From assembly GCA_017458265.1 (NCBI GenBank), contig JAFTFV010000025.1, positions 18,558-82,557 of the forward strand: a stretch of 64,000 nucleotides of DNA. The letters run 5' to 3'. The notes beneath the pieces are model-generated. The model saw only the letters and a list, made by a program, of their open reading frames with translations. It was not told the origin of the DNA and made no database searches. This document shows positions 1-64,000 of the stretch, in pieces; the first letter of the stretch is position 1; every line of letters starts with the position of its first letter. The position numbers and the translations under genes were made by a program. The DNA is from Bacteroidales bacterium. Lineage in GTDB: Bacteria > Bacteroidota > Bacteroidia > Bacteroidales > UBA932.

Positions 1-300
1 TACCTCCATTGGCTCCAGCTGCTCCAGGCGGGCTTTCTTTGCTATCTTGTCCTCGCCTTCATCCGCGTCGTTTTCAAGATGGCCAACGTCTGTGATGTTG
101 CGCACATAGCGCACCTTGTATCCCAGATACTTGAGAAGCCGGAAGAGCACGTCGTAGGTCACGCCCGGGCGGGCATGGCCAAGATGGGCGTCTCCGTAAA
201 CGGTGGGGCCGCAGACATACATTCCAACCCTTCCTTCATGGATGGGCTTGAACAGCTCCTTGTTGCGGCTGAGGGTATTTGTAAGAAACAGTGGTTTCAT
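1..300 (-). CDS. cysS: Cysteinyl-tRNA synthetase, N-terminal part (3' end outside window)
   Basis: The reverse strand reads [20 protein letters not shown] from an ATG at 300 and stays open to the window edge, giving the first 100 residues. The class I synthetase signature is clear: [19 protein letters not shown] carries the zinc-binding Cys and the HIGH-type motif (here HLGH) near residues 28-43, and [18 protein letters not shown] follows as in CysRS. The enzyme charges tRNA-Cys in the cytoplasm. The gene is divergent from lysS with about 70 bp between them. Everything after residue 100, including the KMSKS loop and anticodon-binding domain, lies outside the window. Confidence 0.95.
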
Positions 301-343
301 GCTTATTAGGCTATATATTCACACAAAAGTAGTCTTTTTTTTG

Positions 344-351
344 TATCTTTG
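344..351 (+). promoter_or_regulatory. Bacteroidota-type -7 box TATCTTTG for lysS
   Basis: TATCTTTG fits the Bacteroidota TAnnTTTG -7 consensus exactly and lies 20 bp before the lysS ATG. It follows a run of eight T. No clean -33 TTTG is visible at the usual spacing. The implied leader is only about 10-15 nt. Confidence 0.6.
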
Positions 352-370
352 CAATTCTAACAGATCAGAT

Positions 371-1885
371 ATGGCATATAATGAATTGAATGAGCAGGAG
401 CTCGGCAGACGTGAGTCACTCCAGAAACTTCGTGAACTTGGAATAAATCCCTATCCGGCACCCATGTACCCGGTGAACACCACCACGGTGGAAATAGCAG
501 AAGGCTTCAAGCCGGAGGAAGGCAATTTCCAGGACGTATGCATCGCAGGACGTATCATGAGCCGCCGCATCATGGGCGCAGCATCCTTCATGGAGCTGCA
601 GGACAGTGCAGGCCGCATCCAGGTGTATGTGAAGCGTGACGAAATCTGCCCCGGAGAAGACAAGACCATGTATAACACGGTGTTCAAGAAGCTTCTGGAC
701 ATCGGCGATTTCATCGGCATAAAGGGCTTTGCGTTCTTTACGCAGACGGGCCAGCTTTCAGTTCATGCAAAGGAGCTTACGGTGCTTTCAAAGTCCCTGA
801 GGGTGCTTCCCATCGTGAAGACCGACGCCGACGGCACCGTCCACGACAGCTTTGCCGACCCTGAACTCCGCTACCGCCAGCGCTATGTAGACCTAGTGGT
901 GAACCCCGAGGTGAAGGATACCTTCGTAAAGCGCACGCTCATCATCAACACCATGAGGGAGTGCTTCAATGCCGAGGGCTGCCTTGAGGTGGAAACACCT
1001 ATCCTCCAGGCCATTCCCGGCGGTGCAACGGCACGCCCGTTCATCACCCACCACAACGCCCTGGACGTTGACATGTACATGAGAATCGCCAACGAGCTCT
1101 ATCTGAAGAGACTCATCGTGGGCGGTTTCAGCGGCGTCTACGAGTTTGCCAAGAACTTCCGCAACGAGGGTATGGACAAGACCCATAACCCCGAGTTCAC
1201 ATGTGTTGAGATGTATATCGCATACAAGGACTACATCTGGATGATGGAGTTCACGGAGAAGATGCTGAAAAGGGTTGCAGAGGCCACCGGCGGCGTGAAG
1301 AAGGTCATCGGCGGGAACGAAATCTCCTTCGAGGCTCCTTTCCGCAGGCTGCCCATTCTTGATGCCATAAAGGAATATGCAGGCGTGGACGTGAAGGGAA
1401 TGGACGAGGCTCAGCTCCGTGACGTGTGCAAGAAGCTTAACGTGGAAGTGAGCCCGGAAATGGGCGTAGGAAAGCTCATCGACGCCATCTTCGGCCAGTA
1501 CTGCGAGGAGAAGCTCATCCAGCCTACCTTCGTCATCGACTACCCCGTGGAGATGTCCCCGCTCACAAAGCGCTGCCGATATGACGACACCCTTACTGAG
1601 CGCTTCGAACTCTTCGTTAACGGCAAGGAGCTCGCAAATGCGTATTCAGAGCTCAACGATCCCATCGACCAGCTTGAGCGTTTCGAAGAGCAGGCCGCCC
1701 TCAAGTCCAAGGGTGACGACGAGGCCATGTACATAGACTACGACTTCGTACGCGCCCTCGAATACGGCATGCCTCCCACCTCCGGCATCGGTATCGGCAT
1801 CGACCGCCTTACCATGTTCATGACCGGGCAGGAAAGCATCCAGGACGTCCTCTTCTTCCCCATGATGAGACCGGAAAAGTTCTGA
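371..1885 (+). CDS. lysS: Lysyl-tRNA synthetase, class II
   Basis: A 504-residue protein, the usual length of bacterial class II LysRS, starting [20 protein letters not shown]. The N-terminal OB-fold anticodon domain (about residues 40-150) contains [20 protein letters not shown]. The class II catalytic core shows motif 2 at [20 protein letters not shown] (about residue 262) and motif 3 at [13 protein letters not shown] (about residue 470). It charges tRNA-Lys with lysine in the cytoplasm. The frame stays open upstream, but the ATG at 371 is chosen because it sits just behind the promoter and gives the family N-terminus. The TGA stop overlaps the ATG of the next gene by one base, so the two are probably co-transcribed. 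Confidence 0.97.
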
Positions 1886-2745
1886 TGGAAACGATAACAT
1901 CGGCACAGAATCCGAAGATAAAGAACCTGCTGCTTCTGCAGGAGAAATCCCGCGCAAGGAAGGAGCAGGGGCTTTTCGTGGTCGAAGGCCGGCGCGAGCT
2001 CGAGCACTGCATCGAGGCCGGATTCCGGGTGCGGACGGTGTTTGTGTGTGAAGAGATTTCTCCACTCCGCTTCGCTCCGGTCGAAATGACAGGGTGCGTT
2101 GCTCCGGTCGAAATGACAGGAAGCGATACTGTCATTCCGAGCGCAGTCGAGGAATCTTGTTTTATAAGGGTGCCGGAGGCGCTGTACCGCAAAATCGCAT
2201 ACAGGGACAGTACGGAGGGCATAGTTGCCGAGGTGGAGTACCGCACCATCGGCCTTGAAGACCTCAAGCTGCCTGAGAATCCGCTCATTTTGGTGCTGGA
2301 GGCGGTGGAAAAGCCCGGAAACCTTGGCGCAGTCCTCAGGACCGCCGATGCCGCCGGGGCCGATGCCGTCATCGTGGCCGATCCACTCACAGACCTTTAC
2401 AACCCGAACCTCATACGGGCTTCCATCGGCGCAGTGTTCACCGTGCCCACTGTCACTGCCCCTACGGAGGATGTGATTCCATGGCTGAAAGCGCGTGGTA
2501 TCCAGATACTTACGGCACAGCTGCAGGATTCGTCCCTCTACTACGACGTGGACATGAAACGCGGCACAGCCATCGTCATGGGCACCGAGTCCACCGGCCT
2601 CACCCAGCCCTGGCGGGAAGCTGCCGATGCCCACATCCGCATACCCATGCTGGGGCGTCTTGACAGCCTTAACGTCTCCGTGAGCGCCAGCATACTGGTT
2701 TATGAGGCGGTGCGGCAGCGCCAGATTATAAATAATCGATACTAA
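1885..2745 (+). CDS. SpoU/TrmH-family RNA 2'-O-ribose methyltransferase with repeat-derived insert
   Basis: A 286-residue SPOUT methyltransferase that should transfer a methyl group from SAM to a ribose 2'-OH in rRNA or tRNA. The N-terminal substrate-binding domain reads KARKEQGLFVVEGRRELEHC, the TrmH/RlmB pattern. The catalytic knot shows LEAVEKPGNLGAVLRTADAA, the IVMGTESTGL loop and LNVSVSASILVYEA. Residues about 57-92 (CEEISPLRFAPVEMTG to IPSAVEESCFI) do not look like the family. They are translated from a dispersed intergenic-type repeat inserted in frame between the two domains, which makes the protein about 30 residues longer than expected. The start overlaps the lysS stop. The exact RNA target cannot be told from sequence. 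Confidence 0.9.
   Translation: METITSAQNPKIKNLLLLQEKSRARKEQGLFVVEGRRELEHCIEAGFRVRTVFVCEEISPLRFAPVEMTGCVAPVEMTGSDTVIPSAVEESCFIRVPEALYRKIAYRDSTEGIVAEVEYRTIGLEDLKLPENPLILVLEAVEKPGNLGAVLRTADAAGADAVIVADPLTDLYNPNLIRASIGAVFTVPTVTAPTEDVIPWLKARGIQILTAQLQDSSLYYDVDMKRGTAIVMGTESTGLTQPWREAADAHIRIPMLGRLDSLNVSVSASILVYEAVRQRQIINNRY
2053..2158. repeat. Dispersed ctgtcattccgagcg-type repeat pair, in frame inside the TrmH-like gene
   Basis: The left arm (2053-2091, gagatttctccactccgctt...) and right arm (2129-2158, ctgtcattccgagcgcagtc...) are inverted copies of the same unit. A partial second left arm (gctccggtcgaaatgacagg) lies between them. The same unit recurs at 8225-8385, 10095-10125 and 57937-57964. The whole block is read through without a stop. 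Confidence 0.85.
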
Positions 2746-2746
2746 A

Positions 2747-3637
2747 ATGAATAGATTTCACGCTTTCCTTTTCCTTGCAGCGCTTGCTGCAGCAGCATGC
2801 AGCAACAAAGACGCAAAGATTGACCTGCAGGCGCACCGCGGAGGTGCCGGGCTCATGCCGGAGAACACTGTGAGTGCAATGAAGAACGCTATCGACCTTG
2901 GGAAGATAAACACCCTGGAATTCGACCTCCAGCTTTCTTCCGACGGGAAGGTTGTGGTGTCGCATGACAACTACTTCCATCCGCGTTATTCAACGCGCCC
3001 GGACGGCACGCTCATTCAGGAGTCAGATCCCAAGGAGTATCTCTTCACCATGCCCTATGACAGCATTACAAAGTACGACGTGGGCATGCGTTTCGTGGAG
3101 CGCTGGCCCGGTCAGACCAAGACTCCGGAAGTGAAACCGCTGGCTACGGACCTTATAGATTTTGCCGAGAAATATGCCGCTGAGGTGCACCACGCCCCGC
3201 TTGGTTACAATGTCGAAATCAAGTCCTGGCCCGGTGACGGGGAAGGAACCCTGTGGCCCGAGTACAAGTACTTCTGCGACAAGTGCATGGAGGTTCTCCT
3301 TTCAAAGAAGCTTGGTGACAGGCTCATTGTCCAGACTTTCGATACCCGCGCCCTCGAGTATCTTCACGAGAACTATCCCGGCACCATCCTCTCTTATCTC
3401 ACAGAGGACGAAACCGACATCGAAACCATCCTTACCCAGATTTCATTCAAGCCTGAGTGGTGGTCTCCCAACCATGAGGTGGTGACTCCTGAAAACGTGG
3501 CATACTGCCATGAACGCGGTATCAAGGTAGTTCCCTGGACGGTTGACGATCCCGCCGAAATCCGCCGCATGGCAGACTGCGGTGCAGACGCCATCATCTC
3601 CAACTATCCCGACAGGCTTATCGAAGTGCTCCGATAA
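2747..3637 (+). CDS. Glycerophosphodiester phosphodiesterase family lipoprotein
   Basis: A 296-residue protein with a lipoprotein signal peptide ending AAAAC (lipidated Cys about residue 18), so it is anchored to an envelope membrane. The GDPD TIM barrel is recognisable from QAHRGGAGLMPENTVSA (catalytic His-Arg and metal-binding Glu), LEFDLQLSSDGKVVVSHD (acidic residues and second catalytic His) and the C-terminal VVPWTVDDPAEIRRMADCGA. The family hydrolyses glycerophosphodiesters to glycerol-3-phosphate and an alcohol. The gene starts one base after the methyltransferase stop and is followed by a hairpin terminator. Its substrate here is not known. Confidence 0.9.
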   Translation: MNRFHAFLFLAALAAAACSNKDAKIDLQAHRGGAGLMPENTVSAMKNAIDLGKINTLEFDLQLSSDGKVVVSHDNYFHPRYSTRPDGTLIQESDPKEYLFTMPYDSITKYDVGMRFVERWPGQTKTPEVKPLATDLIDFAEKYAAEVHHAPLGYNVEIKSWPGDGEGTLWPEYKYFCDKCMEVLLSKKLGDRLIVQTFDTRALEYLHENYPGTILSYLTEDETDIETILTQISFKPEWWSPNHEVVTPENVAYCHERGIKVVPWTVDDPAEIRRMADCGADAIISNYPDRLIEVLR

Positions 3638-3664
3638 CTGTTCGATGCACATATACGCATGATT

Positions 3665-3689
3665 AAGGCAGCCCGGGGAAGGCTGCCTT
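3665..3689 (+). terminator. Hairpin terminator after the GDPD gene
   Basis: AAGGCAGCC and GGCTGCCTT form a perfect 9-bp stem around a 7-nt loop, 27 bp after the stop codon. The following sequence is AT-rich but has no strong T-run, so termination may be partial. Confidence 0.6.
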
Positions 3690-3833
3690 GATTGAATAGT
3701 TTATATGGTTACGTTTTATTTTTCGAATTTTCAACCTTGCACTTTATAGATGCAAATTGTGACGGTTTCGTTTCAAGGTTATGGATTTTTCAGAGTTTTT
3801 GTCGATATTTGTATGGATTAAACGTTCAATATC

Positions 3834-4373
3834 ATGGCAGCTATCATTGTTATCGTACTTGTAGTGCTTCTGGCACTCTGGGTAATTTCTATCCAGAACT
3901 CTCTGGTCAAGGCTGACGAAGTCTGCAACAATGCCCTAAAGCAGATTGCAGTCCAGCAGACATCCCGTTTTGATGCGCTCCAGGCCCTCATCAAGCTCAC
4001 GCGCGAGTACTCTTCCTATGAGGCTGACACCCTCCAGAAGATAGTGGACGCCCGCAAGCAGTCCACCAGCCTGAGCGTTGCCGACGTGGCCGCCAACGAC
4101 GACCTCCTGAAGCAGATAGGCAGCAGGCTCATCGCCGTGGCCGAGGCATATCCCGACCTCAAAGCAAACCAGAACTACCAGCAGACGATGCAGAGCATCG
4201 AAAAGTACGAGGAGAACGTCCGTCTTTCCCGTATGACCTTCAACGACACTGTCACCCGCTACAACCAGCAGGTGAGGGTGTTCCCCACATCACTTGTGGC
4301 CGGTATCCTTGGATTCTCGAAGAGGGAGTACCTGGAAGAGGACAAGTCCAAGAAGGATTATCCCACAATCTAG
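3834..4373 (+). CDS. LemA family protein
   Basis: A 179-residue LemA-fold protein with one N-terminal membrane helix (AAIIVIVLVVLLALWVI) followed by a helical domain facing the periplasm or cell exterior. The LemA pattern is clear in QNSLVKADEVCNNALKQIAV, the YSSYEADTLQKIVDAR stretch and FNDTVTRYNQQVRVFP. The molecular role of LemA proteins is not settled. They are very often encoded next to a DUF2207 or TPM-domain membrane protein, as here, where the DUF2207 gene begins one base after this stop. The 196 bp upstream hold the GDPD terminator and AT-rich sequence that probably carries this gene's promoter. Confidence 0.9.
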   Translation: MAAIIVIVLVVLLALWVISIQNSLVKADEVCNNALKQIAVQQTSRFDALQALIKLTREYSSYEADTLQKIVDARKQSTSLSVADVAANDDLLKQIGSRLIAVAEAYPDLKANQNYQQTMQSIEKYEENVRLSRMTFNDTVTRYNQQVRVFPTSLVAGILGFSKREYLEEDKSKKDYPTI

Positions 4374-4374
4374 T

Positions 4375-6027
4375 ATGAAACGTTTTGTGCCGGCACTTTG
4401 TGCCATGCTGCTGAGTCTCTCGCTTGGGGCCCAGCAGATAAAGGATATAGACATCAGCGTTGTCATCGGCAAAGATGGCAGCGCCACGGTCACCCAGAAG
4501 TGGGACATTGAGGTGACGAGGGGAACCGAGTGGTATCTTCCCATCGGCAACCTTGGCCCCATGACTGTGGGCGGCCTGGAGGTGTATGAGAACGGCACGG
4601 CCTTCGAGAGCGTCGGAGACCGCTGGGACGTGGACTGGTCCCGCTCCCGCAAGACCGGAAAGTGCGGCATCGTGCGAAAGGACAGCGGCGCAGAGCTGTG
4701 CTGGGGCCTTGGTGAATACGGGCGGCACAACTGGACAGTGAAGTATCGCCTTACCGGCCTCGTGCAGGCTTATGACGATGCCGACGCCTTCAACTTCATG
4801 TTCGTGAATCCCGGCATGGAGCCTTCTCCAGAGCATGTGAAACTCACCGTCACTCCCGGCTTCGAATGCCCGGAGTGGACATATGACAACACCCGGGTAT
4901 GGGGCTTCGGCTTCTACGGAGATATCAATGTGAAGGATGGCGCCGTGGTTGCCGAAAGCTCCGAGAGCCTTGGCTACACCGGCAAGGTCATAGCCCTTGT
5001 GAAGTTCTCCAAGGGCATTTTCGAGCCTGCCGTAGTGAAAGGCGGACCGGTACAGGACCTCATAGACAGGGCCCTTGACGGCAGCTCCTACGGGGAGGAC
5101 GACGGTTTCCCCGGCTGGATGGCTTTCCTCACTCTTCTTTTCTTTGGCGGGTTCTTCATTCTTCTCTTCTGGATGTGGATTGCATCGGCCCGCGGATTCA
5201 AGTGGAAGAAGGCGCTCTTCGGGAAGAAGAAAATCGAAGGGTGGTACAGGGATATTCCGCTGGAAGGCAATCTCTTTGCGGCCGAATATCTCCTTGTCAA
5301 GGGCAAGAGGTTCGAGGTGAGCGCCCCTGCGCAGAACATAATCGGTGCACTGTTCCTTCGCTGGATAATGAACGGAAGCGTGCGCGTCCAGCCGGACCCC
5401 ACCTCCTCTAAGCGCGTAAACCTTGCCTTCGTGTCTGAAAACGTATCTGCCGATGACGTGGAGCAGGATCTTTACCGCTTTGCACGAACGGCTTCCGGCA
5501 GCAATCTTGTCCTGGAGAAGAATGAGTTCGAGACCTGGAGCAAGAAGAACTACCAGAAGATGACCGGATGGCCCGACAGGGCCGTAGCCCGCGGCAAGAC
5601 CTGGTTCCATGACAAGAGATACTTCGAGCGTGACGGCGTCTGCAACCTGGACGGCCAGAAGGAGGCCTGTCACCTTATCGAGTTCAAAAATTTTCTTGAA
5701 GATTTCACTATATCTGACCAGCGCGAAGCCGTTGAGGTGAAGATGTGGAAGGACTATCTGGTTTATGCCCAGCTCTTTGGCATTGCTGACAAGGTTGCAA
5801 AGCAGTTCAAGAAGCTGTATCCTTCAGAGTATGCCATGGTAGAGCAGTCCGCAGGCCTTGAGAGCGGTACGCTTTCAAGGACCATCTGGTGGACCAACAA
5901 TATGTCCATGCGCTCCTTCAACACCGCAGTGGCAAAGGCCGGAAACATCAACGGTACCGGCGGCCATACTTCCTTCGGCGGAGGCGGCGGTTTCAGCGGC
6001 GGCGGCTTCGGCGGCGGTGCAAGATAG
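4375..6027 (+). CDS. DUF2207 domain membrane protein, Gly-rich C-terminus
   Basis: A 550-residue protein starting MKRFVPALCAMLLSLSLGAQ, a signal peptide. The extracytoplasmic part begins QQIKDIDISVVIGKDGSATV and matches the DUF2207 N-terminal pattern. A transmembrane helix lies near residues 245-265 (MAFLTLLFFGGFFILLFWMW), then a cytoplasmic region, and the end is a Gly-rich tail (GGGGGFSGGGFGGGAR), as is common in this family. The start at 4375 is chosen over upstream in-frame alternatives because it alone gives a signal peptide and begins one base after lemA. LemA and DUF2207 proteins are thought to work together at the envelope, but the function is unknown. Confidence 0.88.
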   Translation: MKRFVPALCAMLLSLSLGAQQIKDIDISVVIGKDGSATVTQKWDIEVTRGTEWYLPIGNLGPMTVGGLEVYENGTAFESVGDRWDVDWSRSRKTGKCGIVRKDSGAELCWGLGEYGRHNWTVKYRLTGLVQAYDDADAFNFMFVNPGMEPSPEHVKLTVTPGFECPEWTYDNTRVWGFGFYGDINVKDGAVVAESSESLGYTGKVIALVKFSKGIFEPAVVKGGPVQDLIDRALDGSSYGEDDGFPGWMAFLTLLFFGGFFILLFWMWIASARGFKWKKALFGKKKIEGWYRDIPLEGNLFAAEYLLVKGKRFEVSAPAQNIIGALFLRWIMNGSVRVQPDPTSSKRVNLAFVSENVSADDVEQDLYRFARTASGSNLVLEKNEFETWSKKNYQKMTGWPDRAVARGKTWFHDKRYFERDGVCNLDGQKEACHLIEFKNFLEDFTISDQREAVEVKMWKDYLVYAQLFGIADKVAKQFKKLYPSEYAMVEQSAGLESGTLSRTIWWTNNMSMRSFNTAVAKAGNINGTGGHTSFGGGGGFSGGGFGGGAR

Positions 6028-6033
6028 ACAGTT

Positions 6034-7431
6034 ATGGCACTCGAAAACACATCTGCAGAAAGGATAGAAGAACTGGTACTCCGGCAGAGGGAGTTCTTCA
6101 GGACGGGCGTAACCCGTGACATCGACTGGAGACGATTCCAGCTCAGACAGTTCAAGGAAGGCCTCAAGAAGTGGGAAAAACCGCTTTGCGATGCCCTCTG
6201 GCAGGATCTTCACAAGTCCTACGAGGAGGCTTACATGACCGAAATCGGCCTTGTCTACGGAGAGATTGGAGAGGCTGTGAAGAAGGTAGGGAAGTGGGCG
6301 CGCAGAAGGCGTAAACCCACGAACCTTCCGGTGATGCCGTCGGCCTCGTACATAGTGCGGGAGCCGCTTGGCTGCACTCTCATCGTGAGCCCCTGGAATT
6401 ACCCCGTGCAGCTGCTTCTGAACCCACTCGTGGGCGCCATCGCAGCGGGCTGTACGGCCATTTTGAAGCCATCGCCCTACGTTCCCACCGTATCCAAGGT
6501 GATAGAGGATTTCATTGCCGACACCTTCTCCGAAGAGTACGTAGCCGTGGTCCAGGGCAACCGCCTTGTGAACGGCGAGCTCTTCAAGCACCGCTATGAC
6601 CTTGTCTTCCTTACAGGGAGCCCTTCCCTTGGCCGAATCGCCATGGAAGCGCAGGCAAAATACCTCACGCCGATGGTCCTGGAGCTGGGCGGCAAGAGCC
6701 CGTGCATCGTAGACCGGGACGCCAACCTCACTGTCGCCGCCCGCCGCATCGCCTGGGGCAAGTGCCTCAACTCCGGACAGACCTGCATCGCTCCGGATTA
6801 CCTCTTTCTCCACGAGGACATCGCTTCAGTCTTTATAGATGCCTTCAAGAAAGAGCTCGCCGGCCTCTATCCGGACGGCACTGAGAACTCGGACAAATTC
6901 GTCCACATAGTCAAGGAATCGGCCTTTGACAGGCTTGTGGGTTATTTTGCCGATGGTAAAATCGTAGCCGGCGGCCGCTCGGACCGCTCCCGCCTCTGGA
7001 TAGAGCCCACCCTCCTTGCCGATGTGTCCCCGGACGCCCCCGTGATGCAGGAGGAAATCTTCGGCCCCATTTTCCCCATCATGACCTTCAGGAGCAGGGA
7101 AGAGGTGGTGGACTTTGTCACCTCCCGCGAAAAACCCCTTGCCTTCTATTATTTCGGGAACTGTGCCGATGCCTGGGACATCATCTCCAAAACCACATCC
7201 GGCGGCGCCTGCATCAACGATGTCATCATGCACATCGCCAACCCCAACATCCCGTTCGGTGGAGTGGGCAACTCCGGCATGGGGAACTATCACTCGGAGC
7301 GCTCGTTCCTTGCCTTCAGCCATGAACGTTCCGTTGTTAAATCACCCACCTGGATAGATCTCAAGTTCCGCTACATGCCTTACAAGGCCTTCGCGCTCAT
7401 AAAGCGCATGCTGCTTCTTTCCGGCAAATAG
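6034..7431 (+). CDS. NAD(P)-dependent aldehyde dehydrogenase (ALDH3-like)
   Basis: A 465-residue aldehyde dehydrogenase, within the shorter length range of class 3/fatty-aldehyde enzymes, which oxidises aldehydes to carboxylic acids. Diagnostic motifs are IVSPWNYPVQLLLNPLVGAI (cofactor domain), LELGGKSPCIV with the general-base Glu about 217, and NSGQTCIAPDY with the catalytic Cys about 251. C-terminal hydrophobic residues (YMPYKAFALIKRMLLLSG) resemble the membrane-associating tail of fatty-aldehyde dehydrogenases. No targeting signal is seen, so it should be cytoplasmic. It starts 6 bp after the DUF2207 gene in the same direction. The natural aldehyde cannot be inferred. Confidence 0.92.
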   Translation: MALENTSAERIEELVLRQREFFRTGVTRDIDWRRFQLRQFKEGLKKWEKPLCDALWQDLHKSYEEAYMTEIGLVYGEIGEAVKKVGKWARRRRKPTNLPVMPSASYIVREPLGCTLIVSPWNYPVQLLLNPLVGAIAAGCTAILKPSPYVPTVSKVIEDFIADTFSEEYVAVVQGNRLVNGELFKHRYDLVFLTGSPSLGRIAMEAQAKYLTPMVLELGGKSPCIVDRDANLTVAARRIAWGKCLNSGQTCIAPDYLFLHEDIASVFIDAFKKELAGLYPDGTENSDKFVHIVKESAFDRLVGYFADGKIVAGGRSDRSRLWIEPTLLADVSPDAPVMQEEIFGPIFPIMTFRSREEVVDFVTSREKPLAFYYFGNCADAWDIISKTTSGGACINDVIMHIANPNIPFGGVGNSGMGNYHSERSFLAFSHERSVVKSPTWIDLKFRYMPYKAFALIKRMLLLSGK

Positions 7432-7448
7432 CCTGTTTCGACGCGCGC

Positions 7449-7540
7449 GTTGACATTTTGGGCCGTTTTTGCTTCCCTGGACGTCAATGATGACGTTCAG
7501 GGCGACAAAAATGGCATTTTTTGCTGCCCTGGAGGTCAAC
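7449..7540. repeat. Cluster of three 22-bp repeat units in the ALDH-DUF3575 gap
   Basis: The unit TTTTTGCTTCCCTGGACGTC (plus AA) at 7466-7487 recurs directly at 7518-7539 (TTTTTTGCTGCCCTGGAGGT plus CAA) and inverted at 7490-7511. The first and inverted copies make a 12-bp stem, CCCTGGACGTCA with TGACGTTCAGGG, around a 4-nt loop (7475-7502). The direct copies repeat with a 52-bp period. It may act as a terminator for the upstream gene or be a small repeat array. Confidence 0.7.
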
Positions 7541-7556
7541 TTTAGGTATTATTGCA

Positions 7557-7564
7557 TATATTTG
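7557..7564 (+). promoter_or_regulatory. -7 box TATATTTG ahead of the fimbrial operon
   Basis: TATATTTG is a full match to TAnnTTTG and lies 33 bp before the ATG of the DUF3575 gene. It is the only match seen between that gene and the repeat cluster. A -33 element is not clear. Confidence 0.55.
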
Positions 7565-7597
7565 TATTGAATACCCACAAAGTGGGTAAGGGCAGAT

Positions 7598-8965
7598 ATG
7601 CTTTTAGCATTCCTCATATCGCTCTTATTCATGCTGCTGTCCTCCCCAACAGCTGAAGCCAACGTGCTTCTGACCGTACAGAATTCCGTGATGGTCGGAG
7701 ACATCGTGAAGGTTACCCATGCCCAGCTTCATTTCCGTTGGGACAACACCACTTACGACAGTGACTATCTGGACAATTCGGAGGCTGCAACCAAGCTTGT
7801 AGACCTCCTGAAGGCCATGGGGCCGGAGAGCATCGACTCTGTGAGCGTGGTGGCTTATGCATCGCCTGAGGGCGTCTATGAGCACAATATGATGCTGAGC
7901 AGGAAGAGGGCGGCGGAGTTCTCCAGGGCCCTGAAACCCAAGCTTGGCAATATGGGATTCCCCGTGAACGTGCGCCCCGGCGGCGAGTCATGGGCCCTTC
8001 TTGTAGAGCGCGTCAAGGCGGATTCCACCATGTCAGAAACGGCCAGGAAACGTGTCCTGGACCAGATTGCAGACAACTCCATTAGCGTTGCAACCCGCAA
8101 ATGGCGCTTCATGCACGGCAGCCTTGGTGCCACCAGGGAAGAAGGCGACGTGTATCACTACATCCTTGTGAACCACTACCGGTTCCTCCGCTGTCTGGAT
8201 ATTCACATCCATTACAAAGAGGCAGAGATTTCTCCACTCGCTTCACTCGGTCGAAATGACAAGGAAGACATTGTCAGTCCTGTCGACACTACTGTCATTC
8301 CAGACAGCCCTTCCGTTGCGAAGGACACGACTGCTGTCATTCCGGGCATTCCTGCTGTCATTCCGAGCGAAGTCCAGGAATCTCCCCGTCGGCCTGTCCT
8401 TGGTATAAGCACCAACATCCCTTACGACATTACCTGGATACCGCAGTACGGGCTTACAAGCGTGCCGTCGTTCAGCGTGGAGTACTATCCGGCAAAGGGT
8501 AAGTACACCTTCGGGGCAGACCTGGAACTCTCGCACTGGCTGCATCCGGACGAGCACCGCTACAATCAGATCCATAACCTCACGCTGTGGGGAAGGCGGT
8601 ATTTCAAGCGCACGGAAGACCGTTTCAAGGGCGCATATCTCCTTGCAAACGTCAATGCGGCGGAGTACGGCATCGGCATGAATGCCGGAAAGGGCTGGGT
8701 GGGAGAAGGCATCGGCGCATCGGCTGGAGGCGGCTGGAAGGTGTATATCGGCAAGCATTTCTTCCTGGATATGGGAGGGGCGCTGGGGCTGTTCTATTCC
8801 TGGTACGACCCTTATGTCTGGGGCAACGATGCCACCGGACGGTATTATTATGACTATGCCGGAGCCCCTGAAGACTTTGTGAAGAGGTCCAAGAGGCTGG
8901 TGTGGTTTGGCCCGACGAGGGTTTATTTCTCCGTCGGCATTGATTTTTACGGGAAGAGAAGATGA
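7598..8965 (+). CDS. OmpA-like plus DUF3575 outer-membrane protein, first gene of the fimbrial operon
   Basis: A 455-residue protein with a short signal peptide (MLLAFLISLLFMLLSSPTAEA). Residues about 60-200 have an OmpA/peptidoglycan-associated pattern (VVAYASPEGVYEHNMMLSRK). From about residue 268 the DUF3575 domain reads LGISTNIPYDITWIPQYGLT and ends in beta-strand-rich sequence (ARVYFSVGIDFYGKR-like), consistent with an outer-membrane barrel. DUF3575 genes typically head fimbrillin clusters in Bacteroidales, as here. Residues about 210-263 between the two parts are translated from dispersed repeats (SPLASLGRNDKE ... VIPSEVQESPR) and are not family sequence. The next gene starts in a 4-bp ATGA overlap. 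Confidence 0.82.
   Translation: MLLAFLISLLFMLLSSPTAEANVLLTVQNSVMVGDIVKVTHAQLHFRWDNTTYDSDYLDNSEAATKLVDLLKAMGPESIDSVSVVAYASPEGVYEHNMMLSRKRAAEFSRALKPKLGNMGFPVNVRPGGESWALLVERVKADSTMSETARKRVLDQIADNSISVATRKWRFMHGSLGATREEGDVYHYILVNHYRFLRCLDIHIHYKEAEISPLASLGRNDKEDIVSPVDTTVIPDSPSVAKDTTAVIPGIPAVIPSEVQESPRRPVLGISTNIPYDITWIPQYGLTSVPSFSVEYYPAKGKYTFGADLELSHWLHPDEHRYNQIHNLTLWGRRYFKRTEDRFKGAYLLANVNAAEYGIGMNAGKGWVGEGIGASAGGGWKVYIGKHFFLDMGGALGLFYSWYDPYVWGNDATGRYYYDYAGAPEDFVKRSKRLVWFGPTRVYFSVGIDFYGKRR
8225..8385. repeat. Dispersed repeat pair, in frame inside the DUF3575 gene
   Basis: A left arm (8225-8262, gagatttctccactcgcttc...) and a right arm (8354-8385, ctgtcattccgagcgaagtc...) are inverted copies of the unit seen at 2053-2158. 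Three shorter ctgtcattcc fragments lie between them. The block encodes about 54 residues without a stop. Confidence 0.82.
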
Positions 8966-10086
8966 AGGGAAGGGGCCTCATACTGATTGTCGTTACTGCC
9001 TTGATCATGGGCGGCTGCCGGATTGAGCCTCCGCTGTTTCTGAGGCATGCGGTGGCTACCGAGCTGCAGCTTGAGACGAAGGTGGACGTGCAGGTGATGT
9101 GGCAGGTGAACTGGGAGGCGGCATGGAAGTTCGGCTGGGACGTTTCCATGTACGGACCGCTCGGATATCGGCTTCCGGCCAGCATGAGGGCACATGTCTA
9201 CAGCCACGATGCCTCCGGCGATGCGCGCTCCCACAGCGTCTACAACTTCGTCGGAGACTACACCACCTTCGACGTCTTTGTGGGCGAGCATGACTTCCTC
9301 TTCCACAACAACGACTCCGAGGCCGTCCAGTTCCGCTCCGACGGCGACCTTGCCGACATCCACGCCTTCACGCGCGACATTTCCTCCGGCCTGAGGTCAT
9401 CCTCCCCGGTGTATACCATGGCCCAGAAGGCCCGCGGGGCCGATACCAAGGCCAATGACGAAGAGCTGAATGAGCCCGTCTCCCTTCAGCCGGACGGCCT
9501 GTTCTCAGTGTTCGTGAGAGACTACTACATCTCCGACAACCTTGAAGACTACGTTTACGAAAGGGGCCGGTACGTGCTCAAGATGGAGCATGAGCTCACC
9601 CCTGTAACATATATTTACCTGTTCCAGGTGACGCTGCTGCACAATGAGGGCAGGGTTATCGGCAGCAGCGGCGGTGCGGCCCTTACCGGCATGGCGGGCG
9701 GCGCAGACCTCATGGACCGCATGGCCTGGACATCAACCGTTTCCGTGCCGATGGACGTCTACATGGACAAGGTCCAGGACATGCTGGGCGCGAAGGTGTT
9801 CAGCTTCGGCATCCCCGGCTGCAACGCCTACGACCCCGGAAGTGTTGCCGCGGCCCCTGCCGGGAAGCACTATTTTGTGCTCAACGTCACCTATGTGAAC
9901 GGAACATACAAGAACATCAGGATTGATGTGACCGACGAGGTTCGCGCCCTCCCGCTTGGCGGAGTCATCCCCCTGGAGCTGGACGTGAACGACTTCCCGC
10001 CTGAAGGCGGCACCGGAGGCGGCGGCTTCAGCGCCCTTGTGGGTGACTGGAACGAAGAAACCGGAAGTACAACGATTATAAACTGA
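8962..10086 (+). CDS. DUF5119-type fimbrial-cluster lipoprotein
   Basis: A 374-residue lipoprotein: MKGRGLILIVVTALIMGGCR places the lipid-carrying Cys at residue 19. The N-terminal VQVMWQVNWEAAWKFGWD and the overall architecture agree with the DUF5119 proteins that follow DUF3575 genes in Bacteroidales fimbrillin operons. I assign it mainly from that context and the lipoprotein character. A Gly-rich stretch (GGTGGGGFSALVGDW) is near the C-terminus. It overlaps the previous gene by 4 bp, so translation is probably coupled. It is likely an envelope accessory or assembly protein for the fimbria, with no known enzymatic motif. Confidence 0.7.
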   Translation: MKGRGLILIVVTALIMGGCRIEPPLFLRHAVATELQLETKVDVQVMWQVNWEAAWKFGWDVSMYGPLGYRLPASMRAHVYSHDASGDARSHSVYNFVGDYTTFDVFVGEHDFLFHNNDSEAVQFRSDGDLADIHAFTRDISSGLRSSSPVYTMAQKARGADTKANDEELNEPVSLQPDGLFSVFVRDYYISDNLEDYVYERGRYVLKMEHELTPVTYIYLFQVTLLHNEGRVIGSSGGAALTGMAGGADLMDRMAWTSTVSVPMDVYMDKVQDMLGAKVFSFGIPGCNAYDPGSVAAAPAGKHYFVLNVTYVNGTYKNIRIDVTDEVRALPLGGVIPLELDVNDFPPEGGTGGGGFSALVGDWNEETGSTTIIN

Positions 10087-10094
10087 TCCCCCCC

Positions 10095-10125
10095 CTGTCA
10101 TTCCGAGCGAAATCGAGGAATCTCA
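10095..10125. repeat. Intergenic copy of the dispersed ctgtcattccgagcg repeat
   Basis: ctgtcattccgagcgaaatc followed by gaggaatctca is a single unpaired unit, 9 bp after the DUF5119 stop and before the first fimbrillin. It is the cleanest copy in the window and defines the unit. Confidence 0.85.
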
Positions 10126-10170
10126 AAATAAAACATATATAAACAAACAATTATTAACCATTTAATTTAA

Positions 10171-11202
10171 ATGCGTATGAAAAAATTAATCATTCTGGCC
10201 GCGGCCGCCATTGCAGCCGTCGCCTGCAGCAGGACCTTCGACACAGCTCCTGCAAAAGAGCAAGCCATCGGTTTCGGCACCTGGGCTGACCAGCTCACTA
10301 AAGCCAGGGCCGCCGGTGCAAGCACCTTCGGTGCTGGTGATTCTTTCAACGTCGAGGGTTTCAAGACTCTCTCCGGCTCTCCTGTAACCGTGTTCAATGA
10401 CGTTACGGTTTCTACCACCAACGGTTCAACCTGGACCTATGAGAACACCCGTTTCTGGGATAAAAACGCTACCGGCTACACCTTCTTCGCCGTTTCCTCT
10501 CCTAACACTACTCTTACATTTGAGGCAAACGGTACTATTGCCGCTACGGCTGTTACATTCTCTGGAGAGAATAATGACATCCTCCTTGCCGACCAGGTCG
10601 ATGTAGCCCCTGCTAATTTTACCAACACCCCGGTTAATTTGAATTTCAAGCACATCGGTTCCCTTGTTGACCTCAAGGTAAAGAAATCTGCCGAACTGAA
10701 CACTGCCAATGCCACAGTCGCCATCACAGGTATTACACTCGAAGGTATTTCGGATGAAGCTACTGTTGCTGTCACCGGTTACACCACCAAAGTTCCCACT
10801 GTTGCTTGGGATAATCTCGATAATGCCGATAACTCAACTTACGGGATCACAAGCGGGTATGTAGACTGTACTCTTCCCACCAATGTAGGAACCGCCGGTG
10901 ACAATCTAATCAACACTCTGGTAGTTATCCCTCAGGAACTTACCGACACCAAGATTCTGAAGATCTCCTACAAAATCACTGATGCAGCAGGCAACGTCAA
11001 TACTTACAGTAATGTTGAAGTCAAACTCAATAAGTTTGATGGGGATGATGATACTGAAAACGGTCCTTCCGATTTCATTACTTCCTGGGAAGCAGGCAAG
11101 CACTATATCTATACTCTCACGATTGATGCCAATACAATCAACTTCTCTGGTTCAATCACTGACTGGGATGTTGTCAACGGCTATCACTACCTGCTGAACT
11201 AA
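10171..11202 (+). CDS. Fimbrillin family lipoprotein 1 (candidate shaft subunit)
   Basis: A 343-residue protein with a lipoprotein signal (KKLIILAAAAIAAVACS, Cys 19) and then the fimbrillin pattern: QAIGFGTWADQLTKARAAG, with a TKA site at 43-45, and two beta-rich domains containing VTFSGENNDILLADQ and LNFKHIGSLVDLKV. Family members are exported as lipoproteins, clipped by a protease after a basic residue near position 45-50, and polymerised by strand exchange into fimbriae. The start could equally be the second ATG (10177, MKKL). A 108-bp hairpin element begins 9 bp after the stop, setting this subunit apart from the rest of the operon. It is the most AT-rich gene of the cluster and probably the most highly expressed subunit (inference). 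Confidence 0.85.
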   Translation: MRMKKLIILAAAAIAAVACSRTFDTAPAKEQAIGFGTWADQLTKARAAGASTFGAGDSFNVEGFKTLSGSPVTVFNDVTVSTTNGSTWTYENTRFWDKNATGYTFFAVSSPNTTLTFEANGTIAATAVTFSGENNDILLADQVDVAPANFTNTPVNLNFKHIGSLVDLKVKKSAELNTANATVAITGITLEGISDEATVAVTGYTTKVPTVAWDNLDNADNSTYGITSGYVDCTLPTNVGTAGDNLINTLVVIPQELTDTKILKISYKITDAAGNVNTYSNVEVKLNKFDGDDDTENGPSDFITSWEAGKHYIYTLTIDANTINFSGSITDWDVVNGYHYLLN

Positions 11203-11211
11203 GGTGGGAAG

Positions 11212-11319
11212 CGTGAAATGTAATAGGTTGAATGTTAATGGGCTACGCGAAAGGCTCCAGGGGAAAATGACTGGAGCGAAATGCGTAAATCATTGATGGT
11301 TAGAGGATTGCATTTCACG
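11212..11319. repeat. 108-bp inverted-end hairpin element, copy C
   Basis: It starts CGTGAAATGTAA and ends TTGCATTTCACG, near-perfect inverted ends. The exact centre carries the stem GCTCCAG/CTGGAGC around a 10-nt loop, flanked by TACGC/GCGTA pairing. Length, end sequences, loop length and stem position match the elements at 24026-24133 and 27234-27341, although the stem bases differ. It fills the gap between two fimbrillin genes. Confidence 0.8.
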
Positions 11320-11327
11320 GTAGCGAT

Positions 11328-12380
11328 ATGAAAAAACCAAGCATCATACGCATTGCGGCAGCTGCGGCGGGCGCCCTGCTAATAGTGGCAGGGTGCGCCG
11401 TGCGGCTGGACCCGGCAGAGGGAACCGGTGGCGAGGCCATCGGCTTCACCGCCGGGTCTGCCCTGCTGCGTGATGATGCAACCAAAGCACCGCTCACCAC
11501 ACCTGTCCACCTGGGTGTATTCTGCTACAAGCAGCCAGGAACGGTTGGCTCGCCCGGGGCATGGAACGCTACGCGAAAGCCTGACTATATGTTCAATCTG
11601 GACGTAAACTTCGACGGCTCGTCGTATAGCTATTCTCCTGTCCAATACTGGCCGTCACCGGAGACAACTTTGAGCTTTTGGGCATATAGCCCTAGAACTG
11701 AGACGCCGGACCTTCTGGTAAGAAACGGCTCCGCCGCTTTCACAAGCGCATCTTCCGGTATTCCAGATATACGCTACACTACCGACGGGCACACTGATTT
11801 CATGGTATCCGACCTTGTGAAGAACCAGACCTATGCCACCAATTCGGGGCTCGTTACCCTGCCATTTGGGCATGCCATGTCCAAGGTGGACGTCAATGTG
11901 AACAAGCAGGACCCCACTTCCAAGTATACGGTTACCTTGAAGGCTGTCAGTTTTAATGGTATATATCAGACCGGTACCATCAGATGGGATACCTCGCTTG
12001 AGACCTGGGACTGGGCAAGCTGGAGCGGACTAAGGCAGAACCTCACAGTTTGGGAAGACGATCCTGACGATGATTCTGATGACATGATCCTTACTGCTTC
12101 AAACCAGGCTCTTCCGGGAGTTATGCCGCTGCCACAGAGTCTGACGGATGCATCGGCAAGGCTCCACGTGGAGTTCAGCGTTTCGTATGAGGGCATCTTG
12201 CACGAACGTTTAACTACACGCGAGGTCCTGCTCTCGAAGGTATTCGAGGATGCCGGAGCTGCCTGGAGCAAGAATTCACACTACACTCTGAACATTACGA
12301 TCTCTCCTGATGACCCTATCGAATTTACTGTGAGCTGGTCTGACTGGGGCGATGTATACAACTTCCACATAACTGATTAG
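11328..12380 (+). CDS. Fimbrillin family lipoprotein 2
   Basis: A 350-residue lipoprotein (signal IAAAAAGALLIVAGC, Cys 23). It has the same N-terminal layout as its neighbours: EAIGFTAGSALLRDDATKAP, with the TK processing-type site at 52-53. Later LVTLPFGHAMSKVDVNV matches the fimbrillin segment with FKHxxxxVDV character, and the end WSDWGDVYNFHITD is typical of the family. It is probably a minor or alternative fimbrial subunit exported to the outer membrane. It starts 8 bp after element C, and the next gene begins two bases after its stop. Confidence 0.8.
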   Translation: MKKPSIIRIAAAAAGALLIVAGCAVRLDPAEGTGGEAIGFTAGSALLRDDATKAPLTTPVHLGVFCYKQPGTVGSPGAWNATRKPDYMFNLDVNFDGSSYSYSPVQYWPSPETTLSFWAYSPRTETPDLLVRNGSAAFTSASSGIPDIRYTTDGHTDFMVSDLVKNQTYATNSGLVTLPFGHAMSKVDVNVNKQDPTSKYTVTLKAVSFNGIYQTGTIRWDTSLETWDWASWSGLRQNLTVWEDDPDDDSDDMILTASNQALPGVMPLPQSLTDASARLHVEFSVSYEGILHERLTTREVLLSKVFEDAGAAWSKNSHYTLNITISPDDPIEFTVSWSDWGDVYNFHITD

Positions 12381-12381
12381 G

Positions 12382-13434
12382 ATGAAACTGTGTCGCTTCA
12401 TATTTGGCTTCTGCCTGATTCCTGTGCTGCTTTGCGGCTGCAGGAAGGAGAAGGCTTTACCCGTAGGGCCTAAGCCTATAGCCTTTTCTGCTGGAGTTTC
12501 GATGCAGACCAAGGCGCTCAAGCCGGATGATCCAGGCATTCTTCTGACTGTGGGCAACCAGGCCAGTATCTTCTGCACCAGGGTGGAAGAACCGGAGTCC
12601 AGGCAGATTATCAACAACCGCGTCCTGCAATGCGATGCCGTGCCGGATCCGTCCACTCCGGCAAATCCTCTGAGCAGTGTGTGGAACTACAATCCAGTAG
12701 AGTACTGGGAAGACAGCGGCGACTACTATTTTACCGGTGTATTCCCTTACTCCGGCGACAATATCTCGATAGACAACACCTACTATCTGAACGTGCGTTA
12801 CCTGGCCGGGTCCAACATCGACCTGATGGTTGCAAGGGCATACAGGGACGCGGCGGTCAATACAGACCCCGTTCCGCTTGAGTTCAAGCACACCACAGCG
12901 GCCGTGCGTATCCTGTTCGGCAAGGCGTCCGATTCCCCGTCAGACAATTATGCGCTCACCGATTTCCGGCTTGAAAGCCTGAATGCTTCCGGGACGTTCA
13001 AGGTTCTTACCCGCCTAAATACGGCAGGTATCGCGGCGGACCCCATTTCCCCGTCCAACTGGACCAGCGGTTCTCCCGCAACCCTGGCAACTTGGTCGGC
13101 AGAATCTGATGGAGACCGTATTTCGATACCCCATCCGGCCGATTCTGACGATCCCGACGGATATGTCCAGATGGGATGGTACTACATGATTCCTCAGGCG
13201 CTGAACGGGGAGTCGGCCATTCGTTTCTCCATTGTCTACAATAACGAAGACCCTGTGGAGACTGTGCTGAGCATCACTGACCGTGATGGAATCCCCGGGG
13301 CGGACAGCTGGATTCCGAACTGCGTCTACAACTACTACATCACGCTCTCTCAGAGCGGACTCAATCTTAAGGTAAAGACCACTCCATGGGATGAAGTACA
13401 GGTCAATACCGACGATATCATGTTTGAAGGATGA
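12382..13434 (+). CDS. Fimbrillin family lipoprotein 3
   Basis: A 350-residue lipoprotein (MKLCRFIFGFCLIPVLLCGC, lipidated Cys about 20). The KPIAFSAGVSMQTKALKPDD segment places a TKA site at 43-45. The domain sequence PLEFKHTTAAVRILFG is the classic fimbrillin FKH block, and the end LKVKTTPWDEVQVNTDDIMF fits a final beta strand. It is likely a fimbrial subunit or shaft adaptor. It is flanked by a 1-bp gap upstream and a 4-bp ATGA overlap downstream, so it lies inside one operon. Confidence 0.8.
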   Translation: MKLCRFIFGFCLIPVLLCGCRKEKALPVGPKPIAFSAGVSMQTKALKPDDPGILLTVGNQASIFCTRVEEPESRQIINNRVLQCDAVPDPSTPANPLSSVWNYNPVEYWEDSGDYYFTGVFPYSGDNISIDNTYYLNVRYLAGSNIDLMVARAYRDAAVNTDPVPLEFKHTTAAVRILFGKASDSPSDNYALTDFRLESLNASGTFKVLTRLNTAGIAADPISPSNWTSGSPATLATWSAESDGDRISIPHPADSDDPDGYVQMGWYYMIPQALNGESAIRFSIVYNNEDPVETVLSITDRDGIPGADSWIPNCVYNYYITLSQSGLNLKVKTTPWDEVQVNTDDIMFEG

Positions 13435-15245
13435 CAAGAAAGGCATTACTCATAGCTTTGGCACTGGCCACTGTGGCTGTCTGCTCCTGCTTAAAGGAAC
13501 AGGCTCAGGGACAGTTGCCTGAAGGCTATGGCGGAATCAGCCTCAGGCTTGACTCCGGCAGCGCCGTGCGTCTTGAGACCAAGGGCGATGCCGAAGACCT
13601 TGCCGACGGGCTCCAGTTCAAAAATGTCCTCGTCATTCTTGAGAACAGCAGCCATAAAGTTGCCGGAATAGTTTATAAGACATATCCGTACGTACCAGGC
13701 GTGGATGACCTGCAAGATGCAGAAGGCGCATCTTCCGTTGCCGAGGACGTGATTCACTTCGACCACCTTCTCCCCGGAACTTACAGCATATACGCTTATG
13801 CCAATATTGACGCTACAGTATGGCAGGAGGGAACGGCGCTCATATCGGCCCAGGAAAAGGTTCTGAGCGTCGGAGACGACTTCTCGAGCTTTGCCGACCG
13901 CGAACTTTCCAGCCTCTCCGCCGCGGGAAGCGATGTGCCCGGAGCCCCATCGGCCTCGATGCTCTTGACAGGCAAGGTCAACAGCGTGCCGGTAGGTCTG
14001 AATATCGTGGAGACCTCTGTCGACCTTCTGCGTCCGGTTGTCAGATTCAGGGTGACAGTCCGTAACCACACCGCGTTCCCAGTTACGGTGGAGGACCTTT
14101 CATTCAGCTATTTCAGCCCGGACAAGGCTTATCTCATCGACCATAGGGATGCTTCTGGTCTCCCAGTAGTCCCGGATGGTGTGACATATCGTGCATTGCC
14201 GGAATACCCCATCCTGTCCGGTTCTCCTGAGACAGTAGCCGCCGAAAGCGAAGCGGTGGTCTATCAGACCCTGCTTTACGAGAATGCCTATCCGAACGAG
14301 TACAAAATCTTCTCTACGATGTCACTGGACAGATCGTCCGAGTTGCTTTCATCTCTGGAAATGGGTCTGGGAGGCAGGGACTTCGGGGTTGTTGATTATG
14401 GAATCCTTGATGCGATGGGCGATGGCGAATCCGTGGATGTGCTGGTGGTGAATCCTCGAAGTGTAACGCGGTCCGGACGTCTCTATTATGGGATAGGCGA
14501 TACAGGTTTGGCCTGGGAGAGTTGCGGCTACGACTCCTACGACAAGTTCTTCGCAAGGGCACAGGCCATTTACAACGAAGAAGCTTCTCACTCTTATAGC
14601 GGCTTTACTTACACTGGAGTAAACAGCAATTCGTCCGGACTTGCAGGATGGACAGGCAACTCTGACGATAATTATCTTACCAGCGATACCGGAAGCACCG
14701 GAGCCGGCATCACCTTCCACTACGCAGGTGCCCGAAGCCGTTATTTCCGCAGGCTTTCGAAATTGAATGGATTATATACGCTTGACGGACTTGCCATCGA
14801 CGGGTCCGGCTCTTCGTCTATTTCCGGAGTAAGTATCCAGCAGGGCACCAATGTCAGCGGCAGATTTGCCAAAGACATAAAAAACGCCCAGCTCATTAAT
14901 TTTGTCAACAGCGATACGGGTCAGCACTTGAAATCTGACTGCCAGTATAATTCGGGCGATGCCAATGTCGCGAAGAAATCAAGACTTATCTGGGAAGATG
15001 CGGGCAGCAGCACCCAGGACCATCAGTTCATGCTTTTTGGCAAATACTACGCCGGCGCGCTGCTAAAGCGCATGCTCAAGGACAACAACAAGGAAGTACC
15101 GCTCACCTATATGTCCCGTAACGAAGACATCAACGTGGTGCTCAACGTTTATTACTCTGACCAGGAAGGAGAGATCACCTTCGAAGTTGACAATTCCACA
15201 TGGAACGATGCCGGGGCCACAACCTCAGAACACACTTTTAACTGA
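13431..15245 (+). CDS. FimB/Mfa2-like fimbrial lipoprotein (anchor or adaptor)
   Basis: A 604-residue lipoprotein (LALATVAVCSC, Cys about 20). The N-terminal third resembles FimB/Mfa2-type proteins: ISLRLDSGSAVRLETKG (TK at 50-51) and LLPGTYSIYAYANIDATVW. A second beta-rich domain follows (RPVVRFRVTVRNHTAFPVTV). The C-terminal half is a long region of unknown type ending EGEITFEVDNSTWNDAG. In the family such proteins anchor or cap the fimbria. The start overlaps the third fimbrillin by 4 bp, and the large tip-like gene begins 8 bp downstream. The family assignment rests on pattern and context. Confidence 0.65.
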   Translation: MTRKALLIALALATVAVCSCLKEQAQGQLPEGYGGISLRLDSGSAVRLETKGDAEDLADGLQFKNVLVILENSSHKVAGIVYKTYPYVPGVDDLQDAEGASSVAEDVIHFDHLLPGTYSIYAYANIDATVWQEGTALISAQEKVLSVGDDFSSFADRELSSLSAAGSDVPGAPSASMLLTGKVNSVPVGLNIVETSVDLLRPVVRFRVTVRNHTAFPVTVEDLSFSYFSPDKAYLIDHRDASGLPVVPDGVTYRALPEYPILSGSPETVAAESEAVVYQTLLYENAYPNEYKIFSTMSLDRSSELLSSLEMGLGGRDFGVVDYGILDAMGDGESVDVLVVNPRSVTRSGRLYYGIGDTGLAWESCGYDSYDKFFARAQAIYNEEASHSYSGFTYTGVNSNSSGLAGWTGNSDDNYLTSDTGSTGAGITFHYAGARSRYFRRLSKLNGLYTLDGLAIDGSGSSSISGVSIQQGTNVSGRFAKDIKNAQLINFVNSDTGQHLKSDCQYNSGDANVAKKSRLIWEDAGSSTQDHQFMLFGKYYAGALLKRMLKDNNKEVPLTYMSRNEDINVVLNVYYSDQEGEITFEVDNSTWNDAGATTSEHTFN

Positions 15246-15253
15246 TTGCCGTG

Positions 15254-18200
15254 ATGAAGAAGACCATACTGTACATATTGATTCTCCTGAGTGCGGTGCT
15301 CCTTTCGGCCGGGTGCACTAGAGAGCGCGAACTGCCGGAAGGCGGCTCTGAAGGAATGGTGGACTGTGTCATCGCTTTCGGTTCGCCCAAAGGGGCTGAG
15401 ATTAACGTGGGCACGAAAGCCCAGCTGGGCCTTGCACGCGAGAGTAACGTGTTCAACATATACCTTCTTATTTTCGACAACACCGGCAAGAAGGTTTACG
15501 GCCATTATTTTGACGGCACAAACCTGGGGGCAGACTCAGAGCCAAACTCAGAGCCAAACTACTGGACGGTTACAAATATGTCATCGGACACAGATGCGGC
15601 AACAAACGGGACCCTTCACATAAAGACTTCCAAAAAGAGCGGCTGCACCCTGGTTGCAGTTGCCAACATGAACCCTAACGACCTTGATGTATCGGCAGGT
15701 CTTCTGTCCAGCATACAGTCTTATGCCGAACTTGAGGACCTGGTGGCTTCGCAGGTCCGCAGTGAGATTGCAGCCAACTCGGGATTCTTCCTCATGACGG
15801 GAGAGGCCGGATCTGTCAACATCCAGGGCGACACTTCCGATCCGGACGATATCAGCCATAAGTCCCTTCTTCTGAGGCGCCTCTACTCCAAGGTTACCGT
15901 AAATGTGAGAATCAACAAGGGCGCGCCTATCCGCGATTTTATCCCCTACACCTGGCAGGTTGTCAATGTCCCTTCTTGTGCCTATGTGCTTGAGCGGACT
16001 GAGCCCTACGAAGACGCAGCCGACACCGAGGCCGAGTTTTTTTCCACAGAGGAGCTCAATTTCGAGAGTGAAAAACTCACGACTCAGGCGAATGACTTCT
16101 ATGCCGATGGCGTAACCAAAGTATCCATCCATTCTTTCTCCTTCTACATGATGGAGAACCGTAAGGCCCCGTCGTCTGGTATCACCACTTATGCCGACAG
16201 GGAGCGTCGCCAGAAGCCGGACCCTTATACCGGAGGCCATTTTGTGAACGGAGACTACGTTTACACCAACCCTCTTGCCACCTTCTTCACTTTCTCTGGA
16301 AAGATTGTGATGGGCGTTGACTCCGGAGTCAATCCCGATGCTACGCTCGATGCCGACGTCAAGTACGAAGTCCACCTTGGAGATTTCAGCTCAGACGTGG
16401 CCGATTTCAATGTACTTCGCAATCACAACTACATCTACAACATCTTCATCAACGGGGCTGAGGACATTAAGGCCGAAGTTGAGGCCTACGACGGCCCGGA
16501 CCCTCTCCATGAGAATGAGCCCGGAGCCACCGGCGAGGTGGTTGTCGCTCTTGAGGAAGTATTCAACAGTGACTGCCACTACAGCACCCATGTTATTTCT
16601 TTCCATGCCGATTATATTCAGGATCCCAGCAAGATAAGCTGGTATGTGGAGACGCCCTTCAACCCCTCCGGAGTGGGTGGCAAAGATGTGGATGCAGGAA
16701 CTGCCCAGATGACGGATATCGACTACAAGTGGGTGGAATTCCTCGTTAATCCCATGGATGACGGGGGCATTTACTACTCTGACAGGCGTGCCCGTTACCT
16801 TCCTCACGACTATGACTTCAGGGACATCGACGGCAATATCATACCTCCAGGGGACAAGCGACGCACCATGTATGTTGATGAGCTGGTGGATTACCTGAAA
16901 GGACAAAAGACCCAGTATGATGCCGATCAGGCAAAGCTTGACCCGGCGAGTCCGGAATATGATCCCGATTATGTCCCCCATAGCGACTTTGACAACGACA
17001 GTGGCACAGGAGGGCCGAAGATTACGGTTACGGCCTTCATCAGCGAGTACTATTATACGGAAAACCCTCTTACCGGCGTGTATGATCCCACGCTTTGGAA
17101 ACGCATAGTGAATTCGCCGATGAGGCGCATGCACATACTTGCATCTTCCGGCGCATCGGCTGACGGGGAGAGTACCCTTATCGGCTCGTCATTCACCATC
17201 CAGCAGCGCTCCATACAGAGTATATATGCCATTCAGGAGTCTGCAGACCTGACCTCTGCCTGGGGAATGGAGTTTACCGACGATGAGAAAGAGACCGGGC
17301 TTGCCGATTATTGGAGGAACAAGGTTTTTGAGGACAACGGCAACACAAGCACCACCAACGGGCGTCTCAACAGCCTAAAGCTATGGGGCATCCTGAATCC
17401 TGACGGAACGGAGAATGCCGTGGGTGAGCGTTGGGATAAATTCCTTAACCTGGACGGGGATAATGAAACTCCTCCGCTTTGGAATGACTATAACTATTTG
17501 CGTTACAGCTGCCTGTCCCGTAACCGCGACAACAACGGCAACGGTGTCATCGACACGGATGAGATTCGCTGGTATATGGCAACCGATATTCAGCTCATCG
17601 GCGTTTTTCTGGGCTCATACGGCATAGAGGGCGACGCCCGCCTTTACCAGAGGAGTGCGGGTGATCAGGCGGCCAGCGACAAGAACAAATGGCGCCAGCA
17701 CATCATCGCCAGCAACCGATACGTTTATACTCCTGCTGAAAAAGCAGACTGGAATAACAGCAACGCTTATCCCCGAATAGTTTGGGCAGAAGAGGGCGTC
17801 AACGGCAGTAATATGAGCTATTCCGGAAACGACCAGACCACCAAATTCAGTACCCGATGTGTGCGTAATCTGGGATACTATGTAGAGGGCGGGCAGCGGA
17901 AGGATATCACTGAGGCAGATAGTCCCAATGCCGAACCTGACCCTTATGCTACGGTAGTCCGCAAGCACCTCAATGCAGACGGAAGCATTACGAGTCCTTA
18001 TACAGGGGCTTATGACAAGAGGACATTCTTTGCGTTCAACTGCTCAAGGATCAATACCTCCTCTCTGCGTGAACCGGTTGACCACGAACTTATTGGCCAT
18101 GACGAAAGCAGCAAGATGGCCTGTCTGTCTGCAGGGTTCGAGACAGCCCCTGAAATCAATCTTGTAGATCTGAGCGGTAAAGAATCCTATACCTTCAACG

Positions 18201-18550
18201 GCAACACATACAATCTCAAGCAGTATCAGTCCCTTAACAGGTATCTCGATGACAGTTTCCCTGATCTGGATGCCAATTTCAGAGTGTGCCCGGAAGGATA
18301 CAGGCTTCCAAACGTAAGGGAAATGTCACTTATGTGGACCATGCTGGCTCCTACCGGAGATTCTGCTTATCTTGGTTCCGCTACCAATGACAATGACGCA
18401 ACTCCTGCCAGGACTCACTGGTCAATGGGTGGCGATGGCACCTTTGTGAAGGAGTCCGGCAAATGGGGCTGGGGAATGAGCGGACTGCACCTTCTGATGG
18501 CAAGTAAAACGGCCACTTTCAGCAAAATCCGCTGCGTCAAGGACCTGTAA
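15254..18550 (+). CDS. Large DUF4906-type fimbrial lipoprotein (candidate tip adhesin)
   Basis: A 1098-residue lipoprotein (ILILLSAVLLSAGC, Cys 21) with VIAFGSPKGAEINVGTKAQL near the N-terminus (TK at 54-55). The middle is acidic and beta-rich. The C-terminal third carries YLRYSCLSRNRDNNGNGVID, ENCSRIN-type sequence (FNCSRINTSSLREPV) and FRVCPEGYRLPNVREMSLMW, the pattern of DUF4906 proteins that close fimbrillin operons. The ATG at 15254 is preferred to the GTG one codon earlier. By size, position and domain type it is a plausible tip protein that contacts the host or food surface. Its stop is one base from the stop of a convergent gene, leaving no room for a separate terminator. Confidence 0.75.
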   Translation: MKKTILYILILLSAVLLSAGCTRERELPEGGSEGMVDCVIAFGSPKGAEINVGTKAQLGLARESNVFNIYLLIFDNTGKKVYGHYFDGTNLGADSEPNSEPNYWTVTNMSSDTDAATNGTLHIKTSKKSGCTLVAVANMNPNDLDVSAGLLSSIQSYAELEDLVASQVRSEIAANSGFFLMTGEAGSVNIQGDTSDPDDISHKSLLLRRLYSKVTVNVRINKGAPIRDFIPYTWQVVNVPSCAYVLERTEPYEDAADTEAEFFSTEELNFESEKLTTQANDFYADGVTKVSIHSFSFYMMENRKAPSSGITTYADRERRQKPDPYTGGHFVNGDYVYTNPLATFFTFSGKIVMGVDSGVNPDATLDADVKYEVHLGDFSSDVADFNVLRNHNYIYNIFINGAEDIKAEVEAYDGPDPLHENEPGATGEVVVALEEVFNSDCHYSTHVISFHADYIQDPSKISWYVETPFNPSGVGGKDVDAGTAQMTDIDYKWVEFLVNPMDDGGIYYSDRRARYLPHDYDFRDIDGNIIPPGDKRRTMYVDELVDYLKGQKTQYDADQAKLDPASPEYDPDYVPHSDFDNDSGTGGPKITVTAFISEYYYTENPLTGVYDPTLWKRIVNSPMRRMHILASSGASADGESTLIGSSFTIQQRSIQSIYAIQESADLTSAWGMEFTDDEKETGLADYWRNKVFEDNGNTSTTNGRLNSLKLWGILNPDGTENAVGERWDKFLNLDGDNETPPLWNDYNYLRYSCLSRNRDNNGNGVIDTDEIRWYMATDIQLIGVFLGSYGIEGDARLYQRSAGDQAASDKNKWRQHIIASNRYVYTPAEKADWNNSNAYPRIVWAEEGVNGSNMSYSGNDQTTKFSTRCVRNLGYYVEGGQRKDITEADSPNAEPDPYATVVRKHLNADGSITSPYTGAYDKRTFFAFNCSRINTSSLREPVDHELIGHDESSKMACLSAGFETAPEINLVDLSGKESYTFNGNTYNLKQYQSLNRYLDDSFPDLDANFRVCPEGYRLPNVREMSLMWTMLAPTGDSAYLGSATNDNDATPARTHWSMGGDGTFVKESGKWGWGMSGLHLLMASKTATFSKIRCVKDL

Positions 18551-18551
18551 A

Positions 18552-19760
18552 TCAGAACCTTCCCAGGAACTCGTCCCTTACGGGCGGCCATGATGGTTCT
18601 TTCCACATGGCGTGGCCGCAGGTGGGGACGCACCAGAAGTGCTTTTCGCGGCTCCCGAGGTTGTTGTAAATGGCAAAGTTGGTGTGGGGCGGGCAGGTTG
18701 GGTCCTGAAGGCCCCAGGCCATGTAGGCCGGGCATTCTACCCACTGTGCGAGGTTCTTGATGTCAAAGTAGGTGAGCATGTCGTAGACCTCTTCACGGTC
18801 GAGCCCCTGGGCGTCTACTGTGTCCATGACCTCGTGGACGGGCCACCAGACAATCTTGTAATAGTCCCTGTAGTCTCCAAGAAAAGGAACTGCCGGGGCT
18901 ATTGCCTTGATGCGGTGGTCAAGGGCCGCGGCGGCAACGGTGAGCGCGCCGCCCTGGCTTTCGCCGTATGCCACCACGTGGTCCATGTCGGCCTTGTCGA
19001 GGGTGGCGATGAAGTCAACTGCGCGGACGGCGTCGGCAAAGGCGCCGCGGTAGTAGAAGTTCTCCTTGGAGTCAAGGCCGCGGTCTATCCAGCGGGCTTC
19101 GCTGTCCCTGAAGATGCCCTGGCCGCGGACGCTCACAAGGAAGTCGATGCGGTCTGGATGGGAGGACGGATCGAAGTTGTATACGTCGGCGCCGTAGCCC
19201 ATGTACTGGATGTGGACGGGGTATTTGCCGGGCTTCACGGGGATGCAGAGAAGGCCGCCGGCGGTGGCGCCGCCAAAAGATTCGTATTTGATTCTGTAAC
19301 TTTCGCGGACATCATTAGAAGCCTCGGGAACGGCCTCCCAGCTTGCTTCAAGCGGGATTAGTTTCATTTCTGAAATTGTGCTGTCCCAGAAAGAACGCAT
19401 GTCTTCCTTTGAATCCACAGGACTTTTTACCTTGTCCGGCTGAACACCTATGTTGAAGCGGATGGTGTCCCTCAGGCGCACCTCGTAGAAGCCCGGGGCA
19501 AGCTTTCCAAGGGCCACGGTAAGTACACTGTCAGCTCCCACTTCCACCTCCTTCTGAAGCACCACCTCGGGTTCGTCGGCCATGAGGGAGAGGTCCGTGA
19601 CAAGCTGCATGGTGGCAGGCCCTGTGAAGCTTGTTTTTGTCTCAAGTGTGTAGGGGCCGCGGTCAAGGAAGAGCCAGGCGGGGCCGTCGGCAGAGGTGCC
19701 GGTGGGCTTTGTGGAGCATGCCGCAAGCGCAAGGGCGGCAAGGATGATGTATCGTTTCAT
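18552..19760 (-). CDS. Acetylxylan esterase / cephalosporin-C deacetylase family (CE7, AXE1) lipoprotein
   Basis: A 402-residue alpha/beta hydrolase with a lipoprotein signal (MKRYIILAALALAACS). The catalytic serine is in YGESQGGALTVAAA, the Asp in YMAWGLQDPTCPPHTN and the His in VPTCGHAMWKEP. LCIPVKPGKYPVHIQYMGYG is typical of AXE1 enzymes that remove acetyl groups from xylo-oligosaccharides. The start at 19760 gives the signal peptide and overlaps the upstream gene by 4 bp. It lies apart from the xylan locus but could serve the same pathway. It is last in a minus-strand group that begins with the PfkB kinase. Confidence 0.88.
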   Translation of the reverse strand: MKRYIILAALALAACSTKPTGTSADGPAWLFLDRGPYTLETKTSFTGPATMQLVTDLSLMADEPEVVLQKEVEVGADSVLTVALGKLAPGFYEVRLRDTIRFNIGVQPDKVKSPVDSKEDMRSFWDSTISEMKLIPLEASWEAVPEASNDVRESYRIKYESFGGATAGGLLCIPVKPGKYPVHIQYMGYGADVYNFDPSSHPDRIDFLVSVRGQGIFRDSEARWIDRGLDSKENFYYRGAFADAVRAVDFIATLDKADMDHVVAYGESQGGALTVAAAALDHRIKAIAPAVPFLGDYRDYYKIVWWPVHEVMDTVDAQGLDREEVYDMLTYFDIKNLAQWVECPAYMAWGLQDPTCPPHTNFAIYNNLGSREKHFWCVPTCGHAMWKEPSWPPVRDEFLGRF

Positions 19761-20230
19761 TTTACCAGATTTATTGCACCGAAAACTCCAAGCGAGGCGG
19801 CAAGCATGATGGCTCCGGCAAGCAGGACGCCAAGGAGGACGTACAGGACGCTCTTCTTGAAGTCCAGGTTGAGCATGCTTGCGGCAAGCGTGCCGGTCCA
19901 TGCGCCCGTGCCGGGAAGGGGAATGCCAACGAACAGCAGCAGTGCCACGTAGAGGCCGCGCCCGGCCTTCTCTTCCAGTTTCCGGCCGCCCTTTTCGCCC
20001 TTCTCAAGGCACCAGGTGAAGAACCCTCCGATTACTTTCTTGTCCTTTCCCCACTCCAGAATCCTGCGGGCAAAGAGGAAAATGAAGGGTACGGGAAGCA
20101 TGTTGCCGATTACCGACACTATGATGGAGGGGACTATAGGCAGGCCGAAGCCCACGGCGTAGGGGATGGCACCGCGCAGTTCGATGAGCGGGACCATCGA
20201 TATGAGGAATACGATAAGGTATTTTTTCAT
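19757..20230 (-). CDS. Small multidrug export family membrane protein (COG2426-like)
   Basis: A 157-residue, very hydrophobic protein with about four membrane segments. LIELRGAIPYAVGFGLPIVP is the family's PLIELRGAIP signature, GIPLPGTGAWTGTLAASM is a second conserved loop, and VLLAGAIMLAASLGVF forms the last helix. The family is called small multidrug export protein but no transport substrate is established. The start at 20230 (MKKYLIV) gives the family N-terminus. It overlaps both neighbours by 4 bp, so it is translationally coupled. Confidence 0.85.
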   Translation of the reverse strand: MKKYLIVFLISMVPLIELRGAIPYAVGFGLPIVPSIIVSVIGNMLPVPFIFLFARRILEWGKDKKVIGGFFTWCLEKGEKGGRKLEEKAGRGLYVALLLFVGIPLPGTGAWTGTLAASMLNLDFKKSVLYVLLGVLLAGAIMLAASLGVFGAINLVK

Positions 20231-20733
20231 GCTATCTTTTCGAGGAGACGGGTAATCTGGGTGAAGGCATCGGCTTCGTTGAGATCGGCACGGAGGACGA
20301 GGTCGAAGACGGGGGAGTCCGTGCGGCCCACCTTGAAGTGCGCGCAGGAACACGCGGCCATGTATTCAAGGGCGAAGGAGGGCGTCGGCAGGAGGGAGAT
20401 GAAGAGGTCCGGCTGCCCGGTGAGCATGAGCTGCACCTTCTCCCGGGAGGGTTTTCCGTACCAGTTAAGGTCCTTTCGGAGCACTGTGGTGGTGATGCTG
20501 GTGATGAGCCTTTCGTCCTTGGAGAGGCGGCGGAAGTCGAAGAAGAAAATATCGGCCTTGATGCTGCGGCTGCGGAAGTAGGAAAGGATGGCGTTCTTGC
20601 AGGCGTCGAAGGAGGTGTCCTCCACGTCCAGGAATACCACTGCCGATTTCACCTTCTCCAGCGAAATCAGGCCTGTGGGCTCCTTGGAGGCGTTTTTCCG
20701 GAGGCTCCTTCCCTGAAAGAACTCCTTAAGCAT
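20227..20733 (-). CDS. DUF6913-like conserved Bacteroidota protein
   Basis: A 168-residue soluble protein without signal peptide or membrane segment. It resembles small Bacteroidota proteins annotated DUF6913: KSAVVFLDVEDTSFDACKNA, ADIFFFDFRRLSKDERLIT, LNWYGKPSREKVQ and DLFISLLPTPSFALEYMAAC. The alternation of short beta strands and helices suggests a Rossmann-like fold (inference). No catalytic motif is recognisable and the function is unknown. It overlaps the kinase upstream by 8 bp and the membrane protein downstream by 4 bp. Confidence 0.7.
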   Translation of the reverse strand: MLKEFFQGRSLRKNASKEPTGLISLEKVKSAVVFLDVEDTSFDACKNAILSYFRSRSIKADIFFFDFRRLSKDERLITSITTTVLRKDLNWYGKPSREKVQLMLTGQPDLFISLLPTPSFALEYMAACSCAHFKVGRTDSPVFDLVLRADLNEADAFTQITRLLEKIA

Positions 20734-21718
20734 ACTTCTCGATGAGCTGCTTTATCTCGATCTTGGCGTCCCTCCAGCGCGGGATGTCTATCTTTGTGCC
20801 GATAACCTCCACCACCTTTGCGGCGATGATGGAGCCGATCTCTCCGCAGGCCCTGAGCGGAAGACCCATGGAGTGGGCATAGAGGAAGCCTGCGGCATAG
20901 GTGTCTCCGGCGCCGGTGGCGTCGATGGGCGTTGCGGGCCAGGGCTCGATGAAGTGGTACTCGTCAGCGGACTTGACCATGGAACCCTGCTTTCCAACTT
21001 TCACTACGGCAAACTTGCAGCGGCTGGCGATGTCGTCCAGGGCCTCGCGGGGCTCCATTTGGGTGAAAGCCTTGGCCTCTGACTCGTTGGCGAAGACTAT
21101 GTCTACGTAATTGTCAACCAGATTGTGGAAGAAGGCAAGGTTGGAGTCCACCACGTTGTAGGATGCCATGTCGATGGATATGGTGCAGCCTGCGGCCTTT
21201 GCAAGGCGGGCGGCCTTGGAAATGAGTTCCTGGTTCTGGACCAGGTAGCCCTCGATGTGGAAGTAGTCGTAGCCTTCGAAGAATTCGGGGGTGAGGTCTT
21301 CGGGACCAAGTTCGAGGGTGGCGCCCATGTAGTCGGCAAAAGTGCGCTCTGCGTTGGCTCCGGTTATGAAAACCATGCATCGGCCCGAGGACTTTTCGCT
21401 GTAAAGCATCTGTGCGCGCACGCCGAACTGCTCCATGGTGCTCTTGAAGAGGTTTCCAAGGTCGTCGTTGCCGATTTTTCCGAGGAAGCCAGACGGCATC
21501 CCGAGGATGGCTGTGCAGGTGATGGTGTTGGCCGCGCTGCCGCCGGGAACGTATTTTACGCCGTAGCCCTTGAGGGCTTCCCAGATGCGGTCTCCGGTTT
21601 CCATGTCTACATGCTGCATGCTTCCGAGGGGAAGGTGATAGGTCTGAAGGAGGGAATCGTCCGGCAGGACTGCGAGAATGTCTGTAAGGGCATTTCCGAT
21701 GCCAAGGATGGATTTCAT
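20726..21718 (-). CDS. PfkB-family kinase, adenosine-kinase-like
   Basis: A 330-residue ribokinase-fold enzyme. The substrate side is marked by YVPGGSAANTITCTAILG near residues 55-72. The C-terminal signature PIDATGAGDTYAAGFLYAHS contains the catalytic Asp and the anion hole. Sequence character (GNALTDILAVL, GKIGNDDLGNLF, SIDMASYNVV) is that of the adenosine kinase subgroup common in Bacteroidota, which phosphorylates adenosine or a related nucleoside or sugar with ATP. It is the first gene of a four-gene minus-strand operon and is divergent from the flippase-like gene. Confidence 0.85.
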   Translation of the reverse strand: MKSILGIGNALTDILAVLPDDSLLQTYHLPLGSMQHVDMETGDRIWEALKGYGVKYVPGGSAANTITCTAILGMPSGFLGKIGNDDLGNLFKSTMEQFGVRAQMLYSEKSSGRCMVFITGANAERTFADYMGATLELGPEDLTPEFFEGYDYFHIEGYLVQNQELISKAARLAKAAGCTISIDMASYNVVDSNLAFFHNLVDNYVDIVFANESEAKAFTQMEPREALDDIASRCKFAVVKVGKQGSMVKSADEYHFIEPWPATPIDATGAGDTYAAGFLYAHSMGLPLRACGEIGSIIAAKVVEVIGTKIDIPRWRDAKIEIKQLIEKYA

Positions 21719-21741
21719 GTCTATGAGATATGTTTAACTCA

Positions 21742-21770
21742 CAAATATACCCAATATTTTGTTAACTTTG
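21742..21770. promoter_or_regulatory. Divergent -7 boxes between the kinase and the flippase-like gene
   Basis: On the plus strand TAACTTTG (21763-21770) lies 8 bp before the ATG at 21779, implying an almost leaderless transcript. On the minus strand TATATTTG (21749-21742) faces the kinase gene, 23 bp from its ATG. Both match TAnnTTTG fully. No clear -33 boxes are seen. Confidence 0.55.
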
Positions 21771-21778
21771 CCCTTTGT

Positions 21779-22690
21779 ATGGACAAGAAAGTAAAAAATA
21801 TACTCTCGTATGTTTTCTGGGGCGCAGTGGCGGTCCTTCTGATATGGCTTTGCATGAGAAGCGTGGACTGGAGCCAGTTCGCAGACGCCCTCAGGCAGTG
21901 CCGCTGGGGCTATGTGGTTCTGTCCATGGTGCTTGGCGCATTCGTGTTCTGGCTGCGCGGCTGCCGCTGGCGCATGCTCCTTCTGCCCATAGACCCGGCC
22001 ACGTCAAGGCTCACCTGCTTCAACGCATATAATATATGTATGGCCGTGAACCTTGTGCTTCCGCGCGCAGGCGAGGTGGTAAAACTTGGATACGTCGTAA
22101 AGCATTCCTCCAGGGATGCCGACGGAAACCGCCTCATGACCATAGACAAGTCCCTGGGAACCCTTCTCACTGAAAGAATCTGGGATGCAATAGTGACCCT
22201 TACGATGGGCGCCGTGCTGGTTTTCGTGAAATGGGACCAGTTCGGTTCAGGAGTCCTGGAGGGCTTTAACGGCATCTTCAAGGCTGCCGGGTTCATGCTT
22301 TTCATCAAGGGCATCGGCAGCGGGCTTTCCAGCTTCATGCACATGAAAAAGGCCTGGGTGTTCTTCGTGTACACGGCGGTAATCTGGTTCACTTACTGGA
22401 TCATGAGCGCCTGCATAGTGTGGGCGCTGCAGGATATCCCGGCCTTCGCGGGCCTTAACATGACCGACGCCTTCTTTCTCATGATAGCGGGCAGCATCTC
22501 CTCCGTAGTTCCTGTTCCCGGCGGCTTCGGCGCATACCACGGCGTGGTTGCCGGAGCGCTTCTGAGCATCTGGAACATCCCCATGGGAACGGGAATGATA
22601 TTCGCAACCCTCTCGCATGAGTCCCAGGCAATCACCCAGGCTCTCTGCGGCCTTGCTTCATACATACACGAAAGTTTCTTCCGCAAATGA
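21779..22690 (+). CDS. Lysylphosphatidylglycerol synthase TM-region/UPF0104 flippase-like protein
   Basis: A 303-residue integral membrane protein with about eight hydrophobic helices. Family marks are NAYNICMAVNLVLPRAGEVV near residues 85-105 and the C-terminal GSISSVVPVPGGFGAYHGVV. Related proteins lack the synthetase domain of MprF and are thought to move lipids or glycolipids, but the substrate here is unknown. The start at 21779 is fixed by the promoter 8 bp upstream. An open frame continues upstream but runs antisense through the kinase. It overlaps aroE by 4 bp. Confidence 0.85.
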   Translation: MDKKVKNILSYVFWGAVAVLLIWLCMRSVDWSQFADALRQCRWGYVVLSMVLGAFVFWLRGCRWRMLLLPIDPATSRLTCFNAYNICMAVNLVLPRAGEVVKLGYVVKHSSRDADGNRLMTIDKSLGTLLTERIWDAIVTLTMGAVLVFVKWDQFGSGVLEGFNGIFKAAGFMLFIKGIGSGLSSFMHMKKAWVFFVYTAVIWFTYWIMSACIVWALQDIPAFAGLNMTDAFFLMIAGSISSVVPVPGGFGAYHGVVAGALLSIWNIPMGTGMIFATLSHESQAITQALCGLASYIHESFFRK

Positions 22691-23388
22691 AATTCGCACT
22701 TGTAGGACATCCTGTGGCTGGTTCACTGAGCCCGGTGCTCTTTGAGGCCGCTTATGGAGGGGAGTACAAATACTTCCTGGAGGACTGTCCGTCCTTTGCC
22801 GATGCCTGGAAGCTCCTTGATACCTACGAGGGCTTCAACGTTACGGCCCCCTACAAGCAGGATGCCTTCAAGGCATGCCGTGAACTGTCTTCGAACGCCC
22901 GCCGCTCCGGCGCCGTGAACCTTGTCCTGAGGGACGGACTCAGGGGCTACAACACAGATGTGGACGGTGTGGTGTGGTCTCTCAAGGGAGTCCCCGCCGG
23001 CACTGCGCTGGTGGTTGGAACCGGCGGTGCCGCATGCGCGGCCATCACAGGTGCACAGGAACTTGGTTTTGAAGTTTCCGTATGGGGCAGAAGCGCCGCC
23101 AAAGTGGCAGAGCTTGAGAGGCAGTTCGGCCTCTCCCGGAGTGCCTTGGCTCCGTCGCTTGTCATCTATACCCTTCCGGGTTCCGCCCCTGTTCCCGGGG
23201 AGATTGCAGGGCTCTGCAGGGACGCAGTGGTGCTGGAGGCGAACTACCGGGATCCCCGCCTCTGTGAAGTGGAATGCCGCCGTTACATTTTCGGCCATGA
23301 GTGGCTTCTGGGCCAGGCCGCTGCGGGTTATGAACTCTTTACGGGAAAAGCTCCGGATATTGCCGCAATGGAGCGAATTTTGCAGTAA
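22687..23388 (+). CDS. aroE: Shikimate dehydrogenase
   Basis: A 233-residue enzyme reducing 3-dehydroshikimate to shikimate with NADPH in the aromatic amino acid pathway. Substrate-binding GHPVAGSLSPVLFEAAYGG, FNVTAPYKQDAF with the catalytic Lys about residue 58, and YNTDVDGVVWSL with the catalytic Asp are present. The cofactor loop is VVGTGGAACAAITGAQ. It is slightly shorter than the 250-280 residues usual for AroE because of a compact C-terminal part, as in many Bacteroidota. It is coupled to the upstream gene by an ATGA overlap. Confidence 0.93.
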   Translation: MKFALVGHPVAGSLSPVLFEAAYGGEYKYFLEDCPSFADAWKLLDTYEGFNVTAPYKQDAFKACRELSSNARRSGAVNLVLRDGLRGYNTDVDGVVWSLKGVPAGTALVVGTGGAACAAITGAQELGFEVSVWGRSAAKVAELERQFGLSRSALAPSLVIYTLPGSAPVPGEIAGLCRDAVVLEANYRDPRLCEVECRRYIFGHEWLLGQAAAGYELFTGKAPDIAAMERILQ

Positions 23389-23412
23389 TAAAACACAAAA
23401 TATTATATAGTT

Positions 23413-24024
23413 ATGTCACTGAATAAAGTAATGCTTATCGGTAACGTTGGCAAAGACCCCGAAGTACGTTACCTTGAAAACAATCCCCAGAATCCGGGCG
23501 CAAACCCCAAGATGGCAAGATTCCCCCTCGCAACCTCCGAACGCTACCGTGACCGCAACGGCGAACAGAGGGAAGACACCGAATGGCACAACATCATTGC
23601 CTGGAGAAACTCTGCCGATGTTATCGAACGCTTCGTCCGCAAGGGCTCCCAGGTCTATATCGAAGGCCGCCTCCGTACCCGCAAGTACACAGACAATGAC
23701 GGCAAGGACCGCTACACCACGGAAATCGTAGTAGAGAACATCCAGCTCCTGGGCAAACGTCCCGAGGACGGCACCGCACCCCTTGCAGGAAGCCAGCCCC
23801 AGGGCGGCTATCAGCAGCGCCAGCCCCAGCAGGGCTATGCCCAGGGCGGTTACCAGCAGCCTGCCCCGCAGCCCCAGTACCAGCAGCCCGCCGGTTTCCA
23901 GCCTCAGTCTGCCCCCGCATACCAGCCCGCCCAGCCGCAGTATCAGCAGCCTGCTGCTCCTGCAGCCCCCGTTTCTCCAGCTTCCGCTGCCGGTGACGCC
24001 CCCTCGGACGATCTGCCCTTCTAA
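23413..24024 (+). CDS. ssb: Single-stranded DNA-binding protein
   Basis: A 203-residue SSB. The N-terminal OB fold (about 1-115) reads MSLNKVMLIGNVGKDPEVRY, DTEWHNIIAWRNSADVIERF and KGSQVYIEGRLRTRKYTDND. Residues about 125-190 are a low-complexity Gln/Pro/Tyr/Gly linker with repeated YQQP-type units. The protein ends DDLPF, the acidic tip through which SSB binds replication and repair partners. A 108-bp hairpin element starts two bases after the stop. The last 14 codons together with that element recur 3.2 kb downstream. Confidence 0.96.
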   Translation: MSLNKVMLIGNVGKDPEVRYLENNPQNPGANPKMARFPLATSERYRDRNGEQREDTEWHNIIAWRNSADVIERFVRKGSQVYIEGRLRTRKYTDNDGKDRYTTEIVVENIQLLGKRPEDGTAPLAGSQPQGGYQQRQPQQGYAQGGYQQPAPQPQYQQPAGFQPQSAPAYQPAQPQYQQPAAPAAPVSPASAAGDAPSDDLPF

Positions 24025-24136
24025 GCGTGAAATGTAATCAACTGACTATCAGTCGATAAGCCAAAAGGCTTTCCCCGATTTGGAGGAAAGCCTTTTATGT
24101 AAAGCGCTGATTCTGAAACGTTTACATTTCACGGGC
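23984..24136. repeat. Direct repeat A: ssb 3' end plus 108-bp element
   Basis: These 153 bp align without gaps to 27192-27344 with about 13 differences, and hold the last 14 codons of ssb and hairpin element A. The heptamer-plus-A sequence CCGCTGCA follows directly at 24136-24143 and also begins the other copy (27192-27199). Confidence 0.9.
24026..24133. repeat. 108-bp inverted-end hairpin element, copy A (bidirectional terminator inside)
   Basis: The ends CGTGAAATGTAA and TTACATTTCACG are perfectly inverted over 12 bp. The centre is AAAAGGCTTTCC, a 10-nt loop, then GGAAAGCCTTTT: a GC stem with A-run before and T-run after, which fits a terminator working in both directions between ssb and the convergent DUF262 gene. 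ACTGA-cta-TCAGT forms a small additional hairpin in the left half. Confidence 0.85.
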
Positions 24137-24156
24137 CGCTGCATGTAGCATCTGCT

Positions 24157-25329
24157 TCACCGGTTTCCCTTGGCCCGGTTGTGCGTCTTGCACAGCATCT
24201 GGCAATTCCCGATAGACGTTTCGCCTCCCTTGCTCCAGGCGGTGACGTGGTCTGCGTCCATCTCCGCAAGTTTCCATATCCTGGTCCGGTTGGCATCGTG
24301 GCCGATGGCGCAATAAGGGCAGTTTGATACACCATCTGCCTCCGCCTTCTCAGTCTGGGAGGCATACACGGCCTTCTTAGTTGGCTCATCGAACACCCGC
24401 ACATTTAGTAGACGCGGCTCCTGGCAACCTCCAAGGATGTATTCAAAGATGCCCTTCTTCTCCTTTACGTAGAAACTCTCATACAGTTCCCGTACCTTTG
24501 CCGCCACAGCCGCCGGGTCATAGGCCTGCGTGTGATACTTCTCATAAAGCTCGCCCCACTTCAGCCCGCACATCTCCTTCTCAGGAGCAATATCAAAGAC
24601 TGCCGTAATCCAGTCAATGACGGAAGTGAAGTAAGCCTTCATTTCGCCGATGCTCTCATCATACCTGTGTGCCGCCATATAATCCTCCGTATGCCCACGG
24701 CTTACCCAATCCAGCGCTGCAGCAAGGAAATCCTGTCGCTTTGCAGTACCGCTGATAAAGCAGCTCCACTTGTTGATGTTGGTGTTATTGGAGTTGGAAA
24801 ACTCTTCCTTGGCCTTCGTTACAAACGGGCCGGAATACACGGCGTTAAGGGTCTCCTGGGTATTAAGCGGGATACCCACAATATTTATGGTACGGAACCA
24901 GTCCTTGATTTCCTTCTCAGTACCCTCACATACATAGATGAGAAGTTTGGTTTTTAAGAAACGCTCCTGCTCATCCTTGTTGAGGGCAGTGAAATACCAT
25001 GGCTTTCCGTCCGGGTCAATCCATGCGAATTTCTCCGTGATGAAGCGTCCCAGGGAGGTGATGCGCTGCTGGCCGTCCAGAACCTCATAGCGGTCTTCAC
25101 CTACTTTGGAGAAATAAATAAGACCCAGCGGGTAACCGTTCCTGACACTCTGAATCACATCTACTTCCTTCTTGCCGCCGTTCTCGGCGTACAAATAATG
25201 GCGCTGGAATTCCGGCTGAATGGTCAGACGTCCGGACAGTCCGTAGAGGCCCTTGCCTTCGTATTCATTGTACTGGAAACCCTTGCAGATATCGCCGATA
25301 GTCCAGTCCTGGTAAAGTGTTGCTTTCAT
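24157..25329 (-). CDS. DUF262 domain protein with C-terminal HNH nuclease
   Basis: A 390-residue protein. The N-terminal DUF262 (GmrS-like, ParB/Srx-type) region has the nucleotide-associated motif [17 protein letters not shown] near residues 85-100 and [15 protein letters not shown] before it. The C-terminus is an HNH domain: CPYC, then [20 protein letters not shown], then [14 protein letters not shown], with the catalytic-type DH and the zinc-type Cys pairs. DUF262 nucleases include GmrSD and SspE, which restrict invading DNA using NTP hydrolysis. This one is fused to HNH and translationally coupled (ATGA overlap) to an adenine methyltransferase. That suggests a restriction partner whose cutting is governed by methylation (inference). 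It ends 24 bp from element A. Confidence 0.85.
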
Positions 25330-26465
25330 TGTTGAGGTTTTTTGCGGATGAGTATTCTTGCAGGTGCCTTTTTGGGGATTCCGTTTACGGTATATACAAG
25401 GCTTCTCATATTAGCTGTATAATGCCCGGTTCCACCGAATGAGCGATATCTATCCATCCAGTCCTTTCCAATAGGCTGAATTCCGATGTTCTCAGAGATT
25501 CCTTTTATGTCGCTACCAATAATCTCAAACTGTTCTGGACAGTATTTATCCAGGAACGAAATCGGAACGCCCATTATGCCGTCATAATCCGATGGAATGG
25601 CGTCAGTATATGGCACTTCAATCGCCTGATAAGTTTCATACACGGGGTACCCGCCTTCACGTATTTGCTTGTGCTTACTAAACCTTAAGTTGTCTTTCAT
25701 GGTCATTAGACTAAGAGGCTCATGACGACGGCCATGATCAATATTTGTCAACCAAACGGAGGGTACATTCTTCATGTTAATCCCATTAATAACCTTATCT
25801 ACGTCTGAGGCGACTTTAGTCTCAAACCACATTCCACCAGACCATTCTGTACGACCAGACCATATATGATTATTCTTTATTTCCGGAAAGACATCTTTGA
25901 ATGTAACACAATTCTTGTTGGCTAAAAAGAGGAACTTCTTTTGACCCTCCAATAGCCATTTGAAGAAGAGCGGGAAAATACTGAACGGAGGATTGGTCAC
26001 GATGATATCGGCCTCATCCCTAAGTTTGCAGACCTCTGGGCTGCGGAAGTCGCCATCGCCATCAAGGTAGTGCCACTCCAGATCATCTATGTCGATGCGA
26101 CCGCTACCGTTAGTGTCGCGGGTAAGTTCAAAGATTTTGCCCTTGATACGGGTCTTATCCACATCAAACAGCGGACTCTCCGTCTCAAAAAGTGTGGGCT
26201 CATAGTCCTTGTACTTCTTGCTCTCCACCGCATAGGATGTGCTGATAAGCCGTTTCAAGCCAAGCCTCTCAAAGTTCTGTGCAAAGAACCTGGTGAAGTT
26301 GCTCCATTCCGGGTCATCGCACGGCAGGAGCACTGTTTTGTCTCTGAATGTGTCTGGATTATACTCCAGATAGGCATTAATCTCTTTCTGGATATCGGCA
26401 TATTGGGTGTAGAATTCGTCGTTCTTCGCCGCCTTAGCAGCGCCCATATTGCTATTGTTGGCCAT
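25326..26465 (-). CDS. Adenine-specific DNA methyltransferase, EcoRI family
   Basis: A 379-residue protein. The start [20 protein letters not shown] and [20 protein letters not shown] are typical of the MT_EcoRI family. The catalytic motif IV is [20 protein letters not shown] (NPPF), about residues 153-170, followed by [20 protein letters not shown] and [10 protein letters not shown]. It should add a methyl group to N6 of adenine at a specific DNA site using SAM. No EcoRI-like endonuclease gene is nearby; the only nuclease is the overlapping DUF262-HNH gene. The gene is AT-richer than its surroundings, consistent with horizontal acquisition. The recognition site cannot be read from sequence. 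Confidence 0.88.
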
Positions 26466-26468
26466 TGG

Positions 26469-26696
26469 CTACCCTCTGGTATCACCGCTGGCCTGTTTGC
26501 GATGGGATTCATAAAAAGAAAGTGCAGGCCGCTTACTTTTACTGTCAAGTCGGGCCTCGGCAAACCGAGGGTGGAATCCCATTGCATCGAGTAATTTCGG
26601 ATATGCCCGCACTTCCGCTATCGTGTGAGCATAGCTCCGCCAATAGCCAGTGCAAGCGCTAACCATTACTCCGTATGCAATTTTGAACTTCCACAT
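26469..26696 (-). CDS. Possible small leader gene of the methyltransferase operon
   Basis: A 75-codon open frame, MWKFKIAYGVMVSACTGYWR to SHRKQASGDTRG, whose TAG stop lies 3 bp before the methyltransferase ATG. The only good promoter of the operon lies about 65 bp upstream, so this stretch is transcribed as the 5' part of the message. The protein is basic, has no recognisable domain and is not an evident helix-turn-helix controller protein. A GAGGG sequence at its end could be the methyltransferase ribosome-binding site. It may be a real small gene or just an untranslated leader. Confidence 0.3.
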   Translation of the reverse strand: MWKFKIAYGVMVSACTGYWRSYAHTIAEVRAYPKLLDAMGFHPRFAEARLDSKSKRPALSFYESHRKQASGDTRG

Positions 26697-26761
26697 TCGA
26701 CTTGAACGGAATAAAAGCTAATCGCTTTCTGTTATGTCTGCTTTCCTGAAGGATTGCATTG

Positions 26762-26793
26762 CAAATCTACAAAATTTCAGGCTCACGTCCAAA
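26762..26793 (-). promoter_or_regulatory. Complete Bacteroidota promoter for the methyltransferase-DUF262 operon
   Basis: On the minus strand TTTG (26793-26790), a 20-bp spacer and TAGATTTG (26769-26762) match TTTG-N19-21-TAnnTTTG. The implied start is near 26757, giving a leader of about 290 nt before the methyltransferase. Confidence 0.65.
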
Positions 26794-26820
26794 ACCCTGT
26801 GTTTACTGTGCCTGAAATTT
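26772..26820. promoter_or_regulatory. Operator-like inverted repeat around the island promoter
   Basis: AAATTTCAGGC (26772-26782) and GCCTGAAATTT (26810-26820) are perfect 11-bp inverted arms, 27 bp apart. One arm lies in the spacer beside the -7 box, the other just upstream of the -33 box. A dimer bound here would cover the promoter. Confidence 0.5.
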
Positions 26821-26879
26821 CATCAATATGATTCTAAGTACTAAAGCACACATTTGTTTGTACAGGGCCGAAAACGTGC

Positions 26880-27134
26880 TTTATGCGGGGGTGGCAGCAG
26901 GAAGGTGGAGGCGAATAGGAGCGAAGTGAATGCGAGTGCGGAGGAAGGGCTGTGCCGCGACAGCGGATGCCGACATTCGGGTGGGTGGTATTTCAAAGAT
27001 GGGACGTGGAGTCCAGACTGGAGGGTGCTCAATCGAAGGAGGGACGAGGCTTTTGGAGGCAAAGCCCTTTCTCCATGCACAAAGCATACGGAGTGACGTC
27101 AGCCTCCACCTTCCTGCTGCTACCCCCGCATAAA
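26880..27134. mobile_element. 255-bp MITE-like element with 33-bp terminal inverted repeats
   Basis: The left end TTTATGCGGGGGTGGCAGCA (continuing to 26912) and the right end (27102-27134) are inverted copies over 33 bp with one mismatch. GGAGGAAGGGCTGTGCC inside the left end has a weaker inverted partner, GGCAAAGCCCTTTCTCC, inside the right. No convincing open frame, promoter box or target-site duplication is visible. It sits between the island promoter and the right junction. Confidence 0.65.
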
Positions 27135-27192
27135 TAATCAGCCCGGGCACCAAATACCCCTTTTCCGTGTTCGCATGACAACGGGTCATTAC

Positions 27193-27238
27193 CGCTGCAG
27201 GTGACGCCCCCTCGGACGATCTGCCCTTCTGGGTGTGA
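27193..27238 (+). pseudogene. Remnant of the ssb 3' end
   Basis: The frame reads A-A-G-D-A-P-S-D-D-L-P-F as in the last codons of ssb, then W-V-stop instead of the TAA. An in-frame TGA lies about 20 bp upstream, so nothing longer is coded. It forms the left part of direct repeat B. Confidence 0.75.
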
Positions 27239-27341
27239 AATGTAAGCGGCTGACTATCAGTCGATAAGCCAAAATGCTTTCCTCGATCTGGAGGAAAGCA
27301 TTTTGCGTAAAGCGCTGATTCTGAAACGTTTACATTTCACG
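27234..27341. repeat. 108-bp inverted-end hairpin element, copy B
   Basis: Its ends are TGTGAAATGTAA and TTACATTTCACG. The central stem is AAAATGCTTTCC/GGAAAGCATTTT with the same 10-nt loop as copy A. The outermost G:C pair of copy A is T:A here, a compensatory change. As the T-run can serve either strand, it probably terminates the xylan operon coming from the right. Confidence 0.85.
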
Positions 27342-27354
27342 GGCTAAGTAAGGG

Positions 27355-30300
27355 CTAGAAGCGGAAGGTCTTGGTGAGGCCGCGGTAGGTGCAGCGCACT
27401 TGCCTTATGGCAGGGTGGCGCACTATGATGACTTCGGGGGAGTCGGATTCCGCCGATACTTTGGAGAAATCAAGGCCTTGCGGCATGCGGTAGTTGGTGC
27501 AGTCAGTGTAGCCGTTCTCGCCGGTGGCCCATTCGGGCACGGCGGGGGTATCCAGAAGGGCACCGTCATATTTGAACGTCACTTTGGGCGGTTCCGTGAA
27601 TTCCAGGGAGCCGCCTTTTTCAGTGAATCCAAGGCCGATAAAGTCGCAGAGCACATCGCCGGACGGCCCTTCTGCAACCAGATAGAGCGCGCGTTTGCCG
27701 CTGCCAAGGCGCTTGCCAAGAGCCGCCTTGTAGCAGGCAATATCGGCCCCGGAGCCCTCCGGAACGGTGATTTCGCCGATTTTCTCTCCCCAGGGCTCAT
27801 CGAGGACGACGTTCACCTTGAAGGCCGATTCTGTCCTTGCCGCAAGGAAGAGGTTGAATTCAGAGGAGGTGGTGAGCCCGCGTACGTCAAAGTACTTGAA
27901 ACCGGCATAATCGCCGCTGCGGACGCCCGCTATGTCCATGCGGTTGTCCCAGACATCGTAGGAGTCCTTCATGAGGGAATGGTCCGACAGCACGCAGGCA
28001 TAGCCGGCAGAATAGTATCGGAATGGAGGAAGGCCGTAGATGTGGAAGCCTTCGGAAGTGACTTCGGCACCTTTGTATTCGTCCCCGCCGGTTGTCTTGA
28101 GCGTGAAGCCGCCGCGGTAAGGGTCATAGGCCGTAATGCGCACTTCACCGCCCTCGGAGACCGGTTTTTCATCGGCCTGCACTGAAACGGGGGAGACCAT
28201 GGCCTGGCGGGCATAGCCGAAGCCGCGGGGGGCGCGGTGATAGAAGACGTACCACTGCCCGCCGATCTCTGCCAGCGAGCCGTGCGTGTTGTTGGCGCCG
28301 AATCCCGGAACAAGGGCGCTTCCGTCCCGGGACAGCTGCGGCGCACGCGCGTCCACCAGCACTCCGCCGCTCTTCCACGGGCCAAGCGGATTGTCCGAGT
28401 ACGCATAGCGCAGCGTGGCGTTGGACAGGCTCATGCCATAGTCCGGCCCGGAATGGCCGCTGTAGATATATACGTACTTGTTTCCAACCTTCCTGAAGGA
28501 CGAAGCCTCATAGAAATGGAACTCCTCGTCATTTACGAAATCCGGACAGTCTGAAGACCCGTAGCGGGGCTTATACGGCTCCAGCGGGTCAAGCTGCGTG
28601 GCGCTGGAGCGCTTGAATCCCCATGCAACGTATGCCCTGTAGCCGATGGGATAGTCGGGGTCGGAAGGGTCGTCGACGGCCTCCACAAGGGCGCCCGGGT
28701 CGAAGTCGATGACGCTGCCCGGAAGCAGCGTGAGGCCGCCGGGAGCAAGGTTTATGGGCGTGAAGGGGCCGTCAGGGCGGTCACCTTCGCACACCATGCC
28801 CTCACGGCGCCAGCCGCGGCTGTGCGGGAAGAGATAGTACTTCCGCTCACCGGTATCCCTCCTTGTCACTTCCATGATGTCCGGCGCATATATAAGGTCC
28901 CAGCTGTCTCCGGCCTTGTAGCTGAAGACGGGACCCTCGTCACGCCAGGAGGTGAGGTCCTCCACCGGGGCCGACCAGCACCTCACATCCTGCCCGCAGT
29001 AGCTGCTCACGCGTGTGTCGTGCGAGCCGTAGACGTAAACGCGGTAGTGCCCGGCATTGTCGGGGTCTTCGAAAACGTGCGGCTCTCCGTCCGGAACGTG
29101 CTCCCAGAGCGGCAGGTATGGGTTTCCGAGGCTGGAGGCCGTCGCGTAGGACTTGCCCGAGAACTGTGAGAAGTAGCCAAGGCAGGCATCCCTCCACCAC
29201 TGAGCATCCCTGAGATTGGTTTCAAGCAGCGTGGAGACCTCCTCAAAGTGCTTCCTGCTCACGTAGGGCTTCATGTCGGCCCATACCTCACAGAAGCCGC
29301 GGACGGCCTCCACTCCGCTGTAATAATGGCTGCAGAGTTCACTCCATAGAGTGCGTCCGGAACGCATCCTGTATTCCCAAGGCAGATGATGGAACCAGAG
29401 AAGCAGTTCTTCGGGACATGTTTCTGCGGATTCATACTCCGCAGCCAAAGGTTCATTGTACTGTGCAGTGGCACCCGAGCCGCTTGCAACAGTCCTGTCA
29501 AAGCCTATCCCGTCGGGGCCGGCTTTGTGATAATAGGAAGGCATCCAGTCCTTTCTGGCGCCCGGAACGTCGCACCACGGCTCCGGGCCGAAGTGATGCT
29601 CCCAGGCAAATAGATGGTGAAGCCCCATGGGCATCATATAGTCCACGCATGCCTCGCGGGAGGCCAGCATCACGGCCTTCATGGGCTCCAGGAACTTCTT
29701 TTCGTAGCGCTTCCTGCTCATGAGGAAGGGCCTTGGGAAGGTGATGCGGAGCCACTCGTCGGCAATCTGTTCAGACGTGAGCGTGGGGTCCCAGGCAAGG
29801 CGCCCGAAGGCGTACCAGTTGGCCTGGTTGAAGATATTCCCGCACCAGTTCTCATCCCTGCCGATGTTGGCGACGCCCGCGATTGCAGACAGCGGAGAGG
29901 CCGCCGTGACGGCGGCCACCGTGGAGCCGGGGCCGTCGCGGAAGGTATCGGCACCAAGGCATTCTTCCCACATGGGGGCCAGGAAAACCAGGGACGAGGC
30001 CTGTCCCAGATACTCCATGGTGATCTGGAGTTCCGGGGTCATGGATGTTTTGTGGAGACGGCCGAAAAGCGGGCTGAAGGGCTCCCTGGGCTGGAAATCC
30101 ACCGGTCCGTTCTTTATCTGGACAGACACGTTCTCCCTGAACTGCCCGTCAAGGGGCTCGAATTCCTGCACCGCCTGCATGGCCCTGTCGGGGCTGTTTG
30201 CGGCGTAGACGAAGGCCCTCCACATGACGATTCCGCCGTGCGGGGCAAGGGCGTCGGCAAGGCAGTTGGCGCCGTCAGTGTGCGAGCGGCCGAAGTCCTG

Positions 30301-30843
30301 CGGCCCGGGCTGTCCCTCGCTGGAGGCCTTCACGAGGAAGCCGCCGAAGTCCGGTACCATCGAGTAGATTTCCTCCACTTTGGCGTTCCACCAGGCTATG
30401 ACGGAAGGGTCCAGAGGGTCTGCAGTGGAAAGGCCGCCGAGGGCCATAGGCGATGCGAAATTCACCGACAGGTACACCCTGATGCCGTATTCCCTGAGAA
30501 TGTCGGCAATGGCGGCGACCCTCTCCAGATGTTCGCGGTCCAGCACCTTGGGCGATGCGTTCACATTGTTGAGCACCGTCCCGTTGATGCCTATTTTCTG
30601 ATTCAGGAGACCGTATTCCCTGATGCGCCCTTCCGGCACTTCTGCCGATGTCCACTCGAAGATGGACGGCCCTGCGTAACCGCGTTCAATGGTATCGTCA
30701 AGGTTGTCCCAGTGGTTGAGGATGCGGTACTCGTATGCGGGCGTTCCGGTGAGGGGAATGTCCGCATCGAGCCAGAGCCGGTCGTTGTTCCTTGTACAGG
30801 AGAGTGCAAGGAGAGTTAGCGCAAAGGTTACGAGTCTATTCAT
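27355..30843 (-). CDS. Alpha-glucuronidase (GH67) fused to a GH43 enzyme, lipoprotein
   Basis: A 1162-residue protein with a lipoprotein-like signal (LVTFALTLLALSC). Residues about 35-560 are GH67: RILNHWDNLDDTIERGYAG, KIGINGTVLNNVNA, GFLVKASSEGQPGP (probable catalytic Glu) and HTDGANCLADAL. Residues about 575-900 are GH43: YLPLWEHVPDGEPHVFEDP, WDLIYAPDIMEV and FHFYEASSFRKVGNKYV. The end (about 920-1100) resembles a CBM6-type module (FNLFLAARTESAFKV ... FIGLGF). GH67 releases 4-O-methyl-glucuronate from the end of xylo-oligosaccharides; GH43 would remove xylose or arabinose. The usual N-terminal GH67 domain of about 130 residues is missing: catalytic-type sequence starts right after the signal. 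The start overlaps the preceding GH43 gene by 8 bp. Confidence 0.85.
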   Translation of the reverse strand: MNRLVTFALTLLALSCTRNNDRLWLDADIPLTGTPAYEYRILNHWDNLDDTIERGYAGPSIFEWTSAEVPEGRIREYGLLNQKIGINGTVLNNVNASPKVLDREHLERVAAIADILREYGIRVYLSVNFASPMALGGLSTADPLDPSVIAWWNAKVEEIYSMVPDFGGFLVKASSEGQPGPQDFGRSHTDGANCLADALAPHGGIVMWRAFVYAANSPDRAMQAVQEFEPLDGQFRENVSVQIKNGPVDFQPREPFSPLFGRLHKTSMTPELQITMEYLGQASSLVFLAPMWEECLGADTFRDGPGSTVAAVTAASPLSAIAGVANIGRDENWCGNIFNQANWYAFGRLAWDPTLTSEQIADEWLRITFPRPFLMSRKRYEKKFLEPMKAVMLASREACVDYMMPMGLHHLFAWEHHFGPEPWCDVPGARKDWMPSYYHKAGPDGIGFDRTVASGSGATAQYNEPLAAEYESAETCPEELLLWFHHLPWEYRMRSGRTLWSELCSHYYSGVEAVRGFCEVWADMKPYVSRKHFEEVSTLLETNLRDAQWWRDACLGYFSQFSGKSYATASSLGNPYLPLWEHVPDGEPHVFEDPDNAGHYRVYVYGSHDTRVSSYCGQDVRCWSAPVEDLTSWRDEGPVFSYKAGDSWDLIYAPDIMEVTRRDTGERKYYLFPHSRGWRREGMVCEGDRPDGPFTPINLAPGGLTLLPGSVIDFDPGALVEAVDDPSDPDYPIGYRAYVAWGFKRSSATQLDPLEPYKPRYGSSDCPDFVNDEEFHFYEASSFRKVGNKYVYIYSGHSGPDYGMSLSNATLRYAYSDNPLGPWKSGGVLVDARAPQLSRDGSALVPGFGANNTHGSLAEIGGQWYVFYHRAPRGFGYARQAMVSPVSVQADEKPVSEGGEVRITAYDPYRGGFTLKTTGGDEYKGAEVTSEGFHIYGLPPFRYYSAGYACVLSDHSLMKDSYDVWDNRMDIAGVRSGDYAGFKYFDVRGLTTSSEFNLFLAARTESAFKVNVVLDEPWGEKIGEITVPEGSGADIACYKAALGKRLGSGKRALYLVAEGPSGDVLCDFIGLGFTEKGGSLEFTEPPKVTFKYDGALLDTPAVPEWATGENGYTDCTNYRMPQGLDFSKVSAESDSPEVIIVRHPAIRQVRCTYRGLTKTFRF

Positions 30844-31819
30844 CAGTTCCTTCTATAGTCCGGATGGTTCCGTCTTCGTTGTAGTGGAGTTCGCACACCT
30901 TGAGGCTGCGGAGGCGGTTGATGCCCTTTGAGGGAACGCTGTCATGATGGAAGAGCCACCACTTGCCGCCATACTCTACTATACTGTGGTGTGTTGTCCA
31001 TCCGACCACCGGGGTGAGGATCTTTCCCTTGTATGTGAAGGGGCCGTAAGGATTGTCGCCGATGGCATAGCAGAGGCAGTGGGTGTCGCCTGTGGAGTAG
31101 CTGAAATAGTATTTTCCGTTGTACTTGTGCAGCCAGCTGGCCTCGAAGAAGCGGCGGGCGTTGTCAGCGACGGTGATGGGCTTTCCGTTTTCGTCAAGGA
31201 GCACCACAGGGCGGGGCTCTTCGGCGAATTCCAGCATGTCGTCGCGGAGGCGCACCACGCGGGCGGGGATGGCGGGCTCGTCATCGGCAGGATAGGTGGA
31301 GCCTGTGTCCACTGCCTTGTTGTCCTTGTAGCGCTGGAGCTGGCCGCCCCAGATGCCGCCGAAGTAGAGGTAGTGCTTTCCGTCCTCCTCGAAGACGCAT
31401 ACGTCGATGGAGTAACTGCCGTCCATGGGCTTCGGAAGTGGGATGTAGGGGCCTTCGGGCTTGTCGGCAATGGCGACGCCGATGCGGAAGATGTCGGTCT
31501 TGTCCTTTGCGGGGAAGTACATGTAGTACTTGCCGTCCTTGTATGCCACGTCGTTGTCCCAGAGCTGTCGGCCGGCCCAGGGAACGTCCTTGATGTCAAG
31601 CGCGTTACCGTGGTCCTTCACGGGGGAGGTCATGGGGTCCGGGCCTTCGATGGAAAGCACGTGATAGTCCTTCATGTCGTACTCGCTGCCGAAGTCGTCG
31701 TCCGGAGCGGCCGAGTCCCAGTCGTGTGAGGGATAGATGTAGAGCTTTCCGCCGAACACGTGGACGGAAGGGTCGGCCATGTAGTCGGCCGGGAAGAGGT
31801 AACGCTTACTTTGTGCCAT
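30836..31819 (-). CDS. GH43 beta-xylosidase/arabinosidase, no export signal
   Basis: A 327-residue five-bladed propeller enzyme of GH43. YLFPADYMADPSVHVFGGKL holds the general-base Asp, QLWDNDVAYKDGKYYMYFPA is the second conserved blade and FFEASWLHKYNGKYYFSYS the general-acid Glu. There is no signal peptide, so it probably acts in the cytoplasm on imported xylo-oligosaccharides, which fits its neighbour, the GPH symporter. It overlaps the GH10 gene by 14 bp and the GH67-GH43 gene by 8 bp, so the three are translated from one message. Whether it prefers xylose or arabinose ends is unknown. Confidence 0.9.
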   Translation of the reverse strand: MAQSKRYLFPADYMADPSVHVFGGKLYIYPSHDWDSAAPDDDFGSEYDMKDYHVLSIEGPDPMTSPVKDHGNALDIKDVPWAGRQLWDNDVAYKDGKYYMYFPAKDKTDIFRIGVAIADKPEGPYIPLPKPMDGSYSIDVCVFEEDGKHYLYFGGIWGGQLQRYKDNKAVDTGSTYPADDEPAIPARVVRLRDDMLEFAEEPRPVVLLDENGKPITVADNARRFFEASWLHKYNGKYYFSYSTGDTHCLCYAIGDNPYGPFTYKGKILTPVVGWTTHHSIVEYGGKWWLFHHDSVPSKGINRLRSLKVCELHYNEDGTIRTIEGTDE

Positions 31820-32909
31820 TGATGTATTTGCTTAAGAAGGGTTTCATGTTGAAGCTGCGGTCGAACCAGAGGGGATAGTCCTTGCGTCCGGGGATGGGCC
31901 AGCCGTTCTTCCAGCTGTCATCGTCGGAAACGCCCCAGACGTTGATGCGGCGCACTGCATCGGCATTGCGGAGGAACATGTCAAGGACATCTCCCATGCG
32001 GGCGTTCCAGGCGGCGTTGACGTCCTCCGGAACACCGTTCTCATAGGGATTGAAGAACGCCTGGCGCTCTACGCGGGACATTTCGGCAATGTCGGCGCTC
32101 ATGGTGACGGTGGGGAGGATGCTCATGTCAAGCTCGGTGATGCAGACGTCCAGGCCGGTCTCGTCCTTCACCCTGCGGATGTGGCGTTCATAGAGGTCCA
32201 GGTTGGGATAATCCATGCCGATATGGCCCTGGAAGCCGAGGGCGTCGATGCGGATGCCCCTTTCCTGGAGGGTCTTTGCCAGCTTGATTGCGGTTTCAAG
32301 CTTGGCGGGAATGTGCATGGAGTAGTCGTTGTAGTAGAGTTCGCAGTCGGGGTCGGCCTCGTGGGCGCACTGGAAGGCCCAGGGGATGAACTCCTCGCCA
32401 AGAATCTGGTAGAACGGGCTGGGACGCCATTCGCCGTTGTCCAGTATGGCTTCATTAACCACGTCCCATCCCTTGATCCGGCCCTTGTACCTGCTCACGA
32501 CGGTGGTGATGTGCTGCTTCATGCGGGCCTTCAGCTCTTCGGGAGAGATCAGGTTGCCCTCCTTGTCGTAGCAGAAGTCAGGGGTGAGCTGGGAGTGCCA
32601 GATGAGGCAGTGGCCGTAGACCAGGAGGCCGTTACGGGTGCCGAAGTCGACATACTTGTCGGCCATGTCCCAGTTGTACTGCCCGAAGACAGGCATTATC
32701 TCTGCGCTTTTCATGCAGTTTTCCGGCTCCACGGCGCCGAAATGCCTCAGGAGGACGGAGTCTCCTTTGACATCGGCCCCGGTGATCTGGACGGTGTTGA
32801 CGGCGGCGCCAAGGATGAACTTGCCGTCGAAGGCGGTCTTGAGGGCAGGCTCCTTTGCGGCGCAGGAGAGGAGGATGCAGGCTGCGAGGGGAATCAGTAA
32901 GTTTTTCAT
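31806..32909 (-). CDS. Endo-1,4-beta-xylanase, GH10 lipoprotein
   Basis: A 367-residue GH10 enzyme with the signal MKNLLIPLAACILLSCAAKE (Cys about 16). It cuts xylan or xylo-oligosaccharides inside the chain. The acid/base Glu is in GWDVVNEAILDNGEW, and the nucleophile Glu in VCITELDMSILP. AVEPENCMKSAEIMPVFGQY and YGHCLIWHSQLTPDF are also characteristic. It is a single catalytic domain without binding modules, suggesting periplasmic or membrane-bound trimming of oligosaccharides. It overlaps the upstream GPH symporter gene by 4 bp (ATGA). Confidence 0.93.
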   Translation of the reverse strand: MKNLLIPLAACILLSCAAKEPALKTAFDGKFILGAAVNTVQITGADVKGDSVLLRHFGAVEPENCMKSAEIMPVFGQYNWDMADKYVDFGTRNGLLVYGHCLIWHSQLTPDFCYDKEGNLISPEELKARMKQHITTVVSRYKGRIKGWDVVNEAILDNGEWRPSPFYQILGEEFIPWAFQCAHEADPDCELYYNDYSMHIPAKLETAIKLAKTLQERGIRIDALGFQGHIGMDYPNLDLYERHIRRVKDETGLDVCITELDMSILPTVTMSADIAEMSRVERQAFFNPYENGVPEDVNAAWNARMGDVLDMFLRNADAVRRINVWGVSDDDSWKNGWPIPGRKDYPLWFDRSFNMKPFLSKYINGTK

Positions 32910-34330
32910 GAGCGTGCTTCTATTTCATGGTTGATCTGGTCCATGCGCTCGTCTGTGAGCTCATATTTGGAGATGATGTAGATTGCAAGGACAAGGAGGA
33001 TGGCAGGGATTACGCACACCAGCCAGAGTATGCCCTGGAGGGCAAGGGGAGTCTGCTGGGCGGCGCCGGCCTCGAATCCCACAATGGCGAGGACCAGTCC
33101 GGGGACAACTCCGCCAAGGGCCATGCCGGCCTTGAAGAAAATGCCAGTGAGGGCGTTTACGATGCCTGCGATGCGCTTTCCGGTGGTGTATTCGCCGTAT
33201 GCGATTACCTCAGGGACGAGGGCCCACATGTAGCCTGTTGCGGTAATGATGCCGGTAGACTTGACGAACTGTGCGATGCAGAGGAGGACGAAGTTGTTCT
33301 TTGTGGCGGGGATGGATACGAAGGTGTACATCATTGCCATGCCCAGGATTGCGATTCCAAGGAAGAGATAGAACATTCCCTTCTTGCCGATTTTACGCTT
33401 GATGGCGGGCACCAGCGGCATGAAAATGAAGGCGGGGATGGTTCCGAGCCACATGAAAAGGGTGGTGAGGAGCGGCGTTGCGCCCACGTTGTAGCTCATG
33501 AAGTAGGCATCGGCAGCGTTGCCGACGCTCATCATGGCGAAGGCCGTCACGAAGAAGAATGCAAGGACGCGGAGGGGCTTGTTGCGGACGAACTCCATCC
33601 AGAGGTCGCTCACCTTCACATCGGCCGATGCCTTCTGGTCCATAACCACCCTCTCCTTGCACTGGGAGAAGCAGAAAATGAGCAGCGCAAGGCCTGCAAG
33701 GGCGAAAATGGCCATGGTGATGAACCATGCGGGGGCCGCTTCCGGCGTGTTGTACACAGCCATGCTCTTGCCTGTTACGGGATCTGTGACCTTGGGAGCG
33801 AAGATGGCGATGATAATGGGCAGGGACTTGACGCAGAGGGCGCCGAGGTTTGCCATGAACATGCGGGTGCTGGTGAGGACGGTGATCTCGTCAGTGTCCC
33901 TGGTGAGGGAGGCGTTGAGGGCGCCGTAGGGCACGTTTACCAGGGTGTAGCACATGGACATTCCCACGTATGTCACGTATGCATATACCAGCGAGCCGCT
34001 GAATCCGTTCCAGAAGCACAGGATGGCAAGGCCCACCAGCGGAATGCCGCCCAGGATGAGCCATGAGCGGTATTTTCCCCAGCGGGGGTTGCCCTTGTCC
34101 ACGATGGTTCCCACGATGGGGTCCCAGATTACGTCGACAAGCCTTACGATGAGGAACATGAGGGCTGCGACGTCCGGCTTGAGGCCGAAAACGTTGGTGT
34201 AATAGAACAGCAGCCAGATACTTATGGTCTGGTAGATAAGGTTCTGGGCCATGTCTCCGGCCCCGAATCCTATGCGCTGCATCCAGCTCAGTTTGTAAAA
34301 GCCCTTGGCTTCAGTCTTTGTGGGGTTCAT
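32906..34330 (-). CDS. GPH-family sugar:cation symporter (probable xylo-oligosaccharide or xyloside uptake)
   Basis: A 474-residue membrane protein with about twelve helices, of the glycoside-pentoside-hexuronide:cation symporter family. Diagnostic are the N-terminal LSWMQRIGFGAGDMAQNLIY, DVIWDPIVGTIVDKGNPRWG (the conserved D-P-x-x-G block of helix 2-3) and YGALNASLTRDTDEITVLTS. It carries sugars across the inner membrane with a cation. Its position between esterase and xylanase genes points to xylosides or short xylo-oligosaccharides. No xylose-specific XylE-type transporter is seen elsewhere in the window. Confidence 0.9.
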   Translation of the reverse strand: MNPTKTEAKGFYKLSWMQRIGFGAGDMAQNLIYQTISIWLLFYYTNVFGLKPDVAALMFLIVRLVDVIWDPIVGTIVDKGNPRWGKYRSWLILGGIPLVGLAILCFWNGFSGSLVYAYVTYVGMSMCYTLVNVPYGALNASLTRDTDEITVLTSTRMFMANLGALCVKSLPIIIAIFAPKVTDPVTGKSMAVYNTPEAAPAWFITMAIFALAGLALLIFCFSQCKERVVMDQKASADVKVSDLWMEFVRNKPLRVLAFFFVTAFAMMSVGNAADAYFMSYNVGATPLLTTLFMWLGTIPAFIFMPLVPAIKRKIGKKGMFYLFLGIAILGMAMMYTFVSIPATKNNFVLLCIAQFVKSTGIITATGYMWALVPEVIAYGEYTTGKRIAGIVNALTGIFFKAGMALGGVVPGLVLAIVGFEAGAAQQTPLALQGILWLVCVIPAILLVLAIYIISKYELTDERMDQINHEIEARS

Positions 34331-34343
34331 ATAGGAAAAGGTT

Positions 34344-35906
34344 TCAGTTGTCCAAAATTGTTCTTGCGGTGCGCTGTCCTACGGTTTTCTTGTCCTGTGG
34401 GTGGATGTCGTTCCATTCGCCGATGTCTGCGTTGGGGACAAGGTAAGCGCCGGGGACGCGCTCTGCGGTGCGGCGCTGCTCTTTCTGTACGCGGTTCCAG
34501 CCCCAGTCGTTGTCCGTGAGCTCGGAATGCTCGAAAGCGGCAAGCTCGATGATGTAGAAGGGAAGATCCGGCTTGGTAAACTCTTCCCTGCATGCGCCGA
34601 TGAGCGTTTCCAGGAGGGTTCCGTATTGGGCGGCGTTGGTGCAGTTGCTCTCTCCCTGGTACCAGATGACGCCTGAGAGGGCATAGTTCTCAAGCGGGGC
34701 TATCATGGCGTTGTAAAGGCCGGCAGGCTTGTACTGGAGGAAGACCTGGGACGGCCTTGCGCTCATGCGCTTGCCGGGTTTGTAGTCCCATCGGCCAAGG
34801 AGGGATACTGTGCCGTCGGATGTTTCCAGGCGGTAGGGTTTGTCTGGGACGAAGTGTGCGGGATTGCCGCCGGCTGCGTAGAGGTGGATTTCAACTTCGT
34901 TCTCTCCGGCCTTGAGGACGCCTTCAGGCACACTGTAGTTCCTGGGAGGGTACATGTAGGTGGTGTTTCCGACGTACTGTCCGTTCACGAAGGTGGAGTC
35001 TGCATCCACAAGGGCGCCGAGCCTAAGAAGTGATGCACCTTCCGGTGCCTTGTCCAGGCGGAAGCGCTTCCTGAGGAGGTGGCTGCCGTAGATATTCTGC
35101 CCTTTCTTGTCCACCGCCCAGGCCTTGGAAAACATGTCTACAGGTTTCCAGGAGGCGTTTTTGGGGGAGGAAAGGGCGTTGTGGGCGTTCTGCCAGTCAG
35201 AGTATAGACTGGCGTTGAAACGGTTTATACTGTCAAGGACCTCAGGCTTCTGCAGTTCCTTTAGCTCCTTGAGGGCGTAATCCGGGAGGAGCTCCTCGCG
35301 GAGCCAGGCCTCGATGGGGGAACCGCCCACGGAGGCGTTTATCATTCCTACCGGAACGCCGGTCTCTTCCTGCAGGAATTTTGCCGTAAAATAGCATACG
35401 GCGCTCCAGGAGAGGGCTTTGCCGTCATCGTCCAGAACCTGCCAGGAGGTTTCGCCGATGCTCTTGCAGGGGCCCTCGAAATTGTATGCCATTGGCACGT
35501 TGAAATACCTTATTGCGGTGTTCGTATAGCCTTTTACGTCATCTCCCACAGCGTCCATGCAGCGCCTTACGGGAAGTTCCATGTTGGACTGCCCGCTGGC
35601 GAGGAAGACGTCGCCTACGAGGATGTCTTTCAGCGTGACGTCATTCACGGTGAGGGTGTAAGGCCCGCCGGCGGGGGCTTCAGGAAGTTCAAGCCTGAAG
35701 GCGCCGTCTTCACCGGCCTTTGCGGTGACGGTTTTTCCCTGCCATTTGGCACTTACCCTGGCGCCTGGCGTGCTGCTGCCCCAGAGGGGAACGGCCCTGC
35801 CACGCTGGAGGACGGCATGGTCCTGAAACAGCGCCGGCAGCGTTACAGGTGCCTTTGTGCACGAAACGGCAAGTATGGCAAATATGAGTGTGAGCAGTTT
35901 TTTCAT
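34344..35906 (-). CDS. Sialate O-acetylesterase-like / acetylxylan esterase (SGNH, CE6-type region)
   Basis: A 520-residue secreted SGNH hydrolase (signal KKLLTLIFAILAVSC). The catalytic Ser is in FLASGQSNMELPVRR (about residue 108), GVIWYQGESNCTNAAQYG is the conserved Gly/Glu block, and the Asp-His pair is in EWNDIHPQDKKTVGQR. In a xylan locus this architecture commonly acts as an acetylxylan esterase; sialic acid deacetylation is the older family name. A jelly-roll-like insertion (RLGALVDADSTFVNGQYVGN) lies in the middle. It is first in the five-gene operon that runs to the GH67-GH43 gene and is preceded by its own promoter. Confidence 0.85.
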   Translation of the reverse strand: MKKLLTLIFAILAVSCTKAPVTLPALFQDHAVLQRGRAVPLWGSSTPGARVSAKWQGKTVTAKAGEDGAFRLELPEAPAGGPYTLTVNDVTLKDILVGDVFLASGQSNMELPVRRCMDAVGDDVKGYTNTAIRYFNVPMAYNFEGPCKSIGETSWQVLDDDGKALSWSAVCYFTAKFLQEETGVPVGMINASVGGSPIEAWLREELLPDYALKELKELQKPEVLDSINRFNASLYSDWQNAHNALSSPKNASWKPVDMFSKAWAVDKKGQNIYGSHLLRKRFRLDKAPEGASLLRLGALVDADSTFVNGQYVGNTTYMYPPRNYSVPEGVLKAGENEVEIHLYAAGGNPAHFVPDKPYRLETSDGTVSLLGRWDYKPGKRMSARPSQVFLQYKPAGLYNAMIAPLENYALSGVIWYQGESNCTNAAQYGTLLETLIGACREEFTKPDLPFYIIELAAFEHSELTDNDWGWNRVQKEQRRTAERVPGAYLVPNADIGEWNDIHPQDKKTVGQRTARTILDN

Positions 35907-35910
35907 ATTA

Positions 35911-35960
35911 CAAAATTACATAAATAGAACCTGCCGAAACCGCAAAAATGTTTCGACAGG
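35911..35960 (-). promoter_or_regulatory. -7 box with adjacent inverted repeat ahead of the esterase operon
   Basis: On the minus strand TAATTTTG (35918-35911) matches TAnnTTTG, 5 bp before the esterase ATG. Just upstream CCTGCCGAAAC (35930-35940) and GTTTCGACAGG (35950-35960) form inverted arms with one mismatch around a 9-nt loop. The hairpin may be an operator, or a weak terminator for the GH35-like gene. Confidence 0.5.
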
Positions 35961-36033
35961 TATCAAAAACAGACCATAAAAGCAAATTTCGTTACATATC
36001 CTTTCGGATTTGTAAAGAAACGCCTTCCTGACG

Positions 36034-37488
36034 TCAGTAGCGATAGATTTTCAGGTGCTGGACGCCCACGCTGCCGGCCGGAATGCGGAGGTGCCGGCCC
36101 TGGTGGTCTTCGTCCCCGTTCAGCCTCCGCAGGCGCTTCCCGCCATCATATTCGTCAATGGAAAGTATGCCGATATGCCCTTCCCCGCCTGCCGGCGCCA
36201 TTGTGGCAACGGCCGCCGTTCCAAGGAAGAGGAACTCGTCCCCGCCGAGGTCCAGGATAAGGAATGCGCCCTCTCCCCAGTCTCCGTTTCTGACGGGCGA
36301 CCATGATACCGTTCCGTCATGCCTGCAGGTGAAGCGGATGTCTCCTATGACGATGTCTTCTTCCGGGTTCTCCCTGTCCAGAAGGACGCCGTATGCGCGC
36401 CCTGCGGCCTGTGCGGCGGCAATCTGCGGCAGATAAGGCGCAAGCGCTCTGTAGGCATCGGCAGTGGCCTCCGGGGCATTGTCTATGTCGAAGGGAGAAA
36501 AGCCGATGGCCCCGTGGCGTCCGAGGGCATGGAACACCCTTGCGGCATTTGCCGGCTCCTGGCGGATTTCAGGGATGAAAAGGGGATTACCCGGCTTTGC
36601 ATAGCGGGAAATCCAGTCGGGGAAGCCGGGGTCGTAGATGTCAGGGCTCATGATGTCTATTGCCGGGGCTTCTGCCTTCCAGATGTCCATAAGGTGGTCC
36701 AGCGGGCCTGCCGACGGGTACTCTCCTGCCTTGCGCCCGCGGGAATTCAGCGCGGCGTTCACGTACATCGGCAGAGGATATTCCTTCTTTCCGGCTGCGG
36801 CAACAGCCTGGGCGTATCGGGCATAGGCGCGGGCCTGGAAGCGCTCCTCGTCCCTGTCCCGGCCCTTGCGGAAGGCGGCATCGGCCTTGGGACCGTGCTC
36901 GCGTGCATCGCCGAGGAAGCCGATTTCATTCTCTACCTGGACCATGAGAACGGTGCCTTCAGCGCTGTCTGCGGCCTTCAGGTGGCGCATGAGGGCGGCG
37001 AAGGCGCGGGAGTCGGCCTTGAGGGATTCCCTGCAGAAGGCGGAAAGTATCTCCGGGGTGTCTCCGCTGCTGTTTCTTGCAAGGGTGAAGCGGGTGCCGA
37101 AGCCCTTTTTCACCCATTCGGGCACGTAGCAGGACATACTGTTCTTCCACGTCCCGAACCACAGCAGGACCAGATGCAGCCCGTTTTTCCTTGCACTGCC
37201 GATGAGATAATCAACCGAGGAGAAGTCGAATCGGCCTTCCTCCGGCTCGATGAGCTCCCAGTATACGGGGACAAGGACGGTGTTGAGGCCTGCTTCCCGG
37301 AGGGTTTCCCAGATATGCCTGCCGTTCATGTAATCGGCACTGGAGGCGCTTGAGTTTGCAAGTTCGCCGCCAAGGATGATGAAGGGTTCGCCCTTTAGCT
37401 GCAGCTGCCCGCCTGAGAGTTTTACGGGCTGTGCTCCGGATGCAATGGCGCACAGTGAAAACAGCAGTGTGAAAAACGCTTTACGCAT
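36034..37488 (-). CDS. GH35-like beta-galactosidase family enzyme (DUF5597-type C-terminus)
   Basis: A 484-residue secreted protein (MRKAFFTLLFSLCAIASGAQ). The TIM barrel shows PFIILGGELANSSASSADYM, NTVLVPVYWELIEPEEGRFD, LHLVLLWFGTWKNSMSCYVP and MVQVENEIGFLGDAREHGP, where the NE pair gives the probable acid/base. This is the GH35 catalytic pattern with the smaller DUF5597-like C-terminal region common in Bacteroidota xylan and pectin loci. It probably removes beta-linked galactose or a similar residue from side chains, but the specificity is not provable. It starts within the stop of the HTCS gene (TAATG), so it is co-transcribed with the regulator. Confidence 0.8.
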   Translation of the reverse strand: MRKAFFTLLFSLCAIASGAQPVKLSGGQLQLKGEPFIILGGELANSSASSADYMNGRHIWETLREAGLNTVLVPVYWELIEPEEGRFDFSSVDYLIGSARKNGLHLVLLWFGTWKNSMSCYVPEWVKKGFGTRFTLARNSSGDTPEILSAFCRESLKADSRAFAALMRHLKAADSAEGTVLMVQVENEIGFLGDAREHGPKADAAFRKGRDRDEERFQARAYARYAQAVAAAGKKEYPLPMYVNAALNSRGRKAGEYPSAGPLDHLMDIWKAEAPAIDIMSPDIYDPGFPDWISRYAKPGNPLFIPEIRQEPANAARVFHALGRHGAIGFSPFDIDNAPEATADAYRALAPYLPQIAAAQAAGRAYGVLLDRENPEEDIVIGDIRFTCRHDGTVSWSPVRNGDWGEGAFLILDLGGDEFLFLGTAAVATMAPAGGEGHIGILSIDEYDGGKRLRRLNGDEDHQGRHLRIPAGSVGVQHLKIYRY

Positions 37489-40400
37489 TACTCGAACAGT
37501 TTTTTGAGTTCTTCGCTGTTGGTGGGATCGGAGAATTTGGCTATGAATTCCTTGGGGGCCATGCCGAAGTAGGACCTGAAGGAATTGGAAAAGTACGAAG
37601 GCGTCGAGAAGCCCACGCGATAGGCCACCTCGGAGATGTTCACCTTGTCGTGAACCATGAGGTATGCGGCCTGCTTCATCCTTGTGGACTTTATGAGGCT
37701 GGAGGGGGATATGCCCATCATTTCCTTGAGCTTGCGGTTGAGGTGTACGCGGCTCATGCCCACCTCGCGGCTGAGGTCTTCCACGCCGAAGTCAGGATTG
37801 TCCAGATTCTGCTTCACAACGTCCATTACCCTGTCTGAGAGCTGGCCTGTGGCGGAAGCTATCTTCACCTCTTCGTAGTCGTACTTGTCCTCGCGCGAGA
37901 ATTTTCCCCTCAGGGTGTCCCGTGCCGACAATACCTGTGCGATGCTGCTCCTGAGGAGGTCTATGGAGAGGGGCTTGGAGAGGAAGCGGTCGGCACCGCT
38001 GTCGATGCTCTCGAGGTGGCTCCTTTCATCGGCAGAGGAGGTGAGGATGATGACGGGGATGTGGTTGGTAACGGGATTGTGGCGGATTTTGCGGCACAGC
38101 TCCAGGCCGTCCATGCCGGCCATCATGAGGTCCGATACCACGACGTCCGGCTGGTGGGTGGAGATTTCGGCCCAGGCCTCCTGGGCGCCCGCAAAGGTCC
38201 TTACATTGTAGATGGGCTTGAGCTCGGAGAGGAGGTAGTCGCGGATTTCGCTGTCGTCGTCGACGATGAACACGCTGCGGCGGGATTTTACCATGCGGTC
38301 CGAGTCTTCCGCCTTTGGGGTGAAGGCCAGGTCTTCGGTGGATTTCACGATGTCGTCAACGCTTTCCGTGCTGAAGTACAGGTCTTTGTGGTGCGAGGTC
38401 TTGGAGAGTTCCTCTTCGCTCAGGTGGGCTTTTCCGCGGGGAAGGCTCACGGTGAAACATACGCCGTCAAGGGTGTTTGCAGCCGCAATTGTGCCGTGGT
38501 GCAGCTCGACGAGCTCCCTTGTGAGGCTCAGACCCACGCCGGAGCCCATCTTGGCGTCCATGACGTCGGACTGGAAGAAGCGGTCGAAGACCTTGTCCAG
38601 GTTGGGCGCGTCGATGTGGCTGCCGCTGTTGGTGACGCTTATCTTTACATCCTGGTACTGCTTGTCTATCAGTATTTCCACCTTTCCGCCGTCGGGGGTG
38701 TGCTTGAAGGCGTTGGAAAGCAGGTTGAAGATGATTTTGTCAAAGTTTCCCTGGTCTACCCACAGGCTCACGCCTTCTGCGGGGGCATTGAGGGTGAGGC
38801 TTATCCCGCGGGTTGTCGCAAGGTTGTCGAAAGACTGCATGATGTCCTTTATGAAGCCCACGATGTCCGTTTCAAGGAAGTGCAGCTGCATTTTCCCTTC
38901 ATCCACCTTTCTCATGTCCATGATCTGGTTCACCATGCGCAGGATGCGCAGGGAATTGCGGTACATGAGGTTGTAGAGGTCTTTTTTCCTGGGCTCGGTC
39001 TCGCTTTCCCTCATCTGCTTGAGAGGGGACATGAGGAGGGTGAGCGGGGTGCGGATCTCGTGGGAGATGTTGGTGAACATCTTGAGTTTGAGCTCCTTGA
39101 TTTCCGACATTTCCCTTTCCCTTGCGTGCACGCGGCGGCGTTTGACAATGTACTGCAGAAGCCATATGAGCGCCAGGAGAATGACGATGTAGACGAAGAA
39201 GGCGAAACCGCTCAGGTACCATGGATATTCCACTCGGACGTCTATGTCGGCAGTGGAGCACTGTTCCATGTTTCCGTCAAAATAGGCCTTCACGTGAAGG
39301 GTGTATCGGCCTGCAGGAAGGTTGGTGTAGGAGACGGTGTTGGAGCGGAAGGGGAGGTGGCGCCAGGCCTTGTCAAAGTGGTCCAGGCGGCAGGCGTACC
39401 TTATTTTCATGGGGTTGGTGTACTCCAGGACGGAGAACTCCAGCGTGAAGGTGTTCTTCTTGTTGGGGAGCGTTATCCTCGTGGCCTCGGTAATGTGCTT
39501 GTCCAGGATGTTGTTTTCTGCGGCCGCATCGTAGTTCACTTCTTCGTTCAGGACGGTGAGGCGGCTGAAATAGAGCGGAGGAACGGGATGGGCTTCCTGG
39601 TTCACAATCTGCGGAAGGAAGTTGGTGATGCCTCCCGTGCCGCCGAGGAAGAGCTGCCCGTCGCTGTCCTTGTGGGCGGCCCCGATGTGGAATTCGTTGC
39701 CCTGGAGGCCGTCGTAGGCATAGTAATTGGTAATGGCCGATGTCTTCGGATCCAGATGGTTGAGGCCGTAGGAGGTGGAAATCCACATGGCGCCGTCATC
39801 GGCCTCGAGGATGGCCTCGACGACGTTGTTGGAAAGGCCGTCGGCCTCTGAAATGACGTTCACTACGCCGCGGGTGCGGTCACAGACGGTGACGCCCTCT
39901 CCGGTGCCTATCCAGAGCTGGCCCTTGGAGTCTTCCCGGAAGCAGTAGACCCTGGATTTGATGGCAGCGTCTCCAAGGTTGTAGGAGAAGAGCTTTCCCA
40001 TGGAGTGGTTGTAGCACATGGGACCGTTGTAGGTGCCCACCCAGACCGTGCCGCCGCGGTCTATGTAGATGGTGCTCACCCATTTGTTCATGTCTTCGGC
40101 CACAGTCTGGACAACCTTGCCCTGGGGGGGGGAGATTATGCTCATGCCGGCGCCGTAAGTGCCGGCGTAGACAAGGTCGTTCACGCTGTCGTAGGTGAGG
40201 CAGGCGATGTTTGGCGTGCCGATTCTTTCCCCGTCTGCAAAGCGCCTGAAGCCTCCTGCGGGGGTGTAGGTGAAGAGGCCGTCAAGGTAGGTGGCTATCC
40301 ACAGGCGGCCGCTGCCGTCGAAGGCGAGCGAGAGGACGGAGTCGTTGCTGAGGGCGCTGTTGGAGGCGTTGTAGACCCGGCGGGAGCCGTCGCGGTCTAT

Positions 40401-41549
40401 TCTCATGAGGCCGCCGCCGTCTGAGCCCACCCAGAGGGAGCCGTCATTGGGATTCCTGGCGATGGAGGATATTATGCCGTAGTCCGTCCTTATGTACTCG
40501 AAGCCGTACATGGAGTGGGGAATGACCATTACGCCGGTCTGGAAGGCCCCTATCCAGATATTCTCCTGCTTGTCATGCATGAGGGAGTGGATTTTCCAGC
40601 GGCTCATGTCTTGCGAGACGGGAGGAAGGTTGGGGAGGCGGAGTATGTCGGCCTGCATGTCGTAGACCTTGAGGCCTGTGGATTCGGTGCCTACGATGAA
40701 GGTGCGGTCGCCCACCCTTCGCATGGTCCTGTTGTAAAGGAGGGAACAGGCTTGGCAGGTCCTTGCGGCCGGGTCTTTGGATGCCCTGATGACGTCTTTG
40801 GCGCGGTCGTAGATGTACAGGCCGGACATGGTGGCTATGAGGATGTTGCCGGTAGAGGGGTCTTCTTCAAAGTCCCTTACGGAAATGGCAGTGTCAAACG
40901 GCAAGGGCTTCTTCTCAAGGGTGGCGGCGTCCACCGCGGCAAGGCCGCCGGTTTCTCCGGCAAGCCATACCAGTCCTTTCGAGTCCTGATATATGGTATA
41001 TATGAAGGCGGAAGGAAGGTTGGTGGAAAGGCGTGCCCTGCGGTCTTCCTTGAGGCCCCGGGATTTCGGGTCCATCACGTATACGCCGTGCTGGGATGTG
41101 GCAATCCAGAGTTCGCTGCCTCCCTGGCCTGTCTTTATTTCTTCGATGCAGGAGATGTGCTGGGTGGAGGAGGGGTATTCCGGATCCTTAAGGTCAGCAA
41201 GGTGGAATGAGAGGTCTTCCGGATCGAAGGTCTGGAGCCCTGTGGATGTTCCCACCCAGAATGTGCCGCAGCTGTCTTCGAAGGTGGAGATGACAAGGTC
41301 GCTTGCAAGGGAGCCTTCCTTCCCGCGGTTGAAGCGGAAGCTCAGGAAGTCCCGTCCGTCAAAGCGGGCAAGGCCGTTCTCTGTGGATATCCATACGAAG
41401 CCGCGGGAATCCTGGTAGATGTGGTTTACCTGGCTGTTTGGGAGTCCGTATTCAGTGGTATAAAGGCGCGCCATCTGCGCCTGAACCGTGAAAAACGGTA
41501 ACATCATGTATAATGTTACAAGCGCGAGATGTTTCAAACAATGTTTCAA
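37488..41549 (-). CDS. Hybrid two-component system sensor-regulator (HTCS) of the xylan locus
   Basis: A 1353-residue one-protein signalling system in the inner membrane. After a signal sequence (about 1-25) come two seven-bladed Reg_prop propellers with repeated WIGT/WVGT units and a YYY domain (to about 780), a membrane helix (FAFFVYIVILLALIWLLQYI), a His kinase with NISHEIRTPLTLLM (phospho-His about 828) and an ATPase domain, a receiver with VVSDLMMAGMDGLEL (phospho-Asp about 1138) and an AraC DNA-binding domain (about 1250-1340). It senses an oligosaccharide in the periplasm and activates the locus. The start is a TTG: no in-frame ATG precedes it before a stop, and only this gives a full signal peptide (LKHLALVTLYMMLPFFTVQA, also from a TTG four codons on). 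Confidence 0.92.
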   Translation of the reverse strand: MKHCLKHLALVTLYMMLPFFTVQAQMARLYTTEYGLPNSQVNHIYQDSRGFVWISTENGLARFDGRDFLSFRFNRGKEGSLASDLVISTFEDSCGTFWVGTSTGLQTFDPEDLSFHLADLKDPEYPSSTQHISCIEEIKTGQGGSELWIATSQHGVYVMDPKSRGLKEDRRARLSTNLPSAFIYTIYQDSKGLVWLAGETGGLAAVDAATLEKKPLPFDTAISVRDFEEDPSTGNILIATMSGLYIYDRAKDVIRASKDPAARTCQACSLLYNRTMRRVGDRTFIVGTESTGLKVYDMQADILRLPNLPPVSQDMSRWKIHSLMHDKQENIWIGAFQTGVMVIPHSMYGFEYIRTDYGIISSIARNPNDGSLWVGSDGGGLMRIDRDGSRRVYNASNSALSNDSVLSLAFDGSGRLWIATYLDGLFTYTPAGGFRRFADGERIGTPNIACLTYDSVNDLVYAGTYGAGMSIISPPQGKVVQTVAEDMNKWVSTIYIDRGGTVWVGTYNGPMCYNHSMGKLFSYNLGDAAIKSRVYCFREDSKGQLWIGTGEGVTVCDRTRGVVNVISEADGLSNNVVEAILEADDGAMWISTSYGLNHLDPKTSAITNYYAYDGLQGNEFHIGAAHKDSDGQLFLGGTGGITNFLPQIVNQEAHPVPPLYFSRLTVLNEEVNYDAAAENNILDKHITEATRITLPNKKNTFTLEFSVLEYTNPMKIRYACRLDHFDKAWRHLPFRSNTVSYTNLPAGRYTLHVKAYFDGNMEQCSTADIDVRVEYPWYLSGFAFFVYIVILLALIWLLQYIVKRRRVHAREREMSEIKELKLKMFTNISHEIRTPLTLLMSPLKQMRESETEPRKKDLYNLMYRNSLRILRMVNQIMDMRKVDEGKMQLHFLETDIVGFIKDIMQSFDNLATTRGISLTLNAPAEGVSLWVDQGNFDKIIFNLLSNAFKHTPDGGKVEILIDKQYQDVKISVTNSGSHIDAPNLDKVFDRFFQSDVMDAKMGSGVGLSLTRELVELHHGTIAAANTLDGVCFTVSLPRGKAHLSEEELSKTSHHKDLYFSTESVDDIVKSTEDLAFTPKAEDSDRMVKSRRSVFIVDDDSEIRDYLLSELKPIYNVRTFAGAQEAWAEISTHQPDVVVSDLMMAGMDGLELCRKIRHNPVTNHIPVIILTSSADERSHLESIDSGADRFLSKPLSIDLLRSSIAQVLSARDTLRGKFSREDKYDYEEVKIASATGQLSDRVMDVVKQNLDNPDFGVEDLSREVGMSRVHLNRKLKEMMGISPSSLIKSTRMKQAAYLMVHDKVNISEVAYRVGFSTPSYFSNSFRSYFGMAPKEFIAKFSDPTNSEELKKLFE

Positions 41550-41571
41550 AACGTGTTGGTTTTTAGTGTCA

Positions 41572-41587
41572 TGTTACAAATGTAACA
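41572..41587 (-). promoter_or_regulatory. Perfect palindrome over the HTCS -7 box
   Basis: TGTTACAAATGTAACA is a perfect 6-bp inverted repeat with a 4-bp centre. On the minus strand TACATTTG (41584-41577) inside it is a TAnnTTTG box. TTTG at 41610-41607 could be the -33 box with a 22-bp spacer, slightly long. A regulator bound here would block or control HTCS transcription. Confidence 0.5.
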
Positions 41588-41607
41588 AAAATTTTGAAAC
41601 ATTATAC

Positions 41608-41642
41608 AAAAAAGCGGGCCGGCCATGTATCGGCCAGCCCGC
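41608..41642 (-). terminator. Strong intrinsic terminator of the SusC/SusD operon
   Basis: On the minus strand GCGGGCTGGCC, a 7-nt loop and GGCCGGCCCGC form an 11-bp GC-rich stem with one wobble or mismatch, followed by six T. It lies 29 bp after the stop of the last binding-protein gene and just ahead of the HTCS promoter, so it separates the two transcription units. Confidence 0.85.
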
Positions 41643-41670
41643 AATTGGAAATATGATGGATTGTGGTTGT

Positions 41671-43746
41671 TTACGGAACAATTACAATCTTGGTGATGGT
41701 GAGGCCGTCTCCCTGAATGATGAAAGCGGTCTGGCTCCAGGTGTCGGCCGTTTCGCCGGTAACGCACTTGAGCATGGCTTCGTTGAAGGGGACCTCGATA
41801 GTCGCAGCATCTCCATTCCAGTCATTGCATGTAACGGCCAGGCTTTCGTAGTCCCAGTTGGCATCGTTGAACTGAAGCTGACCGGTAGTTCCGACTTCCT
41901 TGTAGATGACAAACTTGGAACTAGTAGTGAGTCCGAGGCTCTCGATAGCCGGAGTGCCGCCGCGCATGACACGAATCTTGCCGGAATTCTCACTCCATGA
42001 GGGTTTATAAGGATACTCAAGACTTGCGCTTCTGTCTTCATAGACGGTGAAGGGAGCAATGTCGTATTCAGAGGGAGTTACTACAGGCTTGATGAGGGAA
42101 ACGGAGACAAGCGTGAATCCTACGCCCTGGAAGCGGAGACCGTCGGACTTGAGCTCGTCAAGAGCCTCTGCAGGAATGATTCCGTCGAAGTAATCATCGC
42201 CGTCAACCTTGGTAGACTGAAGTTCTGTCCAGTCGCTCCAGTCTCCCACATGCTTGAACAGAGGATTGTAGTCTCCGGTCTTGTCCTTGACGAATACGCG
42301 GATGACATCACCTTCCTCTGCAGTGGCGAATTTGGCTGCAGGGATTGCGATGGTGGCGGTCCAGCCGTCAAAGGCTGTCTCTTCTTCCCAGATGCGGGTC
42401 TCGCCTGGGGCGGTGGGAGTTACAAGGGTTACGGCAACCAGGGTGAATCCTACGCCCTGGAAGCGGAGACCATCGGCCTGGAGTATTGCAAGAGCTTCTT
42501 CGGTAATGACGGCTTCGAAGTACTCGTCGCCCTTGTTGATGCTGCCCAGAAGCTCTGTGAAGTCATTCCAGTCCATGTACTTGAAGACAGGGTTGTAGGC
42601 GTCTGTCTTGTTTACGAAGTATGCGCGGACGAGTTGTCCTACCTGAGCATTTGCGAACTGTGCGGCATCAATCGTTGCCGTTGCGCTCCAGCTGTCGAAG
42701 ATGGTCTTGCCTTCCCAGATGACGGTGCCTTCGGTTTCCACGGGGATGGGGAAATTCTCGGCAAAGGCAGCCGTGACGGTGTTTTCATTAAGGTCCAGGG
42801 TGAGGTTCCAGAAGCCTTCCTTGGGAAGGGTGAAGTTTCCACCGTCCTTCTTGATTTTGGCAACGTATGTGTCCTCTGCGTCTTCGTCGGCGGCGAATTC
42901 ACCGTCGATACCCATGACGACGTCATTCCTTGCATCCATGCGGAACTTGAACACGTCGCCTTCCTCGTAAGGAACGTTCTTGGCTTCCCAGACCAGCTGG
43001 TCGCCCTTGTCGCTCATGGAGAAGTCCTTGTCCCAGTCGCTTCCGTCAATGGTGCCGATGATGGTCCAGGGGAATCTTTCGACAAGAACGGCGGTCACTG
43101 ACCAGTCGCTCACGTCAAGCGTGACATCCCAGAAACCGTCGCCGGGAAGGGTGATGTCGCTGCCGCCCTTCTTGAGGATGGTCTTGTAGGTGTTGTCGAC
43201 ATCTTTAACGGGCTCAAATGCCTTGTCTAGGCCGAGGGTGATGGTGCTGCCCATGTAGAGCTTGAAGGCTTCGCCTGCATGGAAGGAGACCTTTTCGGCC
43301 TTCCAGACAAGGGCTTCGCCCTGGTCTGCCATTGCAACGGAGTTTCCGCCATTGGCTGTGCCTGAGAGTGCCCAGGTGTTGCTGCTGTAGGGCCATTTGG
43401 ACTGCTTTATGGTAAACTGGCCCTTGTTGGTCTTTGAAATGACGGTGATGACGGCGCTGCGTTCCTCGTTTCCGGTATTGTGGGCGGGAGTTACGGTAAC
43501 AGTGTTCTCGCCGGGCTTGCCGGAGGCGGGCTCAAAGGTAACCCAGTCAACGGGGCTGTTGATGAACCAGTAGTCGGGAGCATTGAAAGTAATGACTGCG
43601 CTCTGGCCCTCGGCAGTCACAAGCATTTCAGCGGGCTCGATACTGATGCTCATGGAAATGGCTTCTGTTTCCTTGGTGCCGGTGCAGGCAGCGGCCGAAA
43701 GGACCGCTGCTGCAGCAGCAAGGATATTGATAAGTTTACTGTTCAT
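41671..43746 (-). CDS. BACON/SusF-type surface glycan-binding lipoprotein
   Basis: A 691-residue lipoprotein (LAAAAAVLSAAACTG). Residues about 30-117 form a BACON-like domain (AVITFNAPDYWFINSPVDWV). About 120-335 are two SusE/SusF-like modules (WALSGTANGGNSVAMADQGE; WTIIGTIDGSDWDKDFSMSD). About 340-555 are two tandem repeats of roughly 105 residues, each with LRFQGVGFTLV near its end. The last 130 residues (YDIAPFTVYEDRSASLEYPY onwards) recur at the end of the neighbouring TIG protein. There is no catalytic motif. It is probably exposed on the cell surface to bind xylan for the SusC/D pairs. It is the last gene of the operon. Confidence 0.75.
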   Translation of the reverse strand: MNSKLINILAAAAAVLSAAACTGTKETEAISMSISIEPAEMLVTAEGQSAVITFNAPDYWFINSPVDWVTFEPASGKPGENTVTVTPAHNTGNEERSAVITVISKTNKGQFTIKQSKWPYSSNTWALSGTANGGNSVAMADQGEALVWKAEKVSFHAGEAFKLYMGSTITLGLDKAFEPVKDVDNTYKTILKKGGSDITLPGDGFWDVTLDVSDWSVTAVLVERFPWTIIGTIDGSDWDKDFSMSDKGDQLVWEAKNVPYEEGDVFKFRMDARNDVVMGIDGEFAADEDAEDTYVAKIKKDGGNFTLPKEGFWNLTLDLNENTVTAAFAENFPIPVETEGTVIWEGKTIFDSWSATATIDAAQFANAQVGQLVRAYFVNKTDAYNPVFKYMDWNDFTELLGSINKGDEYFEAVITEEALAILQADGLRFQGVGFTLVAVTLVTPTAPGETRIWEEETAFDGWTATIAIPAAKFATAEEGDVIRVFVKDKTGDYNPLFKHVGDWSDWTELQSTKVDGDDYFDGIIPAEALDELKSDGLRFQGVGFTLVSVSLIKPVVTPSEYDIAPFTVYEDRSASLEYPYKPSWSENSGKIRVMRGGTPAIESLGLTTSSKFVIYKEVGTTGQLQFNDANWDYESLAVTCNDWNGDAATIEVPFNEAMLKCVTGETADTWSQTAFIIQGDGLTITKIVIVP

Positions 43747-43754
43747 GGTACTGA

Positions 43755-45245
43755 TTAAGGCTTGATTGTTATCTTAGTCACGGTAAGACCGTCTCCCTGC
43801 AGGATGAGGGCGGTATCGCTCCAGCCGTCTGTAATTTCACCGTTGATGCACTTGAGCATCTCTTCATTAACGGGAACTTCAATGGTCTCGAGACTGCCGT
43901 CCCAGTCGTTGCAGCTGATGCCTAAGGCGGAGTTGCTCCAGTTTGCATCGTTCCACTGAATCTGCCCGGTGGTGCCGACCTCTTTGTAAACGATGAACAT
44001 TGAATTTGTGGTAAGTCCCATGTCCTCAATGGCAGGGTCTCCCATTCCGCGCATGATACGGATCTTGCCCTTGTCGTCGCCCCATGAAGGATAGTAAGGC
44101 CATTCGATGGTGGAGCTCCGGTCTTGATACATGGTGAATGGAGCAATGTCGTACTCTTTAGGACCTTCATCGCCGTCCTTTACCCAGACTTCTTCCTGGA
44201 AATAGAGTTGCTGGAGAGTAAAGCCGCCGCCGGTGAAGAGCAGATGCTTGTCATCCATTGTGCCGGCGAGGTCGGATCCGGCAAGATTGAGTTCAAGGAC
44301 CCATGTGCCGTCATCGTTCTTGGTGAGCAGTTCATTTCCGGGCTGGAAATCACCTCCGCCCCACTGTTCTGACCACCAGCCGGTAGCAACGCGAATCTGA
44401 GGGGTGTCACCGCTTACAAGTGCATAGAACGTGTCGGTCTTCATTTTTGCCCATACATCTGCGGGAACAATGTAGCATTCCTCGCCGGTTTCATGACCTT
44501 CGGCAGCGAAACGGTAAATACCGTCCCAGCTGACGCTTCCAAGGGTGCCGTCATTCTCCCAAATGAGGGTCTTTACGGTCTCCCAGTGGCCGTCGGCAGG
44601 CTTTGCGTATGCGAATTCAGGCATGGTGAACGTCTTGCCGTCCTGGGTGGAAACCTTACCGGCGAAGGTGCCTTCGAAGATTTTCCTGGGGATGTTGATG
44701 ATGATGTTGCTGGTACCCTTGCGGTAGAAAGCGTTGTCCTTGATGACAATGGGATTGCCTTCTTCGTCCTTGAGTTCGACGCTGGTGATGAACTCGAGGT
44801 CGCTGCCGTAGATGGTGAGCTGTTCACCACCGGTGATGCTTTCTCCGGCCTGCTTGGAGTAGCCCGTGATGGTGGGCTTTCCAAGTTTGAGATCTACTGA
44901 AGAGACAGCCTCTCCGGCATCGGTGCGGACAATGATCTTGCCGCCTTCCTCGGAAATGCCATTGGGGGCGGTCACCCTTATCATGTTGTCAGTGACAATC
45001 TTGAAAGAGGTTACGGATACCTCGCCGGGGAAGACGATTTCCTTGGCATCGGTAAAACCGGAACCGTTGATGGTCATGGCCGATCCGGCAACCACCTTGG
45101 TGGGTGAGAATACCTTTATGGCCAGGCCAACTTCTGCGTTCTCTTCAGCTGCCTGCGGGTTACATGCCGTGAAGGCTCCCATCAGGGCCACGGAGAGAAT
45201 CAGTCCGAAATATTTAAATAACTTCTTCATAGTTGAAATGCTCAT
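43755..45245 (-). CDS. IPT/TIG-domain surface glycan-binding lipoprotein (XusE-position)
   Basis: A 496-residue lipoprotein (LILSVALMGAFTACNPQ). Two IPT/TIG immunoglobulin-like domains follow (about 40-120, IKVFSPTKVVAGSAMTINGS; about 120-210, PTITGYSKQAGESITGGEQL). Then comes a unique middle region and a C-terminal module of about 130 residues (YDIAPFTMYQDRSSTIEWPY) shared with the next gene. It occupies the place of the hypothetical protein that follows the tandem susC/susD genes in known xylan systems of Bacteroides and Prevotella. It probably binds glycan at the surface. The ATG at 45245 lies 2 bp from the SusD stop; a second ATG at 45230 is an alternative. Confidence 0.75.
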   Translation of the reverse strand: MSISTMKKLFKYFGLILSVALMGAFTACNPQAAEENAEVGLAIKVFSPTKVVAGSAMTINGSGFTDAKEIVFPGEVSVTSFKIVTDNMIRVTAPNGISEEGGKIIVRTDAGEAVSSVDLKLGKPTITGYSKQAGESITGGEQLTIYGSDLEFITSVELKDEEGNPIVIKDNAFYRKGTSNIIINIPRKIFEGTFAGKVSTQDGKTFTMPEFAYAKPADGHWETVKTLIWENDGTLGSVSWDGIYRFAAEGHETGEECYIVPADVWAKMKTDTFYALVSGDTPQIRVATGWWSEQWGGGDFQPGNELLTKNDDGTWVLELNLAGSDLAGTMDDKHLLFTGGGFTLQQLYFQEEVWVKDGDEGPKEYDIAPFTMYQDRSSTIEWPYYPSWGDDKGKIRIMRGMGDPAIEDMGLTTNSMFIVYKEVGTTGQIQWNDANWSNSALGISCNDWDGSLETIEVPVNEEMLKCINGEITDGWSDTALILQGDGLTVTKITIKP

Positions 45246-45247
45246 TA

Positions 45248-46939
45248 TTAATTAGCCTGGTCCCAGCCGGGATTCTGAACGAGTTTGGGATTCTTCTTGA
45301 TCTCAGTCTGAGGGATAGGATAGAAGTAGTACTTGTCGTCCCACTGGCGGGTTACGGTAGTGCGGGTGAGCTGCTTGGAGGCGCTGATGGAAGCGACCTG
45401 GATGGTCTTGAAGTACTGGCTTCCCTTCTTCCAGCGGCGTACATCCCAGAAACGGTGGTTCTCGAATGCAAGCTCTACAAGGCGTTCACGCTCGTAACGC
45501 GTTACCCATGCTGCACCGTCTTCGGTGAAGGCGGGCATCTGGATGTCAGCACGGCCTCGGAGAACGTTGATTGCCTCGTTCGCGGTCATTCCGCCCTGGA
45601 AGGAGTTGTTTGCGCCGCCGGTGGCATGGAAGACAGCCTCGGCATAGTTGAGGTAAACCTCGGCAAGGCGGAAGATGATCCAGGTGTGACGGCGGGTTGT
45701 CTGGTTGTCCGCGGTGGTCACGCAGGAGCCGTCGACAAACTTTCTCAGATAATAGCCGGTGGGCGTTGCACCATACTTGGGGGAGGCATTGAAGCCGCCG
45801 ATGAAGGTTTCGATGGCCTTCTTCTGTGCACCGTTGGTGGGCCATTCGTCACCGTTCTTCACGACTGTGAGGGCGAAACGGGGGTCAAGGCCTGCGTAAG
45901 GGTCGGCGCTCAGGAGGTTGATGCTGCCTGTGTTCACTTCGCCGAAGGTCTTGCCGCTCGCCTGGTATTCATACTGGTCTACGAGGCTCTGAGTAGGGCA
46001 GTTTCCGGAAGAACCGTTCTCTACGCCCACGGGATAGTTGGCCATTTCGAAGGCGTTGCTCTCTCCGCGGCCGATGCCGAAGATGAGTTCGGGATTGAAG
46101 AAGGCGTCGTGGCCCCAGAGGGAACCGTAGGTGCTGAGCTTAAGGCCCCAGGTGTCGGCATTGTCAAGAATGAACTTGCAGGCTTCTGCGGCCTTGGTCC
46201 ACTTGGCAGAGTCATTGTTGGTGTTGAACAGGGGAGATGCGGCGTAGAGCAGTGTACGGGCCTTGAGGGCGTATGCTGCAATCTTGGTTGCGCGGCCCAC
46301 TTCTGCACCGGCCTCGGTGAGGTAGGAAACAGGAAGGTAGGGGGCAACTGCATCAAGCTCGTCAACGATGAACTGGATGACGTCTTCCACGGGAGTGCGG
46401 GTGACGCTGTTTGCCTGTGCATTGTTCAGGGTGGTGGTCACGAGGGGAACGTCTCCATAAGCCCTGATGAGCTCGAAGTAGAAGTAGGCCCTCAGGAAGC
46501 GGAGCTCGTAAGGGAAGAGCTCCATCTGTGCCTTCCAGATGGGATAGCTGGAGTTGTACTGCCAGTCGGAGATGTCTGTCTGTTCGATCTTTTCAAGATA
46601 CATGCAGGCATCGGCAATGGCGGTGTAGCACTTGCTCCAGGTCCTGGAGTAGGGGTTTGCCGGGCTCCAGCCACCGTTTACGTAGTTGTTTACCGCGCCG
46701 GTCTCAAGGGCGTACTGGGCCTCGTCGGTTGCACCGGCAAGGAAGTATGCGCTGTTGGACTCGAATTCCTGGTTGTAAACCTGCGCGTAAACGTCGTATA
46801 CCATGTTTTTGATACCATTCTCGAAGTATTCGTATGTCCACTCCTCGTCGCGCGTGTTCTGCTCAGTATAGTTGAGGTCAACGCACGAGGCCGCGACAAC
46901 TGAGGCGAGAAGGAATAAAGATATGTTTTTCAGTTTCAT
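45248..46939 (-). CDS. SusD/RagB-family glycan-binding lipoprotein, second pair
   Basis: A 563-residue lipoprotein (LFLLASVVAASCVDLNYTEQ). SusD features are the helical TPR-like N-terminal half (LRFLRAYFYFELIRAYGDVP), WIIFRLAEVYLNYAEAVFHA and the C-terminal ENHRFWDVRRWKKGSQYF, ending KLVQNPGWDQAN. It covers the SusC channel encoded just upstream as a lid and delivers oligosaccharide. It starts 15 bp after the SusC stop. In xylan systems the SusD of the second pair is the xusD equivalent. Confidence 0.93.
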   Translation of the reverse strand: MKLKNISLFLLASVVAASCVDLNYTEQNTRDEEWTYEYFENGIKNMVYDVYAQVYNQEFESNSAYFLAGATDEAQYALETGAVNNYVNGGWSPANPYSRTWSKCYTAIADACMYLEKIEQTDISDWQYNSSYPIWKAQMELFPYELRFLRAYFYFELIRAYGDVPLVTTTLNNAQANSVTRTPVEDVIQFIVDELDAVAPYLPVSYLTEAGAEVGRATKIAAYALKARTLLYAASPLFNTNNDSAKWTKAAEACKFILDNADTWGLKLSTYGSLWGHDAFFNPELIFGIGRGESNAFEMANYPVGVENGSSGNCPTQSLVDQYEYQASGKTFGEVNTGSINLLSADPYAGLDPRFALTVVKNGDEWPTNGAQKKAIETFIGGFNASPKYGATPTGYYLRKFVDGSCVTTADNQTTRRHTWIIFRLAEVYLNYAEAVFHATGGANNSFQGGMTANEAINVLRGRADIQMPAFTEDGAAWVTRYERERLVELAFENHRFWDVRRWKKGSQYFKTIQVASISASKQLTRTTVTRQWDDKYYFYPIPQTEIKKNPKLVQNPGWDQAN

Positions 46940-46954
46940 AATTCAATCTGTCTA

Positions 46955-49741
46955 TTAGAATACAACGGAAAGGCCCAGGGAAACAGCTTTCATTACCGGA
47001 TAGCCGGTGTTCAGGTTCTCAGCGTCCATTGCAGGGATGTTGCCGACGGACAGGAGGTTCTGTCCCTGGACATAGAGCTTGGCGCTTTCAACCTTCATCT
47101 GCTTTACGAGCGATGCCGGAAGCTTGTAGTAGAGTTCGCAGTCGCGGAGCTTGAACCAGCTCACGTTGCGATACCAGATAGTTGAGTTACGGTTGTTGTT
47201 TGCAACGTTTGACGTGGAGAGACGGGGATAAAGGGCATTCTCGCCTGCTACGTCGAAGCAGTTGTTGTAGTACTCCTGAGAGAGGTTGCGGTTCTCTGAG
47301 AGGGCACCCCATACACCGTCTACCCAGAGGAGGCTCTTGATCTGGCCGGTAGCGCCCTGGAAAGTGGCGTTGAAACCGAAGCCCTTGTAATCAAGGCCGA
47401 AGGTGAGGCCGTAGTTGAGTGCGGGGAATGCGCTGCCGTAGTCCATTGCAACTTCATCGTTCTCGTTGATGACACCGTCACCGTTGACATCCTTGTATTT
47501 GATGTCGCCGGGCTTTACCTGACCGAACTCCTGCAGAGGGCTGGCGTCGATGTCGTCCTGGTCCTGGAAGAATCCGAGGGCTACAAGTCCGCGGGCTGCA
47601 TCGGCAGGTGAGCCGATTACGGAGAGGTTCGGGTATGCGGGGCTTTCAATCCAGTCGAGGATCTTGCTCTTGACGAAGGAGACGTTGCCGCCGAAGTTCA
47701 CGTTGAGGCCGTTTGCGAGGGTCTTTGCATAGCGGAGACCTGCTTCAACGCCATAGCTTGCAACTACGCCCTTGTCATCGTATGCAGACTGGATACCAAC
47801 TACGTCGGAGTTCAGGGAAGCTGCGCTCACGAGGATGTTGGTCCTCTTCTGATAGAATGCGTCAATGGTAAGGTCGAGTGCGTTTGCAATCCTTGCATCG
47901 GTTCCGATATTGAACTTGTTTGCAGTTTCCTGCTGGAAGTCGGTGGTGGGGAACTGGGTGAGGAATGCGCCCCAGGAGCTCTGGAAGTTCTGACCATACC
48001 AGAACTGGCCGTGGGATGCGTTCCAGGTTGCGAGCCAGAGGCCGTTTGCAGGAACGTAGTCTGTGTGCTGGATACCGGCGGACAGACGGAGTTTACCATA
48101 GTTCAGGCCGCTTGCTGCGGGATTGTTCGCGTAGATGTAACCAAGGCCCAGAGTAGGGGAGAAGGCCCATTTTGCAGGGTAGGAACGGTTGGAACCGTTG
48201 GCTGCAAGGACGAGGTCTGCCATGAACTTGTCGGCATGGTCGTAGTGGGTTGCGAGGGCGATGTTCTCACGATACCAGGTGTTGCTCTGGCCGTCGCGGA
48301 TTTCGCTCTTCATATTATAATTGAGGTTCCAGGAGAAGTTGTCTCCGCCTTTGAGCCTGACGGCCTGTTTGAGACCGGCGTTCATGGTGCCGATGCGCCA
48401 CTGTGAGTCTACCCAGTAGCTGAAGACGAGTTTGTCTTCCACTGTACCCATCACGGTTTCCTGCATGGCGCCGGCTGCATCATAGTAATTCCAGCCGTAC
48501 TGGTAGCCCTTGGAACGCCTTTCATACATGTTGGAGGCGTTGTCGTAGGAGCCGCCTGCATAGAATTTGAGGCCTTCCATGATGAAGTCCAGATCCTGCT
48601 CGAGGGTGATGTCGGCCCAGATCTGACGCTGGTGGGTCTTGGTGAAGCCGGTGCCCTGGGACTTGGCAACGAGGTTGAAGTCTCCATAGGTCTGGCTGCC
48701 GCCCCATACGCCGCCTGCGGTCTTGATGGGGAATGCCAGGGCGGGAACCTTGTACAGGTGCCACCAGGCATCGTTGGAGCTCAGGTTGGGAACGCCGTTG
48801 GTTTCCATGAAGAGGGCAAGGATGTTGGTCTTCACCCTGGTGCTCTTGGTGACCTGGAAGTCAACGTTGGCACGGATGTTAGCCTTGGAATACTTGAGCT
48901 GGGAGTTCCAGTCGCCCTGGTCGGGGTTCTTGTAGAGACCCTGGGCATCGGTATAGGTGAGCTGGGTGTAGTACTGGACGTTGTCGGAGCCGCCGTACAT
49001 GGAGATGAATGCATTGGTCTCGTTGGCGGTGTTCTTGAAGACTTCCTTCTTCCAGTCTACGTTGGGGTAGACGAAGGGGTCGGAACCGTCGGCAAACTTG
49101 TCAAGCTCTGCGGAAGTGTAGGCGGGAGTGTTGCCGTCGTTTGTGCGGGCGATGTTCAGTGCGCTTGCATAGTCGTAAGCGTCAACCATCTTTGCCGACT
49201 GGGGGTCGAACTGGATCTTGTGGGAAGCTCCGGCCTTGAGGTTGAAGCCTGTGCCGGCCTGGCCGCGTTTTGTCTTCACGAGGAGGACGCCGTTTACGGC
49301 TTCATGACCGTACAATGCAACTGCGGCTGCGTCCCTGAGGACGGTCACGCTCTCGACTTCTTCCACTGAAATGCGGTCCAGGGGACGCTCGACGCCGTCT
49401 ACCAGAATCAGGATGTCCCTTTCTCCGGTAGTCTGTGCGCCACGGATGTTGAAGGAGGCGCCTGTGCCTTCCTCACCCTTGAAACCGGTGTTCTGTGTGG
49501 CGGTGAGGCCGAGGAGTTTTCCGTAGAGTGCATCTGCCAGTGAGATGGCCGATGTATGGCTCAGTTCTTCTGCTGTGATGGTATAGGTTGCGGCGGTGGT
49601 AAGAAATTCCGAGCTTTCCACGCCGTAACCCAGGTCTACCTTCTGCTGAGCCTTGTCGCCCAGAGTGGTCTGAGCGTTTGCAGCTACAGGGGCAAAGAAT
49701 AATCCCAGCAGGCTATATATAAGTATATTACGTAGTTTCAT
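46955..49741 (-). CDS. SusC-family TonB-dependent transporter, short form, second pair
   Basis: A 928-residue outer-membrane receptor with signal MKLRNILIYSLLGLFFAPVA. The plug domain is clear (SLADALYGKLLGLTATQNTG, DILILVDGVERPLDRISVEE, VESVTVLRDAAAVALYG), followed by a long beta barrel ending in PVMKAVSLGLSVVF with the expected terminal Phe. Unlike its partner at 51807-54968 it lacks the N-terminal carboxypeptidase-regulatory-like domain: plug sequence starts about 30 residues after the signal. It imports oligosaccharides with TonB energy together with its SusD. It is 21 bp from the upstream SusD stop, inside one operon. Confidence 0.93.
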   Translation of the reverse strand: MKLRNILIYSLLGLFFAPVAANAQTTLGDKAQQKVDLGYGVESSEFLTTAATYTITAEELSHTSAISLADALYGKLLGLTATQNTGFKGEEGTGASFNIRGAQTTGERDILILVDGVERPLDRISVEEVESVTVLRDAAAVALYGHEAVNGVLLVKTKRGQAGTGFNLKAGASHKIQFDPQSAKMVDAYDYASALNIARTNDGNTPAYTSAELDKFADGSDPFVYPNVDWKKEVFKNTANETNAFISMYGGSDNVQYYTQLTYTDAQGLYKNPDQGDWNSQLKYSKANIRANVDFQVTKSTRVKTNILALFMETNGVPNLSSNDAWWHLYKVPALAFPIKTAGGVWGGSQTYGDFNLVAKSQGTGFTKTHQRQIWADITLEQDLDFIMEGLKFYAGGSYDNASNMYERRSKGYQYGWNYYDAAGAMQETVMGTVEDKLVFSYWVDSQWRIGTMNAGLKQAVRLKGGDNFSWNLNYNMKSEIRDGQSNTWYRENIALATHYDHADKFMADLVLAANGSNRSYPAKWAFSPTLGLGYIYANNPAASGLNYGKLRLSAGIQHTDYVPANGLWLATWNASHGQFWYGQNFQSSWGAFLTQFPTTDFQQETANKFNIGTDARIANALDLTIDAFYQKRTNILVSAASLNSDVVGIQSAYDDKGVVASYGVEAGLRYAKTLANGLNVNFGGNVSFVKSKILDWIESPAYPNLSVIGSPADAARGLVALGFFQDQDDIDASPLQEFGQVKPGDIKYKDVNGDGVINENDEVAMDYGSAFPALNYGLTFGLDYKGFGFNATFQGATGQIKSLLWVDGVWGALSENRNLSQEYYNNCFDVAGENALYPRLSTSNVANNNRNSTIWYRNVSWFKLRDCELYYKLPASLVKQMKVESAKLYVQGQNLLSVGNIPAMDAENLNTGYPVMKAVSLGLSVVF

Positions 49742-49762
49742 AATCTTGAGAATTTCTAATTA

Positions 49763-51793
49763 TCACCAACCGGGATTCTGGGTAAGACCATAACCCTTCT
49801 GTACCTCGATACGGGAAACAGGGTCGAGATACCACTTGTTGGACCATTTGCCGGCCTCCCACCATACGCGGGCACCGTTTGTGATCTGGGGCTTCTCGTA
49901 TTCGAACTTGGGCCAGGGGTCGCCTTCAGCCCAGCGGACATCAGTAGCACCGTCAGGGGACATGCGCTTACCGTCTGCGTCAAGACGGTAGACCCTGATT
50001 TCATGCAGAGGCTTGGTGAACAGATCCTGGCGCTTGCGGCGGATCATGTCGTATACGCGGTCACCGCATTCGGCACCGATCTCGCAGTTACGCTCGCGGA
50101 GGATTTCCTCGATGAGGTTGTTCTTGTTGGTAGTAAGGTTCAGACCGGGGTTCTTTTCCTCAATCTTGCCAAGACCTACGCGTGCGCGGACAATATTGAT
50201 GTCATCAAGAGCGCCGGTAAGGTCGCCTGTTTCAGCCTTTGCTTCTGCACGGATGAGGTACATTTCAGCAAGACGGATGTAAGCTACGCCGATGTATGCA
50301 TCTTCCATCTTGGCATTGGAATAGTCGAGCATCCATTTGAACTTCCTGTAATTGGAAGCGCCGTCATCGGAACCTGCATCACCGAAGTTGTCCTTGTCGA
50401 AATACATTGCACCGCCAACCCAGAGGTCTGCGTAGGCCTTGCCATTGTAGTCAAAACCTGCGGGCAGGGACTGTCTGGGAACGGAAATGGTCTCGTAGAG
50501 GCGGGGGTCACGGTCGGCGAAGATGTCGATTCCGGTGGGGTTCTTGCCCTTGCCGTAGATATCGGCATAAGGGAAGTTGCGGCCGTCCTGCATGCCGAAG
50601 CATTCCATGAGTTCGTTGGTGGGAACCTGGCCGCCCTGACGTACGCAGTCAAGGCACCAGCCGTTCCATCCCCATCCCCAGCCGTTCACTCTGGAGCCGT
50701 TAACGACATCATCGCTGAGATAGATTGAAGGATGTACGTCAAAGATCTTTTCGTGATGGGTTTCGTCATTGCGGTAGCGGTATGCCCTGCGGTATGCGGT
50801 GCGGTATCCTGCCTCGTCCTCCGTAGTGGGCTGCACAAGTGCGTAGTAGTTGCCGTTTGCAGCGTTGTCGTTGAAGAAGTCTTCGCAGGCGTCAAGGCAC
50901 TTCTTCCAGAGGCTTGCGTCATAGCCGCCGAACCATACGTGCTCGATGTTGGTGAACTCGGTGGTCTTGTCGGCAGTGTACTCCATGTAGGGCTTGTCGC
51001 TGTTGAAGAGGGGAGATGCTGCGAACATCCATACCTTTGCGCGGAGGGCGCGTGCGGCAGCCTTGGTCAGACGGCCGGACCACTGGCCGATGTCGGCATT
51101 GGGAACGTTCCAGACGTATCCGGGCTCGTTGATGGCGCAGACGATGAGGGAATCGATGAACTCGACGGTCTCCTTTGCGGTAGAACGGCCTCCGGTGAAG
51201 TTTTCACCCACGCCGTAGGCTCTTCTTGCAAGGCAAAGGCCGCCGAAGTTGCGGAAAGCGTCGAAATAGCGGCTTGCCATGATGGTGTAAGCCTCACCGC
51301 GAAGGCGGCTCTTCTCGTCGTCAGCCATGTCGGGAACCCTGTCGATGTTCTCGATGATCTGCCAGCATTTGCGAACGGTCTCATAGATGGAGACACGGCC
51401 GCCGGCAACATCGCCGAGGGACCTTGTGGAATATGAGAACTTGCCCATGAAGTTACCGTTGTTGGTATCCTGGGCGTCCTCTGTAAGGCCGCCGGTATAG
51501 TAGCTCTGCTTGGGACCGCCCCAGCCGCAGTAGCAGTGGTAGGAATCGCCCAGAACGTCGATCGGGGCGCCGTTCATCATGTTTCCTGCGGTGTAGGTGC
51601 AGTAGAGCTGTCCGTAGGCACTCCACAGGAAGTTGCGGGTGTACTCTGCCTTTGTGAAGACAGTGTCGATGTTGACATCCACGCCCGGAGCCTTCTCAAG
51701 GAAGGCGTCGCCAACTGCGAAGCGGTCTACGCAGGATGCGGCGAACATGGAGCAGAGTCCCAGCGTCAATATAATATTGTATATCTTTTTCAT
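49763..51793 (-). CDS. SusD/RagB-family glycan-binding lipoprotein, first pair
   Basis: A 676-residue lipoprotein starting MKKIYNIILTLGLCSMFAAS and lipidated at SCVDRF. It is longer than typical SusD. Family marks are LRGEAYTIMASRYFDAFRNF, ALRAKVWMFAASPLFNSDKP, VAYIRLAEMYLIRAEAKAET and the C-terminal DPVSRIEVQKGYGLTQNPGW. Position 51793 is taken as the start because it alone gives a lipoprotein signal; an upstream GTG overlaps the SusC stop. It pairs with the full-length SusC upstream and corresponds to xusB in the characterised xylan systems. Confidence 0.93.
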   Translation of the reverse strand: MKKIYNIILTLGLCSMFAASCVDRFAVGDAFLEKAPGVDVNIDTVFTKAEYTRNFLWSAYGQLYCTYTAGNMMNGAPIDVLGDSYHCYCGWGGPKQSYYTGGLTEDAQDTNNGNFMGKFSYSTRSLGDVAGGRVSIYETVRKCWQIIENIDRVPDMADDEKSRLRGEAYTIMASRYFDAFRNFGGLCLARRAYGVGENFTGGRSTAKETVEFIDSLIVCAINEPGYVWNVPNADIGQWSGRLTKAAARALRAKVWMFAASPLFNSDKPYMEYTADKTTEFTNIEHVWFGGYDASLWKKCLDACEDFFNDNAANGNYYALVQPTTEDEAGYRTAYRRAYRYRNDETHHEKIFDVHPSIYLSDDVVNGSRVNGWGWGWNGWCLDCVRQGGQVPTNELMECFGMQDGRNFPYADIYGKGKNPTGIDIFADRDPRLYETISVPRQSLPAGFDYNGKAYADLWVGGAMYFDKDNFGDAGSDDGASNYRKFKWMLDYSNAKMEDAYIGVAYIRLAEMYLIRAEAKAETGDLTGALDDINIVRARVGLGKIEEKNPGLNLTTNKNNLIEEILRERNCEIGAECGDRVYDMIRRKRQDLFTKPLHEIRVYRLDADGKRMSPDGATDVRWAEGDPWPKFEYEKPQITNGARVWWEAGKWSNKWYLDPVSRIEVQKGYGLTQNPGW

Positions 51794-51806
51794 ATTCGTA
51801 CCGGAA

Positions 51807-54800
51807 TTAGAAGTTAAGCTGTGCACCGATGTTCACGACGCGGGTCATAGGATAGCGCACGCCGTAGTCGAGGCCTGAGCCGGGAGCTTCCGGGTCGTTG
51901 CCGTCGAACTCGGAGAAGGTGAGGAGGTTCTGTCCGGAGAGGTATACCCTGATGTAGTTGAAGAACGGCATGCTCTTGGGCTTGTTGAAGGTATAGCCGA
52001 TTTCTACGTTCTTCAGACGGACATACTTGGAGTCAATCATCCATGCCTGGGAGTCACGGTTGTTGTGAACCCTGTTGGTGAAGGAAATACGGGGAAGTAT
52101 TGCATTGGGGTTGTCCTCGGTCCAGGAATTGTCTGCCACCCACTGGGTAAGGGCCGATGTGTTGGTGGAGCCGAACTGGTCGCGGAAGTAACCGTTGAGC
52201 TGGCGGCTCACATGGTCTGCACCCGTCCACAGCATGGAGAAATCGAATCCCTTGTAATGGAGTGAAGTGTTTAGGGAGTAAGTGATTTCAGGAGTGTCGG
52301 TGTAGCCGAGGGGCTTCTGGTCGTTGGCGTCGATGACACCGTCGCCGTTGAGGTCTACATAGACTGCATCACCGTATTTGAGGGTGACGTTCTGGTCGGG
52401 CATAGGGACGCCGTATTTTTCCATGTAGCGGTCCTCTGTGCCGGGCTGGTAGAACTCGAAGAGGTCATAGCCGAAGCGCTGTCCTACGGGAAGGCCGGTG
52501 TGCTTGAGGTATGCATACAGAGGCTCAACCTCGAGCATCTCGATAATCTGGTTCTTTGCGTAGGAGATGTTGGGGGAAATGGAGTAGCGGAAGTCGCCGA
52601 TCCTGTCTTCCCAGTTGAGGGTGATTTCGTAACCGTGGTTCTTCACGCGGCCTTCGTTCACATAGCTTGAAGGCAGGGAAGTAACTGCGGGCAGGGTGGA
52701 TTCGTTGGACACGAGGATGTGGTTACGGTCCTCCCAGAAGAAATCTACATAAGCGTGCAGGCGCTCCTTGAGGAAGGCTACGTCGACACCCAGGTTGATC
52801 TTCTTTGCGGTTTCCCAGGTAACGTTGGGGTTGCCGGCGGTAAGTTCCTTGACTGCCTGCAGCCATTCGCCGCTGGTTCCGAAGTTTGCACCGCGGTTCT
52901 GAGGGTTGGTAGTCATCGAGCCCTTGTAGAACTGCCATGCGCCGGGGAGATAGAGGAAACGTGCACCGTTGGTGTTGTCGTTACCTACGATACCGTAGGA
53001 ACCGCGGAGCTTGAGGTAGCCGATGAAGTTCTTGAGAGGCTCCCACCACTTTTCGCTGGAAGGAATCCAGCCCACGGAAACTGACGGGAAGAGGCCGTAG
53101 CGCTTGCCGGGGGCGAAGTTCTCGGAACCGTTGTAACCGATGTTCAGGTCAAGCATGTACTTGGTTGCGTAGTCGTAGGTGATACGGCCGACAAGTCCTA
53201 CATAGCCCTTGGGGATGGACTGGTAGAGGCTGTTGTCGGAATCCCAGGGATAATAAGTCTTGCTCTGGTTGTAGAGGAGCAGGGCGCCGATGTTGTGCTG
53301 GCCGAAGCGGCGGTTGTAGTCGAAGCTTGCTTCTGCATACCAGTTGCGGCTTCCCCATTTGCTTTCGCTGTAGGGAATGGGCCAGGTAACGCCTTCCTTG
53401 CGGAGGACTTCCTTGCCGTCCACTATGGTAGCTACATACTGGACACCGGTGCCGTAGCCGTTCTGGCGGTTCTTCTGGGCGGTGTACTCAGAGTTGTATG
53501 AGGCTTTTGCCTTGAAGCTCAGGCCCTTGGTGAGAGCATCGAGGTTGAGCTTGTACTGGATGTCGAAATTGAGGACGTTGGTGCTCTCATCAACATAGCC
53601 AAGGTTGTAGTAGTTTGAGAGGGCGTCACGGTCATAGGGACCTACGATGTTCTCGTCGGAGACGATGTGACGGCCCAGTGCGTCCACGCCGCTGCCTGCG
53701 TAGGGAGTTGCACCCTGCAGGTAACGGAAGAGGAAACCTTCACCGCCGCCCATTGTGGTACGCTCCTGCATGCGGCCGCCCAGGGTGATGGACAGCTGGC
53801 TGATCTTGGAGACGTCGATATCGAGGTTGGCGCGGTAGTTCAGACGCTGGTAGTCAAAGGTTTCGTTCTTGTTGCTGGAGAAAGTCTTGAACAGTGAGTT
53901 CTGATTGAGGAAACCTGCCGATACGAAGTAACGTACACGGTCTGTACCGCCGTTTACGTTCACGTTGGCCTGCTCCTGCCATGCAGAATCGTTCATGATG
54001 TAGCCAATCCAGTCCATGCTGGGGAAGGTGGTGGGCATGTCACCCAGACGGAAGTGCTCCATGACATCCTGGCTGAAACGGATACCGTCACCGGCGTAAG
54101 GGGTGTAGTCGGTGATGTTGGCGGTTCCGGGCCACTGTGTCACGGGGCGGGTATCGGTAATCTGCGTGTAGTTCCACATCTTGCCGTAGGTATAGGAATC
54201 GGCAAAGTCGATGAACTTGGAGATGCTCTGCACTGCGGCGCTGGCCGATGCGGTGACGGAGGCCTTTCCTTCGGTACCACGCTTGGTGGTTACGAGGATG
54301 ACGCCGTTAGCGCCGCGCACACCGAACACTGCGGTTGCCGATGCATCCTTCAGGACGGAGATACTCTCGATTTCGTTGGCGTCCAACTGTGAGAAGGAAC
54401 GCTCGACGCCGTCCACCAGGACCAGAGGTTCAGCGCTGTTCAGGGATCCGACGCCACGGATGCGGATGACAGGTTCATCGGCACCGGGCATACCGGAAGG
54501 CTGGACTGCCGAAACGCCGGGGAGGTTACCCTGGAGGGCGTTTGCCACGTTGGCCACAGGGGCCTTGAGAAGTTCGTCGCTGCCTACTGCGGATACAGCA
54601 CCTGTAATTGTCACCTTCTTCTGCTGGCCGTAAGCGATGACCACGGCCTCGTCAAGGGCCCTTGATTCGGGCTCCAGGGTGACGGTTAAGTTTCGTCCGG
54701 TAACCTGGACAGCCTGCGTGGTGTAGCCGATGCAGGAAATCTCGAGCACGGCTCCACTGGGGGCAGAGATGACAAAGTTACCGTCCAAATCTGTGATGGT

Positions 54801-54968
54801 TCCGGTCCTGGTCCCTTGTATGACCACGCCGGCTCCAATCAGCCCTTCTCCCTGCTCATCCAGGACTTTGCCTTCCACACGCAGATTCTGTGCGAAAGAG
54901 TGTACGGGCATAAGGAGCAAAAGCACCATAAGACCGAACAGATGAGCCAGTTTTCTACTTTTCATCAT
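51807..54968 (-). CDS. SusC-family TonB-dependent transporter, full length, first pair
   Basis: A 1053-residue outer-membrane receptor. It has a signal peptide (LAHLFGLMVLLLLMPVHSFA), a carboxypeptidase-D regulatory-like domain (about 28-110, VEGKVLDEQGEGLIGAGVVI), the SusC box and plug (ALDEAVVIAYGQQKKVTITG; SAEPLVLVDGVERSFSQLDA; ATAVFGVRGANGVILVTTKR), and a barrel ending RVVNIGAQLNF. It is the first gene of the six-gene minus-strand operon and the xusA equivalent. The start may be either of two adjacent ATGs (54968 or 54965). A 317-bp spacer with candidate operators separates it from the divergent GH10 gene. Confidence 0.95.
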   Translation of the reverse strand: MMKSRKLAHLFGLMVLLLLMPVHSFAQNLRVEGKVLDEQGEGLIGAGVVIQGTRTGTITDLDGNFVISAPSGAVLEISCIGYTTQAVQVTGRNLTVTLEPESRALDEAVVIAYGQQKKVTITGAVSAVGSDELLKAPVANVANALQGNLPGVSAVQPSGMPGADEPVIRIRGVGSLNSAEPLVLVDGVERSFSQLDANEIESISVLKDASATAVFGVRGANGVILVTTKRGTEGKASVTASASAAVQSISKFIDFADSYTYGKMWNYTQITDTRPVTQWPGTANITDYTPYAGDGIRFSQDVMEHFRLGDMPTTFPSMDWIGYIMNDSAWQEQANVNVNGGTDRVRYFVSAGFLNQNSLFKTFSSNKNETFDYQRLNYRANLDIDVSKISQLSITLGGRMQERTTMGGGEGFLFRYLQGATPYAGSGVDALGRHIVSDENIVGPYDRDALSNYYNLGYVDESTNVLNFDIQYKLNLDALTKGLSFKAKASYNSEYTAQKNRQNGYGTGVQYVATIVDGKEVLRKEGVTWPIPYSESKWGSRNWYAEASFDYNRRFGQHNIGALLLYNQSKTYYPWDSDNSLYQSIPKGYVGLVGRITYDYATKYMLDLNIGYNGSENFAPGKRYGLFPSVSVGWIPSSEKWWEPLKNFIGYLKLRGSYGIVGNDNTNGARFLYLPGAWQFYKGSMTTNPQNRGANFGTSGEWLQAVKELTAGNPNVTWETAKKINLGVDVAFLKERLHAYVDFFWEDRNHILVSNESTLPAVTSLPSSYVNEGRVKNHGYEITLNWEDRIGDFRYSISPNISYAKNQIIEMLEVEPLYAYLKHTGLPVGQRFGYDLFEFYQPGTEDRYMEKYGVPMPDQNVTLKYGDAVYVDLNGDGVIDANDQKPLGYTDTPEITYSLNTSLHYKGFDFSMLWTGADHVSRQLNGYFRDQFGSTNTSALTQWVADNSWTEDNPNAILPRISFTNRVHNNRDSQAWMIDSKYVRLKNVEIGYTFNKPKSMPFFNYIRVYLSGQNLLTFSEFDGNDPEAPGSGLDYGVRYPMTRVVNIGAQLNF

Positions 54969-55109
54969 TTTTGGTTGGATTAGATGGTTGTAAAATTTTG
55001 GTTATTGAATTTAGTTGTACATTTTCACAGTTACAAAGGTCGCAAGCTTTCTCCAATATATACGTGCGCGGGGAAACAATTCTTATAAACAATGAAACAT
55101 GGCCCGAAT

Positions 55110-55202
55110 TTTTGATACAAAAAGTGTCAATTTTGAGAAAATCGGCCCCAAAGTAACGGTTTTGATACAAAATGTTCCCAAACTGCTAAATTTGTATCAA
55201 AA
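55110..55202. promoter_or_regulatory. Three palindromic operator candidates TTTTG-ATA-CAAAA in the susC/GH10 spacer
   Basis: Copies are TTTTGATACAAAA at 55110-55122, TTTTGATACAAAA at 55160-55172 and ATTTGTATCAAAA (inverted core, one change) at 55190-55202. Start-to-start distances are 50 and 30 bp, near multiples of the helix turn. They sit in the otherwise empty 317-bp gap between the divergent susC and GH10 genes and could bind the HTCS AraC domain. Confidence 0.6.
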
Positions 55203-55250
55203 AGGTAAAACAATGTGCCATGGCAAACGCCCTTGATTAAGACTAATGCG

Positions 55251-55258
55251 TAAATTTG
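55251..55258 (+). promoter_or_regulatory. -7 box TAAATTTG for the divergent GH10 gene
   Basis: TAAATTTG is a full TAnnTTTG match 27 bp before the ATG and about 48 bp downstream of the third operator candidate. A TTG lies 15 bp upstream, closer than the usual -33 spacing, so an activator may be needed. Confidence 0.55.
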
Positions 55259-55285
55259 CATTGATATAAACCGCATCGCAAGTAT

Positions 55286-56416
55286 ATGAAAAATACAAGC
55301 CTTCCAATCCTCTTCTGCGCCTGTCTCATGGCAGCTTTCTCATGTGGAAAAGACGAGCCTCAAAGCCGTCCCGACGTCGTCATTCCCACAAAACCGGAGA
55401 ACGAAACCCCTGAAAATACCGGGGACTATTCGCTTGGAGAGCTTGCAGCCATGCAGGGAATAAAGCTGGGCGCCGCTTTCACATACTGGGAGTACAGGCT
55501 CAACGCCCAGGTCCCGCAGATTCTCACCCGCGAGTTTGATGCCGTCACCTTCGGCAATGAAATGAAGCACGACGCCATCGTAAAGGCAAACGGCACCATG
55601 GACTTCTCCACCGCAGACGAGATGGTCCGGTGGACAAAGGACTGTGGCGTGGAGCTTTTCGGCCATGTCCTTGGCTGGCACAGCCAGCAGCAGACCGACT
55701 ATCTGAATACCCTCAAGGATGACGCCGCCGTGGACGAGGCCTTCAAGAACTACGTCTACGGCATGATGGAGCATTTTGACGTATACGCCTGGGATGTGGT
55801 GAACGAGACCTTTGCCGACGGTGGCAACGGTGCCTTCCGCACTGTCTACACCACCCAGCCGGCAAACCACGTCTACGTATGGGGCTCGCACTATCCCAGC
55901 ACCAAGGACTGGGTTGACAAGGCTTTCCAGTATGCGGCCGACGCCTGCAAGAAATATGGCAAGACCCCCGTCCTCTACATCAACGACTACAATCTGGAGA
56001 CCGATCCCGGCAAGCGAAACGGCCTCTGCGACTACGCCAAGAATAACCCCAACGTAACTGGCGTCGCCACTCAGATGCACATAGACATGGCCATCCCGGA
56101 CCTCAAGAACAAGATATCGGAAACCCTCAAGGCCCTTGTTGCCACCGGCAAGATGGTGCGTATCGCAGAACTTGACATCAAGACGCAGGACATCAACGCC
56201 CAGGCCGATATGTTCCGCTACATCTTCGAGCAGTACATAGCCATAGTCCCCGCTGCCCAGAGGGGTGGCATCACCTTCTGGGGTATCAATGACAAGGATT
56301 CCTGGGTAGGGGAGGAGAACCACCCTCTCCTCTGGATGGACTCCGTATACAACAAGAAACCCGCATACGACGAAATCTACAACTTCCTCCTTGAACTCAA
56401 CGGCCTCAACTCATAA
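55286..56416 (+). CDS. Endo-1,4-beta-xylanase, GH10 lipoprotein, second copy
   Basis: A 376-residue GH10 enzyme with signal SLPILFCACLMAAFSC and a lipidated Cys. A short Pro/Glu-rich linker (DVVIPTKPENETPENTGD) leads to the barrel: AVTFGNEMKHDAIVKANGTM, FGHVLGWHSQQQTDYLNTL, acid/base Glu in AWDVVNETFADGGNGAF and nucleophile Glu in VRIAELDIKTQDINA. The acidic linker after the lipid anchor suggests surface exposure for attack on polymeric xylan, complementing the GH10 at 31806-32909. It is divergent from susC and shares its regulatory spacer. The xylB promoter begins right after its stop. Confidence 0.93.
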   Translation: MKNTSLPILFCACLMAAFSCGKDEPQSRPDVVIPTKPENETPENTGDYSLGELAAMQGIKLGAAFTYWEYRLNAQVPQILTREFDAVTFGNEMKHDAIVKANGTMDFSTADEMVRWTKDCGVELFGHVLGWHSQQQTDYLNTLKDDAAVDEAFKNYVYGMMEHFDVYAWDVVNETFADGGNGAFRTVYTTQPANHVYVWGSHYPSTKDWVDKAFQYAADACKKYGKTPVLYINDYNLETDPGKRNGLCDYAKNNPNVTGVATQMHIDMAIPDLKNKISETLKALVATGKMVRIAELDIKTQDINAQADMFRYIFEQYIAIVPAAQRGGITFWGINDKDSWVGEENHPLLWMDSVYNKKPAYDEIYNFLLELNGLNS

Positions 56417-56421
56417 ATTTG

Positions 56422-56429
56422 TATATTTG
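56422..56429 (+). promoter_or_regulatory. -7 box TATATTTG for xylB-xylA
   Basis: TATATTTG matches TAnnTTTG, 22 bp before the xylB ATG and 6 bp after the GH10 stop. It gives the xylose genes their own promoter. Confidence 0.55.
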
Positions 56430-56451
56430 TAAAAACTAATACAAAACAGAA

Positions 56452-57948
56452 ATGTACCTTTTAGGTTATGATATCGGCAGCTCTTCCGTAAAGGCGTCCC
56501 TGGTTGACGCCCAGAGCGGAAAATGCGTAGCCAGCGCCTTCTACCCCAAGCAGGAGGCCCCCATTATCTCCAAGAAGGCCGGCTGGGCCGAACAGGACCC
56601 CTCCATGTGGATGGGAAACCTCCGCCTCGCCACGGAAGACGTCCTCCACCAGCTTGGTGAAATTATCCCCCACAGGGCCCAGCTGGACCTTGCCGATGCC
56701 GTCGCAGCCATCGGCATATCCTACCAGATGCACGGCTTGGTGTGCGTGGACAAGGACCTGAATGTCCTGAGGCCGTCCATCATCTGGTGCGACTCCCGCG
56801 CCGTTCCCTACGGCCAGAAGGCCTTCGAAACCCTCGGCAAGGACTGGTGCCTTCCGCACCTTCTGAACTCTCCTGGCAATTTCACGGCCGCAAAGCTTGC
56901 CTGGGTGAAGGAGAACGAGCCGGAGCTCTACTCCCGCATCTGGAAGATAATGCTACCCGGAGACTATATCGCCATGCGCCTCACCGGCAGCGTGTGTTCC
57001 ACCGTCAGCGGCCTCTCAGAAGGCATTTTCTGGGATTTCCAGGCCGACAAGCCCTCTGCCGAACTCCTGAACTACTTCGGTTTCGACGCCTCAGTCTTGC
57101 CGCAGGTGAAGCCCACCTTCGGCATTCAAGGTACCCTAACCAAGGAGGCTGCCGGCTTGCTGGGCCTCAAGGAAGGCACCCCTGTCACTTACCGCGCCGG
57201 AGACCAGCCCAACAACGCCCTCAGCCTGAACGTCTTCAACCCCGGTGAAATCGCATCCACCGCAGGCACTTCCGGCGTCGTGTACGGCGTTATCGACAAA
57301 GTGAACTATGACCCTCTCTCCCGCGTGAATACCTTCGCGCACGTTAACCACACCGCTGCCGATCCCCGCCTTGGCGTTCTCCTCTGCATCAACGGCACCG
57401 GCATCCTCAATTCCTGGATGCACCGCAACGTGGCACCGGAGCTCAGCTATCCCCAGATGAACGAGCTGGCCGCAAAGGCTCCCATCGGCAGTGAGGGCGT
57501 GTCCATCCTGCCCTTCGGCAACGGGGCCGAACGCATGCTCGAAAACCGCGAATGCGGATGCAGCGTCCATGGCCTTAACTTCAACCGCCACGGCCAGGCC
57601 CACCTCCTCAGGGCCGCTCAGGAGGACATCGTCTTCTCCTTCCAGTACGGCATCGAAATCATGCAGCAGATGGGCCTCAAGGTAGACAAGATACACGCCG
57701 GCAAGGCCAATATGTTCCTGTCTCCCATCTTCCGTGAAACCCTTGCAGGCGTTTCCGGAGCCACCATCGAACTCTACGATACCGACGGCTCCGTGGGCGC
57801 AGCCAAGGGAGCCGGCATCGGCGCTGGTATCTACAAGGACAACCGCGAAGCCTTCTCCACCCTGGAACGCCTCGCCGTCATCCTCCCTTCCCACCAGGAC
57901 GAGTACCGCTCCGCCTACGAAAAATGGAAAACGCACCTGTCATTCTGA
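56452..57948 (+). CDS. xylB: Xylulokinase
   Basis: A 498-residue FGGY sugar kinase converting D-xylulose to xylulose-5-phosphate with ATP. The N-terminal phosphate loop is YDIGSSSVKASLVD, substrate contacts include ISYQMHGLVCVD, and the catalytic Asp is in YRAGDQPNNALSLNVF (about residue 250). ASTAGTSGVVYG is the ATP-side motif. The last codons (Leu-Ser-Phe) and the stop come from a dispersed repeat unit, so the C-terminus may be slightly altered from the ancestral one. The enzyme acts with xylA 30 bp downstream. Confidence 0.95.
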   Translation: MYLLGYDIGSSSVKASLVDAQSGKCVASAFYPKQEAPIISKKAGWAEQDPSMWMGNLRLATEDVLHQLGEIIPHRAQLDLADAVAAIGISYQMHGLVCVDKDLNVLRPSIIWCDSRAVPYGQKAFETLGKDWCLPHLLNSPGNFTAAKLAWVKENEPELYSRIWKIMLPGDYIAMRLTGSVCSTVSGLSEGIFWDFQADKPSAELLNYFGFDASVLPQVKPTFGIQGTLTKEAAGLLGLKEGTPVTYRAGDQPNNALSLNVFNPGEIASTAGTSGVVYGVIDKVNYDPLSRVNTFAHVNHTAADPRLGVLLCINGTGILNSWMHRNVAPELSYPQMNELAAKAPIGSEGVSILPFGNGAERMLENRECGCSVHGLNFNRHGQAHLLRAAQEDIVFSFQYGIEIMQQMGLKVDKIHAGKANMFLSPIFRETLAGVSGATIELYDTDGSVGAAKGAGIGAGIYKDNREAFSTLERLAVILPSHQDEYRSAYEKWKTHLSF

Positions 57949-57964
57949 ACGAAGTGAAGAATCT
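57937..57964. repeat. Dispersed repeat unit spanning the xylB stop codon
   Basis: ctgtcattctgaacgaagtg followed by aagaatct is a variant of the unit at 10095-10125. Its first twelve bases are the codons Leu-Ser-Phe-TGA that end xylB. The rest fills the gap before xylA. Confidence 0.8.
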
Positions 57965-57978
57965 AAATCATTAATATT

Positions 57979-59295
57979 ATGGCAAAAGAGTATTTCCCTA
58001 CCATCGGCAAGATTCCCTTCGAGGGAACTGCCAGCAAGAATCCCCTTGCATTCCATTATTATGAGCCCGAGCGCGTAGTCGCCGGAAAGCCCATGAAGGA
58101 CTGGCTCAAGTTCGCAATGGCCTGGTGGCACACCCTGGGCCAGGCCTCTTCCGACCCCTTCGGCGGCCAGACCCGCTCTTACGAATGGGACAAGGGCGAA
58201 TGCCCCTACTGCCGTGCACGCAACAAGGTTGACGCCGGTTTTGAAATCATGCAGAAACTCGGCATCGAGTACTTCTGCTTCCACGACATCGACCTCGTCG
58301 AAGACTGCGAAGACATCGCCGAGTATGAGGCCCGCATGAAGGACGTTACCGACTACCTCGTCGAAAAGATGAAGGAAACCGGCATCAAGAACCTCTGGGG
58401 CACTGCAAACGTGTTCGGCAACAAGCGTTACATGAACGGCGCCGGCACCAACCCTCAGTTCGACATCGTCGCACGCGCTGCCGTCCAGATCAAGAACGCC
58501 ATCGACGCCACCATCAAGCTTGGCGGTACCAGCTATGTGTTCTGGGGCGGCCGTGAAGGCTACTACAGCCTCCTTAACACTCAGATGCAGCGTGAGAAGG
58601 ACCACCTCGCAAAGCTCCTCACCGCAGCCCGTGACTATGCACGCGCAAAGGGCTTCAAGGGAACCTTCCTCATCGAGCCCAAGCCCATGGAGCCCACAAA
58701 GCACCAGTACGACGTGGACACAGAGACCGTCATCGGCTTCCTCCGCGCAAACGGCCTTGACAAGGACTTCAAGGTGAACATCGAGGTGAACCACGCCACC
58801 CTTGCCGGCCACACCTTCGAGCACGAACTCACCGTTGCCCGCGAGAACGGCTTCCTTGGCTCAATCGACGCAAACCGCGGCGACGCCCAGAACGGCTGGG
58901 ATACAGACCAGTTCCCCGTAGACCCTTACGATCTCACCCAGGCCATGATGCAGATCATCCTGGGCGGCGGCCTCGGAAACGGCGGTACCAACTTCGACGC
59001 CAAGCTCCGCCGCTCATCGACAGACCCCGATGACATCTTCATCGCACACATCAGCGCAATGGATGCCATGGCACACGCCCTCCTCAACGCTGCTGCAGTT
59101 CTTGAGGAAAGCCCTCTCTGCAAGATGGTTGCCGACCGCTACGCCAGCTTCGACTCCGGACTCGGAAAGAAGTTCGAGGAAGGAAAGGCTACCCTCGAAG
59201 ACCTCTACGAGTATGCCCTCAAGGCAGGCGAGCCCGTTGCCGCCTCCGGCAAGCAGGAGCTCTACGAAACCCTCCTCAACCTCTACGCCAAGTAG
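57979..59295 (+). CDS. xylA: Xylose isomerase
   Basis: A 438-residue enzyme interconverting D-xylose and D-xylulose with two divalent metals. FCFHDIDLVEDCEDIAEYEA has the catalytic His-Asp, YVFWGGREGYYSLLNT a metal-binding Glu, LIEPKPMEPTKHQYD the second metal site, and NIEVNHATLAGHTFEHEL the conserved His/Glu stretch. SIDANRGDAQNGWDTDQFPV binds metal at Asp residues. The length and motifs match the class II (longer) xylose isomerases of Bacteroidota. It lies 30 bp after xylB and ends at a bidirectional terminator. Confidence 0.97.
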   Translation: MAKEYFPTIGKIPFEGTASKNPLAFHYYEPERVVAGKPMKDWLKFAMAWWHTLGQASSDPFGGQTRSYEWDKGECPYCRARNKVDAGFEIMQKLGIEYFCFHDIDLVEDCEDIAEYEARMKDVTDYLVEKMKETGIKNLWGTANVFGNKRYMNGAGTNPQFDIVARAAVQIKNAIDATIKLGGTSYVFWGGREGYYSLLNTQMQREKDHLAKLLTAARDYARAKGFKGTFLIEPKPMEPTKHQYDVDTETVIGFLRANGLDKDFKVNIEVNHATLAGHTFEHELTVARENGFLGSIDANRGDAQNGWDTDQFPVDPYDLTQAMMQIILGGGLGNGGTNFDAKLRRSSTDPDDIFIAHISAMDAMAHALLNAAAVLEESPLCKMVADRYASFDSGLGKKFEEGKATLEDLYEYALKAGEPVAASGKQELYETLLNLYAK

Positions 59296-59302
59296 AAAAA
59301 TC

Positions 59303-59330
59303 AAGGTCCGGCTCAATTGAACCGGACCTT
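59303..59330. terminator. Bidirectional terminator between xylA and the Spy-like gene
   Basis: AAGGTCCGG and CCGGACCTT form a perfect 9-bp stem with a 10-nt loop. AAAAAT precedes and ATTCTTT follows, so T-rich tails exist for both strands. It sits 7 bp after the xylA stop and 5 bp from the convergent gene's stop. Confidence 0.8.
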
Positions 59331-59335
59331 ATTCT

Positions 59336-59851
59336 TTAATTGCGCTGGCCTTTGCCTGAGCCGCCCTGATGGGGCCGATGCTCGCCGGGACCGCCGGGGC
59401 GGTTGCCGCCGCCGAGCCTTCCTATCTGCTGATGGCGGAAGCGCTCCTCAGAGAGGACGAGCTTTGCCACCTTATCGGCAGGAAGGACCTTGGCATACTT
59501 TGCGGGGGCTTCATACTCGATGGCGTCTACGGCTTTCTTTGCCTTAAGGTACTCATCGAGCAGTTTCTTTGTGTCCTCGCCACCGTCTACGGCCTGCTTG
59601 AGGGCTTTCATGGCCTCAAAGGACTTCCCGAAGGCTTCCCTCTTCTGGGCCTGGATGTCATTGTAGACGGGCCAGAAAGCCTGGGCTTCGGATTCTGTGA
59701 GATTGAGTTCGGAGGTGATGAAAGCCACCTGCTCTGAACGCATCTTTTCACGGAAATCGTTCTTGGCGGCTTTCTTTGCCTCTTTGTTCTGTGCGAATAC
59801 TGCTGCGCTGCATACAAGCGCAATTGCAAGGGTACTAATAATTTTCTTCAT
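59336..59851 (-). CDS. Spy/CpxP-like small periplasmic protein
   Basis: A 171-residue protein with a signal peptide (MKKIISTLAIALVCSAAVFA). The mature part is all-helical and charged: REKMRSEQVAFITSELNLTE, SEAQAFWPVYNDIQAQKREA. This is the arrangement of Spy/CpxP-like proteins that follow ECF sigma factors in Bacteroidota (LTxxEAxxFWPxYxE pattern). The tail is Gly/Pro/His-rich (GGGNRPGGPGEHRPHQGGSG). It may be a periplasmic chaperone or stress sensor feeding back on the sigma/anti-sigma pair. It overlaps the anti-sigma gene by 17 bp. Confidence 0.75.
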   Translation of the reverse strand: MKKIISTLAIALVCSAAVFAQNKEAKKAAKNDFREKMRSEQVAFITSELNLTESEAQAFWPVYNDIQAQKREAFGKSFEAMKALKQAVDGGEDTKKLLDEYLKAKKAVDAIEYEAPAKYAKVLPADKVAKLVLSEERFRHQQIGRLGGGNRPGGPGEHRPHQGGSGKGQRN

Positions 59852-60209
59852 AACTAACCAATTCTTCAAGAGTTAAACCATCGTCGACAAGATAGTTCAC
59901 AATGTCATCCTCCGTAAGGGTGTATTCCGGGAGTTCGGGAAGCATGCAGTCAGAGTCCAGCGACTGTGCCAGATAAGACATGTATGTCCAGTCTTCGGAC
60001 GGGGAAACCTCTTCTGTGGAAACGGCCGTTTTCCTCAGGATGAAATTTCCGGCTGCGGCGATGAGCACAAGTGATGCCGCGTAAGCGATGTAGGGCATTA
60101 TGCGCGTCACAAGGCCTGGCCGCTTTTCCGCTGCGGGTATCTGAAGAAGCCTGTCCTGCAGGTTCTCCATATATCCTTCCGGGGTGAATATGTCACTATG
60201 CTTTGTCAT
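59835..60209 (-). CDS. Small membrane anti-sigma-factor-like protein
   Basis: A 124-residue protein. An N-terminal cytoplasmic segment (MTKHSDIFTPEGYMENLQDR), one membrane helix (IAYAASLVLIAAAGNFIL, about residues 42-60) and a short acidic periplasmic part ending TEDDIVNYLVDDGLTLEELV. No zinc-binding anti-sigma motif is present. The role is inferred from its place 6 bp after the ECF sigma gene and from the single-span topology common to anti-sigma factors in Bacteroidota. Confidence 0.6.
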   Translation of the reverse strand: MTKHSDIFTPEGYMENLQDRLLQIPAAEKRPGLVTRIMPYIAYAASLVLIAAAGNFILRKTAVSTEEVSPSEDWTYMSYLAQSLDSDCMLPELPEYTLTEDDIVNYLVDDGLTLEELVSYEENY

Positions 60210-60215
60210 AACTGC

Positions 60216-60734
60216 TTATTTAGACACATTTGAATCGGAAAGGTTTAATCTGATTTTTTCCTGCGCAAGATGATATGACGCCTTGAGGGCTCCGACGGAG
60301 GTTCCGGTGATTGCCGATATCTCCTCGTAGGAGAGGTCGTCCCAGTAGCGCATGACGAACACCTGGCGCTGTTTTTCGGGGAGGCGGGCCACTGCGCAGG
60401 AGAGACGGCGTTCGGCCTCGGTGCCGTTGAAATAGGGATCGGCAAGGATTTTTCTCTCGGTTTCCGCGTCGATGGAAGTGAAGCGGAGGGCGGCGCGCAC
60501 CTTTTCCCTGCGGAGGAAGTTCAGCGCCTCGTTTGTGGCGATGCGCCAGACCCACGTGCTCATGGAAGAATCCCCGCGGAAGGAGGGGAGTGCGGCCCAG
60601 ACCTTTATGAAAACTTCCTGGAGTATGTCATCGGCATCCTCATGGCTGGAGACCATGCGGCGCACGTGCCAGTAGAGTTTCTCGCTCTCCTCACGGACTA
60701 TTTTGTTGAAAAGTTCTTCCATCGGCGTATCCAT
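60216..60734 (-). CDS. ECF-type RNA polymerase sigma factor
   Basis: A 172-residue sigma-70 factor with region 2 (SSHEDADDILQEVFIKVWAA, STWVWRIATNEALNFLRRE) and region 4 (LPEKQRQVFVMRYWDDLSYE, EISAITGTSVGALKASYHLA). It directs RNA polymerase to a small set of promoters, probably envelope-stress genes including its own operon. The ATG at 60734 is chosen; an ATG at 60722 is also possible. It is the first gene of a three-gene unit with the anti-sigma-like and Spy-like genes and is divergent from uxuA. Confidence 0.92.
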   Translation of the reverse strand: MDTPMEELFNKIVREESEKLYWHVRRMVSSHEDADDILQEVFIKVWAALPSFRGDSSMSTWVWRIATNEALNFLRREKVRAALRFTSIDAETERKILADPYFNGTEAERRLSCAVARLPEKQRQVFVMRYWDDLSYEEISAITGTSVGALKASYHLAQEKIRLNLSDSNVSK

Positions 60735-60757
60735 CAAGCACAAGCCGTGCCAAAAAT

Positions 60758-60788
60758 TTTGTTTTTACCCTGGAAATGCGTAGCTTTA
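60758..60788 (+). promoter_or_regulatory. Promoter of uxuA
   Basis: TTTG (60758-60761), a 19-bp spacer and TAGCTTTA (60781-60788) fit TTTG-N19-TAnnTTTG with one change in the last base. It is 16 bp before the uxuA ATG. Confidence 0.6.
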
Positions 60789-60804
60789 GAAAAATTTCGA
60801 ACTT

Positions 60805-62058
60805 ATGGAAAGAACATGGCGCTGGTTTGGCAAGAAGGATAAGATCACCCTTGCCATGCTTAGACAAATCGGGGTGGAGGGAATAGTCACAGCCCTTCAC
60901 GACGTCCCCCTCGGACAAGTCTGGACACGGGAAAAGATTCATGAGCTGAAGGAGTACATCGAAAGCTACGGCATGCGCTGGAGCGTGGTGGAAAGCCTTC
61001 CCGTGGTGGAAACCATCAAATACGGAGGCCCTGACCGCGATGAGCAGATAGAGGTCTACAAGGAGTCCCTGAGAAACCTTGGCCTCGAGGGCATCCACAC
61101 CATCTGCTACAATTTCATGCCCGTTCTGGACTGGGCCCGCACAGACCTTGCCCACAGCAACCCCAACGGCGCAACCAACCTGTATTTCAACTATGCCGAA
61201 TTCGCCTACTTCGACATCTATATCCTAAGGCGCCCCGGCGCACGTGAGGAATGGGCTGCCTTCAAGTTCCCGGAAGGCGTTGGAGAAGGCAGGAATGTCC
61301 TTGCAGAGGCCGATGAACTTGCCAAGACAATGACCCCCGAAAAGGACCACAAACTGGTGGAGAACATCGTCATTAAGACCCAGGGCTTCGTTTCCGGCAA
61401 TTTTTCCGAGAACGATGAAGCCCCGGTCCAGAAGTTCCGCGAGTTCCTTGACTTATATAAAGGTATAGACAAGGCGCAGCTCAGGGCCAACATGAAGTAT
61501 TTCCTGGAGGCCATCATGCCCACCTGCGAAGAGTACGGCATGAACATGTGCGTCCACCCGGACGACCCTCCCATCGAAATCCTCGGCCTTCCCCGTATCG
61601 TGAGAACGGAAGAGGACATCCGCTGGTTCCTTGACGCCGTGCCCAACAAGCACAACGGGCTCACTTTCTGCGCCGGTTCACTCAGCGCAGGAGCATATAA
61701 CAACGTGGTGGAAATGGCCCGCGAGTTCGCACCAAGGACACATTTCGTACATTTAAGATCCTGCCACATCTTCCCCAACGGAGACTTCACCGAAGCCAGC
61801 CACCTCGGCGGCCGCGCAGACATAGTAGAACTCTGCCGCATCTTCGAGAAGGAGAATCCTGAACTTCCCATGCGCGTAGACCATGGTATGACCTTCACCG
61901 ACGAGCCCGGCGGCATCATGGACGAATCTACCCACGGCCACAACGCCGGCTACACCCTTCTTGGCCGAATGTTCGCAATGGGACAGGTGCAGGGCATCCT
62001 CGCTACCGTAGACCGCGAACTTGGAATCGAATACAGACAACCCGGATTTTTTGACTAG
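60805..62058 (+). CDS. uxuA: Mannonate dehydratase
   Basis: A 417-residue metal-dependent TIM-barrel enzyme turning D-mannonate into 2-keto-3-deoxy-gluconate in glucuronate breakdown. Family motifs include the N-terminal MERTWRWFGKKDKITLAMLR, GVEGIVTALHDVPLGQVW, MNMCVHPDDPPIEILGLPR (metal-binding region), LTFCAGSLSAGAYNN and RVDHGMTFTDEPGG. There is no signal peptide, so it is cytoplasmic. It is followed one base later by uxuB. It links the alpha-glucuronidase of the xylan locus to central metabolism. Confidence 0.96.
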   Translation: MERTWRWFGKKDKITLAMLRQIGVEGIVTALHDVPLGQVWTREKIHELKEYIESYGMRWSVVESLPVVETIKYGGPDRDEQIEVYKESLRNLGLEGIHTICYNFMPVLDWARTDLAHSNPNGATNLYFNYAEFAYFDIYILRRPGAREEWAAFKFPEGVGEGRNVLAEADELAKTMTPEKDHKLVENIVIKTQGFVSGNFSENDEAPVQKFREFLDLYKGIDKAQLRANMKYFLEAIMPTCEEYGMNMCVHPDDPPIEILGLPRIVRTEEDIRWFLDAVPNKHNGLTFCAGSLSAGAYNNVVEMAREFAPRTHFVHLRSCHIFPNGDFTEASHLGGRADIVELCRIFEKENPELPMRVDHGMTFTDEPGGIMDESTHGHNAGYTLLGRMFAMGQVQGILATVDRELGIEYRQPGFFD

Positions 62059-62059
62059 T

Positions 62060-63646
62060 ATGAAGCTTACAGATATCCTCAGCGGTTCATTCAATGCCGC
62101 AGAGTGGGAAGCCAAGGGCTACCAGGTCCCGAAGTTTGACATCAAGGCCGTGCGCGAAAAAACGGCCAAAGAGCCCACCTGGGTGCATTTCGGCGGCGGA
62201 AACATCTTCCGCGCCTTCCCCGCGGCGCTCCTTAACGACGCCCTCAATACGGGCCGATATGACCGCGGCGTAATCGTAGCCGAAACCTTCGACTTCGAAG
62301 TGGTTGACAAAGCCTATCGGCCCTACGACAACCTCTCCCTGTGCGTGAATCTCTGCTCTGACGGCAGCATCGAGAAAAAGGTCATCGCCTCCGTCACAGA
62401 GGCCCTCAAGGCCGATTCCCGCTTCCCCGACTGGGACCGCCTCAAGGCCATTTTCCGCAGCCCGTCCCTGCAGATGATATCCTTCACCATCACGGAAAAA
62501 GGCTACGGCTTCAACGAGGCAGATCTCGCCCGCGGACTTGACGCCGCCTTTGCAATGGGTAAGGTCACTGCCCTTCTCCTGGAGCGCTACAACGCCGGAG
62601 AACTGCCCCTCACCGTCCAGTCCATGGACAACTGCTCCCACAACGGAGACAAGGTGAAGGCGGGCGTTTTCGCCTATGCCCAGCGCTGGGTGAAGGGTGG
62701 CATAGCCCCTCAGGGCTTCCTTGACTATCTCTCAGACCAGACTAAGGTCACCTTCCCCTGGTCCATGATAGACAAGATTACCCCTCGCCCTCACCAGAAG
62801 GTGAAAGAGCTCCTTGAGGCCGATGGTTTCGAAGACAACAACTACATCGAGACGGAGAAGCACACCTTCACCGCACCCTTCGTGAATGCAGAGGAAGTCC
62901 AGTACCTTGTGATAGAGGACAGCTACACCAACGGCCGCCCCCCGCTTGACCTTGGCGGCGCCCTCTACACCACGCGCGAGACCGTAGACAAGGTGGAGAC
63001 CATGAAGGTCACCACCTGCCTGAACCCCCTCCACACCGCGATGAGCATCTACGGCTGCATGCTTGGGTATACGCTCATATCGGCAGAGATGAAGGACGAT
63101 GACCTCAGGGCCTTCATCCAGAAGATTGGCTATATAGAGGCGATGCCGGTGGTGGTGGACCCGGGAATCCTGAACCCGTACGAGTTCATCGGCGCGGTGA
63201 TTAACCGCCGTCTGCCAAACCCCTTCATGCCGGACGCTCCCCAGCGCATTGCGATGGATACTTCCCAGAAGCTGCCCATCCGCTTTGGAGAGACGCTGAA
63301 GAAGTACATCGCCCGCGGCCTGGACAAGTCCAACCTGGTCCTCATCCCGCTGGTACTGGCAGGATATGCCCGCTACCTCAAGGGCCTCGATGACAACGGA
63401 GCACCTTTCAGCCCCTCACCGGATCCAATGCTGGAGGAGCTGCAGGCCATAGTCGCTCCTCTGGAGCTTGGAAAGCCGGAGCAGGACTGGAGCTGCCTCA
63501 GGGTGCTTTTCAGCAGGAAGGATGTCTTCGGCCTTGACCTGTATGAAGCCGGTCTTGGAGAGCAGATAGAAGGCATGGTCCGCGAGCTCTACGCCGGCCC
63601 CGGTGCCGTCCGCTCCACCCTGCACAAATACGTCATCGCCAGGTAA
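62060..63646 (+). CDS. uxuB: Fructuronate reductase (D-mannonate oxidoreductase), mannitol dehydrogenase family
   Basis: A 528-residue long-chain dehydrogenase. WVHFGGGNIFRAFPAALLND is the NAD-binding loop, VIVAETFDFEVVDKAYRPYD follows, MISFTITEKGYGFN holds a catalytic-type Lys, and TTCLNPLHTAMSIYGCMLGY is the conserved C-terminal CLNPLHT block. It should interconvert D-fructuronate and D-mannonate with NAD(H). The ATG at 62060 is preferred because it starts one base after the uxuA stop; an upstream in-frame start would overlap uxuA. UxaC, the isomerase that supplies fructuronate, is not in the window. Confidence 0.9.
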   Translation: MKLTDILSGSFNAAEWEAKGYQVPKFDIKAVREKTAKEPTWVHFGGGNIFRAFPAALLNDALNTGRYDRGVIVAETFDFEVVDKAYRPYDNLSLCVNLCSDGSIEKKVIASVTEALKADSRFPDWDRLKAIFRSPSLQMISFTITEKGYGFNEADLARGLDAAFAMGKVTALLLERYNAGELPLTVQSMDNCSHNGDKVKAGVFAYAQRWVKGGIAPQGFLDYLSDQTKVTFPWSMIDKITPRPHQKVKELLEADGFEDNNYIETEKHTFTAPFVNAEEVQYLVIEDSYTNGRPPLDLGGALYTTRETVDKVETMKVTTCLNPLHTAMSIYGCMLGYTLISAEMKDDDLRAFIQKIGYIEAMPVVVDPGILNPYEFIGAVINRRLPNPFMPDAPQRIAMDTSQKLPIRFGETLKKYIARGLDKSNLVLIPLVLAGYARYLKGLDDNGAPFSPSPDPMLEELQAIVAPLELGKPEQDWSCLRVLFSRKDVFGLDLYEAGLGEQIEGMVRELYAGPGAVRSTLHKYVIAR

Positions 63647-63676
63647 AGCGCACAGTCTATAGGCAAATAATAGCCA

Positions 63677-64000
63677 CTATGCAAAAAGATACATGCAGAA
63701 GCCGATGCCGGAGAGAAGTGAGAAGAGGAAGGTGGATATCACCAGAAGCGGGAGCATGGGGTCGAGGGCACGGCCGGTGCGCTGCCATACGCCCCTTAGG
63801 TGAATAACGTAAAGGGGAAGGGTGATGACGAAGAGCCAGTGGCGCCAGTCGGGCCAGTTAAGAAGGCAGAAAACCACCATACACACCCATCCAAGGCATA
63901 TCAGCACGCTCTGGTAAATCTTTGCATTACGCTCTCCGAGCTTTATGGCAACGGTTACGCGGTTCACGGCGTCCGTCTTCATGTCACGGATGTTGTTCAC
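63677..64000 (-). CDS. menA: 1,4-dihydroxy-2-naphthoate polyprenyltransferase (UbiA family), C-terminal part
   Basis: The last 107 residues of a membrane prenyltransferase, open at the window edge. NNIRDMKTDAVNRVTVAIKL is the second Asp-rich motif region of MenA (NNxRDxxTDxxxxKxTLA), followed by three hydrophobic helices (VLICLGWVCMVVFCLLNW, LFVITLPLYVIHLRG, MLPLLVISTFLFSLLSGIGF). The enzyme attaches a prenyl chain to dihydroxynaphthoate in menaquinone synthesis. The N-terminal two thirds, with the first Asp motif, lie outside the window. It is convergent with uxuB, 30 bp apart. Confidence 0.85.
   Translation of the reverse strand: MNNIRDMKTDAVNRVTVAIKLGERNAKIYQSVLICLGWVCMVVFCLLNWPDWRHWLFVITLPLYVIHLRGVWQRTGRALDPMLPLLVISTFLFSLLSGIGFCMYLFA

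What the first reader, a model, noticed from the sequence alone, without database searches (positions are those of the whole stretch)
23984..27344. A 3-kb defence-type island inserted into a duplicated ssb tail, with an 8-bp sequence at both junctions
Seen: 23984-24136 and 27192-27344 align without gaps over 153 bp (about 13 differences) and both include the last ssb codons and a 108-bp hairpin element. CCGCTGCA lies at 24136-24143 and 27192-27199. Deleting 24144-27191 with one CCGCTGCA would leave the two repeats in exact tandem. Inferred: a tandem duplication of the ssb 3' end was split by a segment carrying a methyltransferase and nuclease, possibly with an 8-bp target duplication, or the repeats act as recombination sites for gain and loss of cargo. 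No recombinase is present, so it would be supplied in trans. The ssb 3' end may be a hotspot for accessory genes in relatives.
Basis: partly seen in the sequence, partly recalled or inferred. Interest (0 to 1): 0.8.

Follow-up and report, generated by a model that had tools for sequence, protein, structure and literature searches.

The report
Restriction genes nested between palindrome repeats
In a gut bacterium, a pair of DNA-cutting and DNA-protecting defence genes sits between two copies of a gene tail plus a hairpin-forming repeat, and some related genomes show the same defence genes, at times beside a hairpin-linked transposase, at other hairpin sites.

Summary
In detail: 23984-24136 and 27192-27344 match at 140 of 153 bases, both carry the ssb tail plus a 108-bp palindrome, and they bracket a restriction-modification (R-M) pair. 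The palindrome is a dispersed family. In G073, the closest genome by ssb, two copies bracket a REP-type transposase (TnpA_REP/RAYT), and this genome (G000) encodes a 53%-identical one elsewhere. The methyltransferase occurs in 44 of 400 genus genomes. In seven of 30 fetched R-M loci the pair lies between direct repeats of REP-type palindromes of other classes; nine of 30 carry a RAYT. At orthologous sites, relatives show one palindrome pair, a RAYT alone, or RAYT plus R-M. Best reading: R-M insertion at a REP-type palindrome with duplication of the target, a new variant of the published 'insertion with long target duplication'. An 8-bp target duplication is not supported: the right 8-mer is part of the repeat, and short homology or chance suffices. 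The ssb 3' end is no hotspot for this cargo (0 of 24 other ssb loci). Who catalysed the move is unproven: this island has no RAYT, and RAYT linkage is 0 of 80 in named genomes. Interest is moderate.

The parts
23413..24024 (+). ssb, 203 aa, with the DDLPF tip; it ends inside the left repeat
   Evidence: PF00436 E 2.2e-34; ORF
23984..24136 (+). left 153-bp repeat: last ssb codons, stop, 108-bp palindrome
24026..24133 (.). palindrome copy 1, ends CGTGAAATGTAA / TTTACATTTCACG, inner stem AAAAGGCTTTCC; REP-type element
   Evidence: dispersed copies; fold; copies bracket a RAYT in G073
24136..24143 (+). left CCGCTGCA
24157..25329 (-). restriction nuclease: GmrSD_N plus C-terminal HNH, 390 aa
   Evidence: PF03235 E 1.6e-17, PF01844 E 7.3e-8; PADLOC REase_II E 7.1e-79
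25326..26465 (-). adenine methyltransferase of the EcoRI-methylase family, 379 aa, NPPF motif (motif recalled)
   Evidence: PF13651 E 5.6e-107; PADLOC MTase_II E 3.1e-74
26466..26837 (.). stretch upstream of the methyltransferase, beyond which nine of 30 relatives' loci have a RAYT gene
26838..27200 (.). segment 91% identical over 26842-27169 to an intergenic stretch of G073 contig C32; in G000 the orthologue of the right-hand part of that locus (C31) does not have it
26880..27134 (.). 255-bp dispersed element with 33-bp inverted ends (97% complementary)
27192..27199 (+). right CCGCTGCA, the start of the right repeat
27192..27344 (+). right 153-bp repeat: ssb tail without the stop codon, plus palindrome
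27235..27342 (.). palindrome copy 2; two of its differences compensate each other in the inner stem (G-C to T-A)

Best explanation
A type II-like R-M pair was inserted at a REP-type palindrome lying one base after the ssb stop codon, and the insertion left the target (ssb tail plus palindrome, 153 bp) as a direct repeat on both sides. SHOWN: the repeats, the cargo, the dispersed palindrome family, its pairing with a TnpA_REP (RAYT) gene in G073, the same R-M pair between direct repeats of REP-type palindromes in seven other genus loci, and orthologous sites of those islands with one palindrome pair or with a RAYT alone. INFERRED: that the palindrome is what is targeted; that single-strand cleavage by a TnpA_REP acting in trans, or breakage and repair at the hairpin, starts the event; and that ssb tail and palindrome were copied together in the joining. 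In this genome the route was probably messy, because the right part of the island (26838-27200) is a segment that G073 has at another locus.
For: In the distant relative G006 the same palindrome family follows ssb at the same position (one base after the stop) without this cargo, so ssb tail plus palindrome looks like host sequence that was doubled. In G073 two copies of the palindrome bracket a RAYT ORF (C24:85113-85221 and 86279-86386 around 85308-86282). G000 encodes a 53% identical RAYT (159 of 298 aligned residues) at C14:53513-54508. Seven of 28 testable genus loci, and the window, have flanking direct repeats of 40 bp or more, against 0 of 200 random segments; in the seven the repeats are REP-type palindromes. 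One REP class lies within 160 bp of the nuclease stop in 7 of 29 loci, where its density elsewhere predicts 0.008 per stretch (model made partly from these loci). Site 1: G318 has one REP pair between the two neighbours, where G331 has identical 133-bp repeats around R-M plus RAYT and G142 a diverged version. Cargo GC is 49.0% against 55.5% for the window.
Against: The window's island carries no RAYT, and its palindrome is of another class than those around the relatives' islands. In the named set RAYT linkage is 0 of 80 (for the two RAYT groups used as queries) and flanking repeats occur in 6 of 79 testable loci, three of them weak, so most copies of this R-M pair sit without REPs or RAYT. 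Of the 30 best RAYT matches given loci, 7 lie beside this R-M pair and 23 do not. G073 has no palindrome at ssb and does not have the next 32 kb at this place, with an inverted segment beyond, so the empty state of this very site is not seen in a near relative. The repeats differ at 8.5% of positions, so the event is old or the copies came from different sources.
Confidence: 0.6

Rival explanations
1. Campbell-type integration: circular or transformed DNA from another strain, carrying its own ssb tail plus palindrome next to the R-M pair, recombined by homology with the resident ssb tail and left diverged repeats on both sides. No transposase is involved.
For: The two repeats differ at 13 of 153 positions, with compensating changes in the inner stem, as expected of copies from two lineages. 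At contig C14 of this genome another gene tail plus palindrome (radical SAM gene) is doubled around two genes; the full copy matches G073 at 93.9% over 1073 bp, the stretch with the remnant and its neighbouring gene at 89.7% over 1402 bp.
Against: A donor with R-M next to ssb would be needed; in 28 other genomes with both places listed none is known within 10 kb. It does not explain why relatives' islands end at palindromes of several classes.
Confidence: 0.2
2. One reading: a pre-existing tandem duplication of the ssb 3' end was split by a transposition that made an 8-bp target duplication.
For: CCGCTGCA stands at both junctions and only there on this strand; removing the segment would leave exact tandem repeats.
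Against: No inverted repeat joins the insert ends and no transposase was recognised: the two genes are nuclease and methyltransferase, and the RAYT queries do not match. The right 8-mer is the repeat's own first bases, and a homologous G073 segment reads TCGTTTCAG where the window reads CCGCTGCAG, so the segment's own sequence runs into similar letters. Relatives' islands show repeats of 50-145 bp.
Confidence: 0.1
3. Assembly artefact: a metagenome-type contig misjoined at one of the repeats.
For: The genome is in 67 contigs with 3.2% contamination, and the junctions lie at dispersed repeats, where assemblers err.
Against: The ssb tail itself is not dispersed (two copies), and palindrome-bounded copies of the same R-M pair recur in other assemblies.
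Confidence: 0.1

Closest known systems
Insertion with long target duplication of R-M genes (Nobusato et al. 2000, Gene; Helicobacter pylori)
   Same: R-M genes flanked by a long direct repeat of host sequence; passages in PMC1643837 and PMC3031569 describe it as a pattern often associated with R-M genes.
   Different: Here the duplicated target contains a REP-type palindrome, and relatives of the island use other REP-type palindromes in the same way, some with a RAYT inside. The 2000 paper was not read; only citing passages were.
REPtron: TnpA_REP (RAYT) gene bordered by REPs
   Same: In relatives a TnpA_REP-family gene lies between REP-type palindromes, as in the abstracts of PMC2817692 and PMC6006769.
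   Different: Many of the units seen here have direct repeats where PMC2817692 reports inverted REPs; the unit can enclose an R-M pair and is present or absent between species. TnpA_REP is called domesticated (section of PMC8266576), and PMC2817692 found no signs of IS-like mobility (passage).
IS-linked movement of an R-M system (Takahashi et al. 2011, PMC3031569, passages read)
   Same: R-M complex between direct repeats that could recombine.
   Different: There the repeats are IS1 or IS5 copies, with 4-10 bp target duplications.

Membership tests
R-M insertion with long target duplication | insert consists of R-M genes | tested here: met
R-M insertion with long target duplication | long direct repeat of target sequence on both sides | tested here: met
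   153 bp including ssb codons
R-M insertion with long target duplication | related genome with a single copy at the empty site | tested here: inconclusive
   G006 has ssb plus one palindrome without this cargo but is distant; G073 has no palindrome there. For the relatives' site 1 it is met: one REP pair in G318
REPtron (TnpA_REP unit) | tnpA_REP gene inside the unit | tested here: not met
   RAYT queries do not match the window's island; met in nine of 30 relatives' loci
REPtron (TnpA_REP unit) | bordering repeats belong to a family linked to a TnpA_REP | tested here: met
   G073 C24 RAYT bracketed by two copies of the 108-bp family
DDE transposon with 8-bp target duplication | terminal inverted repeats at the insert ends | tested here: not met
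   none of the six inverted-repeat pairs found in 23900-27400 joins the insert ends
Integrase island at a gene 3' end | integrase gene in the island | tested here: not met
   the two genes are nuclease and methyltransferase; the longest ORF clear of them is 102 aa
Integron cassette | attC-type recombination site and integrase | not tested
   no attC model was run

The most novel reading that the evidence does not exclude
TnpA_REP transposases, described as domesticated, serve in this genus as vehicles for defence genes. A RAYT and its REP-type palindromes capture R-M genes (this pair, and beside some RAYTs a second methyltransferase set) and move them as single-stranded units between palindromes at gene 3' ends, duplicating the palindrome; islands such as the window's are RAYT-less units moved in trans.
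Probability: 0.3. Interest if true: 0.8.

Novelty: new variant of a known kind. Interest (0 to 1): 0.55.

Why it matters
How R-M genes without a recombinase of their own enter chromosomes with long target duplications is, as far as the passages read here tell, unexplained. If REP-type palindromes are entry points, the question becomes testable: E. coli TnpA_REP processes single-stranded REPs in vitro (abstract of PMC8266576), and this genus offers islands, RAYT-only sites and empty sites at the same places. It would also give TnpA_REP, regarded as domesticated, a part in spreading defence genes.

Tried and rejected
An 8-bp target duplication: rejected because the right 8-mer is the repeat's own start and a homologous segment in G073 runs into similar letters. 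ssb 3' end as a hotspot for this cargo: rejected. Known RNA families: no Rfam match at the gathering scores in the window and none credible in the stretch upstream of the methyltransferase in L123. Pfam did not recognise the main RAYT group: 0 families at E 0.01 for two proteins, and Y1_Tnp at E 0.054 in one of 10 members; its profile found no transposase in the PDB. It was assigned by profile comparison with a second group (99.2% probability, E 2.7e-19). Five of five members of that second group match NCBIfam's REP-associated tyrosine transposase model; the one score shown is under the cut-off (39.5 of 80 bits). The second group's profile finds IS200-type transposases (E 0.00016) and TnpA_REP (E 0.066) in the PDB. 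PDB sequence searches for nuclease and methyltransferase gave nothing credible. The idea that the island once lay at the C31/C32 locus could not be settled. Literature: in the listings I saw no paper linking TnpA_REP or REPs with R-M cargo; only the first 20 of 49 and of 279 papers were shown, and searches returned none. PMC3390384 mentions both but in separate passages.
Full report
What is there. The window is part of contig C52 of a 67-contig assembly, G000. Ungapped repeats 23984-24136 and 27192-27344 match at 140 of 153 positions. Each holds the last ssb codons and a 108-bp palindrome that folds well as single-stranded DNA (z -8.3 and -7.7). Between them lie a GmrSD_N-HNH nuclease and an EcoRI-type adenine methyltransferase, both on the minus strand, then 726 bases with no convincing gene (longest ORF clear of the two genes 102 aa) that include a 255-bp element with 33-bp inverted ends.

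The palindrome is a family. A blast search of the own genome gave 27 matches to the repeat, some of them the same palindromes on the other strand and some weak. A covariance model gave 44 matches in G000 at E 1e-4, roughly half as many places because a palindrome is hit on both strands, and matches in 41 of 61 genus genomes. Of 12 copies that I mapped against ORFs, about nine lie within 130 bases of a gene 3' end (counted by eye). Only the ssb tail is special to these two places.

Its enzyme. In G073 two copies bracket a RAYT ORF of 324 aa with a DHVH motif, the second copy overlapping the stop codon. The profile that found it comes from TnpA_REP-like proteins. G000 encodes a 53% identical protein (159 of 298 aligned residues) on contig C14. 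One search flagged one TGA in each of these two matches; in both the ORF runs uninterrupted to its terminal stop. A transposase able to act in trans is therefore plausible but not shown.

The site. G073, whose ssb protein is 92% identical, has ssb followed directly by a xylose isomerase gene (named by eye), with no palindrome and no island. In G000 about 32 kb more lies between ssb and the next stretch shared with that G073 locus, and one shared segment (window 56452-59297) is inverted. For 23800-39000 of the window, a search of the whole of G073 found the dispersed repeats and the end of ssb only; 39000-56452 was not searched there. So the island is not the only change at this place. Of 25 other ssb loci read, 24 have sequence beyond the stop, eight of them under 2 kb. 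One (G006) has the same palindrome family strongly, one base after the stop as in the window; one (L134) has a weak match (E 5.6e-5); none has the cargo by nucleotide match.

The cargo elsewhere. The methyltransferase is found in 44 of 400 genus genomes, own included. I fetched 30 loci from other genomes; all 30 have a nuclease relative beside it, two or three of them distant. Nine of the 30 have a RAYT beside the methyltransferase: L112, L113, L114 (partial, at a contig end), L118, L121, L123, L125, L207 and L208. The script counts eight, because its rule left out L121. Direct repeats of 40 bp or more within 1.5 kb on both sides occur in 7 of 28 testable loci, and in 0 of 200 random 3.3-kb segments of other fetched loci. 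In these seven (L112, L113, L118, L121, L123, L207, L208) the repeats are REP-type palindromes close to the nuclease end on one side and the RAYT on the other. In L207 they are identical over 133 bp. One REP class lies within 160 bp of the nuclease stop in 7 of 29 loci against 18 other sites in 462,380 bases, many of those being the far ends of the same islands; the model was made partly from these loci.

Results against a general rule. In 80 loci of named genomes linkage to the two RAYT groups is 0 of 80 and flanking repeats occur in 6 of 79 testable loci. By my reading, L287, L293 and L304 are convincing, L287 with palindromes, and L296, L305 and L343 are weak. At least three of the named loci have contig lengths equal to those of genus-set loci, so the two sets overlap. 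Most copies of this R-M pair thus sit without these REPs or RAYTs. The main RAYT group occurs in 142 of 400 genus genomes, and of the 30 best matches given loci 7 lie beside this R-M pair, so most of these RAYTs are not beside it either.

Same site, different contents (base level for site 1; neighbour genes named by eye). Site 1, between a transporter-like gene and a GH92-like gene: G318 (L254) has one REP pair; G331 (L207), G142 (L208) and G337 (L123, neighbour inverted) have R-M plus RAYT between REP pairs; G218 (L114) is cut by its contig end. Site 2, on the other side of the GH92-like gene: L254 has a RAYT between REP pairs, L109 has R-M without RAYT, L208 has about 100 bases with a single REP. 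Site 3, beside a uvrA-like gene: L113 has R-M plus RAYT and L258 a RAYT alone, each with one more stretch of other DNA, and L263 has about 100 bases. Site 4: L118 and L125 have R-M plus RAYT, L265 a RAYT alone; no flanking repeat was found for L125. Whether R-M entered RAYT units or was lost from them is not decided here.

Another cargo. Three further RAYT loci (L255, L260, L261) stand beside another set of genes that look alike by eye; the two proteins of L260 have only weak matches to DNA-methyltransferase models, under the cut-offs.

The 8-mer. The right CCGCTGCA is the first part of the right repeat. A homologous segment in G073 (C32) continues through the same place as TCGTTTCAG where the window has CCGCTGCAG, so the segment's own sequence joins the ssb tail where the two look alike. 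Short homology at the joint is the simpler reading; a target duplication is not needed.

Comparison with the known. Insertion of R-M genes with long target duplication is published (passages in PMC1643837 and PMC3031569; the 2000 paper was not read). REP-bordered TnpA_REP genes are published (abstracts of PMC2817692 and PMC6006769; passages; a section of PMC8266576). What I did not see in print, in the listings, is the link between the two. Hence 'new variant of a known kind'. The window's island itself is a RAYT-less case, and its mechanism is inferred from relatives.

Noticed in passing
L028 (G000 C14) 2710-7682: A second doubled gene tail plus the same palindrome in this genome: radical SAM gene tail and palindrome repeated (87.7% over 413 bp) around an AlkZ-like gene and a solute-binding protein gene; G073 has a single copy at that locus.
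   Followed up: partly
window 26880-27134; G073 C32:139573-139898; G000 C32:1375-1591: Dispersed 255-bp element with long inverted ends and a conserved core; in G073 one copy (C30:111-330) lies beside a distant R-M pair of the same type.
   Followed up: partly
L123 2950-3190, L209 8707-8925 and the same place in other R-M loci: A conserved non-coding stretch of about 170-250 bases upstream of the methyltransferase, shared by loci with and without RAYT and also found in L255, L260 and L261; no credible Rfam match for the L123 stretch.
   Followed up: partly
L255, L260, L261: RAYT beside a different gene set that looks like DNA methyltransferases, a possible second defence cargo; only L260's proteins were scanned, with weak matches.
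   Followed up: partly
window 56452-59297: Segment with the xylose isomerase region is inverted relative to G073, at the far end of about 32 kb that G073 does not have at this place.
   Followed up: no
window 11212-11320: A weaker third member of the palindrome family in the window (nhmmer E 1e-8).
   Followed up: no
L262, L266 (G053, G005): Similar neighbour genes lie in different orders around the RAYT in two species; inversion between inverted palindromes is one possible cause.
   Followed up: no
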